Shown here in pieces: positions 1 to 44,812 of a stretch of DNA of 44,812 nucleotides. The number at the start of each line of letters is the position of its first letter. Position 1 is the first letter of the stretch. The position numbers and the translations under genes were made by a program. The stretch spans positions 1-44,812 of the forward strand of contig CALZIC010000005.1 in NCBI GenBank assembly GCA_945787285.1, in the 5' to 3' direction. Source of the DNA: an uncultured Desulfuromonadales bacterium (GTDB taxonomy: Bacteria; Desulfobacterota; Desulfuromonadia; Desulfuromonadales; Trichloromonadaceae). Below the pieces are notes generated by a model. That model was not told the DNA's origin. It was given only the letters and a program-made list of their open reading frames with translations, and did no database searches.

Positions 1-294
1 TTTTCACAATATGCCGCTGGACTTCAGAAAGTCCGCCGCAGGAGATGGTACCTGTGGAGCGTCATCATCGTCTATCTCCCCATCATCTGGCTTTCACTGC
101 AAATTACCGGTTCGGATAAATCGACTGCCAAGGTTTTCGGTGTGTGGTTTCTGTTCGCCTGCGCTGCCAGTTTGCTGGCGGCTTTTGTGCGGTGTCCACG
201 CTGCAAAAACTATTACCATGTCAACGGAATCTTCCCCCTCTATTTCCGTCGTTGTCTCCACTGCGAGTTGCCGCTGAAGGCGGATAAGCAGTAA
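1..294 (+). CDS. Small membrane protein with C-terminal zinc ribbon (5' end missing)
   Basis: The reading frame is open from base 1 to a TAA at 292-294, so the gene begins before the window. The visible 97 residues contain two hydrophobic segments (about residues 19-35 and 46-60), which look like a transmembrane hairpin. A cysteine-rich tail follows with a CPRC pair and a second C-x2-C pair about 20 residues later, the layout of a zinc ribbon. I do not recognise a named family. A predicted terminator follows 20 bases after the stop, so this is the last gene of its transcript. The role is unknown; membrane anchoring plus a metal-binding tail is all that can be read. Confidence 0.6.
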   Translation, partial: FSQYAAGLQKVRRRRWYLWSVIIVYLPIIWLSLQITGSDKSTAKVFGVWFLFACAASLLAAFVRCPRCKNYYHVNGIFPLYFRRCLHCELPLKADKQ

Positions 295-313
295 ACGGCG
301 AGCCAAAATCAGC

Positions 314-353
314 TAAAAAAGGCAACCTCACCAGCGGTGACGTTGCCTTTTCT
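314..353. terminator. Bidirectional intrinsic terminator
   Basis: A stem of AAAGGCAAC pairing with GTTGCCTTT (extended by partly paired CTCACC/GGTGA) has an A-run on the left and a T-run on the right. It therefore can end both the plus-strand zinc-ribbon gene and the convergent minus-strand DksA-like gene. Confidence 0.8.
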
Positions 354-377
354 CTTCACCCCTCACCCCTCACGGAT

Positions 378-740
378 TCAGGCCTTCCCCTCGCGCCTGC
401 CCTGACATTCGAGGCAAAAGGGGGTTTCGGGACGGGCCGAGAGTCGGGCCATACCGATCGGTTCTTCGCAGTTTTTACATAGACCGAAGTCCTCCTTTTT
501 TATCGCCTCGAGAGCGGCACCGACCTGCTGCAGCCGAATCTGGTGGCTCCTTCGGCTTGCCTTGGCCATGCTCTGCTGCTGGAGGGCATCCATCCGCGAA
601 AGGCGTCCTATCGGCTGGCCGAGATCGACCGGTTTGGCCCCTTCTTCTGTGTTCTCCAGCAAGGCTTTCAGCTCATCTCGCAATTGCAGCAGTTTCTTTT
701 GCAGCTGCTCGGTTTGTTGATCTGTCAACTCTTCGGCCAT
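378..740 (-). CDS. DksA/TraR-family RNA polymerase-binding zinc-finger protein
   Basis: This 120-residue protein belongs to the DksA/TraR family, which binds in the RNA polymerase secondary channel and modulates initiation, often together with ppGpp. Residues 1-80 are a charged heptad-rich region expected to form the coiled-coil hairpin, with the tip near residues 37-52 (PVDLGQPIGRLSRMD). A C4 zinc finger follows: C88, C91, C109 and C112 (C-x2-C-x17-C-x2-C). It is shorter than E. coli DksA (151 residues) and lacks the exact two-aspartate tip motif, so it is a paralogue or short form, not necessarily DksA itself. It is divergent from the membrane gene starting at 972 and shares with it a 231-bp spacer rich in palindromes. 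The start at 740 is preceded by a G-rich purine stretch. Confidence 0.85.
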   Translation of the reverse strand: MAEELTDQQTEQLQKKLLQLRDELKALLENTEEGAKPVDLGQPIGRLSRMDALQQQSMAKASRRSHQIRLQQVGAALEAIKKEDFGLCKNCEEPIGMARLSARPETPFCLECQGRREGKA

Positions 741-817
741 ACCATATCCCCCTCACAAAATAATAGTATTCATTTAGACCCTAGCTGATGCCAGGTTGAG
801 GGTCAAGCAGGTCAAGG

Positions 818-859
818 TGCATCGTTTTGTTCAATCGTTTGGCTGCGACGATGCATCGT
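818..859. promoter_or_regulatory. Inverted repeat and 12-bp palindrome in the divergent spacer (candidate operator)
   Basis: TGCATCGT at 818-825 is the reverse complement of ACGATGCA at 848-855. The latter belongs to a perfect 12-base palindrome ACGATGCATCGT at 848-859. The element sits between the divergent DksA-like gene (ending its 5' side at 740) and the membrane gene starting at 972. It may be a transcription-factor site with a full site and a half site 22 bases apart; no factor is identified. Confidence 0.35.
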
Positions 860-873
860 TGGGCTTTGACGTA

Positions 874-893
874 AACGTACTTCATGATACGTT
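874..893. promoter_or_regulatory. Second inverted repeat, AACGTA-N8-TACGTT
   Basis: Six-base arms AACGTA (874-879) and TACGTT (888-893) flank an 8-base centre, which itself contains TCATGA. It lies 79 bases before the ATG at 972, a position compatible with an operator for the plus-strand gene. No binding protein can be named. Confidence 0.3.
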
Positions 894-971
894 AATCCCT
901 CATTCAATGTCCGGCTGGCTGGTTTCGGATTCATGTGCCGTGTAAATTTCGGTTTTCAAGGGGGCAAATCT

Positions 972-1910
972 ATGGAAGAAGTCGTCAAGGTTATCCTGGT
1001 TTCTGGGAAGTCGGCCATCGACCTTGCCCTCTACGTCCTGTTGCCGGTCATGGTGGTGATGATGGCCTTCATGAAGGTGATAGAAGCCAAGGGGGGGCTG
1101 GCGGTTGTGGCTCGCCTGCTCTCTCCAGCACTGCGCGTCTTCGGGGTGCCGGGGGCGGGAGCCTTCGCCATTGTGCAGCTGATGCTGGTCAGTTTTGCCG
1201 CGCCGGTCGCTACCCTGACCATCATGGAAAAAGACGGTACCGTCAAACGGAAGATTGCCGCCACCCTGGCCATGGTTTTTACCATGTCGCAGGCCAACGT
1301 GGTCTTTCCGATGGTGGCCGTCGGCTTAAATCTCGGCGTGATTATGGTCACTTCGCTGGTGGGGGGGCTGGCTGCGGCGGCTCTTACCTATTACCTTTTC
1401 GGCCGGGGGATTTCCGACCATGTTCCGGTGGAGATGCAACCGGCAGCGGTCGATGAGAAGGAGCGCAAAACCACCCCCCTGAACCTGATGATCCGCGGAG
1501 GACAGGAGGCTGTGCAGATCGTCATGGCTTCGATTCCCATTCTGATTCTGGCCATCTGCCTGGTCAATACCCTCAAGGCCACCGAAGCGATCACCCTGCT
1601 CGAGTGGCTGCTGTCGCCCCTTTTGAACCAGATAGGGCTTCCCGGCATATCGGTATTGCCGATCGCCACCAAGTTTCTCGCCGGGGGGACGGCGATGATG
1701 GGTGTGACGTTGAATCTCCTCAAGGAAGGGACTCTGAGCGTACTTGAACTCAACCGCATCGCCGGTTTTATCATCAACCCATTCGATATCGTCGGGGTCG
1801 CGGTACTGATTTCGGCGGGGGCCCGCTGCGCTTCGGTGGTCCGGCCGGCGATGGCCGGGGCCCTTGTCGGCGTGTTGATTCGTGGTTTTCTGCACTTGCT
1901 GATTTTTTAG
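972..1910 (+). CDS. Nucleoside-recognition (gate) domain membrane protein
   Basis: This 312-residue polytopic inner-membrane protein has two gate-type repeats (roughly residues 15-140 and 175-300), each with several hydrophobic helices. They are separated by a charged cytoplasmic loop around residues 150-170. The pattern fits the nucleoside-recognition/gate family (the SpmA/SpmB and YjiG/YjiH group), whose transport substrates are mostly unproven. I chose the ATG at 972 because AAGGGGG lies 8 bases upstream; an in-frame ATG at 933 has no comparable ribosome-binding site. It is monocistronic by spacing, with a hairpin just after the stop. Substrate unknown; membrane location is certain from the sequence. 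Confidence 0.75.
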   Translation: MEEVVKVILVSGKSAIDLALYVLLPVMVVMMAFMKVIEAKGGLAVVARLLSPALRVFGVPGAGAFAIVQLMLVSFAAPVATLTIMEKDGTVKRKIAATLAMVFTMSQANVVFPMVAVGLNLGVIMVTSLVGGLAAAALTYYLFGRGISDHVPVEMQPAAVDEKERKTTPLNLMIRGGQEAVQIVMASIPILILAICLVNTLKATEAITLLEWLLSPLLNQIGLPGISVLPIATKFLAGGTAMMGVTLNLLKEGTLSVLELNRIAGFIINPFDIVGVAVLISAGARCASVVRPAMAGALVGVLIRGFLHLLIF

Positions 1911-1911
1911 G

Positions 1912-1936
1912 CCGGGGCAATTACCGCTTGCCTCGG
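1912..1936 (+). terminator. Hairpin after the gate-domain gene, without a T-run
   Basis: CCGGGGCAA (1912-1920) pairs with TTGCCTCGG (1928-1936) over 9 positions with one G-T wobble and a 7-base loop. It begins two bases after the stop codon. No T-run follows, so it may be an mRNA 3'-end structure or a weak terminator. Confidence 0.4.
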
Positions 1937-1992
1937 AGCCATAGTACGCTAAACTATCTCATTATAAATCACTCTAAGTGTGGGGAGTCGCC

Positions 1993-2544
1993 ATGAAACG
2001 TACCGTCATATCCGCCGGCACGGCGTTGCTGTGTCTTTTGCTGTTGGCCTGTGCTCCGGCTGTGCGCATGCCGGATCTGGGCAAGGAGGTTGGAGACCGG
2101 GCGCCGATTTTTTCGGCCGCGACCAGTCTGGGGACACTGGCCAGTTACGACCGGGATTATTACGGAAAGCATCATCTGATTCTGACCTTTTTCCCGGCCG
2201 CCTTCACCCCTGTCTGAACGGGGGAAATGGAGGGTCATCAGAGAAACCTCGAGCTCTATGACCGCTTCAACACCCGCGTTGCGGGTGTCAGTACCAACGA
2301 TGTCGAGACGCTTAAATACTGGGGTGAGGAGCTGGGGCTGACTTTTCCCATCTTCTCCAACGTTACCGGGCACCTCGGAATATGGTTCGGCGCCCAGCCT
2401 CCCGGCTATCCGATGTTCACCCGCAAAACGGTGATCATCGATCAAAACGGGGTGATCCGCTATATGCAGAGAGGCTCGCCGGACTTTCATAAAATTCTGG
2501 AGACGATAAAACAGCTCCATGCCGAAGAGGGGGTGACGAAATGA
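1993..2544 (+). CDS. Selenocysteine-containing lipoprotein peroxiredoxin (TGA at 2215-2217 read as Sec)
   Basis: A single 183-residue AhpC/TSA-type thioredoxin-fold protein is interrupted only by an in-frame TGA at codon 75. It stands exactly where the family has its peroxidatic cysteine: the context reads AAFTPV-U-TGEMEG, and the frame resumes with normal peroxiredoxin sequence to residue 183. Replacement of that Cys by selenocysteine is known in bacterial Prx and Prx-like selenoproteins, so I read it as Sec75, not a nonsense mutation. The N-terminus (MKRT...LLLLAC) is a lipoprotein signal with lipobox LLAC, so the enzyme should be tethered in the envelope and reduce peroxides there. ATG 1993 has GGGGAG 5 bases upstream. 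It overlaps the next gene by ATGA. Production needs SelA/B/C/D encoded elsewhere. Confidence 0.88.
2215..2252 (+). promoter_or_regulatory. Candidate bacterial SECIS element
   Basis: Immediately after the Sec codon, GAGG (2230-2233) can pair with CCTC (2247-2250). This closes a 13-base apical loop that begins with GT, 17 bases after the TGA. Known bacterial SECIS hairpins have a short upper stem and a loop with G in its first two positions at this distance. Folding was judged by eye only. Confidence 0.55.
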
Positions 2545-3131
2545 TCCGTCTGTTTGTTGCTTGTCTGTTCGGTTTGCTCGCGGCAGCATGCATACCTCAA
2601 CCGCAGGTCGATCCGCTGGCCGCCCTTCGACAACCTGACGGCTCGGTGGAGTGGCAGGGGGAGTTCGCTTTCGTTCCGCCGGCTGAGCCGTGGCACTTGG
2701 TCAGCCTCGATGAGGACGACTACAGCATCGCCTTTTCCCGGGAATGCTTTGACGTTTTTCCCTGCCAGACCACGGTGGCCTATGCCGAAGAGCCTTTCGG
2801 TTATTCCAAGGACCTGCTCGAGCGCCAGGAAGAGTTTTTCAAGCGCTATCTCTGGGCCAGCCGGGTGGTCTTTGACAAGCCTCAGCTGCAAAAGACCACC
2901 ATCGCTGGCAAAGAGGCCCTGGTTGCCGTTGTCGAAGGGGTGGAGCCGGTCAAGGAGCAGAAGGTCTGGAGCAAGGTCATCTTTACCCACCGGGGTGAGC
3001 GGGTCGTCGCTTTTTATTTCAACCAGTGGCGTCCGTCCGAAGTCCCCTTCGAAAGGGTCGATGTGGAGGCGTTCGACCGTTTTGTCGAATCGTTCCGCTA
3101 CCTGAAACCGTCTTTTTTTGAAACCCTCTGA
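2541..3131 (+). CDS. Uncharacterised lipoprotein coupled to the selenoprotein
   Basis: The product has 196 residues. The N-terminus MIRLFVACLFGLLAAAC is a lipoprotein signal peptide with cleavage before the cysteine at residue 17, so the mature protein should be anchored in the envelope. The rest is a soluble domain with many aromatic and acidic residues (a W-x-L-x-S-L-D-E-D region near residue 50) and two further cysteines in FDVFPCQT and its surroundings. I do not recognise the family. The start codon overlaps the selenoprotein stop (ATGA), with GAGGGGG upstream, so the two are translationally coupled and probably work in the same compartment. A strong terminator follows. Function unknown. 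Confidence 0.8.
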   Translation: MIRLFVACLFGLLAAACIPQPQVDPLAALRQPDGSVEWQGEFAFVPPAEPWHLVSLDEDDYSIAFSRECFDVFPCQTTVAYAEEPFGYSKDLLERQEEFFKRYLWASRVVFDKPQLQKTTIAGKEALVAVVEGVEPVKEQKVWSKVIFTHRGERVVAFYFNQWRPSEVPFERVDVEAFDRFVESFRYLKPSFFETL

Positions 3132-3157
3132 TTGTTCAGGTGCGTGATTAAGTCAAC

Positions 3158-3190
3158 CAAAGGGCCGCCTGGAGCGGCCCTTTGAGTTTG
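3158..3190 (+). terminator. Intrinsic terminator of the selenoprotein operon
   Basis: AAAGGGCCGC pairs with GCGGCCCTTT around a 5-base loop. The T-rich 3' arm continues into GAGTTTG. It lies 27 bases after the lipoprotein stop. Confidence 0.8.
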
Positions 3191-3314
3191 CCCTGCTGCA
3201 AGGGGCTTATCTGTTGCATTGCAGGCCCGTTCCCTGTACTTTGAGGATCCGGCCGGTTCCATTCCCCGAAAAAGGTCCTTTCCAGATTTGATACCATCCC
3301 AGGTTGTTTCGCCT

Positions 3315-4541
3315 ATGCTTGCATCCCGTTTCCCTTTTCACTATGGCTGGATCATTGTTCTGGCCGGAATCTGTTCGCTTTTCTCCTGCCTCGGGCTGGC
3401 CCGGTTCGCCTACGGGATGCTGCTGCCGTCTATGGGCAAAGGCCTGCTGCTCGGCTACGACCAGATGGGTTTCGTCAGCACCGCCAATTTTGCCGGATAT
3501 TTCGTTTCGGTCGGTTTGACTCCGTGGATCATCCGGCACCTGCGTCCGCGACTGACCATCACCCTGGGGCTGCTGATGGTGGCGGCGAGCATGCTCGGCA
3601 TTGCCGCCTGCAGTGGGTTTGCCTCTCTGGCGGCGCTTTACGCGGTGACCGGCATCGGCAGCGGCCTGGCGAACATCCCCATCATGGTGCTGGTGTCGCA
3701 CTGGTTCCGCAGATCCCACCGGGGCCGGGCGGCGGGGCTGATGGTGGTCGGCAACGGCGCCGGAATCATCTTTTCCGGAATTTTCGTCCCCTTCATGAAC
3801 CGCCAGTTCGGCCCGCAGGGATGGCGCTGGGAGTGGTTGATCCTCGGTCTTCTGTCGCTGGCCGCAGCGGTGCTGGTTGCGGCTCTGGTCCGCAACGACC
3901 CCGCGGACCTGGGCCTTGAACCGGTCGGCGTCAGCGAACCGGTGCTGCCGGTGATCAAAGCCGCCAAGGGACGAAATAGCGGCGCTTCGATCGTTTTGCA
4001 CCTGGGGGCGCTCTACGCCATCTTCGGGGCGACCTATATGGTCTACGGATCGTTTATCGTAACGACCATGGTCGATGAATACGGGTTCGCCGAGAGTTCG
4101 GCCGGCATGTTCTGGTCCTGCATCGGGTTCTTCGGTCTCTTCTCAGGCGTCCTGTTCGGTGTGCTCTCCGACCGCATCGGCCGAAAGGGGGGGCTGATGA
4201 CGGTCTTTGCCGTCCAGAGCTGCGCTTACGCCCTGGCCGGCTCCGGGCTGGGTGCCACGGCCCTGATCCTGTCGGTTTTTCTGTACGGCATCGTCGCTTT
4301 CTCGATTCCGACCATCATGGCGGCCGCCGTCGGCGATTACATGGGGACGTCGCGGGCGGCCGCGGCTTTTTCCATGGTGACCCTCTTTTTCGCTGTCGGT
4401 CAGACCGTCGGTCCGGCCACTGCTGGGATTATCGCCGATGCCAGCGGGTCGTTCACTTCGAGTTTTCTTGCCTGTGCCGGTCTGACAGCCCTGGCGGTGG
4501 TCCTTGCGGCGCTGCTGCCCGTGGCGCAGGAGGGGGCATGA
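3315..4541 (+). CDS. MFS transporter, YbfB/YjiJ-like
   Basis: This 408-residue, 12-helix major facilitator protein of the inner membrane opens with FHYGWIIVLAG. It then shows ARFAYGMLLPSM in the first helical hairpin, which recalls the YbfB/YjiJ and oxalate/monocarboxylate-type MFS groups. A motif-A-like loop (LSDRIGRKGG) occurs near residue 290, between helices 8 and 9. Substrate cannot be inferred. I prefer ATG 3315 because the helical part begins right there; the frame is open to 3219, but that segment is not MFS-like. The 3' end overlaps the next transporter by ATGA, so two exporters or importers are co-expressed. Confidence 0.8.
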   Translation: MLASRFPFHYGWIIVLAGICSLFSCLGLARFAYGMLLPSMGKGLLLGYDQMGFVSTANFAGYFVSVGLTPWIIRHLRPRLTITLGLLMVAASMLGIAACSGFASLAALYAVTGIGSGLANIPIMVLVSHWFRRSHRGRAAGLMVVGNGAGIIFSGIFVPFMNRQFGPQGWRWEWLILGLLSLAAAVLVAALVRNDPADLGLEPVGVSEPVLPVIKAAKGRNSGASIVLHLGALYAIFGATYMVYGSFIVTTMVDEYGFAESSAGMFWSCIGFFGLFSGVLFGVLSDRIGRKGGLMTVFAVQSCAYALAGSGLGATALILSVFLYGIVAFSIPTIMAAAVGDYMGTSRAAAAFSMVTLFFAVGQTVGPATAGIIADASGSFTSSFLACAGLTALAVVLAALLPVAQEGA

Positions 4542-5923
4542 CACAGAAAGTTTCCCGCTCGGCGACCCTTTTTGCCGTTTGCGCGGCCCACTTTATCATG
4601 CCGTTCATGATGTCGGCGGTCGGGGTGGCCCTGCCGGCCATCGGCCGGGAATTCGGCGCCAGCGCCATGCAGTTGGGGCTGGTGGAGACGACCTACGTCT
4701 TATCGTCCTCGGTCTTTCTGCTCTCCATGGGGCGGCTGGCCGATATCCACGGACGCCGGAGGATCTTCGTCGGAGGGCTCGGCCTCTTCACCCTGGTCGG
4801 CGGACTGTTGTCCCAGGCCTGGTCGATCGAGTCGCTGATTTTTTTCCGGTTTCTTCAGGGGATGGGCGGGGCGATGGTCATGGCCACCACCATGGCCATC
4901 GTGGTCTCGGTCTTTCCGCCGCAGAACCGGGGCAACGCGCTCGGAATCGCTGTCGCCGCGGTCTATGCCGGCATTTCCTGCGGACCTTTCATTGGTGGAT
5001 TGCTCACCTCCTGGCTCGGCTGGCGATCGATTTTTTACCTCTCGGTGCCTCTTGGAGCCTTGACCTTTTTTATCGTTCTGACCCGTCTTCGCGGGGAATG
5101 GGCCGAGTCCAGAGGAGAGCCTTTCGACTGGAAAGGGAGCATTATCTACGCAGCCTCTCTGCTGACCCTGATTTCAGGAGCTTCGAATCTCGATCATGGC
5201 CTGTGGGCCTGGGGGCTGGTTCTTGCCGGCACTATCGGGTTCATTCTTTTTGTACTCTTCGAGGACCGGCTGCAGTACCCGATCCTCAATATCGCTCTTT
5301 TAAGGGACAACCGCATTTTCACCCTGAGCAACCTTGCCGCGCTCCTCAACTATGCCGCCACCTTCGGGGTGACCTTCTTCTTCAGTCTCTACCTGCAGTA
5401 CGTCAAGGGGATGAGTCCGCGCGAGGCGGGGCTGGTCCTGATCATCCAGCCGATCACTCAGGCGCTCCTTTCGCCCCTGTGCGGAATGCTGGCCGACCGA
5501 TACCGGGCTGAAAAGGTGGCTACCGTCGGCATGACCCTGTGCGTTGTCGGGCTGGCAGTCGCCGCGACCATTACGTCATCGACGCCTATGCCGGTCATTT
5601 TTTCTGTGCTCGGCTTTATGGGAACCGGCTTTGCGCTTTTCTCCTCTCCCAATGTCAGCGTCATCATGGGGAGCGTTGATCCCAGCCATCTCGGCGTCGC
5701 CTCAGGGCTCAGCTCGAGCATGCGCACCCTGGGCATGATGACGAGCATGATGATCATCACCATCATTTTCTCCATATTGATGGACGGCCAGCCAGTAACG
5801 CTGCAGACCCAGCCCGCCTTTTTGCAGAGTATGCAGACTGCCCTGGTTGTGTTTTGCCTGTTGTGCCTGGTGGGCATCGGCTGCTCGGTGGGGCGGTTTG
5901 TCTCGTTTTCGGGGAAGGCGTGA
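4538..5923 (+). CDS. MFS drug:H+ antiporter-type transporter (DHA2-like)
   Basis: This 461-residue protein has about 14 hydrophobic segments, the size and layout of the EmrB/QacA (DHA2) branch of the MFS. The motif A loop GRLADIHGRRR is at about residues 67-77, and the FLQGMGGAM and GPFIGGLL motifs of helices 4 and 5 are present. Such proteins export hydrophobic or cationic compounds using the proton gradient, but no adaptor (EmrA-type) or regulator gene is next to it. Translation is coupled to the preceding MFS gene (ATGA overlap), an unusual pairing of two different MFS subfamilies. The transcript probably ends at the terminator at 6042-6080. Confidence 0.85.
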   Translation: MTQKVSRSATLFAVCAAHFIMPFMMSAVGVALPAIGREFGASAMQLGLVETTYVLSSSVFLLSMGRLADIHGRRRIFVGGLGLFTLVGGLLSQAWSIESLIFFRFLQGMGGAMVMATTMAIVVSVFPPQNRGNALGIAVAAVYAGISCGPFIGGLLTSWLGWRSIFYLSVPLGALTFFIVLTRLRGEWAESRGEPFDWKGSIIYAASLLTLISGASNLDHGLWAWGLVLAGTIGFILFVLFEDRLQYPILNIALLRDNRIFTLSNLAALLNYAATFGVTFFFSLYLQYVKGMSPREAGLVLIIQPITQALLSPLCGMLADRYRAEKVATVGMTLCVVGLAVAATITSSTPMPVIFSVLGFMGTGFALFSSPNVSVIMGSVDPSHLGVASGLSSSMRTLGMMTSMMIITIIFSILMDGQPVTLQTQPAFLQSMQTALVVFCLLCLVGIGCSVGRFVSFSGKA

Positions 5924-5950
5924 AGAGAAGGTCGGGGAAGCAAGGTGTGG

Positions 5951-6021
5951 TAGGGTGGGCTGCGCCCACCGCCTTTAAGAGGATAATGCTCTGCTTGTAA
6001 GCTGGTGGGCGCAGCCCTCCT
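5951..6021. repeat. Palindromic intergenic element (GGTGGGC...GCCCACC)
   Basis: The left arm (5951-5970) is itself a palindrome, GGTGGGC-TGC-GCCCACC. The right arm (6004-6021) is nearly the reverse complement of the left, giving a long hairpin with a 33-base centre. Such elements are common dispersed repeats between convergent genes. It lies between the MFS gene and purB and has no coding content. Confidence 0.6.
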
Positions 6022-6041
6022 GTAAATTCTGTGATAAACAC

Positions 6042-6080
6042 AAAAAAAGGGACCTGAAATCAGGTCCCTTTTCCGTTTTT
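6042..6080. terminator. Bidirectional terminator between the MFS operon and purB
   Basis: AAAAGGGACCTG pairs perfectly with CAGGTCCCTTTT around AAAT. There is an A-run on the left and T-runs on the right, so it serves both convergent transcripts. Confidence 0.9.
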
Positions 6081-6096
6081 ACATATCCACTTTCGA

Positions 6097-7518
<1,422 letters not shown>

Positions 7519-7568
7519 TTATGCGGAATTTCTACGATGAACACGGGGCTTTACATGACCCAGTGAAC

Positions 7569-7598
7569 AAAAAGACCCGGCGCGGGCGCGGCCGGGTC
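7569..7598 (-). terminator. Intrinsic terminator of the flagellar rod gene
   Basis: On the minus strand GACCCGGC pairs with GCCGGGTC around a 9-base loop and is followed by five T residues. It lies about 38 bases after the stop of the rod-protein gene. Confidence 0.85.
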
Positions 7599-7635
7599 CT
7601 CTGGTGGTATGGCGAGGGCGGGTGGGGCTGGTGGA

Positions 7636-7977
7636 TTACTTCTTGATGTCGAGCAGGGTGCCCATCATCTCGTCCTGGGTCTGGATCATTTTGACATTGG
7701 CGGTATAGATCCCCTGGGTCGGAATGGTCGAGACGAGTTCTTCGGCCAGATCGACGTTGGAGAGTTCGCGGGTCGTTCCCTGGTCTTCAACGATCGTGCC
7801 CGGGGTATCGACCTTGCTGACCTCCGCCGATACGCCGCCGTTTTCCCTGTCGGTGAAGGTTACCCGGTCCTTTTTGAAGCCGTCGGTATTGGAATTGGCG
7901 ACGTTGTTGGCGGTCGCGGACATTTTGGTGCCCATGGCGTTCATGCCCATGACGCTGACATGCAAAGGATTGATCAT
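7636..7977 (-). CDS. Short FlgB/FlgC-like flagellar basal-body rod protein
   Basis: This 113-residue protein has both conserved ends of flagellar axial proteins. The N-terminal rod motif is at about residues 20-31 (ATANNVANSNTDGFK). A C-terminal segment at about 71-112 (SNVDLAEELV ... YTANVKMIQTQDEMMGTLLDI) resembles the FlgC/FlgG C-terminus. Only about 30 residues separate them, so it is shorter than a normal FlgC (about 135 residues). These ends form the coiled coils that stack in the rod. I chose ATG 7977, preceded by GGGAGGAGAG; the frame extends 8 codons further upstream without a ribosome-binding site. No other flagellar gene is nearby: it is a single-gene transcript with its own promoter, a c-di-GMP riboswitch and a terminator. 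It could be an accessory rod protein instead of canonical FlgC. Confidence 0.85.
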   Translation of the reverse strand: MINPLHVSVMGMNAMGTKMSATANNVANSNTDGFKKDRVTFTDRENGGVSAEVSKVDTPGTIVEDQGTTRELSNVDLAEELVSTIPTQGIYTANVKMIQTQDEMMGTLLDIKK

Positions 7978-7983
7978 GACTCT

Positions 7984-8023
7984 CCTCCCTGGGTTAGGCA
8001 AAGGGCGTGCGGTGCATCAGGGA
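7984..8023 (-). promoter_or_regulatory. Possible ribosome-binding-site sequestering helix (riboswitch expression platform)
   Basis: On the minus strand TCCCTG (8018-8023) is complementary to CAGGGA (7986-7991), which includes the first bases of the ribosome-binding region CAGGGAGGAG ahead of ATG 7977. An upstream CCTCC can also pair with GGAGG. No intrinsic terminator lies between aptamer and gene, so control at translation initiation is more likely than attenuation. Inference from complementarity only. Confidence 0.35.
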
Positions 8024-8082
8024 CGGGCAGGCAAGGAGGTTGGGCCGAACGGGGACAGATCGGGGTGCGGAGAAGAAGAGGT

Positions 8083-8170
8083 GTGTGCAACCCTGCTGCC
8101 GTACCCATTTTCATGGATGTAGGCCAGTGGCTTTGCGTCCCACCCTTTCGGATGGTTTGCCCGTATAGTT
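8083..8170 (-). promoter_or_regulatory. GEMM-I (cyclic-di-GMP-I) riboswitch aptamer
   Basis: The minus strand contains the hallmark GEMM-I core in the right order. GGGCAAACC leads into a CCATCC-GAAA-GGGTGG hairpin capped by a GNRA tetraloop. GGGACGCAAAGCC, then GGCCTA, a second helix CCAT-GAAA-ATGG, and the closing GGGTACGGCAGCAGGGTTGC follow. Aligned by eye to Vibrio Vc2, the ligand-contacting position 20 is G (the middle G of GGGC), which predicts c-di-GMP preference over the G20A cGAMP-sensing variants known from Geobacter. It lies about 105 bases before the flagellar rod gene, and a promoter sits immediately upstream. The 3' boundary is approximate. Confidence 0.93.
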
Positions 8171-8173
8171 TCT

Positions 8174-8203
8174 ATGCTACATGGCCTCGCCGTTTTGGGT
8201 CAA
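8174..8203 (-). promoter_or_regulatory. Promoter of the riboswitch transcript
   Basis: On the minus strand TTGACC, an 18-base spacer and TAGCAT end 4 bases before the riboswitch 5' strand, so transcription would begin at the aptamer. The tight fit with the aptamer supports it. Confidence 0.55.
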
Positions 8204-8695
8204 GGGGGATTTTAATAAATGTTTGGTTTTTCGAATGGAAATCAATGTGACGTATTCTGGCGCTTTGGCGTTGTACTCTAAAGATAGGATCCCAGCTGAA
8301 GTTCGAGGTCAAGACCTATAGACCTTTCTAACCACGGGGGACACGGGGAACACGGGGGAAAGACTTTAGTCAAAAATCAACGACAATAAGATCGTTTAAA
8401 ACGGTCCTTTCGGCTTTGATTTACCCAGATACGTTTTTTCTTGAAGCTAAGAGGGGTGTTGGTCGGTTCAGGATTTTGCCTGTCCCCGTGCCCCCGTGTT
8501 CCCCGTGGTAAAAAAGACTTTCTTGCCCTAGGTTTTAGGTCTTTCTCTGCGGCCTCTGCGTACTTGAGGGAGCGAAGCGAACGGGCGAGAGGCCGGTTTT
8601 GTTTATTGCCAAACGATTCCGCAGGAAGGTATCCTGTGCTCCATCTTCAGGGAAGGAGCACCGATCTTTGCTGCTCAAAATAAGGGGAACTTTTC
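8204..8695. other. Non-coding interval with repeats
   Basis: No credible gene is seen in these 492 bases. The interval contains the inverted repeat described separately and, at about 8540-8600, a phrase GAGGGAGCGAAGCGAACGGGCGAG of the type found as dispersed intergenic text in related genomes (recalled, not checked). The small open frame at 8441-8683 has arginine/serine-rich, repeat-derived content and no ribosome-binding site. The last 15 bases hold the ribosome-binding site AAGGGGAAC for the nuclease gene. Confidence 0.5.
8330..8510. repeat. Imperfect long inverted repeat with CACGGGG units
   Basis: The left arm, at 8330-8359, consists of repeated CACGGGG-type units beginning ACCACGGGGG. 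The right arm at 8481-8510 is its near reverse complement and ends CCCCGTGGT. About 120 bases separate the arms, and both are flanked by an AAAGACTTT-like word (8359-8368 and 8511-8522). It looks like a dispersed intergenic repeat or remnant of a small mobile unit; no transposase is present. Confidence 0.6.
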
Positions 8696-11386
8696 ATGCC
8701 GGCTCTTGAAAACTCATCAAACCTGCTCGCGGCGGTCGCCGACGGGGCTTTGGTTCTGACCGTCAATAAACGCCTGACGCGCAGCATCAGGGCCCGTTAC
8801 GATGCCTGGATGATGGCCTCAGAAAAGGGGGCCTGGCAAACGCCCCAGGTCTTCAGCTTCGATGCCTGGCTGCACAGTACCCTGGCGGCATCAGGGGACG
8901 ATGCCCGGCTGCTCGGCGGATTGGCGGCGCAGCGATTGTGGGAGCAGGTGATCGAGAAGGACGTGGAGGAGACCGGACAGGGGCTGCTCCAGGTCGCGGC
9001 GACCGCCCGCCGGGCCCAGGAAGCGCATCAGCTGTTGAGCGAATACGGCGGCTCGCCCCAGGACCTGCCCCTCAGCGAAGATCATCAGGCCTTTCTGCGC
9101 TGGCGGGCCGGCTACCTGGAGGCCTGTCGCAAGGGGGAATGGTGCGAGTCGGTCGAACTGGGCGAGCGCATCGCAAAGGCCATTGCAGCGGGGAGGGTGA
9201 CTGTTCCGCGGCAGGTGCTGCTGGCCGGATTCGACGAGATCACCCCCCGTATCATGGCGATGGCCGAGGCGATGAGGAGTGCCGGCGCCGAGGTGCGGGA
9301 AGTCCCGCCGGTGACCGAACCGCAGGGTGAACTGCTGCGCTTCCAGTCGACCGACCGCGAGGACGAGGTGCGCAGTGCGGCCCGCTGGGCCCGCGCACTG
9401 ATTGAGAAGGGAAAGAAAAACATCGGCATTATTGTCACCGACCTGACCGGCTACCGTCCCCTGGTCGAGCGGATTTTCCGCGAGGAGATCGATCCCGGCT
9501 CCGTGACCCGCCTTGACGAGGAGGTCGAACGTTTCAGCCTTTCCCTCGGCGCGCCCCTGGCCGAGCAGGGACCGGTGGTGGCTGCCCTCGAGATTCTAGG
9601 TCTCGGCTATCGCCCGTCGATCGATGCGATCGGTTTTCTGCTGCGGACCCCGTACCTCGGCGGCAGCCAGCGCGAAGCCTGGCCGCGGGCCCGGTTCGAT
9701 CAGAAACTGCGATCCTTCGGGAAAACGGCCATCGGCCTGAAGCGTCTCTGCGAACTCCTCGAACCGACGCCGGGGAGCGAGGGTGCGCTTGAGGAGTTTA
9801 CCCGCATCTGCCGGGGGCTGGAGACGAACCTCAAGGACAACCGCAGGCGTTTTCCCGGTGAATGGGTGCGTCAGTTCAGCCACCAGCTCGGCGCGGCCGG
9901 CTGGCCCGGTGAGCGTCCGCTGGGGAGTGTCGAGTACCAGGTGGTCAAGGGGTGGAAAGAGAAGCTGCTGCCCGCCATGGTCGCCCTCGAGGCCGTTACC
10001 GGGACCATCGACCGAAGCGAGGCGCTCTCTTTGCTGCAGCGGATCGCCAAGGACATCGATTTTCAGCCCGAGACTCCTTCGGGGCCGCTGCAGGTGCTCG
10101 GTCTGCTCGAGGCCTCGGGGCTCGCTTTCGACCATCTGTGGGTCATGGGGCTCAGCGAAGAGGCCCTGCCTGCCCCGCCGCGGCCGAACCCCTTTATTCC
10201 GGTGCCTGTTCAGGTGGAACGCCGCATGCCCCATGCCAGTGCCGCCCGTGAACTCGAATTTTCCCGCCGGGTGGCGAAGCGTCTGTTCGCCGGCGCCCCC
10301 CAGGTGATTCTCAGCCACCCCGGCAAGGATGGCGACCTGGAGCTGCGGCCCAGTCCGCTGATCTCCCGAATCGTACAGTGCGACCGAAACCGGCTGGCAC
10401 TGGCCGAGTCCCATGCGCCTCTGGCTGTCATCCGGCGGCAGCTGCCGGCTCAGGAGGAGCTGGTCGATGAGCTGGGGGCGCCTGCCGCCGAGGGGGAAAA
10501 GGCCTCCGGCGGCACCTCTCTGCTCAAGGACCAGGCCCTCTGCCCCTTCCGCGCCTATGCCCGTCACCGGCTCGGCGCCCGGGCTCTCGACCAGCCCGAG
10601 ATCGGACTCGACCCCCTGACCCGGGGGACCCTGCTGCATGCCTGCCTCGAGGCGTTCTGGAGCCGTACCGTCGATTTGCAGGGACTGCTGACTCTCGATG
10701 GCGAAGCGCTCTACGGGCGGGTCAGGGAATCGGTGGAGCAGGCCCTCAAGGGGCACTTCGACCTGCAGGCCGAAGAGGTCGATCGGCCTATGCTCGCCAT
10801 CGAAGCGGAGCGTCTCACCGCCCTGGTTCTCGAGTGGCTTGACGAGGTGGAGAAAAAACGCTCCGATTTCGCCGTGGATGCGGTGGAGGTCGAGCGAACC
10901 GGCACCTTCGGCGGGGTGACCATCGGCACCAAGGTCGATCGCATCGACACCCTTGTCGACGGAAGCCGGGTGATCATCGATTACAAGACCGGGCAGATTC
11001 ATGCCGACGACCTGCTCAGCGACCGGCTGCTCGAACCGCAGCTTCCCGTCTACAGCTGCAGCGAGACCGGTGCCGAGCTGGCGGCCGTGGTCTTTGCCGG
11101 GGTGCGTCGCGGGGCCTGCAGGGTACAGGGGGTGGCCCGCGAGAAGGGCCTGCTGCCCAAAATCGAGGCTTTTGATGTTTCGAAGCAGGCGCAAAAACAC
11201 GGCATCCCCGACTGGACGTCCCTTCTGGCCCGGTGGCGGGCGCAGCTCGAGGCTCTGGGCGGTGAATTCGCCTCGGGGCAGGCCCGGGTCGACCCGGTCG
11301 ATGTCGCCAAAGCCTGCCTCTATTGCGACCTTTCCGGTCTGTGCCGCATCAACGAGTTCGCCCCTTTTGAGGAGGAATCCGAATGA
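8696..11386 (+). CDS. AddB-like PD-(D/E)XK nuclease/inactivated helicase subunit
   Basis: This 896-residue protein is the partner of the UvrD-like helicase downstream. A C-terminal RecB-type nuclease domain carries VIIDYKTGQ with D762 and K764. Four cysteines match the AddB iron-sulfur arrangement: C616 (ALCPFRAYARHRLG) before the nuclease core, and C874, C877 and C883 (C-x2-C-x5-C) after it, so a 4Fe-4S cluster should pin the nuclease domain. No intact Walker A is visible in the N-terminal helicase-like part (residues 1-500), as in AddB. It is shorter than Bacillus AddB (about 1160 residues) and best fits the group annotated as probable DNA repair protein beside AddA-like helicases. The pair would resect double-strand ends for RecA. 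It overlaps the next gene by ATGA. Confidence 0.85.
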   Translation: MPALENSSNLLAAVADGALVLTVNKRLTRSIRARYDAWMMASEKGAWQTPQVFSFDAWLHSTLAASGDDARLLGGLAAQRLWEQVIEKDVEETGQGLLQVAATARRAQEAHQLLSEYGGSPQDLPLSEDHQAFLRWRAGYLEACRKGEWCESVELGERIAKAIAAGRVTVPRQVLLAGFDEITPRIMAMAEAMRSAGAEVREVPPVTEPQGELLRFQSTDREDEVRSAARWARALIEKGKKNIGIIVTDLTGYRPLVERIFREEIDPGSVTRLDEEVERFSLSLGAPLAEQGPVVAALEILGLGYRPSIDAIGFLLRTPYLGGSQREAWPRARFDQKLRSFGKTAIGLKRLCELLEPTPGSEGALEEFTRICRGLETNLKDNRRRFPGEWVRQFSHQLGAAGWPGERPLGSVEYQVVKGWKEKLLPAMVALEAVTGTIDRSEALSLLQRIAKDIDFQPETPSGPLQVLGLLEASGLAFDHLWVMGLSEEALPAPPRPNPFIPVPVQVERRMPHASAARELEFSRRVAKRLFAGAPQVILSHPGKDGDLELRPSPLISRIVQCDRNRLALAESHAPLAVIRRQLPAQEELVDELGAPAAEGEKASGGTSLLKDQALCPFRAYARHRLGARALDQPEIGLDPLTRGTLLHACLEAFWSRTVDLQGLLTLDGEALYGRVRESVEQALKGHFDLQAEEVDRPMLAIEAERLTALVLEWLDEVEKKRSDFAVDAVEVERTGTFGGVTIGTKVDRIDTLVDGSRVIIDYKTGQIHADDLLSDRLLEPQLPVYSCSETGAELAAVVFAGVRRGACRVQGVAREKGLLPKIEAFDVSKQAQKHGIPDWTSLLARWRAQLEALGGEFASGQARVDPVDVAKACLYCDLSGLCRINEFAPFEEESE

Positions 11387-14300
11387 GTCCTGCCACCATT
11401 GCCGATGGCGCTCAGCGTGCCCGGGCCATCGATCCACAGCATTCCTTCATCGTTCAGGCCCCGGCCGGTTCGGGAAAGACCGAGCTGCTGATTCAACGGT
11501 TTCTCGGTCTGCTGGCAACGGTTCGAAACCCCGATGAAATCCTGGCGATCACCTTCACCCGCAAAGCCGCCGGAGAGATGCGCGCGAGGCTGCTGCAGGC
11601 CCTGGAGGGGGCCGCAGGCCCGCAGCCGGCGAGCGACCATGCCCGGCTGACCTGGCGACTGGCCCGCCAGGCCCTGCAGCGCGACCGGGAGTTCGGCTGG
11701 GAGTTGAAGGAAAACCCGGGCCTGCTGACGATTCAGACCATCGATTCATTCAATGCCTCACTGGTCAGGCGCATGCCTTGGATGTCGCGCTTCGGCGCCG
11801 TGCCCGAGATTGCCGCAGACCCGTTCCCCCTCTACCGCGAAGCGGCCCGGCGCACCCTTGATCGGCTCGGTTCGGGAGGGCAGGGGGGGGGCGAGGTGGC
11901 CACGGTGCTGGCCCACGCCGACAATCGTCTCGATCTGCTGCAGGAGATGCTGGTGGCGATGCTGGCGCGGCGGGATCAGTGGCTGCGGCACCTGAGTGAA
12001 AAGGACCACGATCACTGGCGCGGTGCCCTCGAAAGGGCGCTTGGCGAGTTCGTCGCCGAGAAGCTTGAAGGGATGACTGCAGCCATACCGGCCCATCTGC
12101 ACGATGAACTCCTGGCACTCGGCCGCTACGCCGCCGCCCATCTCGATGACCGGCAGAACCCGATCGAGGCCCTGGGCGACGCTACTCTTTTCCCCGCAGC
12201 CGACCCCGGCGACCTGCCCCGCTGGCAGGGGCTTGCCGAGCTGCTGCTGACCAAGGCCGGCGGCTTCCGCTCAAGCCTCTCGGTGAAATGCGGATTTCCG
12301 CCGGGCAAGGGGGAGCCGGCGGCGATGAAAGAGCGCATGAAGGAGGCGCTGTCGGTGCTGCGGTCGGGGGCGGATATCGACCTGCTGCTCGACGAGATGC
12401 GCTCGCTCCCGTCTCCGGCCTACCCCGAGGGCCAGTGGCTGATCCTCAAGGCCCTGGTCGAACTCCTCCCCCTGGCGGCCGGTGAGCTGTGGCTGGTCTT
12501 CCGCCAGGAGGGGCAGACCGATTTTGCCTCGGTCGCCATGCAGGCGCTCAGCGCTCTGGGCAGCAGCGACGACCCCACGGAACTCCTGCTGCGTCTCGAC
12601 GCCCGCATCAGTCACATCCTGGTCGACGAGTTTCAGGACACTTCATACCTGCAGTACAACCTGCTGCAGAAGCTGACCGCCGGGTGGGAGTCCGGCGACG
12701 GGCGCACCCTGTTTGTGGTCGGCGACCCGATGCAGTCGATCTACCTCTTTCGCGAGGCGGAGGTCGGCCTCTTTTTGCGGGCCCGAAGCCGCGGGATCGG
12801 CTCGCTGAACCTGGAGCGTCTCGATCTCTGCTCAAATTTCCGTTCCCAGCAGGGGGTGGTCGAGTGGGTCAACGGCAGCTTCTCAAGGCTTTTTCCCGAG
12901 GTTGAAAACGAAGCGACCGGCGGGGTCGTGTACTCCGAGGCGACGGCCGTGCATGAGGCGCTTTCCGAGGCTGCGTGCACAGCGCATCCTTTTGCGGCAA
13001 GGGATGATGTCGCCGAAGCCGAGGCGATTGCCGGTCTCGCCGCCAGGGCCCTCGACGAGCATCCCGATCAGACGGTCGCGGTGCTGGTGCGGGCCCGCAC
13101 CCACCTGCCGGAAATTCTTGCGGCCTTCCGGCGCCGGGGGCTGCGTTTCAGCGCCCGGGACATCGACCTTCTCGAGTGCCGCCCCGCGGTCAAGGACATC
13201 CTCGCCCTGACCCGCGCCCTGCTGCATTCTGCCGACCGCCTGTCGTGGCTGACGGTTTTGCGGGCGCCCTGGTGCGGACTCCTTCTGGAAGATCTCTACG
13301 CCCTCTGCGGCGCCGAAAAGTACCGCACCCTTCCCGAACTGATGGCCGACCCGCAGGTGCTGCAGCGTTTATCGGAAGACGGTCGGTTGCGAATCGAGCG
13401 GGTTCTTGGGGTGATGACGCGGGGGATGGCGCGGCGCGGCGCTACCGGTCTGCGCCGGCTGGTCGAGGGGTGCTGGCTGGCCCTCGGTGGAGGGGCGTGC
13501 CACGATGAGGCGGGGATTCACGATGCCGCCATGGTCTTTGCCCTGATGGAAGAACACGAGCGGGGAGGGGACCTGCTTTGCCTCGACGCACTCGAAGAGG
13601 GGGCCCGGAAACTCTTTGCCGCCGCCGATGCCGGCGCCGACGGCCGGTTGCAGGTGATGACCATCCACAAGTCGAAGGGGCTTGAATTCGATACCGTCAT
13701 CCTCCCCGGACTCGGTCGTTCTTCGGCCGGAGGCGACCGCCCCCTGCTGCGCTGGCTCGAGCACACCGACTGCGGGCTGCTGCTGGCCCCGGTTGCCGCC
13801 CGTGACGGCCGGTCGAAAGACCCGATCTACGAGGCGATCGGCAAGCTGTCGAAAGAAAAGGGAAACCTCGAAACCACCCGGCTCCTTTACGTGGCCGCCA
13901 CCCGGGCAAAAAAACGCCTGCACCTGCTTGGACATGCCAAGGCCGGCAAAAATGCGGAATACCGTCCGGCCGCCGGATCTTTGCTGGAGAAGCTGTGGCC
14001 GGTGGTGGCCGAGGCTTTTACCTTTTCGGAGCAGGAGATGGGCGAGAAAGAAGAGGTTGCGAAAGAGAGAGTGCCGATCCCGGTGTCCAGGCTCCCCCTG
14101 AGCTGGGATCTGCCGCCGATGTGCGCGGCCCCTCTGGCAACTGAGGTGGAGGCGACGGCGCCGTCACGGCACAAGGACGTGCAGGAGCGCGATGAGCTCT
14201 TTACCGGGTGGGAGGCCGAAACCGCCCGCCACGTCGGTACGGTGGCCCACGCCTATCTCGAACGCATCGCCGCAGAAGGGCTCGAGGCCTGGAGCGCGGG

Positions 14301-14643
14301 GCGCATCGATGGCGAAGGTGAAGCGATCCGCCTTCGTTTGAACGGACTCGGCGTCCCGTCCTACGAACTCGATGGCGGGACGAACAAGGTGGCCGATGCG
14401 TTGAAGAAGGCTCTTGCCAGCCGTCGCGGCCAGTGGATTCTCGGGCCCCGGGAAGGGGCCGGATGCGAAAAGCAGCTCTCAGGGGTTGTCGGCGGCAGCC
14501 TCGTCCACGCGATCATCGACCGCACCTTTGTCGAAGACGGGGTGCGCTGGATCGTCGACTACAAGGTGGCCGAAGCCGGCGCACAGGCCGACGGGTTTCT
14601 CCAGCAGCAGGCGGAGAAGTACCGCAGTCAGCTGAGCGCCTAA
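11383..14643 (+). CDS. AddA-like UvrD/RecB-family helicase-nuclease
   Basis: This 1086-residue SF1A helicase-nuclease has all the expected motifs: Walker A APAGSGKT at residues 26-33, ITFTRKAAGEMRAR (Ia), VDEFQDTS with D415/E416 (II), VVGDPMQSIYLFR (III), MTIHKSKGLEF (V) and LLYVAATRAKKRL (VI). A C-terminal PD-(D/E)XK nuclease domain begins with GTVAHAYLE and has WIVDYKV with D1059 and K1061. Together with the preceding gene it forms a two-nuclease, one-motor AddAB-type enzyme for double-strand break processing. The start overlaps the upstream stop (ATGA), with GAGGAG before it. The operon ends here. Confidence 0.93.
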   Translation: MSPATIADGAQRARAIDPQHSFIVQAPAGSGKTELLIQRFLGLLATVRNPDEILAITFTRKAAGEMRARLLQALEGAAGPQPASDHARLTWRLARQALQRDREFGWELKENPGLLTIQTIDSFNASLVRRMPWMSRFGAVPEIAADPFPLYREAARRTLDRLGSGGQGGGEVATVLAHADNRLDLLQEMLVAMLARRDQWLRHLSEKDHDHWRGALERALGEFVAEKLEGMTAAIPAHLHDELLALGRYAAAHLDDRQNPIEALGDATLFPAADPGDLPRWQGLAELLLTKAGGFRSSLSVKCGFPPGKGEPAAMKERMKEALSVLRSGADIDLLLDEMRSLPSPAYPEGQWLILKALVELLPLAAGELWLVFRQEGQTDFASVAMQALSALGSSDDPTELLLRLDARISHILVDEFQDTSYLQYNLLQKLTAGWESGDGRTLFVVGDPMQSIYLFREAEVGLFLRARSRGIGSLNLERLDLCSNFRSQQGVVEWVNGSFSRLFPEVENEATGGVVYSEATAVHEALSEAACTAHPFAARDDVAEAEAIAGLAARALDEHPDQTVAVLVRARTHLPEILAAFRRRGLRFSARDIDLLECRPAVKDILALTRALLHSADRLSWLTVLRAPWCGLLLEDLYALCGAEKYRTLPELMADPQVLQRLSEDGRLRIERVLGVMTRGMARRGATGLRRLVEGCWLALGGGACHDEAGIHDAAMVFALMEEHERGGDLLCLDALEEGARKLFAAADAGADGRLQVMTIHKSKGLEFDTVILPGLGRSSAGGDRPLLRWLEHTDCGLLLAPVAARDGRSKDPIYEAIGKLSKEKGNLETTRLLYVAATRAKKRLHLLGHAKAGKNAEYRPAAGSLLEKLWPVVAEAFTFSEQEMGEKEEVAKERVPIPVSRLPLSWDLPPMCAAPLATEVEATAPSRHKDVQERDELFTGWEAETARHVGTVAHAYLERIAAEGLEAWSAGRIDGEGEAIRLRLNGLGVPSYELDGGTNKVADALKKALASRRGQWILGPREGAGCEKQLSGVVGGSLVHAIIDRTFVEDGVRWIVDYKVAEAGAQADGFLQQQAEKYRSQLSA

Positions 14644-14728
14644 CCCCGATCTGCCGGTGCGTGGGGCACTCTATTTTCCCTTGTTCGATGGATGGGTGGA
14701 GGTTGAGTGACCTTACAGCAGCGCTTTT

Positions 14729-14920
14729 TCAGCCCTTATTGGCCTGGTAGTTGTTTTCACGAAACCTGATCGCCCGCTGGATGTCATCGTAGGCGTTGCG
14801 GGCGATGGTGAAAACCCGCCGCTGATTGAAGGTGGTCAGGGCACGGTAGTAGGTCAGCAGTTCCTGCTCCTGCTTGCACAGTCCGGACAGATCTTCGGTG
14901 TTTATGCTATGATCGCTCAT
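14729..14920 (-). CDS. Small uncharacterised cytosolic protein
   Basis: The product has 63 residues, is hydrophilic and probably helical, with one cysteine (residue 15) and a basic middle region (TFNQRRVFTIARNAYDDIQRAIRF). There is no signal peptide or recognisable domain. GGGAGA lies 7 bases before the ATG, and the composition is unlike a random frame, which supports a real gene. It is convergent with the AddA-like gene and shows no operon partner. Function unknown. Confidence 0.55.
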   Translation of the reverse strand: MSDHSINTEDLSGLCKQEQELLTYYRALTTFNQRRVFTIARNAYDDIQRAIRFRENNYQANKG

Positions 14921-14947
14921 CTGGCTATCTCCCGATAAAAGAGGTAA

Positions 14948-14978
14948 CGCCCAACGGATTAGGGGGCGGGTATTTTTT
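14948..14978 (+). terminator. Possible intrinsic terminator
   Basis: CGCCC (14948-14952) can pair with GGGCG (14964-14968), followed after four bases by six T residues. The stem is short. It lies between the small minus-strand gene and the 3D-domain lipoprotein and could end leaderless plus-strand transcription. The rest of 14921-15208 shows no gene. Confidence 0.35.
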
Positions 14979-15208
14979 GCTTCTGTAATTAGCAGGAACT
15001 GTGCCTTGGGGAGAAAGGGGTTTCTTTTAAGATAGTTAGGGTGCGGCCTGGCGGTTGAGACGCATGAAAAAGAGACCCCTCATGAATATTTCGTCGCCCA
15101 ATGGCAACACTTCCACGGGCAGCCGACGGTAACGGGTTGAAAAAAGGGAATATTCACCTGTCGCTATTTGGCGGCAAAAAAAGGCGTCAGGTAAAAGGGG
15201 GCAGAAGG

Positions 15209-15670
15209 ATGCGGTTTTTTCTTTGGGTGGTTCTACTCACTCTGCTGATCGGGTGTGCGCCGGTGCGGCAGCAGGAATTTCACACTACGTCCTATTGCGA
15301 CTGTTCTTCCTGCTGTTCATGGTCGCGGGATTTTCCCGATTTCTGGAACCGCCATTTCAACGCGGGGCCGAACAGTGGGGATGTCTATACCGGGCGCACC
15401 GCCAGCGGCACCTGGCCGCGGGAACCGTATGACGGGCTGATCTCTTTCAATACCCTGACCCACCCCTGGACCCTTCCGCACCGCCTGCTCCTGCCCTGGT
15501 TCTGGCTGCCCCACGATGGAACGATTGCAGCCGACTGGCAATACATCTGGGGGAGGGTGGAGGACAAGGGCTCGGCCATTAAAGGGCCGAACCGGCTCGA
15601 TCTTTTCATCGACTCCCACCGGCGGGCTCTTCAGTGGGGCCGGCGAACGGTGGTCGGAACGGTAGAATAG
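15209..15670 (+). CDS. 3D-domain (MltA/YuiC-like) lipoprotein
   Basis: This 153-residue protein has a lipoprotein signal, MRFFLWVVLLTLLIGC, with the lipid-modified cysteine at residue 16. The mature part matches the 3D domain, a double-psi beta-barrel of peptidoglycan-lytic enzymes: TTSYCDC near the start, GRTASGT in the middle, then IAADWQYIWG. A C-terminal D-x-G-x-AIKG...DLFIDSHRRALQWGRR contributes the conserved aspartates. It probably acts on or binds peptidoglycan in the envelope, but lytic activity is unproven for many family members. The frame is open upstream to 15101, but ATG 15209 is preceded by GGGGGCAGAAGG and gives the signal peptide. The N-terminal cysteine-rich stretch CDCSSCC is typical of the proteobacterial versions. 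Confidence 0.85.
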   Translation: MRFFLWVVLLTLLIGCAPVRQQEFHTTSYCDCSSCCSWSRDFPDFWNRHFNAGPNSGDVYTGRTASGTWPREPYDGLISFNTLTHPWTLPHRLLLPWFWLPHDGTIAADWQYIWGRVEDKGSAIKGPNRLDLFIDSHRRALQWGRRTVVGTVE

Positions 15671-15708
15671 CCGCCGATCCCGTCCTGTTTTACCAACCCA
15701 AAGCGTCT

Positions 15709-15939
15709 TTACCCCAACAGCGCCTTCACTTTCTCCACCGACAGAATCTCCCCCTTCGACTTCAATTCGCCGTCAATGGCCAGCCCGGGCAAGGTCAGAA
15801 TGTTGTAGTGTGCCAGGCGCTCGGGGTCATTCATCGACAGGCATTCCGCCTCGATTCCGCTTTCGGAGAGCGCGGTCCGGACGTTCTTCTCCAGAGTGCG
15901 GCATTTGACGCAGCCGTCTCCCAGTATTTCGATCTTCAT
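15709..15939 (-). CDS. Small thioredoxin-like redox-active disulfide protein
   Basis: This 76-residue protein matches the small thioredoxin-fold family of redox-active disulfide proteins (thioredoxin_3 type). MKIEILGDGCVKC gives the first strand and a C-x2-C active site at C10 and C13. A cis-proline-like LTLPGLAIDGE loop near residue 52 and a LKSKGEILSVEKVKALL tail complete the fold. It probably exchanges disulfides with an unknown cytosolic partner. ATG 15939 has AAAGGAAC 8 bases upstream and starts at the family N-terminus; an upstream in-frame ATG at 15960 is less likely. It is convergent with the 3D lipoprotein. Confidence 0.85.
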   Translation of the reverse strand: MKIEILGDGCVKCRTLEKNVRTALSESGIEAECLSMNDPERLAHYNILTLPGLAIDGELKSKGEILSVEKVKALLG

Positions 15940-16123
15940 CTCTGTTCCTTTCCGTTTCAAAACCGCCAGACAACTGTGTTTTCTTGACTCTTCCAGGTAA
16001 AGCTGACTCTCATTATAGCGCAGGTTTGAGCCCTATATATTAAGTGGATTCACGTTCAGAGTCGGCCCCCGGTGGTTGATGGATCGCAATCCGGTGCTAT
16101 TCTTAAAGAAAATGGAGGGGCGA

Positions 16124-16480
16124 ATGAAAAATGAAATGAATATGAATGAAATGATTACGCAACTGCACGGCCTGTATCAACGCGATCCGGAGGAGTTTGA
16201 ACGGATGAGCCGATTGTTGATTGACCAGGCCATCGAGAGTTTCCCTGCAGAGCACAGGCAGCGTGCCTATGGTCTTCAGTTTCAGCTCGAACATAAACTG
16301 CGCAAGTTCAATGACCCAGTGGCCCGGATGAACAAAATGGTGGAGATTTTCTGGGATCAGGTTTTGGTTTTCCAGCAGGTGCTCGAGGACCCCGAAGGGT
16401 ATCTATCGGAAAAGGACAAGAACAAACAGGAAGGGAAGGTGATTCCCTTTGCGCCCAGAGGCTCCAGGCAGCTACATTGA
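16124..16480 (+). CDS. DUF3135-like small protein
   Basis: This 118-residue acidic, mostly helical cytosolic protein reads LYQRDPEEFERMSRLLIDQAI, then QRAYGLQFQLEHKLR, then MNKMVEIFWDQVLVFQQVL. That order resembles the DUF3135 family of small proteobacterial proteins of unknown role. ATG 16124 is preceded by GGAGGGG with 6-base spacing; the upstream ATGs at 16076 and 16079 are less likely. No operon partner is seen: the next gene is over 400 bases away. Confidence 0.7.
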   Translation: MKNEMNMNEMITQLHGLYQRDPEEFERMSRLLIDQAIESFPAEHRQRAYGLQFQLEHKLRKFNDPVARMNKMVEIFWDQVLVFQQVLEDPEGYLSEKDKNKQEGKVIPFAPRGSRQLH

Positions 16481-16915
16481 TGGCCTCGCCATATCAGTGC
16501 CCCGCGCGGCTAATCTGTAGTAATTCAAACTTGACCTGACAATCGTTGTCTGAATTGTGTGGAACTCAGCCTGGAGTTTCGGATCTTTGGATGCTGATTT
16601 TGTATTTCACAAATGGCCAAAATATCCCTAGGTAATCTAAGAATAAGTTGCGAGATGATTTATAAGAAGTAGTGGTCCCCTTTTGTGGCTATCCCGTTAC
16701 TCGCGATTTATAAAAATCCACTTTGTTAGGGTGAGGTGGGGCGGCCACTGGAGTATATCTCTACCTGCAGGTCCCGCTATAAATTACATGCGAAAAGTCT
16801 GCCAGACTACTAGTCGAAACGGCCCGCAAAGCTCTGTCCGCTCCGAAATCCTTTTCAGCTGGTATTATTGCTGAAAGTATTTGCTTCATTCCCGTTGACA
16901 TATGATGGGGCTGAC
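16481..16915. other. AT-richer non-coding interval before the radical SAM gene
   Basis: These 435 bases are clearly lower in GC than their surroundings and hold no convincing gene on either strand. A nested inverted repeat is visible: AATTCA (16522-16527), GACAA-TCG-TTGTC (16538-16550), TGAATT (16551-16556). The open frame at 16683-16874 lacks a ribosome-binding site and family features. The composition shift suggests either an acquired segment or a decayed gene. Confidence 0.4.
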
Positions 16916-18634
16916 ATGTCGCAAAGTGACCTTGTTTTGCTACATCCGCCGAGTGTCTATGACTTTCGCCAGAAGGCCATCATGTATGGTCCGATCAGTG
17001 ATCTGATCCCCTCTTCGCCGATTTTTGAGATGTACCCCCTGGGTTATTTGACTATGACCAACTACCTGGAGGCGCGCGGCTTGCGGGTCCGGATTGTCAA
17101 TTTGGCGCTTCGGATGATGAATGACCGCAACTTCGATGTGCCGGCCTTTCTCGCCAAACTCAAGCCCAGAGCCTTCGGTATCGACCTGCACTGGCTGCCC
17201 CATGCCCATGGTTCGCTCGAGGTGGCACGGTTGATCAAGCAGATCCATCCGCAGATTCCGGTGATCTTCGGTGGCCTGTCGGCGACCTATTTCCATCGCG
17301 AACTGATCGCCTATCCGCAGGTTGATTACGTCCTGCGTGGCGATTCGACCGAGCTGCCACTCTATCAGCTGTTGCTCAGCTTGCTGCATGGCAAATCCCC
17401 GGAAAAGGTTCCCAACCTGACCTGGCAAGCAGATGGTGAACTACAGGTCAACCCGTTGAGCTTTGTTCCGGAGAACCTCGATTACGTCGATCTTTTGCCA
17501 GAGCAGATGATCAAGATGGTGTTTCGTTATCGCGATCTGCAGAGCGTACTGCCGTTTAATGGCTGGTGGAAGAACCCGATCACTGCGATCTTCAACGTTA
17601 AGGGTTGCGCCCATCAGTGTGCTACCTGTGGCAGCTCCCGTGAGGCTAGCGAACTGTTGGGCGCCCGCCATGTCCCGGCCTTTCGCAGCCCGCAGAACTT
17701 GGTCAAGAATATCATCGATATCAGTCATTTTTCGCGCGGGCCGATCTTTCTGGTCGGCGACCTGCAGGAGGCTGGAGAGGATTACGTCGGGCAGGTACTC
17801 GAAGGGCTGCAGGGGCTCTCGATCAACAACGAGATCATCTTTGAGGTTTTCGGCATGCCGCCGACCGGCTATCTGCAGGCGATCGACCGTGCGGTGAAAA
17901 ACTGGAGTCTGGAGCTATCGCCGGAAACACACGATGAGGCGCTGCGCCGTGTTCAGGACGAACGGGTCTTTTATAGCAATGTGGAGATGGAGGCGTTTAT
18001 TCAGCAGGCACTGGCGCTTCGCTGCCATCGGCTCGATGTTTTCTTCATGATCGGCCTGTCAGGACAGACCCGGGAGTCGGTACTGGCGACCATTGACTAC
18101 TGTGAACATCTCTTTCGGCAGTCCGATCGGCGGCTGTCCTGTTTTATCTCGCCATTGGGCCCCTTTCTCGATCCTGGCAGCCGAGGTTTTGAAGAGCCGG
18201 AACGTTTCGGTTACCGGCTGCTGGCGCGTACCCTTGAGGAGCACCGGCAGCTACTCCTACAATCTTCCTGGGCGCAAATTTTGAATTACGAAACCGAGTG
18301 GATGAGTCGTGAAGAACTGGTCGAGGTCACCTATGCGGCGGCGGAAACCCTGAACGCCCTGAAGTTGAAATACCGACGGGTCAATCCCGCCTACGGCAGA
18401 CAGGTTGCCAAGCGCATCCTTCGGGCCAGGGCACTCAAGAACCGCCTGAACGACTGCGCCCGGCAGCATCAGCCTGCCCCGGAGGATCTTAAGGGAGAAA
18501 TCCATGAATACAGTGTCTCTACCGTTTGCGATAAACGGGAACTGTTCTGGGGGCGGCATCTGCTGAATTTCAAGCTACTTCCTATCCTGCGAGTGCTTTT
18601 TGCCGAGCTGAGGGAATTGCGCCCCAAGCAATAG
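16916..18634 (+). CDS. B12-binding/radical SAM protein
   Basis: The product has 572 residues. An N-terminal cobalamin-binding-like Rossmann region (about residues 1-150) includes VIFGGLSATYFHRE and DYVLRGDSTELPL, typical of B12-dependent radical SAM proteins. The SAM/4Fe-4S motif C-x3-C-x2-C follows at C231, C235 and C238 (GCAHQCATCG). The rest is the TIM-barrel core (GDLQEAG, LSPETHDEALRRVQ, FMIGLSGQTRES) and a helical tail. It resembles the Ta0216-type family of B12-binding/radical SAM proteins, whose substrates are unknown. ATG 16916 fits the start of the B12 domain (VLLHPP); an earlier in-frame start at 16868 is possible. It stands alone, flanked by AT-richer DNA. Confidence 0.85.
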   Translation: MSQSDLVLLHPPSVYDFRQKAIMYGPISDLIPSSPIFEMYPLGYLTMTNYLEARGLRVRIVNLALRMMNDRNFDVPAFLAKLKPRAFGIDLHWLPHAHGSLEVARLIKQIHPQIPVIFGGLSATYFHRELIAYPQVDYVLRGDSTELPLYQLLLSLLHGKSPEKVPNLTWQADGELQVNPLSFVPENLDYVDLLPEQMIKMVFRYRDLQSVLPFNGWWKNPITAIFNVKGCAHQCATCGSSREASELLGARHVPAFRSPQNLVKNIIDISHFSRGPIFLVGDLQEAGEDYVGQVLEGLQGLSINNEIIFEVFGMPPTGYLQAIDRAVKNWSLELSPETHDEALRRVQDERVFYSNVEMEAFIQQALALRCHRLDVFFMIGLSGQTRESVLATIDYCEHLFRQSDRRLSCFISPLGPFLDPGSRGFEEPERFGYRLLARTLEEHRQLLLQSSWAQILNYETEWMSREELVEVTYAAAETLNALKLKYRRVNPAYGRQVAKRILRARALKNRLNDCARQHQPAPEDLKGEIHEYSVSTVCDKRELFWGRHLLNFKLLPILRVLFAELRELRPKQ

Positions 18635-18640
18635 GCGTCC

Positions 18641-18718
18641 CTAAAGTCTTCTACCTTCCATCAGTGCTTCGACCAGCAGCCCGGTCGGGATCGTCAGGGC
18701 GACAGTAATCAGGGCTGC
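18641..18718 (-). pseudogene. Possible remnant of a membrane protein C-terminus
   Basis: On the minus strand one frame reads about 25 residues resembling the end of a permease (ALITVALTIPTGLLVEALMEGRRL, then TAG). In-frame TAG codons bound it on both sides, and there is no start. It could be the last fragment of a deleted gene or simply chance. Shown because the hydrophobic-then-charged pattern is unusual for intergenic DNA here. Confidence 0.22.
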
Positions 18719-18836
18719 CTACGTTGCGACAATTTGACTTAGCGCACGGCTAGGCCTGCGTTGGTGCCGCCTTGGCAGCGCCTAAAATGTCTAAGGATTC
18801 ATTGATACTTTCATATGCAAGGGGACCTATGCCGCC

Positions 18837-18876
18837 CGCCCCTGTGGAAAAGGCATTTCTCAGGGGCGTTTTATTT
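18837..18876 (+). terminator. Hairpin at the 3' end of the minus-strand ATPase operon
   Basis: CGCCCCTG (18837-18844) pairs perfectly with CAGGGGCG (18861-18868). On the plus strand TTTTATTT follows, making it a terminator for the radical SAM transcript. On the minus strand it begins right after the V-ATPase subunit D stop but lacks a T-run, so there it would act as a 3'-end stem only. Confidence 0.55.
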
Positions 18877-19497
18877 CCTTTGGCTTCGCAAGTCCTTGAA
18901 TCGCTTCAGTCGGAAATGCGCTTCCCGTTCCCTTTCCCCAATATACTGGCCGATGATTTTTATCTGATCCTTCAAATTTGGTAGGACTCTTTCCTCCAGC
19001 ACCCGGGTTCTGCGCGTAACATGCAGGATCTCCTCGCCGAGCATTTTCAGCTTGCTTTCGAAGGTTGCGATCTCGAGCATCGATTCGACTATTTTTTCGA
19101 AAAGGTAGATCGATTCCTCCATGTGCGGGGTGGTGGCGGTGTAGTCGTAGTTCCGTTCTTCCGGGGTGAGGACAAACGGACCGTATACGGAAAGGTCGCG
19201 GTACCGCACGCCCATGGCACTTTTTTCCTGGACATCCACACCGACCTCACGATCACTCACCGCCGCGATCGATTCAATAAAACCTCTCCCTTCATGCCCC
19301 TGGCTGAGGTGAAGCTCGTTCAGGGCCCTGCTGTAATCCCGTTTGATGGCATCCCTGGAGTTCAGAAATGGTCGCACGGAAGTGAGAAACTCCCGGATCA
19401 GGGCCTGCCGCCTGGCCTTGAGGATCGCCACGCTGTTGGTGACGGAACCTGCCTTTTCCTTCAGCAGGAGCAGATTGGTCCGGGTGGGATGGATCAT
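18871..19497 (-). CDS. atpD: V/A-type ATPase subunit D (first system)
   Basis: The 208-residue central-shaft subunit has the family N-terminus PTRTNLLLLKEKAGSV and long coiled-coil helices at both ends. A middle globular part contains EKSAMGVRY. A C-terminal helix rich in R/E (EERVLPNLKDQIK...REREAHFRLKRFK) completes it. It rotates inside the A3B3 head and links to the c-ring through F and C. It is the last gene of the minus-strand operon; its start overlaps the end of subunit B by ATGA. It lacks any downstream stress-protein gene, unlike the plus-strand operon. Confidence 0.95.
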   Translation of the reverse strand: MIHPTRTNLLLLKEKAGSVTNSVAILKARRQALIREFLTSVRPFLNSRDAIKRDYSRALNELHLSQGHEGRGFIESIAAVSDREVGVDVQEKSAMGVRYRDLSVYGPFVLTPEERNYDYTATTPHMEESIYLFEKIVESMLEIATFESKLKMLGEEILHVTRRTRVLEERVLPNLKDQIKIIGQYIGEREREAHFRLKRFKDLRSQRK

Positions 19498-20837
19498 GGC
19501 GTCTCCAGGGAGAACCGCTGCAGCAGGGCGATACCGGCGTCAAGGGTGGTGTGGATGTCCCGGCGCTCCCCCCCTTGATGCACCAACTCCTTCTCGAAAG
19601 CTTCGGCGAAGTCGAGCATCACCCGGTCGCTTTCGGTCATGCCCTCCCGGCCGACAATGGCCTCGAGGGCCCGCAAATCCCTGCCCTTGGCATAGTGCTT
19701 GTAAAGGAGGTTGGCGAGATCCCTGTGGTCCGCCCTGGTGCGCCCTTCGCCGATGCCCCGTTGCATGAGTCGGGACAGGCTGGGCAAGACGTCCACCGGC
19801 GGAAAGATCCCCCTCTGGTGCAGCTCACGGCTGAGAACGATCTGTCCCTCGGTGATGTAGCCGGTGAGGTCGGGGATAGGGTGGGTGATGTCATCCTCGG
19901 GCATGGTCACCACAGGGAGCATGGTGACCGATCCGGGTGTCTCCTTGATACGCCCGGCGCGCTCATAGATGGCCGCAAGGTCGGAATACATGTAACCCGG
20001 ATAGCCCCGTCTGCCGGGGAGTTCCTCCCGGGCCGTGGAGACCTCGCGCAGGGCGTCGCAGTAGTTGGTCACGTCGGTGATCAGTACCAGCACATCCAGG
20101 CTGTGCTCAAAGGCCAGGTATTCGGCCACGGTGAGACCGAAGCGTGGGGCGAGCAGCCTTTCGACCACCGGGTCGTCGGCCAGATTGATGAAGGCGACGA
20201 AATTGGTGCGCATTTTCTCCAGGGTGCGGCGGTAGAAGGAGTATTCGTGAAAGGTTAGTCCCAGGGCGACGAAGACCACGATAAAGCCTTCGCCCATCCG
20301 GGAGGACGCACCCGCGGCCAGGCGGGCATTTTTAAGGACGCCTGCTGCCATCTCCTTGGAGGGGAGACCGGCGCAGGAAAAGATAGGGAGTTTCTGTCCC
20401 TTGACCAGGGTGTTGAGGCCGTCGATGGTGGAAAAGCCGGTCTCTATGAACTCTTCGGGCCGGGCTCTGGCTGCCGGATTCATAGGAAAGCCCGAGACCG
20501 GTACCCACTTGTCGGGACGAAACATGGGGGCATTGTCGATGGGCTGAAAGGAGCCGTTGAAGACCCTATCGAGCATGTCGAGGGAGAGGGGCGCCTGTTT
20601 GATCGCGTCGGTAAAGACCACCTGCGAGTTGTCCATGTCGAGGCCGCGGCTTTCACCGAAAATCTGGATAAGCACCGTGGTGCCCTCGATTTTCAGCACC
20701 TCCCCCTCCATCGTGTCTCCATCGGGAAAGATGATGGTGACCACCTCCCCCATGCGCACTTCCATGACCTTTTCAACGAACAATAAAGGTCCCTGGATAG
20801 AGGACATGGTGGAGAAAGTGTGTTCAGAGAGGCGCAT
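19494..20837 (-). CDS. atpB: V/A-type ATPase subunit B (first system)
   Basis: This 447-residue non-catalytic nucleotide-site subunit alternates with A in the A3B3 head. The characteristic sequence is present: ETGFSTIDGLNTLVKGQKLPIF (no Walker A, as expected for B), [39 protein letters not shown] and LPSLSRLM...GRTRADH. ATG 20837 has AAGGA 8 bases upstream and the frame before it has no homology. The 95-base gap to subunit A is the only large gap in an otherwise overlapping operon. Confidence 0.95.
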   Translation of the reverse strand: MRLSEHTFSTMSSIQGPLLFVEKVMEVRMGEVVTIIFPDGDTMEGEVLKIEGTTVLIQIFGESRGLDMDNSQVVFTDAIKQAPLSLDMLDRVFNGSFQPIDNAPMFRPDKWVPVSGFPMNPAARARPEEFIETGFSTIDGLNTLVKGQKLPIFSCAGLPSKEMAAGVLKNARLAAGASSRMGEGFIVVFVALGLTFHEYSFYRRTLEKMRTNFVAFINLADDPVVERLLAPRFGLTVAEYLAFEHSLDVLVLITDVTNYCDALREVSTAREELPGRRGYPGYMYSDLAAIYERAGRIKETPGSVTMLPVVTMPEDDITHPIPDLTGYITEGQIVLSRELHQRGIFPPVDVLPSLSRLMQRGIGEGRTRADHRDLANLLYKHYAKGRDLRALEAIVGREGMTESDRVMLDFAEAFEKELVHQGGERRDIHTTLDAGIALLQRFSLETP

Positions 20838-20932
20838 GGGGAATCCTTTTTTTGAGCTGGGGGCTAGGGGCTGGCCCAATAGTCGTTGCCAGAATCTCTC
20901 CTGCCCACTGCCACCAATCACCAATCACTGTC
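20838..20932. other. 95-base non-coding insert between atpA and atpB
   Basis: All other junctions in this operon are overlaps or a few bases. This one contains low-complexity text: CACCAATCACCAATCAC direct repeats and GGGGGCTAGGGGCTGG. The text resembles short dispersed intergenic elements. The ribosome-binding site of atpB lies at its end. It may be an inserted repeat or a processing site that adjusts B relative to A. Confidence 0.4.
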
Positions 20933-22552
20933 TTACTCACACTCCTTCAGCACCTCATCCAGAAATTCCCCTTTTTCCAGCCTTTGCCGGGCACAGCGGT
21001 AAAATTCCAGAAGGGTGCTGATCTTTTCAAACGTCTGCTCCGGCGGAGAGAAGGCATCCTCGGTATAGGCATTTTGTGCGAGGAAACTCTGGCGGACATC
21101 TTCGGCCACCTTCATCAGCAACCGGTCGGCGTCCTGCAGACCTTCGGTGCCGACAATCTCCGCCACCTCTCGCAGGCCTTCCTCCCTCTGCAGCAGTTCT
21201 CGGCACTCCTGCTTCAGGGCCCCCCATTTGGGATTGATTCGTTCATTGAAATGGCTGGAGACCTCCTCCTCGTAGAGGGAAAAGCTCTGAAACCAGTTGA
21301 TGGCGGGAAAGTGCCGGCGGTGGGCGAGGGTGGTGTCGAGCATGAAAAAGGCCCCGGTGGTTCTCAGGCAGGCCTGGGTCACCGGTTCTGTGAAATCCCC
21401 GCCGGGGGGGGAAATGGACAGGATCATGGTCAGAGAGCCTGTTTTGCCGTCCAGTGTCTCCACCACCCCGGCCCGGGCGAAAAACTCGGCCATTCGCGAG
21501 GCGAGATAAGTGGGGTAGCCTTCCTCACCGGGCATCTCTTCGAGGGCCGAGGAGATTTCCCGCAGGGCCTCCGCCCAGCGGGACAGGCTGTCCGCCAACA
21601 GCAGCACGTTGTACCCCATGTCCCGGTAGTATTCGGCCATAGTGACCGCCGTGTAGATGGAGGCCTCCCGGGCGGCCACCGGCATGTTGGAGGTGTTGAC
21701 CACCACGATGGTCCGTGTCATCAGCGGCCGATCAGTCCAGGGGTCGCTGAGAGTCGAGAACTCCTCCAGCATCTCCGCCATCTCGTTGCCCCGTTCTCCG
21801 CAGCCCACGTAGATGACGATTTCGGCGTCGGCGAACTTGGCGATGGTTTGCTCCAGAATGGTTTTGCCCGTGCCGAATCCGCCAGGGAAAATCGCTGTGC
21901 CGCCCCGCGCCAGGGGGAAAAGAAAATCGATGCAGCGCTGGCCGGTGATGAGGGGCTCCGCTTGGTAAAGCTTTCTCCGGTAGGGGCGGGGTCGGCGCAC
22001 CGGCCATTGGTGAAAGGCGAAGATCTGACGGCCATTCTCCAGGGAGGCCAGCGGATCCTCCAGGCTGAACTCCCCCGCGACGATCCTGGCAATGGTCCCT
22101 TCGGTATCCACGGCGTGAATGTAATGCTTGAAGGCGCCTTCCTCGACGTAGCCCAGGGGTTCCCCGATCCGGATTTCATCTCCCTGCTTCTTCAGGGGGA
22201 AGAACCGCCAGGGTTTGACGCTTTCCAGGGGAGGGGATTCTTTTCCGGCATGGATGAAGGGACCACCCTCCTGGTAGAGCCACTCCAGGTGTCTTTGCAG
22301 GCCGTCGAACATCTGGTTCAAGAGGCCCGGACCCAGCCGAACGGTGAGGGGCATTTCCACCCCCACTACCGGCTCCCCCATGCCGAGGCCGCGGGTATCC
22401 TCATAGACTTGTACCACCGCCCGGTCCTGCTCCAGGCGGACGACCTCGCCCATGAGCCTGGTATGGCCCACCGTGACCCGGTCGTAGAGCCTGAGGCCCT
22501 TGAGGTCGACACTCACCGTCGGGCCGGATATACCCGTTATGCGGCCGGTCAT
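20933..22552 (-). CDS. atpA: V/A-type ATPase catalytic subunit A (first system)
   Basis: This 539-residue catalytic subunit carries the P-loop GGFGTGKT at residues 224-231. The [12 protein letters not shown] and [16 protein letters not shown] motifs contain the catalytic Glu, and adenine-pocket motifs include [15 protein letters not shown]. It is shorter than most A subunits (about 580 residues), mainly at the C-terminus, and has no extension, in contrast to its paralogue at 31624. It hydrolyses or makes ATP at the A-B interface. The start overlaps the subunit F stop by ATGA. Confidence 0.96.
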   Translation of the reverse strand: MTGRITGISGPTVSVDLKGLRLYDRVTVGHTRLMGEVVRLEQDRAVVQVYEDTRGLGMGEPVVGVEMPLTVRLGPGLLNQMFDGLQRHLEWLYQEGGPFIHAGKESPPLESVKPWRFFPLKKQGDEIRIGEPLGYVEEGAFKHYIHAVDTEGTIARIVAGEFSLEDPLASLENGRQIFAFHQWPVRRPRPYRRKLYQAEPLITGQRCIDFLFPLARGGTAIFPGGFGTGKTILEQTIAKFADAEIVIYVGCGERGNEMAEMLEEFSTLSDPWTDRPLMTRTIVVVNTSNMPVAAREASIYTAVTMAEYYRDMGYNVLLLADSLSRWAEALREISSALEEMPGEEGYPTYLASRMAEFFARAGVVETLDGKTGSLTMILSISPPGGDFTEPVTQACLRTTGAFFMLDTTLAHRRHFPAINWFQSFSLYEEEVSSHFNERINPKWGALKQECRELLQREEGLREVAEIVGTEGLQDADRLLMKVAEDVRQSFLAQNAYTEDAFSPPEQTFEKISTLLEFYRCARQRLEKGEFLDEVLKECE

Positions 22553-22869
22553 AGGCTCAACCTTATCTGGTAGCCGATAGCCCTGCGGATCAGACGCAGA
22601 GCGTAATCCTCCCCGGCCAGTTCCGCCTTTGACGGTGCCGGCAGTACCATGATGAGACCGGGCCAGCGCAACTCCATCTCCCTGAACCTTTCGTGAGAAA
22701 GCCCCTCGACCAACCTCTCGTCGATCACCACCACCCCGGTTTCTGGGTCCTCCACCGTCTCCAGCAGCATTTTTTCGACTTCTTCTTCCACCAGGGTCAG
22801 TTGTCTGACCCCGGTCAGGCTGAAACCGTATCGGGCATCCTGGGGGGTGATGAAGACGATTTTTTTCAC
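22549..22869 (-). CDS. atpF: V/A-type ATPase subunit F (first system)
   Basis: This 106-residue central-stalk subunit starts IVFITPQDARYGFSLTGVRQL, the Rossmann-like start of the F family. VVVIDERLVEGL and LIMVLPAP follow. It binds subunit D and tunes activity. The start is GTG, overlapping the stop of subunit C (GTGA); the 3' end overlaps subunit A. Confidence 0.9.
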   Translation of the reverse strand: MKKIVFITPQDARYGFSLTGVRQLTLVEEEVEKMLLETVEDPETGVVVIDERLVEGLSHERFREMELRWPGLIMVLPAPSKAELAGEDYALRLIRRAIGYQIRLSL

Positions 22870-23798
22870 TGGATCAACTCCATGGCGAGGGCTTCCCGGT
22901 CCACATCCTTCCCATGGTGGAGCAATGCCAGGTTGCGAGCCTCAACGTAAAGGCGCCAGAGATAATCAAGGATCAGTCCGACACCGTCTGCTTCTCGGCC
23001 AATCCGGCGCAGTTTATCCGTCATATTTCTGAGCAACGAGGTCTCCAGGGCGCTTTCGGTTCCTTTGATGCCGCCGGCTGTCAAACCCTTCACCCTTTGC
23101 AAAAAGGTCTCAAGCCCAGCCAACTCTCCCTTCTCCGATATTTCCCGCAGCCGGGAATATGGGACCGTTCCTCCTGCGATAAAGGGGGGTGGGGCGGCGA
23201 TGTCCCAACGCAGATGTTTGTAAAGGATCATGAGGTTGCGCAGGTCAATGAATAAAATGAAAAATTCCTTGATCGCAGGGTGGTGCTTTGTCTTGACGGT
23301 ATGTTCCAGATGTAAACGCATCAGGCTGTTTTCGAACCCCTTCAAGCCTTTGTCCGCATAGGCTCTCTCCATCTCCCTGAAGCTTTCCCCCGCAGAGGCG
23401 AAGCAATCCGTTACCGCAGCCACGGTTGAACGGATATCGGTGCCTTTTAACAAAGCCTCCTGCACTCTCTCGGAAAGAAGGCTGAAGGACAGGAGCCTAT
23501 CGATCTTGAGCCTTTCCTCGATCTCCTTGTTCCTCAGGCAGAGAATAATGGTCTTCAGTTCAAAGACCAGGAAGACTGGAGCAAAGGAGTGTCTCAGCTC
23601 CCGGTTCATCTGCCGGTATAGCCATTCGAATTCCTGGAGTAGCGCTTCCCAGATGCCTTCATCCGAAGTTCCGGGGGGCACCCCTTCGGCGAGCAGGGGT
23701 TGCCAGTCTGCAACCAGCGAGGCTCTTCGCCCCTTGATCCTGGCGAGCAGGTAGTCGGTTGGAAATCCATCGGGAAGGCTCTCACGCAGTAGATTCAT
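22866..23798 (-). CDS. atpC: V/A-type ATPase subunit C (first system)
   Basis: The 310-residue member of the AC39 family sits as a funnel on the c-ring and connects it to the D/F shaft. It is all-helical by composition, with FELKTIILCLRNKEIEERLK and FFILFIDLRNLMILYKHLRW typical of the three-lobed fold. Sequence similarity between this copy and the plus-strand copy (27437) is low by eye. The start lies 17 bases inside the subunit E gene. Confidence 0.85.
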   Translation of the reverse strand: MNLLRESLPDGFPTDYLLARIKGRRASLVADWQPLLAEGVPPGTSDEGIWEALLQEFEWLYRQMNRELRHSFAPVFLVFELKTIILCLRNKEIEERLKIDRLLSFSLLSERVQEALLKGTDIRSTVAAVTDCFASAGESFREMERAYADKGLKGFENSLMRLHLEHTVKTKHHPAIKEFFILFIDLRNLMILYKHLRWDIAAPPPFIAGGTVPYSRLREISEKGELAGLETFLQRVKGLTAGGIKGTESALETSLLRNMTDKLRRIGREADGVGLILDYLWRLYVEARNLALLHHGKDVDREALAMELIQ

Positions 23799-24366
23799 GA
23801 TTCAGAAACTCGCGGCAGAGACTTTCGAGCAGGTCGGGAAGGATACCGGGCCAGGCCCTCTCCAGCCTCTTCTCCAGGGTATTGATGATGCGTATGCGTC
23901 CCTCCTCGCCCTCGACTTCCATCCCACCGATGGTGGTCTGGTCAGGTACCACCTGGGCGTTTGGAAAGTATCTTCGGGCCAGGCTCTGGTCTGCGGGATT
24001 GACCTTTACCCTCTGCCATTGGCGGGTTGGCAGTTCACCGGCCAGGGCGGCAAACAGATCCTCATAACCCTGGTTCCGGAACCTCGGGAGGGACTCCAGC
24101 GCCAGCCGGTAGAGGCGGTCAGCCAGCGTGTTTTTTGCCGCCACCCGAATCTTCCTAACCTCGCGCTCGGCCTCGACTGTGAAGGTCTTTAACAGTTTTT
24201 GCTCAAGCATGGCCAGGTCGTTCTCAGACTGGGCTCTTTTCTCTTCGATCCTGTGGGAGGCCTCCGCCCTGATTCTTTCGACCTCGGCTTCAGCTTCCTG
24301 CCAGATAGCAGAGGCTTTCCCCTCGGCCTTTTGCCGAAGGGCGTCGAGTAACGCCGGATGATTCAT
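23782..24366 (-). CDS. atpE: V/A-type ATPase subunit E (first system)
   Basis: This 194-residue peripheral-stalk subunit starts with a long charged helix (residues 5-80, AIWQEAEAEVERIRAEASHRIEEKR), expected to coil with subunit H/G. A globular C-terminal domain with GGMEVEGEEGRIRIINTLEKRLE follows and binds the top of the head. The gene begins 4 bases after the stop of subunit K. Confidence 0.9.
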   Translation of the reverse strand: MNHPALLDALRQKAEGKASAIWQEAEAEVERIRAEASHRIEEKRAQSENDLAMLEQKLLKTFTVEAEREVRKIRVAAKNTLADRLYRLALESLPRFRNQGYEDLFAALAGELPTRQWQRVKVNPADQSLARRYFPNAQVVPDQTTIGGMEVEGEEGRIRIINTLEKRLERAWPGILPDLLESLCREFLNHESTA

Positions 24367-24370
24367 GCGC

Positions 24371-24601
24371 TCAGCCCATCAGGATCATGGCCGCAATGAC
24401 GAAACCGAGAATCACCATCGTCTCGGGAATGGCCAGCAGAATGATGATGGTGGCGGTCAATTCCGGCTTTTCAGCCAGGGCACCGGCGCCGGCCGATCCG
24501 ATTCTGGATTGGACCCAGGCCGTGGCCAGAGCGCTCACCCCTAAAGCCAGGGCAGCGGCAAAGGCCAGCAGTACTTTCTCAAGGTTCATCACATCTTCCA
24601 T
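24371..24601 (-). CDS. atpK: V/A-type ATPase c-ring subunit K (first system), single hairpin
   Basis: This 76-residue proteolipid has two membrane helices. The ion-binding carboxylate is E60 in LAIPETMVILGF. Helix 1 has a glutamine, Q31, in ATAWVQSRIGSAG, and T61 follows the Glu. Those positions (Gln in helix 1, Glu plus a hydroxyl residue in helix 2) resemble Na+-binding c-subunits. As far as I recall, similar residues also occur in Thermus-type V/A ATPases, so specificity is open. There is no N-terminal extension. ATG 24601 has GAGGAGGG 5 bases upstream. Confidence 0.95.
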   Translation of the reverse strand: MEDVMNLEKVLLAFAAALALGVSALATAWVQSRIGSAGAGALAEKPELTATIIILLAIPETMVILGFVIAAMILMG

Positions 24602-24611
24602 AGATCCCTCC

Positions 24612-26492
24612 TCATTTATCTTTTTTCAGGGGCTTGAACTGTTTACCTCCAGGTTCCATGAATTTACCGAAGAACTCGACATAATGGAGACGCAGTGAGT
24701 GAATGGTCGGAGCGAATACCCCTAGAATGATGTTAAAGGTATGCAGCAGTACGGCCACGAAAATGCCCACCCAGATGCTCCCCGCGCTACCAGCAAGATG
24801 GTTGGCGACATAAGCCAGCAGGACCGAAGTAAGACCGATTGCCATGATCCTTGCGTAGGAAATGATGTTGCCAAAATTCTTCAACAGCTCAAGCGGGCCC
24901 AACAGGCCGCCGGTCACCAGCAGGATCGGAGAGATAATCAGGATCGTCATCAGCAGGGGTTTTCTGATCAGCGAAGGGACCGGAGCCAGGAATGTCGCGG
25001 AGAAAGCTACCGCACAAAGAATCACCAGAACACTGAGGAGCTTGAATAGAGCCTCTTTGCGCATTTTCCTTTTCAGCGCGGAAAGGGCCCCTAAAACGAG
25101 CCCCAGGGTAATATGGACCATGCCCACCGCCATGGAAAAGTAGAGCATCGGTATGATGGCGGTGCGCCGGTCAAAACAGATCGGCTCCAGCCCCAGAACC
25201 TCACTGCCGAATTCGCCGAAACACTCCCCGAAGAGCCAGCCGAAAAAAATCGTATAGAGTGCGGCGACTCCAAGAATTTTCCCGGCGTCGACCACGTTCT
25301 TCTTATGTTTGACCAGATATATCAGGGCCAGGGCGACCAGAAAAAGAATGATCCCATAACCGATATCCCCGAGGGTCATGCCGAAGAAAAGAGGAAAGAA
25401 AATGCCGATAAATGGGGTGGCGTCGTAGGAGGTGTAGCGCGGCAGGGGGAGAAGCCTGATGAGCAGTTCGAACGGTTGAAAGTAGAGCGGATTCTTCAGC
25501 ACGACCGGAACCCTTTCCTGGTCCTGTTCAAGAATCTCCTTTTCCTCCACCACCACCGTATCGTGAAACTTTTCGGCCAGAATTTCCCTGAGTTTTTTCA
25601 GATCAGCAGAGGGCAGCCAGCCGAAGAGGAAGAAACAGGTTTCGGTCTCGTACAGAGAGGCGGTTGTTTTCAGCAGGGCGAGCCGGTCCTCCAGCCAGGC
25701 CCTCACCTTCCGGTAGAGATCCAGCCATCGGTAGGCAAAGCTTTGGAGTTCGTGATCTGCCCCGGAGATCTCGGCGGAAAGGTCGTCACGCCGTCTTTGA
25801 GCCGCCTTGATTTTTTCCGGAAAAGGAAGATCTTCCAGGTAGGGTGGCAGGGAAACCTCCGGAATCTGGTTGTCGCTCAGGGCCGTTTTCAGTTGTTCGG
25901 ACAATTCCTTCTCGGTTGTCAGCAGCCCGATATAGGTTCCCTCTTCAGTTTTTGCCGTCTGCACCTCGGCCCCCAGCAGCAGGTGACCTGCGATCCGGGT
26001 AAGGTGCTCCAGGGCGGCAGGGTCTCTGACCTCTATCCCGATAAAGTCGAGGCCGGTATCCTCCGTCACGCCATGAAGAAGGGCCTCGACAGTGCTCAGG
26101 AAGGCGGCGTATCGGTTCAGTTCGATCAACTCTTTCTGGGCGGCCTCCTTTTTTTTGCTGATGTCCCGGCAGCTTGTCGTATGTTTTGGCACCAGGCTGG
26201 CGATGGAATTGATCGCTGTGGGGGGATTGAGGTAGCTTTCCTTTGCCGAAACCTGAGGCAGGTAGGCCAGCAGGTTATCGATTTTGACCTTGAGATCTTC
26301 AAAAAACAGGCGTTCCGAGAGGGTTTTCCCGTCCATGAGAAGAGACCGGAGGTGGGGCTCGACTCGCTCATTGACGGCCCCTTTAATCTCACCGTTGATC
26401 TGCAGCACCCCCCTTTTCTGAATTAAAGAGAGGACCTCCATAAGAGACTCTTTGGGCCCGATGATCTCAATTTTGGACATTCTGACGATCAT
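24612..26492 (-). CDS. atpI: V/A-type ATPase membrane subunit I/a (first system)
   Basis: The product has 626 residues. A cytosolic N-terminal half (1-330) with coiled coils forms the arm that contacts the peripheral stalks. The C-terminal half has about 7-8 membrane helices (FIGIFFPLFFGMTLGDIGYG; FGNIISYARIMAIGL). The essential Arg of the ion half-channels is R601 in SLRLHYVEFF. Ions pass between this subunit and the c-ring. ATG 26492 is preceded by GAGGACAGAG; the start lies inside the upstream stalk gene (26-base overlap). Confidence 0.95.
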   Translation of the reverse strand: MIVRMSKIEIIGPKESLMEVLSLIQKRGVLQINGEIKGAVNERVEPHLRSLLMDGKTLSERLFFEDLKVKIDNLLAYLPQVSAKESYLNPPTAINSIASLVPKHTTSCRDISKKKEAAQKELIELNRYAAFLSTVEALLHGVTEDTGLDFIGIEVRDPAALEHLTRIAGHLLLGAEVQTAKTEEGTYIGLLTTEKELSEQLKTALSDNQIPEVSLPPYLEDLPFPEKIKAAQRRRDDLSAEISGADHELQSFAYRWLDLYRKVRAWLEDRLALLKTTASLYETETCFFLFGWLPSADLKKLREILAEKFHDTVVVEEKEILEQDQERVPVVLKNPLYFQPFELLIRLLPLPRYTSYDATPFIGIFFPLFFGMTLGDIGYGIILFLVALALIYLVKHKKNVVDAGKILGVAALYTIFFGWLFGECFGEFGSEVLGLEPICFDRRTAIIPMLYFSMAVGMVHITLGLVLGALSALKRKMRKEALFKLLSVLVILCAVAFSATFLAPVPSLIRKPLLMTILIISPILLVTGGLLGPLELLKNFGNIISYARIMAIGLTSVLLAYVANHLAGSAGSIWVGIFVAVLLHTFNIILGVFAPTIHSLRLHYVEFFGKFMEPGGKQFKPLKKDK

Positions 26493-26811
26493 TCTCTGTC
26501 CTCGGCACGATGCAGGAAATGTGCTGCCAAACGGTCCGTTGCAAATGATGGTCGCTCAAATTCTCCAGTTGCCTGCCTAGGGAGACGGCGTTTTGGACAA
26601 TTTTATCCGCCCTGTTTTCGGCCGCCGATTGGGCGTCTTCTCTTGCCCTCCTGGTTGAATCGGCAAGGCGGTTGATTTCGTCTTGTTCTTTGCTTTCAGT
26701 TTCTTTTCTTATCCGCGACAGCCATTCGGAGGCTCTTTTTTGCTCGGCCTCGAGCATCTTCTTGATGGCGAGCTCGGTGTCTATGATGTCTTTAAGCGTA
26801 TTTTGTTCCAT
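26467..26811 (-). CDS. atpH: V/A-type ATPase peripheral-stalk subunit H/G (first system)
   Basis: This 114-residue protein is almost entirely charged helix (KKMLEAEQKRASEWLSRIRKE...RRAREDAQSAAENRADKIVQ), the pattern of the stalk subunit that pairs with E. It is the first gene of the minus-strand operon, as in archaeal aha operons. I chose ATG 26811 (GGAAAG upstream); the frame stays open to 26895 without family features. The C-terminal 20 residues overlap the next gene and look less helical. Confidence 0.8.
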   Translation of the reverse strand: MEQNTLKDIIDTELAIKKMLEAEQKRASEWLSRIRKETESKEQDEINRLADSTRRAREDAQSAAENRADKIVQNAVSLGRQLENLSDHHLQRTVWQHISCIVPRTENDRQNVQN

Positions 26812-27116
26812 CGCCACTTTCCAAGGACGCAAATCTTCAGACCATCCGATGATTTGGTGACAGAGAAAAAAGGTATCGGATTCAAGTTTTGCCACCGTAA
26901 TTGGTAAAAGATTGAAAACATTGGATTCCTTGGTTCGTAATTCTCAATCATTATACCGTGTTTAATCATTCATGCCAGAGGAGCCAGGGACAAAGTTTAA
27001 TTCTGTCCGGTTTAATCGCTGGCTGCCTTGAAAGGTGGATAAAAGCTGTTAACTATTTAAATAGAAAACGGTTTTAAAGCACTCTGCAAATTGCCAACGG
27101 ATGCAGAAAGGTCGCC
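26812..27116. other. Divergent spacer between the two ATPase operons
   Basis: These 305 bases are notably AT-rich and contain no gene. They hold a good minus-strand promoter (26950-26978) and a weaker plus-strand candidate, TTGAAA at 27028 with TAACTA at 27050 (16-base spacer). There is room for a shared operator, but no clear palindrome was seen. Confidence 0.6.
26950..26978 (-). promoter_or_regulatory. Promoter of the minus-strand ATPase operon
   Basis: On the minus strand CTGGCA, a 17-base spacer, and a perfect TATAAT. The predicted start is about 130 bases before atpH, leaving a long 5' leader. Confidence 0.6.
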
Positions 27117-27437
27117 ATGCCGTTCGGGGACGAACTCAGAATGGTTCTCAAAATTGAACGGGAGGGAAAAAAACGCCTGGAGGAAGCGAGGAGCGAGTCC
27201 CAACGGATCATCGAAACCGCCAGGGAAAAGGCCCGCCTTCTGCTCCAGGAAGCGGATGAGGTGATTGCCAGGGAGCGTAAAGAAAAAATCGCGGAAACCG
27301 ACCTGGAGACTGACAAGTTGATTGACGACATCCGCCACCGGTTGTATCTGGAAGAGGACCGGCTGCAGAGCCTGGCCGAGAAAAACCGGGAAGCGGCGGT
27401 GCGGCGCATCCTTTCGTGGCTGTGGGGAGAAACCTGA
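27117..27437 (+). CDS. atpH: V/A-type ATPase peripheral-stalk subunit H/G (second system)
   Basis: This 106-residue, highly charged helical protein (REGKKRLEEARSESQRIIET...ARLLLQEADEVIARERKEK) is expected to pair with subunit E as a right-handed coiled coil. It is the first gene of the plus-strand operon. ATG 27117 has AAAGG 5 bases upstream. Its stop overlaps the start of subunit C (TGATG). Confidence 0.8.
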   Translation: MPFGDELRMVLKIEREGKKRLEEARSESQRIIETAREKARLLLQEADEVIARERKEKIAETDLETDKLIDDIRHRLYLEEDRLQSLAEKNREAAVRRILSWLWGET

Positions 27438-28447
27438 TGTTGTCGCGGCTTTTGAAGTTCCCCTATGCCAACGCCAAAGCCCGTGCTCTGATAGCTGGGT
27501 ACCTGGGAACAGAGGCTTTGGAAGACCTGGCCGGAACCTCGTCACGACAGAGGGGGGTGGCCTTCCTTAAAGAGCGGCGATACCTGCCATCTGAAGAGCA
27601 GGCCCGAGAGGTGGAGATAGAACTGCGAAGAAATTTCATCTCCCTCGGAGCCAGGGTGGCGCGTTCGCTGCCCGCCCTGGAACGGTCACTGATTGAAACC
27701 TACCTGCGCCGGGTGGATGTGGAGAATCTCAAGACGGTTTGCCGCGGTCTGCTCTCGGGAGTGGAGCCGGAACGGTTTCATGCGCTCCTGGTCCCGGCAC
27801 CGGAGGCGGCTGCTCTTCCGGTGGAAACGCTTGGCAAAATCCGCGACGTTGAAGGCCTCCTGTCCGTCCTCTCACATCACCCCTTGGGGACCGTTTTGCG
27901 CGAGGGCTTCGAAATGCCTCCCGAGCGGCGCCTGCATCTATGGGAGTTGGCCCTTGACCGCGCCTTCTGGGCCGAGCTCAGGGAGCGCCTGTTGGAGTTG
28001 GCTCCCTTCGACCGCCAGGCTGCCGGGGAGATAATCGCCCTGAGGGCCGATGTGGACCGATGGCAGGTTGTGCAACGGGGATGGTCGGCACAGCTTGGCG
28101 TCGAGGAGATCCTGGCGGGCCTTCCGCCCCTGGGTTCTTTATTTTCTCAGTCTAGTGTCCGGCGGGCCCTGCTTTCCAACCATCCCGGTGACCTGCTCAG
28201 GCAGATGTTTCCGGTTAAGGGAGTGGCCGACCCCTTCAGCCCCCAGGGTGAAGTGGCCCTGTTCAGGAGGCTTTATAAGCAGTTGCGACGCACCCTGATC
28301 GCCCCCCCCTTTGATATTGCGACGCCCCTTGCAGCCGTCTTGCTCAAGGAGATGGAGATCCGTGATCTGCAGGCGGCCCTAAGCGGCCTGCGGTTGGGAA
28401 GGGGGCCGCAGAACATCACGCCCTTTTTCGTCAGCACAGCGGAATAG
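27437..28447 (+). CDS. atpC: V/A-type ATPase subunit C (second system)
   Basis: This 336-residue AC39-type helical protein begins FPYANAKARALIAGYLGTEALEDLAGT and has repeated lobes (IETYLRRVDVENLKTVCRGLL; LLKEMEIRDLQAALSGLRLG). The ATG at 27437 overlaps the upstream stop and follows GGGGAG. In this operon C is second, ahead of I and K, whereas the minus-strand operon places it after E, so the gene order is rearranged. Confidence 0.8.
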   Translation: MLSRLLKFPYANAKARALIAGYLGTEALEDLAGTSSRQRGVAFLKERRYLPSEEQAREVEIELRRNFISLGARVARSLPALERSLIETYLRRVDVENLKTVCRGLLSGVEPERFHALLVPAPEAAALPVETLGKIRDVEGLLSVLSHHPLGTVLREGFEMPPERRLHLWELALDRAFWAELRERLLELAPFDRQAAGEIIALRADVDRWQVVQRGWSAQLGVEEILAGLPPLGSLFSQSSVRRALLSNHPGDLLRQMFPVKGVADPFSPQGEVALFRRLYKQLRRTLIAPPFDIATPLAAVLLKEMEIRDLQAALSGLRLGRGPQNITPFFVSTAE

Positions 28448-28449
28448 CC

Positions 28450-30710
<2,261 letters not shown>

Positions 30711-31016
30711 ATGAGCATTCTGATTCTGGGATCCAAAGAAGTCGCGACCGCCTTCGCCCTGGGCGGAATGAAGGGAAGGGTGGTTCATGATCGCAGCGAA
30801 GCCCTGGCCGTTGTCGAAGAGGCCGGTCGCCTGGCAGGGGTGAAAATTCTAGTGGTGGAGGAAGAGGTCGCCGAGATGGCGCGGGAGGCCATCGACCGGT
30901 TAAAGCTCGATCCCGGTGCCCCGCTGGTGGTGGAAATCCCCGGGTTTTCAGGTCCATCCGAGGATCGCCAAACAGCCCGCGATCTGGTTCGGCGGGCTCT
31001 TGGAATTCACATCTAG
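30711..31016 (+). CDS. atpF: V/A-type ATPase subunit F (second system)
   Basis: This 101-residue stalk subunit starts ILILGSKEVATAFALGGMKGRVV, typical of the F family, with ILVVEEEVAEMA following. The ATG directly abuts the stop of K (no gap). In this operon F precedes E, the reverse of the first operon. Confidence 0.88.
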   Translation: MSILILGSKEVATAFALGGMKGRVVHDRSEALAVVEEAGRLAGVKILVVEEEVAEMAREAIDRLKLDPGAPLVVEIPGFSGPSEDRQTARDLVRRALGIHI

Positions 31017-31037
31017 CCAGAGAAGGTGGATGTTGGC

Positions 31038-31634
31038 ATGGCGCGGGAACCTGTTCTTAAAAAGGAATTACTTCGGGAAATCGCCGGGGAGGTCGAGGAC
31101 GTCCTCGCCCAGGCTCGAAGCAAGGGGGAGTCGCTTCTGCAGGATGCCGAGATCCTGAGGAATAACCGGCTCAGCGCCGAGCGGGAGACTCTGGCCAAGG
31201 AGATGGAACGCCGCCGTTCCAAGGCCACCTCCCAGACCCTGATGGAGAAGCGCAACGCCCTGTTGACGCTCAGGAAGAATGAACTTGATGAGGTCTTCAG
31301 GGAGGCGCGCAAGAGATTGGTTGTCATGGCGGCAGAGGAACCGGAGCGCTTCGGGGAACTGTTGTGGGCCCTCTTTGAGGCGGGGCAGGACCTTCTTCCG
31401 GAAGGAACGATGGGGGTCAGGCTCGGCGAGGGGGGGGAGCGGATTGCCCCGCGGCTTCATAAACAGGGAGAGGTGGCGCTTGTCATTGAAAAGGGGTGGC
31501 AGGGGCTGATCATCGAGAGTGGGGACGGCAGGGTGCGCTGCGACTATTCGTTCGAGGTCCTGCTGGGGCGATGCCGCTCAGAACTGCAGGCGGAAATCGA
31601 AGGAATCGTATTCGAGGAGGAGCGTGAAGGCTGA
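31038..31634 (+). CDS. atpE: V/A-type ATPase subunit E (second system)
   Basis: The 198-residue peripheral-stalk subunit has a long charged N-terminal helix (LAQARSKGESLLQDAEILRNNRLSAE). A globular C-terminal domain (GLIIESGDGRVRCDYSFEVLL) resembles the end of other E subunits. The start may be ATG 31038 or GTG 31026. The gene's 3' end overlaps the GTG of subunit A by 11 bases. Confidence 0.87.
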   Translation: MAREPVLKKELLREIAGEVEDVLAQARSKGESLLQDAEILRNNRLSAERETLAKEMERRRSKATSQTLMEKRNALLTLRKNELDEVFREARKRLVVMAAEEPERFGELLWALFEAGQDLLPEGTMGVRLGEGGERIAPRLHKQGEVALVIEKGWQGLIIESGDGRVRCDYSFEVLLGRCRSELQAEIEGIVFEEEREG

Positions 31635-33609
31635 AAAAGGGGACAGAATCAGGGTAGGGGCCGTTTCATGGGTAAACGGTCCGGTGGTCCGGGCCTGCAA
31701 GATGGCGGATTTCCGGATGCTCGAGCTCGTGATGGTGGGCGAGGAGGGGCTGGTGGGAGAGATCATCGAGCTCTATGAAGACCAGGCCACCATCCAGGTC
31801 TACGAGGATACCTCCGGGCTCAAGCCGGGCGAGCCGGTGGCCGGCAGTGGGGCGCCCCTTTCCGTCGAGCTCGGTCCGGGACTTATCGGGCAGACCTTTG
31901 ACGGCATCCAGCGGCCTCTGGAACGTCTTCACGAGGCGGCCGGCACCTTTATCCGTCGCGGCACCAAGGCGCCCCGTCTCGATAAAGAGCGCACGTGGGC
32001 CTTTGAGCCCCGCCTGAGCGCGGGCGCCGAGCTCAATGGGGGAGAAATCCTGGGGGTGGCTCCGGAGACGCCCCTGGTCGAGCACAGGGTCCTTGTCCCA
32101 CCGCTGATTCGGGGCCGGCTGAAGACGGTGGCAAGCGCCGGTGAATATACCGTCGAAGATCCCCTGGCCACCGTCGTTACCGACGATGGCGAGGTCACCC
32201 TCACCTTCAAGCATGAGTGGCAGGTGCGCAAGCCCCGGCCGATCTTGGAAAGGCTGCACTATTCCATTCCGCTGGTGACCGGACAGCGGGTCGTGGATGT
32301 CTTTTTCCCCCTGGCCAAGGGAGGAACCGCGACCATTCCCGGTGGGTTCGGAACGGGAAAAACCGTCACCCAGCATAACCTGGCCAAGTGGTCCGATGCC
32401 GACATCATCGTCTATATCGGCTGCGGCGAGCGGGGGAATGAAATGACCGGGGTTCTGACCGATTTCCCCCATCTGAAGGACCCCCGTTCCGGGCACCCCC
32501 TCATGGAGCGCACCGTCCTGATTGCCAACACTTCCAACATGCCGGTGGCCGCCAGGGAGGCGAGCATCTACACCGGAGTGACCCTGGCCGAATTCTATCG
32601 GGACATGGGCTACCATGTGGCGGTCATGGCCGATTCCACATCCCGCTGGGCCGAGGCCCTGCGGGAGATTTCCGGGCGTCTCGAGGAGATGCCCGCAGAA
32701 GAAGGTTTTCCGGCCTATCTCGCCACCCGTCTGGCCGAGTTTTACGAGCGGGCCGGCCGGATCAAAACCCTGGCGGGCGAGGTCGGGTCCATCTCCATTG
32801 TGGGGGCCGTTTCTCCGCCCGGGGGGGACTTTTCCGAGCCGGTTACCCAGCACACCAAACGTTTCGTGCGCTGCTACTGGGCCCTGGACAAGGAACTGGC
32901 ATCGGCCCGGTTTTTTCCGTCCATAAACATTATCGACTCCTACAGCGAGTACCATGAGGCGGTGGCGAGCTGGTGGGAAGAGGCCGGTGGCGAAAACCTC
33001 CGGGACCTTAAGGGGCGCGCCCTGGAGCTGCTACGTGCCGATTACCGGCTGCAGCAGATCGTCAGATTGATCGGCGAGGACGCGCTCCCCGATGAGCAGC
33101 GCATGACCGTTCTCGCCGCGCGCCTGCTCCGGGAAGGTTTTCTGCAGCAGAATGCTTTCGATCCGGTGGACCGGTATGCCCTGCCGCGCAAGCAGGTCAA
33201 AATGCTCAAGGCGGTTCTGCGCTTCTGTGACATGGGCCGGGTGCTGGTTCGCCAGGGGGTTCCCCTCTATCACATCCAGCAGATGGAATCGCTCGACACC
33301 CTGATGCGCATGAAGACCACCATCCCCAATGAGCGCGCCGATGACATCGAGGAGATTATCCGCAGGATCGAGCAGGAGATGGAACCCTACTTCCGCCCCG
33401 AAGAATGGCAGGCCGCCTCAGGCGAAAACCTTGAGGGGCGCAAGCAGGCTCTGGCCCGGGAGTTGATCGAGGAACATACCCGGGAGGAACTATACGAGCT
33501 GGCCAAAAAGCAGAATGTCTCCGGACGCAGCACCATGAGCAAAGAAGAGCTGGCCCGCCGCTTGGCCGAAAGGCAGCTCGGCGGACAGCAGGAAGAGCCC
33601 AGGCCATGA
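31624..33609 (+). CDS. atpA: V/A-type ATPase catalytic subunit A with Rho-N-like C-terminal extension (second system)
   Basis: This 661-residue protein starts at GTG 31624, preceded by GAGGAGG. The P-loop GGFGTGKT is at residues 240-247, with [27 protein letters not shown] and [15 protein letters not shown] downstream. The standard A subunit ends near residue 590. Here another 70 residues follow. Residues 619-651 ([20 protein letters not shown]...) look like the Rho-N/SAP-type helix-extended-loop-helix fold, which usually binds nucleic acid or protein. The paralogue at 20933 has no such tail. The stop overlaps subunit B (ATGA). Confidence 0.93.
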
Positions 33610-34988
33610 GTATCGGACAACGGGAGTACGTCGGCATTCGCAGCGCGCGGGGACCCCTGGTTTTTGTCGAGGGAATTCGCGAGGTCGGCTATAACGAGCG
33701 GGTGGAAATCGTCATCCCGTCCGGCGAGACTCTGCACGGCCGGGTTCTGGAAGTGAGCGATACCCTGGCGGTGGTGGAGGTTTTCGAAGGGACCGGAGGG
33801 CTCAGCCTGCGTGATGTCCGCATCCGCTTTCTCGGACGTCCCTTTCATCTTCCGGTAAACGAACTGATGCTGGGGCGGGTTTTCGACGGCCTGGGCCATC
33901 CCCTGGATGGCGGTCCGCCGCCGGTTTCCCGCATCCATCGGGATGTCAACGGCAGCCCCATGAATCCGGTGGCCAGGGCGTATCCGGAGGATTTCATCGA
34001 AACCGGCATATCCACCATCGATGGCATGAATACCCTGGTGCGGGGCCAGAAACTCCCCATCTTTTCCGCCTCGGGACTGCCTCACAACGAACTGGCGTGC
34101 CAGATCATCCGTCATGCCCGGATCGGCGATCAAGAAGAATTCGCCCTGGTTTTTGCCGCCATCGGGGTCAAGCACGACGTGGCCCGCATGTTCCAGGACA
34201 TTTTCGAGGAGGGGGAGGTCACCGGCCAGGTCGTCATGTTTCTCAATCTCGCCGACGATCCCTCCATCGAGCGGCTCCTGACCCCCCGGGTGGCGCTGAC
34301 CATGGCGGAATACCTGGCCTTCGATATGCAGAAACAGGTGCTGGTCGTCATGACCGACATGAATAATTACGGCGAAGCCTTGCGTGAAGTGGCCACAGCC
34401 AAAGGCGAGGTTCCCAGCCGCAAGGGGTTCCCCGGCTACCTCTATTCGGACCTGGCATCCCTCTATGAGCGGGCGGGCCGCATTCATGGCGGCAAGGGGT
34501 CCATTACCCAGCTCCCGATCCTGACCATGCCCAATGACGACATCACCCACCCCATCCCCGACCTGACCGGTTATATCACCGAGGGGCAGATTGTCCTGGA
34601 TCGCGACCTGGAAAAAAAGGGAATCTATCCCCCCGTGAACCCCCTGCCTTCGCTTTCACGACTCATGAGCGACGGCATCGGGGGCGGAAGGACCCGCGCG
34701 GACCACCCCAACCTGGCGTCCCAGCTTTATGCCGCCTACGCCCAGGTCAGGCAAGTGGAACAGCTGGTCTCCATCGTTGGCGAGGAAGAGCTGTCTCGAG
34801 TGGACCGCCTCTATCTGGAGTTCGGCAAGGCCTTTGAGGCCCGCTTCATCGGTCAGCCGGCGGATGAGAGACGTACTTTGGAGCAGACCCTCGATCTCGG
34901 CTGGGAATGCCTGAAGATTCTGCCCGAGGAGGACCTGCACCGGGTCAGCCTGGAAGAGATCTCCCGTTACCTCCATCGGAAGGGATAG
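33606..34988 (+). CDS. atpB: V/A-type ATPase subunit B (second system)
   Basis: This 460-residue non-catalytic partner of A has [63 protein letters not shown] and [21 protein letters not shown]. There is no Walker A, as normal for B. It overlaps A by ATGA; D follows after 3 bases. Confidence 0.95.
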
Positions 34989-34991
34989 GTT

Positions 34992-35612
34992 ATGGCGCGC
35001 CTGCATGTACCGGTGACCAAGAGCAACCTGATCCGTATCAAAGAGGAACTGCGGTTCGCTCGGGAGGGGAAGGACCTCCTGACGCTGAAGCGGGAGGTGC
35101 TGGTCATGGAACTGATGCGTCTCCAGGATGATGCGATCCAAGCGCGGGAAGAGCTCGATCAACTGTTGGCCGAGGCTTACAACGCTTTTTCCATGGCGGC
35201 CATGATGGAGGGGTTTGACGGCATGGAGCGGCTTGCCCTGGCCATCGCCGAAGGCCCCCCGCCGAAAATTGAGGAGCGCAGCGTCATGGGGGTGATCGTC
35301 CCCATCGTCAAGGCGAAACGGCGCGATTGGCAGCCGACCTATGGCTTGGCCCATGGCTCTGCGGCGAGCGACCATACCATCCAACGGTTCATGGCGGTGG
35401 AGCATAAGCTTTTCGAAGTGGCCGAAATCGAAACGGCCATTTACCGTCTTGCCGCGGAAACCCGCAAAACCCTGCGTCGTGAGCGGGCCCTGGAGAACAT
35501 CTTCATTCCCCAGTACCGCGAAACGGTTCGGTTTCTCGAACAAAGCCTCGAAGAGAAGGAGCGCGAGAGCTTTTACCAGCTCAAACTGATCAAGGGAGGC
35601 ATGCCGCGATGA
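34992..35612 (+). CDS. atpD: V/A-type ATPase subunit D (second system)
   Basis: This 206-residue shaft subunit has the N-terminal helix VPVTKSNLIRIKEELRFAREGKDLLTLKREVL and a C-terminal helix ending QSLEEKERESFYQLKLIKG. It is diverged from the first-system D (the TRTNLLLLKEK start is replaced by TKSNLIRIKEE). Its 3' end overlaps the stress-protein gene by ATGA, putting that gene in the same operon. Confidence 0.93.
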   Translation: MARLHVPVTKSNLIRIKEELRFAREGKDLLTLKREVLVMELMRLQDDAIQAREELDQLLAEAYNAFSMAAMMEGFDGMERLALAIAEGPPPKIEERSVMGVIVPIVKAKRRDWQPTYGLAHGSAASDHTIQRFMAVEHKLFEVAEIETAIYRLAAETRKTLRRERALENIFIPQYRETVRFLEQSLEEKERESFYQLKLIKGGMPR

Positions 35613-36058
35613 GTTCGGTCAACAGGTTTTTCACCCGGGTGCTGATTCCCCTGGACGGCTCAGCCAGTTCGGTCAAGGCCGCAGGGTATACCCTGCGACT
35701 GGCCGAACACGAGGGATGCGAGGTCATCGCCGTGCATGTGGCAGATGAACAGATCGCCGAAGAACTCGCCCGCTACGCCGATTGCCCGGTGGAGGCGGTG
35801 GTGGAACGAATGAAGCAGAGCGGGGCGGGGTATATTGATGATGTCCGTCAAAAAGGCCAGGAGAAAGGCGTGAAAGTGACCGGCGAGGTGCTGGTGGGGA
35901 TTCCCCACCAGGTGGTTCTCGCCATGGCCGCGGAAAAGAAGGCAGATCTCATTGTTATGGGCAAGGTGGGGCGCAAGGGGCCCCGCCGGGTGCTCATCGG
36001 CAGTGTCACCGAGCGGGTCATCGAGCAGTCGTCCGTGCCTGTGCTGGTAGTTAAGTAA
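35609..36058 (+). CDS. Universal stress protein (UspA family, ATP-binding type)
   Basis: This 149-residue protein has the Usp fold: LIPLDGSASSVKAAGYTLRLA near the start and the ATP-binding motif G-x2-G-x9-GS near residue 115-130 (MGKVGRKGPRRVLIGS). It is therefore an ATP-binding, not UspA-type, member. Translation is coupled to the ATPase D gene (ATGA overlap) and it ends the operon. The first ATPase operon has no such gene. It may sense adenylates or bind the complex, but that is inference. Confidence 0.92.
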   Translation: MSSVNRFFTRVLIPLDGSASSVKAAGYTLRLAEHEGCEVIAVHVADEQIAEELARYADCPVEAVVERMKQSGAGYIDDVRQKGQEKGVKVTGEVLVGIPHQVVLAMAAEKKADLIVMGKVGRKGPRRVLIGSVTERVIEQSSVPVLVVK

Positions 36059-36228
36059 TTATCGGGTCCAAGGTTTACCTTCCTTTAGAAAAACAACCCC
36101 CTTACACCGATAAGTCTGGAGCAGGCGGAGTAAGCGGTTGCCCGCAATCCCCCCCCTGTGCTAACCTGTTGCCGCCTTTTCGGCGCAATAAATTAAGTCC
36201 CCTTTTTACCGCGATCGACAGTGTTTCT

Positions 36229-36860
36229 ATGAAGAAAATCCGCCTCGACAAACTCCTCGTCGACCGGGGGCTGGTGCAGTCCCGGGAACGGGCGCGGGCG
36301 ATGATCCTTGCCGCCAAAGTGGTGGTGGGCGACCACACCGTCGACAAGGCCGGAGCCCAGGTTGCCGAAGACGCCGAGGTGCGCCTGAAAGGGGAGGATA
36401 TTCCCTACTGCTGCAGCGCGGCGCCGTCAGGGTCTATGCCGTGGATGTCGGCTATGGCCAGCTGGCCTGGAAGCTGCGCGAAGACCCCCGGGTGGTCAAC
36501 CTGGAGCGGACCAATATCCGTGACCTGCAGTCGGCCGACCTTGATCAGGCGCCCTCGCTGGCGGTCATCGACGCCTCGTTCATTTCTCTCGACAAGGTCC
36601 TGCCCCCAACCCTGGTGCTCCTTGATGGCGAGGCCGAGGTGGTGGCATTGATCAAGCCGCAGTTTGAAGTCGGTCGCGGCGAGGTCGGCAAGGGGGGGGT
36701 GGTCCGCGATGCCCACAAGCATGAGGAAGTGGTCGAGCGAATCCGCGAGCTTGCGTCGGCCCTCGGCTGCCAGGTTCTCGGGGTGGCCGAAAGCCCGATC
36801 CTCGGCCCCAAGGGGAACAAGGAATTCCTCATGCATCTGCAAAAGGAGGCCACCGCGTGA
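36229..36860 (+). pseudogene. tlyA: tlyA (rRNA 2'-O-methyltransferase/hemolysin family), broken by internal deletion and frameshift
   Basis: The first part (36229-36408) encodes the S4-like RNA-binding domain, MKKIRLDKLLVDRGLVQSRERARAM, ending GEDIPY. The second part (about 36408-36857, +1 frame) encodes the rest from LLQRGAVRVYAVDVGYGQLAWKL to the usual end. Between them a family member has about 37 residues with the second half of the S4 linker and SAM motif I (usually ...DVGASTGGFTDC). Here they are missing and the frame shifts at ATTCCCTAC/TGCTGCAG. The full product cannot be made, and the SAM-binding loop is lost. Either the gene is a real decayed gene or the assembly lost about 112 bases. 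The next gene still overlaps its stop (GTGA). Confidence 0.85.
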
Positions 36861-37627
36861 ATCCTGTCTATTTCATCGGCGCCGGACCGGGCGATCCCGA
36901 ATTCCTGACCCTTAAAGGGGCGCGCCTGCTCAGCGGGTGTCGGTCCGTATTCGCCCCGACGCCGTTTGAGGATACCTTTGCCTCCTATCTCGAGGGCAAA
37001 ACGGTGCTGGTCCCCTTTGACTACTATTTCGACGAACTCCTCGAAAAAATGGAGTCGCTGAGAAGAATGGGTCCTGTCGCCTTTCTGGTCCCCGGCGATA
37101 TTACGTTTTATGCACCTTTTCAGGCCCTTATCGACCTGCTTGGCGATGCTGCTGAAGTGATTCCCGGGGTAGGGACCGCTAATGTCGCCTCGGCGACCCT
37201 GAAGAAGACCCTCGATCTGCCCGGGGTCTGCAACCGCGCCATCATCGCCTCGCCGCGCACCCTCGGCGATGCCGACGATGCCCCGACCCTCGAAGACCTG
37301 GCGGCGCCGGGGGTGACCCTGCTGATTTACATGAACAATATCCCCCTGGGCGAGCTGGTCGCCCAGCTGCGCCGGGGATACGGAGCCAATGTCCCCATCG
37401 TTATCTTCCACCGCCTCTGCCTTCCCGGCGAGGAGGTGGTCTCCGGAACCCTCGACGACATCGTCGACAAGGTCGGGGAGCGGGACTTTTTCAACCTCGG
37501 CGGGCCGAAAAAGCGACCCGCCCTCACTCTGGTCGTGGTCGGTGAAACCCTCACCGCCAGCGTGGACGGCGAGTGGTGGGACTATCGTCGCAAAACCCTC
37601 TGGCAGTACCGGGACGAGTCCGAATGA
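36857..37627 (+). CDS. Tetrapyrrole (corrin/porphyrin) methylase-family protein
   Basis: This 256-residue protein begins VYFIGAGPGDPEFLTLKGARLL, the glycine-rich first SAM motif of precorrin/uroporphyrin methylases (CobM/CbiF-like). VAFLVPGDITFYAPF and EVIPGVGTANVASATLKKTL follow. No other cobalamin or heme gene is near, so its substrate is uncertain. GTG start with AAGGAGG upstream, overlapping the tlyA stop (GTGA). It overlaps the U32 gene (ATGA), so the two are one operon. Confidence 0.85.
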   Translation: MNPVYFIGAGPGDPEFLTLKGARLLSGCRSVFAPTPFEDTFASYLEGKTVLVPFDYYFDELLEKMESLRRMGPVAFLVPGDITFYAPFQALIDLLGDAAEVIPGVGTANVASATLKKTLDLPGVCNRAIIASPRTLGDADDAPTLEDLAAPGVTLLIYMNNIPLGELVAQLRRGYGANVPIVIFHRLCLPGEEVVSGTLDDIVDKVGERDFFNLGGPKKRPALTLVVVGETLTASVDGEWWDYRRKTLWQYRDESE

Positions 37628-38586
37628 TGAAGGTGATCTCCCCCATCGACAACCTGGCTGAGGCCGATGCCCTGCTCGAGGCCGGCGCCGACGAGCTGTA
37701 CGGCGGTTTTGTCCCGGCCGAATGGCAGAATCGTTTTTCCCTTCTCGCCTCCATTAACCAGCGGACCTTTGCCGGGGCGCAGATCGAAAGCATCGAGGAT
37801 CTCTCCGCCATCGTCGACAAGGCCCATGCCAGGGGAGCCAGCTTTTCCCTGACCCTCAATGCGCCCTTTTATTCCGACGAGCAGATGCCCCTGCTGCTCG
37901 ACTATGTCGACCGCAATGTCGAAGCGGGGGTCGACGGCATCATCCTCGCCGACCTCGGCCTGCTGAGGCGGCTGCGCCGGCGGCACCCCGATCTCGAGTA
38001 CCATGCCAGCACCCTGGCTCATTTGAGCAATTCCGAGGCGGTGAAGTTCTATGCCGACCAGGGGATTTCGCGGGCCGTCCTGCAGAGGCACCTCAGCGTG
38101 GCTGAAATGGGGGATATCGTCGCCCGCGTGCCGGAGCTCAAATTCGACGCCTTTTTGCTGGTAGGCAAATGTCCCAACACCGAGGGGCTGTGCAGTTTTC
38201 ACCATTCGAGCCCCGATAAGATCTGGCCCTGCGAGATCCCCTACGCCATCGCCCCGTTGAGCGAGCCCGCCTCCCCCGGCCTGCAGGCCGCCATGGCGCG
38301 GCAGAATAGCTGGTCGAAAACCAACCGCCGGCACGGCTGCGGACTCTGCGCCATTCCCCACCTGCAGCGCTCCGGCATCTACGGTGTGAAACTGGTGGGG
38401 CGAGGGGCCCCTTCGCTTGAAAAAGTCAGGAATATCGTCCTGACCCGGGAATTTATCACCCTGGCCGGGCAGAATCTTGAACCGGCGGAATTCTGCCGGC
38501 TGGCCCGACGGGCGCACCAGAAACGCTTCGGTGCGCCCTGTTCGGCCAATGTCTGTTATTATCCGGAATTTTTTTACGAAGAATAG
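37624..38586 (+). CDS. U32-family protein (peptidase U32/UbiU-type, Fe-S candidate)
   Basis: This 320-residue TIM-barrel-like protein starts MMKVISPIDNLAEADALLEAGADELYGGF, the U32 N-terminus. Conserved cysteines C183, C190, C203 and C239 (C-x6-C-x12-C-x35-C, plus C242) match the pattern that binds a 4Fe-4S cluster in UbiU/UbiV and relatives. Those work in O2-independent hydroxylation, while other U32 proteins modify RNA; true protease activity is doubtful. It is translationally coupled to the tetrapyrrole methylase, which suggests a common pathway. Substrate unknown. Confidence 0.85.
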   Translation: MMKVISPIDNLAEADALLEAGADELYGGFVPAEWQNRFSLLASINQRTFAGAQIESIEDLSAIVDKAHARGASFSLTLNAPFYSDEQMPLLLDYVDRNVEAGVDGIILADLGLLRRLRRRHPDLEYHASTLAHLSNSEAVKFYADQGISRAVLQRHLSVAEMGDIVARVPELKFDAFLLVGKCPNTEGLCSFHHSSPDKIWPCEIPYAIAPLSEPASPGLQAAMARQNSWSKTNRRHGCGLCAIPHLQRSGIYGVKLVGRGAPSLEKVRNIVLTREFITLAGQNLEPAEFCRLARRAHQKRFGAPCSANVCYYPEFFYEE

Positions 38587-38601
38587 ATCAGGTTTAAATT
38601 T

Positions 38602-39732
38602 ATGATACGCCTATTACACACTGCCGACCTGCATCTCGATGCCCCTTTCCCGGGGCTTGGCGACGTCGAATCGCAACGTCGCAACGATCTGCTGCAGACC
38701 TTTGAACGCCTGCTGACCCTTGCCATCAAGAGCGAGGTGCATCTTTTTCTCATCGCCGGTGACCTTTTTGATTCTCCGAAGCCGAGTGCCGCCACCGTCG
38801 AAAAGGTGCAGTCCGGGCTCAAGCGCCTGGTCGAGCGGGGCATCGTCCCGGTCATCCTCCCCGGAACCCACGATCACGTCGTCTCGGGCGATTCGGTTTA
38901 CCGGCGCTGCCAGTTTCCCGGGGCGGTGATTCTCGACCGGTCGGTGGTCGATGAGCCGGTTCCCATCGAAATCGGTGGACAGGCGGTTCTCCTCTATGGT
39001 TTTGCCTACCGCAGCTTTGCTTCCGACGACGCCTTTTCCGGTATGCAGCGGCGTTCGGACCACGGCATTCATATCGGCCTGCTTCACGGTTCCCGCCAGG
39101 GGAGCCCCGAATGGGAATACCGCAAGAAAGATCTCCCTTTCAGTATGATGAATCTCAGGGAGTGGGATCTCGATTACGTCGCCCTGGGGCACTACCACAA
39201 TTTCGAAACGCTCAAAAGCGGCGGTAGGGTCTACGCCTGTTATCCCGGCTCTCCCGAGGGGAAGCGCTTCGGTGAAAACGGACCCCGCTACTGTGCGCTG
39301 GTCAGTGTGGAGCCCGGGAGCGCCCAGGTCGAAAAACAGGTGGTCAACGCGCGCATGCTCGAACAGGCCAGCCTCGATCTTTCCGGCTGCGCCGATCTCG
39401 ATGAGGCGGTCGCCGCGGTCAACGCCCTTGGCAACGACGACCTCATCATGCGTCTGAGTCTCAGCGGGATCGTCGAAGCCCCTATTGATCTGCATGCCCT
39501 TCATTCGCGGTGCCGCGGCAGCTTCTACCATCTCGAGTTCGATGACCGCACCCGGCTTTTCGACAGCACCTTTGTCCGGCGAATCGAGGATGAAGAAACG
39601 GTGCGGGGCGTTTTCGTGCGCCGCTGTCGGCAACGGATGCAGGAGGTCCCTGCGGAGAAGAGGGGGGTGATCGAGGAGGCCTTTCGCGAGGTTCTCGTCC
39701 GTTTCAAGGCTTGCGAAGGAGGCGAATTATGA
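38602..39732 (+). CDS. YhaO/SbcD-like (Mre11-type) metallophosphoesterase
   Basis: This 376-residue calcineurin-type phosphoesterase of the Mre11/SbcD group has metal motifs in order: D9/H11 in HTADLHLD, GDLFD at 53-57, GTHDH near 92, LLHGS and ALGHYH. It would cut DNA ends or hairpins with its Rad50-like partner. The start lies 15 bases after the U32 gene. It overlaps the ATPase gene downstream (TATGA). Such pairs are called YhaO-YhaN in Firmicutes. Confidence 0.88.
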   Translation: MIRLLHTADLHLDAPFPGLGDVESQRRNDLLQTFERLLTLAIKSEVHLFLIAGDLFDSPKPSAATVEKVQSGLKRLVERGIVPVILPGTHDHVVSGDSVYRRCQFPGAVILDRSVVDEPVPIEIGGQAVLLYGFAYRSFASDDAFSGMQRRSDHGIHIGLLHGSRQGSPEWEYRKKDLPFSMMNLREWDLDYVALGHYHNFETLKSGGRVYACYPGSPEGKRFGENGPRYCALVSVEPGSAQVEKQVVNARMLEQASLDLSGCADLDEAVAAVNALGNDDLIMRLSLSGIVEAPIDLHALHSRCRGSFYHLEFDDRTRLFDSTFVRRIEDEETVRGVFVRRCRQRMQEVPAEKRGVIEEAFREVLVRFKACEGGEL

Positions 39733-41780
39733 TTCTGCGCAGCCTGGAGCTGAAGCACTTCGGCAAGTTCGGCGAGCGGACCTTCGATTTCCGCCGTGGC
39801 ATGAATCTGGTCCTCGGGCCCAACGAGGCCGGCAAGTCGACCATTATGGAGGCGATTCCCGCCGTTCTCTTCGGGGTTCGCGACAAGGACCGGTTCAAAC
39901 CCTGGGGGCGCCAGGGAAGCAGTGAAGCCGCCCTGGTCCTCGAGGGGCGCAGCGGTACCATTATCCTGCGGGCCTCGCTCTTTTTCGGCCAGGGGCAGAT
40001 CGAGATTTCCGGCAACGGCGGACTCTCGGGGAAAATCAAATCGCTCCTCTCCGGTTTTGTCGAAGTCGATTACGACAAGGTTCTCAGCTCGCTCAGCGAC
40101 GACTTGTTCGTCATTACCCGGAGCAATCCCTGGGGGAAGGACAAAACCAAGGAACGCGAACTTGAACAGGTCACTCAGCGGATCACCGCCCTCGGCGAAG
40201 AGTGGTACCAGGGGCGCAAGACCATCGAAAAGCTCGAAGGGGTGCGCAATGAAATAAGCGAACTGGGCGCTTCCATCGAGATCGACCGCGGCGAATACAC
40301 CAAGGGCGAGAAGTACCTGGCCTGGGTGCGTAAGCAATGGCAGCTCGAAGAGAAAGAAGATGTGTTGCGCAAGGACTTCAACCGGGTCAGCAAAGAGACG
40401 GCCAAGGTCGAAGACCTTGAAAAGCAGCGGGAGGATCTTGAAAAAGTCCTCGGCAAAACCGGCCTTCCCGTCGAGATGCCGGAAGATCTGCCGCTGATTC
40501 TCGCCGAGGCGGAGGACGTGCGCAAAGAGCTGGTCGCGCTGCAGGGCGAGTCGGCTCTGCTGCGCGAAGAGCTGCTGGCGCACATGAACCCTCCGTGGCG
40601 TCTTTCGGCTCTCCTTTCGCTCCTTATCTGTGCCGGCGGGGGGGCGCTGGCCTGGTACCGGCAGGAGTGGATGGTTCAGTCGCTTCTGGGGGCCGGCCTG
40701 GTGACGGCGATCTACTGGGTCTTCTACCTCTACAAAGCGGGCAAGGAGCGGGCCGAGCGAGGCCGGGTGAAAGGCCAGGCCCAGGTTCTCGAGCGCAAGC
40801 GGGAAGAGGCCCAGGCGCGCCTGGCCGGCCTCGATGAGCGGTTCGAGGCGATCGGCATGTCCCCTTCGGCCGTTGAAATCGTCAAAATGCAGAAGAATCT
40901 CGAGCGTCACCGGGAAATCACCGGTCAGCTCAAGGAAGTGGCCAGTGCCCTCAAGGTGCTGGAAAAGGCCGAAGAGCTCAAGCGCGACCAGAGCAATCTC
41001 ACCCGGGAGCTGGCGGTCCTCGACGAGCGGATGGAAAAGGAGCGGCCCTTGCGTCCTCAGGGGCTGCTCTCCCGCGAGGAGCTTCCGGATGCCGAAGAGA
41101 AGCTGCAGGAGCTCGGTGAGAGCCTGCAGGATCGCGAAAAGAGGTTGTTGGAGCTTACCCGCCAGGAAGCGGCCCTGCAGGCGGGGCTCGCCGATCTGCA
41201 GCAGATCGAGGAGGAAGGCGAGGAGCTTAAAAAGCGCGAGAGCGCCCTGGTGCGTCGTCGCGATGCCCTGATCGCCGCCTATGAACTGCTGAGCGAGTCG
41301 GTCGAAGAGTTTCGGCAGACCTACCTCGACCGTTTTTCCAGCGAGATTGCCTCGCACTTCTCCGCCGCCACCTGCGGCCGCTACGGGGCGGTGAGGCTCG
41401 ATGAGACCTTTTCGATTGCCCTGCAGACCCGGGAGGGACAGTGGCAGGAGGTCGAATCGTTCAGCCGCGGCACGGTCGATGCCCTCTATTTCGCCGTGCG
41501 ACTGGCGCTCACCCGCCACCTCTCCCGCGGCCGCAACCTGCCCCTGCTGCTCGATGATCCCCTGGTGAATTTCGACGCCGTCAGGCTCGGTGAAACCCTT
41601 GCGGCCCTAGAGGGGCTCAGCACCGATCATCAGGTTATTCTCTTTGCCCACAATGACGGCCTGCTCAAGCGGGCGGGGCGAAAGAGCTGGAATGTGCTAT
41701 CATTGGACGAAAAGAAGCCGGTTAAACAGAGTGTCGCTGCCGAAAGGAAGGACGATGTCGGACAATTGCATCTTTTGTAA
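39729..41780 (+). CDS. YhaN-like (Rad50/SMC-type) ATPase with membrane hairpin
   Basis: This 683-residue ABC/SMC-like ATPase has Walker A GPNEAGKST at residues 30-38. Long coiled coils (about 140-280 and 340-510) surround a pair of hydrophobic segments at about 293-336, a known feature of YhaN. The Walker B/D-loop LLLDDPLVNFD is at about 605-615. It partners with the Mre11-like protein. The membrane hairpin would tether the complex to the inner membrane. The start is ATG 39729 with GAAGGAGG upstream. The HIT gene begins 26 bases before its stop. Confidence 0.88.
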   Translation: MILRSLELKHFGKFGERTFDFRRGMNLVLGPNEAGKSTIMEAIPAVLFGVRDKDRFKPWGRQGSSEAALVLEGRSGTIILRASLFFGQGQIEISGNGGLSGKIKSLLSGFVEVDYDKVLSSLSDDLFVITRSNPWGKDKTKERELEQVTQRITALGEEWYQGRKTIEKLEGVRNEISELGASIEIDRGEYTKGEKYLAWVRKQWQLEEKEDVLRKDFNRVSKETAKVEDLEKQREDLEKVLGKTGLPVEMPEDLPLILAEAEDVRKELVALQGESALLREELLAHMNPPWRLSALLSLLICAGGGALAWYRQEWMVQSLLGAGLVTAIYWVFYLYKAGKERAERGRVKGQAQVLERKREEAQARLAGLDERFEAIGMSPSAVEIVKMQKNLERHREITGQLKEVASALKVLEKAEELKRDQSNLTRELAVLDERMEKERPLRPQGLLSREELPDAEEKLQELGESLQDREKRLLELTRQEAALQAGLADLQQIEEEGEELKKRESALVRRRDALIAAYELLSESVEEFRQTYLDRFSSEIASHFSAATCGRYGAVRLDETFSIALQTREGQWQEVESFSRGTVDALYFAVRLALTRHLSRGRNLPLLLDDPLVNFDAVRLGETLAALEGLSTDHQVILFAHNDGLLKRAGRKSWNVLSLDEKKPVKQSVAAERKDDVGQLHLL

Positions 41781-42102
41781 AATCATTGCCGGGGAGATCC
41801 CCGGCAAGTATCATTACGAAGACGAGCGGGTGGTGGTTCTGGAGGACATCGATCCCAAGGCGCCTCACCATTACCTGATCATCCCTCGAAAGCACATTCG
41901 CACCACCCTCGATCTGACCACTGCCGACAACGAGTTGGTCGGGCACATCTACCAGATCGCCGGCAAGGTCGCCCACGATCTCGGTTTCGCAGAAGACGGT
42001 TTCCGGGTGGTGAACAACTGCAACGAAGGCGGGGGGCAGGCGGTCTGGCACATTCACTTCCATCTCCTCGGGGGGAGGGACCTGACCTGGCCTCCCGGGT
42101 AG
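41755..42102 (+). CDS. HIT-family nucleotide hydrolase (HinT-like)
   Basis: This 115-residue protein shows the histidine triad HIHFH at residues 99-103, and CIFCKIIAGEIP with a C-x2-C at the start. It hydrolyses AMP-linked substrates such as AMP-lysine or adenosine phosphoramidates. ATG 41755 follows GAAAGGAAGG, and it overlaps the YhaN gene by 26 bases. A terminator follows. Confidence 0.94.
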   Translation: MSDNCIFCKIIAGEIPGKYHYEDERVVVLEDIDPKAPHHYLIIPRKHIRTTLDLTTADNELVGHIYQIAGKVAHDLGFAEDGFRVVNNCNEGGGQAVWHIHFHLLGGRDLTWPPG

Positions 42103-42118
42103 GTACCCCCCTTTTTCT

Positions 42119-42145
42119 GGGCGCGCTACGGTGCGCCTTTTTTCG
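42119..42145 (+). terminator. Intrinsic terminator after the HIT gene
   Basis: GGCGCGC and GTGCGCC pair across a TACG loop, followed by six T residues. It ends 11 bases before the next gene's ATG, so that gene must have a promoter inside or rely on readthrough. Confidence 0.85.
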
Positions 42146-42156
42146 TTGGTGAATCG

Positions 42157-43791
42157 ATGGAAACGCTTCAAACCGAAGTTCTCATCATCGGAGGCGGCCT
42201 GTCCGGCCTGGTCGCCGCTGTCGAAGCCCGGCGGGCCGGTCGGGATGTGCTGTTGGTCTGCAAGCGCAAGCCCGGCCGCAGCGGCAATACCATTCTGGCT
42301 GCCTGCAACATCTCCGGCGTCTTCCCCGGGCAGGGGGATACCGTCGAGGGCTTTGTTCAGGACACCCTGTGGAGCGGCAAGAACATCGCGGACCGGGCTC
42401 TGGTCGAGACTATGGCGGCCGATTCGGGGGCTGCCATCGCCTTTATGCAGCAGCTTGGGGTGCGGTTTCTTGAAAAAGACGGCCGTCTCCATTGCCGCCT
42501 GGTCCCCGGCCACGGCCATCCCCGCACCATCTGCACTGAGCGCGTGGGCATTCCGGTGCAGACCGCAGGACTTTCGCTGACCCTGCCGCTTTTGGAGGAG
42601 GCTGAAAGAATCGGGGTGCGTTTTCTCGAATCGACCACAGTGGTTTCTCTTTCGCGTCATGCCGGCCGGGTCAGCGGCGCCTTCGCCGCCGACCGCCGGC
42701 GACGTCTTCTGCACATTGCGGCCGGCGCGACGGTTCTGGCCTGCGGCGGCGGAGGCCGCATATTCGCCAACAGCAACAACACCCGGGAAATGACCGGCGA
42801 CGGTTTTGCCCTGGCCTACCAGGCCGGCGCCGTTCTGCGCGATCTCGAGTTCATCCAGTTTCATCCGGCCATGGGCGTTTCTCCGGTCAGGGTGATTCTG
42901 CCGACCACCCTGTTCGGCGACGGCGCCGTTCTGCGCAACCGTTATGGCGAGCGCTTTCTTCTCAGCAGTGTGAGCGGCGGGGAAAAGGTCGCAGGGCGCG
43001 ATGAAATGAGCCGGGCCATTCACCACGAAATCGAGGAGGGCCGCGGGGTTGGCGGCGGGGTGCTCCTCGATCTCGCCGAGGTTTCCGGCGACCTGGCCGC
43101 CACCCGTTATGCCGACCTTTGGCAACTGTTGAGCCGAAAGGGCGGAGACCCGCGCAGCCACCCGGTCACGGTGGCCCTGGCCGTCCATTTCATCATGGGG
43201 GGCGTAATTATCGACCGCGACGGAGCAACGACCGTCCCCGGTCTGTTGGCCGCTGGGGAGGTTGTCGGCGGGGTGCACGGGGCAAATCGACTCGGCGGCA
43301 ACGCGCTGATGGAGGCGCTGGTCTTCGGCCGCCGAGCCGGAGTCGCCGCTGCCAGCGACTGCACCGAACCGCCGCAGCTTCGCGAGGTGCCCCGCGGGCT
43401 GCAGGGGCCCACGAAACCCTGTCCGAAGGATACCTTGATTGAGGTCTGCGATGAAATCCGTTCTTTGCTCTGGGATGGGGCCGGAGTCGTTCGCTCGGGG
43501 CTTTTGCTCGGGCAGGCCCTCGGCCGCTGGCATGCCGCCTCGGAGCGGTTGTCGGGGTGGGACGGGGCGGAGGACCCCCTGGCGTGGAGCCAGGCTTCGA
43601 ATATGCTGACGGTCTCCCGGTTGATTCTCGAATCCGCGCTGTTTCGCTGCGAAAGTCGCGGAGCCCACTACCGCAGCGATTATCCCGCCCTTGATGACGA
43701 GCAATGGCTCGGCACGATTCAGGTCTGTCGGGGGCCTGCCGCAATGAGGCCGTCGGTCTCCTTTGTGCGGGGGGAGAACGAGCCCAGGTAA
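42157..43791 (+). CDS. NadB/fumarate reductase-type FAD oxidoreductase
   Basis: This 544-residue flavoprotein starts with the FAD dinucleotide motif IIGGGLSGLVAA. It has the family motifs HPAMG (near residue 240), GRDEMSRAIHHEI and HFIMGG, then TTVPGLLAAGEVVGGVHGANRLGGNAL. It belongs to the succinate dehydrogenase/fumarate reductase/L-aspartate oxidase group. There is no covalent-FAD histidine near the usual position, as in NadB, but no nadA/nadC is adjacent, so it may instead be another FAD-dependent reductase. A strong terminator precedes it. Confidence 0.85.
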   Translation: METLQTEVLIIGGGLSGLVAAVEARRAGRDVLLVCKRKPGRSGNTILAACNISGVFPGQGDTVEGFVQDTLWSGKNIADRALVETMAADSGAAIAFMQQLGVRFLEKDGRLHCRLVPGHGHPRTICTERVGIPVQTAGLSLTLPLLEEAERIGVRFLESTTVVSLSRHAGRVSGAFAADRRRRLLHIAAGATVLACGGGGRIFANSNNTREMTGDGFALAYQAGAVLRDLEFIQFHPAMGVSPVRVILPTTLFGDGAVLRNRYGERFLLSSVSGGEKVAGRDEMSRAIHHEIEEGRGVGGGVLLDLAEVSGDLAATRYADLWQLLSRKGGDPRSHPVTVALAVHFIMGGVIIDRDGATTVPGLLAAGEVVGGVHGANRLGGNALMEALVFGRRAGVAAASDCTEPPQLREVPRGLQGPTKPCPKDTLIEVCDEIRSLLWDGAGVVRSGLLLGQALGRWHAASERLSGWDGAEDPLAWSQASNMLTVSRLILESALFRCESRGAHYRSDYPALDDEQWLGTIQVCRGPAAMRPSVSFVRGENEPR

Positions 43792-43827
43792 AAATAGGAA
43801 TTTCGCTTCGGATGCCGCAGAACAGGC

Positions 43828-43856
43828 TTGATGAAGGTCGGCTTCTCATTTATTAT
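43828..43856 (+). promoter_or_regulatory. Promoter of the RelA/SpoT-like gene
   Basis: TTGATG, a 17-base spacer and TATTAT. The expected start lies about 32 bases before the GTG at 43895. Confidence 0.5.
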
Positions 43857-43894
43857 GGGAAACCCTTAGAATATTTATTTCAAGAGAGAATCCG

Positions 43895-44812
43895 GTGGCA
43901 TACGACGAACGCAGAGAAATACGGCTGATCAACGAAATCATGGAGCTTCTGGTCACTCATCACGGCGGAGAGATGAGCGAGCAGGAACTTGACAGCGGCA
44001 TCGACAAGCTGCATCGCGCGATTGCGATGGCGAGGGATTCCCATCAGGGGGTTTTGCGCAAGTCCGGCGAGCCGTATTTCTTTCATCCCCTGCGGGTGGC
44101 GCACCTGGCGGCACGCCACTGGATGGATCTGTCATCGGTCTGCGCCGCCATTCTGCACGATGTCGTCGAAGATACGCCCGTGACCCTGGAGGACGTAGAA
44201 AAGGAATTCGGCAAGGATGTCGCGCTGCTGGTCAACGGCCTGACCAAGGTGATGGATGAAAAGCTCAGCCGCAAGGCGCTCAAGGCCGAGACCTATCGCA
44301 AGCAGCTTCTGGTCGCCATCGAGGATATTCGCGTACTGTGCCTCAAGTTCTGGGACCGCATTGACAACCTGCAGACGATCGGAGCCCTGAAGAAAGAAAA
44401 ACAGTCGCTGATTGCCGAGGAAACCCGCACCATCTATGTGCCGCTGGCCAGTCACCTCGGCATGGGGAACGTGGCCTCGGAGCTCGACGCTCTTTCCCTG
44501 AAGATTCTCTACCCCCGCCGCACCAGGACTTATGAAACCCTGGTCAGCGATCTGCAGTCGAAACTTGAAGTCCCGCTGCGCCGAATCCGTTCTGAAGTGC
44601 AGAAGACTTTCGATCATCAGAAACTCCCGGTTCTGATCAAGGAGCAGTGGCGGCCCTTCTCAATCGCCGCCGCCAAGTCGATGCGGCGCGGCTTCCCGAC
44701 GCTCTATACCCTTGAAATTCAGGTCGACCGCACCATGGATGCGTACCTGGCCCTCGGCCTGCTGCACGGCATTTACCGGCCCATTCCCGGGAAACTGCGC
44801 GATCATCTGAGC
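43895..44812 (+). CDS. RelA/SpoT-family protein, HD hydrolase domain with apparently degenerate synthetase (3' end cut off)
   Basis: 306 residues are visible. The hydrolase half has the HD motifs: FHPLRVAHLAA, then AAILHDVVEDTPVTLEDVEKEFGKDVA and LCLKFWDRIDNLQTI, so ppGpp (or related) hydrolysis is likely. The synthetase half starts near residue 240. The family usually has DLIAIRI-like catalytic text before the DCYxxLGxxH region. Here it reads TLYTLEIQ, and the upstream K-x-PYSIxxK motif is RPFSIAAA, so synthesis may be lost. GTG 43895 is chosen because it opens the frame and has AGAGAG upstream; ATG 43940 is an alternative. The gene continues past the window. Confidence 0.85.
   Translation, partial: MAYDERREIRLINEIMELLVTHHGGEMSEQELDSGIDKLHRAIAMARDSHQGVLRKSGEPYFFHPLRVAHLAARHWMDLSSVCAAILHDVVEDTPVTLEDVEKEFGKDVALLVNGLTKVMDEKLSRKALKAETYRKQLLVAIEDIRVLCLKFWDRIDNLQTIGALKKEKQSLIAEETRTIYVPLASHLGMGNVASELDALSLKILYPRRTRTYETLVSDLQSKLEVPLRRIRSEVQKTFDHQKLPVLIKEQWRPFSIAAAKSMRRGFPTLYTLEIQVDRTMDAYLALGLLHGIYRPIPGKLRDHLS

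Follow-up and report, generated by a model that had tools for sequence, protein, structure and literature searches.

A small gene for a flagellar rod-type protein, standing outside the flagellar gene cluster, is preceded in this genome by a predicted class I c-di-GMP riboswitch, an arrangement seen again in several unrelated lineages. The RNA is a genuine class I riboswitch by prediction, placed in the leader of a monocistronic gene within the window (the whole stretch of 44,812 nucleotides that was analyzed). That it controls this gene, hereafter the mini rod gene, is very likely. Taken together, the evidence leads us to favor, with some confidence, riboswitch control of an accessory axial subunit, with OFF as the preferred direction. 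The transcription unit comprises the following features, all on the minus strand:

8174..8203, minus strand: sigma70-like promoter, TTGACC (8203-8198), 18-nt spacer, TAGCAT (8179-8174), from a consensus scan
8083..8171, minus strand: GEMM-I (c-di-GMP-I, RF01051) riboswitch aptamer, from cmscan, alignment A2, and covariation
7978..8082, minus strand: leader and presumed expression platform, 105 nt from aptamer to start codon, 45% C and 20% G
About 7984..7989, minus strand: Shine-Dalgarno sequence GGGAGG, from the sequence and its conservation as GGGAGG in L095, L097, and L098
7636..7977, minus strand: gene for a stand-alone rod-type axial protein of 113 aa (ATG at 7977, stop at 7636), from Pfam, alignment A1, AlphaFold2, Foldseek, and dN/dS
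About 7568..7605, minus strand: intrinsic terminator after the gene, a GC-rich hairpin followed by UUUUU, from a scan and folding

The aptamer had been proposed from the letters of the DNA alone, and a covariance-model search bore this out: cmscan matched RF01051 at 8171..8083 with 77.9 bits (E 9.4e-14; gathering score 35 bits) over model positions 1-87 of 87 and returned no other Rfam match in the window. Across relatives, a covariation test detected two-sided change in 12 of the 18 predicted aptamer pairs. In Vc2 numbering, G20, A47, and C92 are the bases that we take to contact c-di-GMP, G20 being the presumed ligand-selecting position. The window aptamer has G at the G20 equivalent (column 11 of alignment A2), as the sequence-only reading had stated, and A and C at the positions aligned with A47 and C92. 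The promoter named in that reading was also recovered, directly upstream of and adjoining the aptamer. Its spacing is kept in L095, L097, and L098, the other three carriers of the gene in the window’s GTDB family: their promoters consist of TTGAC, exactly 18 nt, and TACGAT or TAGGAT, and end at most 2 nt from the aptamer. The proposed ribosome-binding site likewise held up, being retained in the same three relatives.

We then consider the protein. The short gene called by the sequence-only reading encodes two recognizable domains, Flg_bb_rod (PF00460; 30.8 bits, cut-off 20.7) and Flg_bbr_C (PF06429; 49.4 bits, cut-off 23). No NCBIfam cut-off was reached: the protein scored below those for FlgC (TIGR01395, 33.5 vs. 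102.1 bits; PRK12632, 39.7 vs. 170), FlgB (TIGR01396, 28 vs. 59.05 bits), FlgE (74.3 vs. 469), and FlgG (69.2 vs. 252.75), and the FlgE and FlgG profiles aligned only its two ends. In the AlphaFold2 model (pLDDT 89.7), a long helix at each terminus flanks a short beta region, and among solved structures Foldseek ranked Salmonella FlgC first (PDB ID code 7cg0, TMq 0.87). In size and predicted fold, the protein thus resembles FlgC, which likewise combines axial helices at both termini with a short beta region; it differs in being shorter (113 aa vs. 137-143), in having termini closer to those of FlgG and FlgE, and in coexisting with a separate canonical FlgC in the same genome. Its sequence comes closest to FlgG and FlgE at the two ends, over ∼43 residues each and with the SNVDLAEE-type motif included, but it lacks their middle domains save for the short beta region. 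The earlier description as FlgB/FlgC-like therefore stands for size and fold and fails for the sequence of the termini, and we would class the protein as a FlgC-sized rod-type axial protein belonging to a separate family. Among relatives in the window’s family, the dN/dS estimate of the gene was ∼0.2, which shows purifying selection. The expected terminator was present just beyond the 7636-8203 segment in which it had been placed (fold of −23.9 kcal/mol for a 76-nt stretch). Downstream of it, on the same strand as the mini rod gene, lies a purB-like (adenylosuccinate lyase) gene, named by eye; a purB-like gene also follows the mini rod gene in L095.

The mini rod gene is an extra copy. The genome encodes FlgB (137 aa), FlgC (143 aa), FlgF, FlgG, FlgK, an FlgL-like protein, FliE, and FliF on contigs C152, C50, and C226, and since FlgB, FlgC, FlgF, FlgG, FlgK, FliE, and FliF all lie on contigs other than the window’s, the mini rod gene is additional to them and unlinked. 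We had considered that it might supply a missing FlgB, FlgC, or FliE; this was ruled out, as all three are found elsewhere in the genome. When six flagellar proteins from the same genome and a FliD relative were blasted against the window’s ORFs of at least 60 aa, only the mini rod gene was matched, in agreement with the claim that it has no flagellar neighbors. Moreover, in two single-contig closed genomes of the same order (G106 and G034), it lies about 2 Mb and about 1 Mb, respectively, from the flagellar cluster. A single dedicated gene outside a cluster that has its own rod genes, as the sequence-only reading had put it, is thus what we observed. FlgE was not found in the genome by a Flg_bbr_C search of the assembly (517 contigs, 92% complete), and a complete genome of the same family (G125) does have a long FlgE-like frame; the absence is probably an assembly gap. 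Elsewhere in the window, positions 18871-35612 hold what appear to be two separate V/A-type ATPase-like gene sets, one per strand (named by eye).

Sequences related to the window protein form a family of their own, with lengths of about 113-118 aa and an SNVDLAEE motif. Relatives at 40-54% identity come from Desulfobacterota lineages and from Nitrospirota, and 40 of the members (alignment A1) have in common an ANNxANxxTDGFKKSR stretch near the N terminus and SNVDLAEE near the C terminus, the latter invariant or nearly so. A phylum-wide sample of 395 genomes in 246 genera contained the family in 87 genomes and 59 genera, and it occurs in other phyla too. In the window’s class, it occurred in 37 of 277 genomes, where it is nearly restricted to flagellated ones: 36 of the 37 carriers have FliF, compared with 197 of all 277 (Fisher p 2e-5, with kinship ignored). 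A search for conserved neighbors yielded no flagellar gene, with one exception. In L038 (Syntrophaceae; 3544-5330), a GEMM-I aptamer and a terminator are followed by a FliD-type gene and then by the mini rod gene; this FliD-type gene is the only linked flagellar-type neighbor seen in the family.

The coupling of GEMM-I to the mini rod gene is recurrent but not general. We collected 147 family genes, representing 142 distinct sequences. Of these genes, 18 had a GEMM-I aptamer upstream on the same strand, and they belong to several unrelated lineages; about 0.16 linked genes would be expected by chance (84 aptamers in 21 genomes, 75 Mb). The aptamer lies 68-522 nt upstream of the gene in 17 of the 18 loci, the other being L038, where it precedes the FliD-type gene. 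On the gene tree, linkage is scattered (9 label changes), with many forks weakly supported and any count of separate origins correspondingly tentative. Of the five genomes searched in the window’s own GTDB family, four have the gene, in each case with the aptamer ahead of it. All 18 linked aptamers have G at the G20 position, as read from the alignment for 15 of them and from the leader sequences for L095, L097, and L098. Some relatives are labeled RF03167 (c-di-GMP-I-GGC); we did not treat these as a separate class because closely similar aptamers fall under RF03167 or RF01051. At one further locus (L009, 1-24), a possible GEMM-I 3′ end, cut by the contig end, lies 92 nt before a family gene (14.8 bits, E 0.52); it was left uncounted. 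GEMM-I was not detected with 129 of the 147 genes, nor was it found upstream of any of about 68 family genes in a phylum-wide sample outside the window’s class. Riboswitch control is therefore not general to the family, and the loci outside the class rule out universal control.

The direction of control is read largely from relatives. In 7 of the 18 GEMM-I–linked loci, an intrinsic terminator begins 1-21 nt past the aptamer and lies wholly outside it. In the OFF switch Cd1 of Clostridioides difficile, aptamer and terminator coexist, whereas in the pilM ON switch they are mutually exclusive (PMC9262584). The layout in the seven relatives is compatible with a folded aptamer, as in Cd1, and for this reason we infer OFF control for them. 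Pairing of the terminators’ 5′ arms with the aptamers was also considered as an antiterminator; at each locus, 30-345 of 500 shuffles equaled it. Because this is not clearly above shuffles, only the terminator layout counts as evidence. The likeness to Cd1 extends to its position: there, too, a class I c-di-GMP aptamer stands ahead of flagellar axial genes and is followed by a terminator that can coexist with it (PMC9262584). Cd1 differs in its target, the flgB operon with eleven genes of the main flagellar cluster (PMC9262584), where here it is a lone additional rod-type gene located elsewhere; the window leader also differs from Cd1 in having no intrinsic terminator.

Within the window, the leader itself says less about direction. 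A terminator scan found no intrinsic terminator in the leaders of the window and its three closest relatives, and the full-leader fold of the window was not stabler than shuffles (z +1.1). Predicted accessibility of the Shine-Dalgarno sequence falls when the aptamer is insulated, yet 11 of 60 shuffled aptamers gave at least the window value. A 7-bp pairing in the window, ACGGGCA:UGCCCGU, was dropped, and we do not claim it because neither L095 nor L097 preserves it. What sets the leader apart is its composition: only 0.4% of 105-nt stretches in the window reach its excess of C over G, and such a C-rich, G-poor leader would suit Rho-dependent or translational control. We consider it likely that c-di-GMP lowers expression, the direction for the window itself being inferred from the relatives.

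The arrangement that we favor would work as follows. At high c-di-GMP, the aptamer would fold and expression of the mini rod protein would fall. In relatives that have an intrinsic terminator past the aptamer, folding of the aptamer would permit the terminator to form; the C-rich leader of the window may instead act through Rho or at the level of translation. When made, the protein would leave the cell through the flagellar type III apparatus and become part of, or attach to, the rod or hook of the motile cell, where it would be an accessory FlgC-sized rod/hook-type subunit beside the canonical FlgB, FlgC, FlgF, FlgG, and FlgK. Homology and co-occurrence suggest this place in the flagellum, and that the protein is such an accessory axial subunit seems to us a reasonably good, if not firm, proposition.

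An opposite wiring can be imagined, in which c-di-GMP raises the protein and the protein either hinders flagellar growth, by capping or blocking the rod or hook, or serves a structure of the surface state. Such an ON switch would fit the window leader, with its lack of a terminator and a Shine-Dalgarno test not above shuffles, and it would fit a protein that is nearly an axial subunit reduced to D0, lacking a hook or D1 domain; besides, the GEMM clan is known to include ON as well as OFF switches (PMC9262584). We nevertheless think it unlikely, given that the terminators of the seven relatives have the OFF layout, compatible with a folded aptamer, and that the known GEMM-I control of flagellar structural genes, that of Cd1 over the C. 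difficile flgB operon, is OFF (PMC9262584). The gene could also be a redundant rod paralogue that has drifted from the cluster, the riboswitch merely joining it to the ordinary motility regulon, so that its loss would have no phenotype. The presence of all canonical rod proteins and the absence of the riboswitch from most relatives are what this reading would predict, but a dN/dS of ∼0.2, the near invariance of SNVDLAEE across the 40 aligned members, and the spread of the family through 59 of 246 sampled genera of the phylum and into other phyla argue against it, and we hold it improbable.

The ligand, finally, might be another cyclic dinucleotide, such as the cGAMP sensed by the GEMM-Ib RNAs of Geobacter. 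Those RNAs share the aptamer architecture (clan CL00126) and act on cytochrome, pilus, or polysaccharide genes (PMC6456294), whereas a flagellar-type gene is the target here; they also carry A at the selecting position (G20A), where the window aptamer has G. In the same genome, another GEMM-I-clan aptamer (L003, contig C160, 3340-3417, minus strand) does have A at this position, with the adjoining C-G pair swapped. It may be a GEMM-Ib switch of the cGAMP type or some other variant, and cGAMP-type switches may therefore operate in this organism. Its A also hints that the genome belongs on the Desulfuromonadia/Geobacter side of Desulfobacterota; on the gene tree, Desulfobulbales loci fall with genomes of the phylum from other classes than the window’s, which speaks against Desulfobulbia as its class. 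For the mini rod gene itself, the G found in the window aptamer and in the 17 other family-linked aptamers makes such a ligand very improbable.

The genome holds a further GEMM-I aptamer (L004, contig C128, 1501-1607), ∼100 nt ahead of a gene for a T2SSE-family, PilT/PilU-like ATPase (1712-2776). This pairing is predicted to link c-di-GMP to type IV pilus motors.

c-di-GMP silences flagella through transcription factors and motor brakes and, in C. difficile, through a riboswitch that governs an entire flagellar operon. Flagellar genes under riboswitch control are thus known; a stand-alone mini axial gene placed repeatedly under GEMM-I is new in the literature that we searched, where work on GEMM and flgC concerned C. 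difficile only and single instances may be contained in supplementary tables. Here, one small extra axial gene has been singled out, in separate lineages, for repeated coupling to the same RNA sensor. With c-di-GMP riboswitch control OFF as favored, the small rod-type family is probably one part that is adjusted in the change between swimming and settling. A bolder and doubtful extension is that this widespread D0-type mini axial family is a separately regulated regulator of flagellar assembly (e.g., a checkpoint, adaptor, or stop subunit), repeatedly put alone under a c-di-GMP riboswitch. If that were true, the second messenger would gain a direct handle on axial structure outside the flagellar transcription hierarchy. 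The repeated coupling suggests a flagellar accessory family, not described so far, for which dosage is important.
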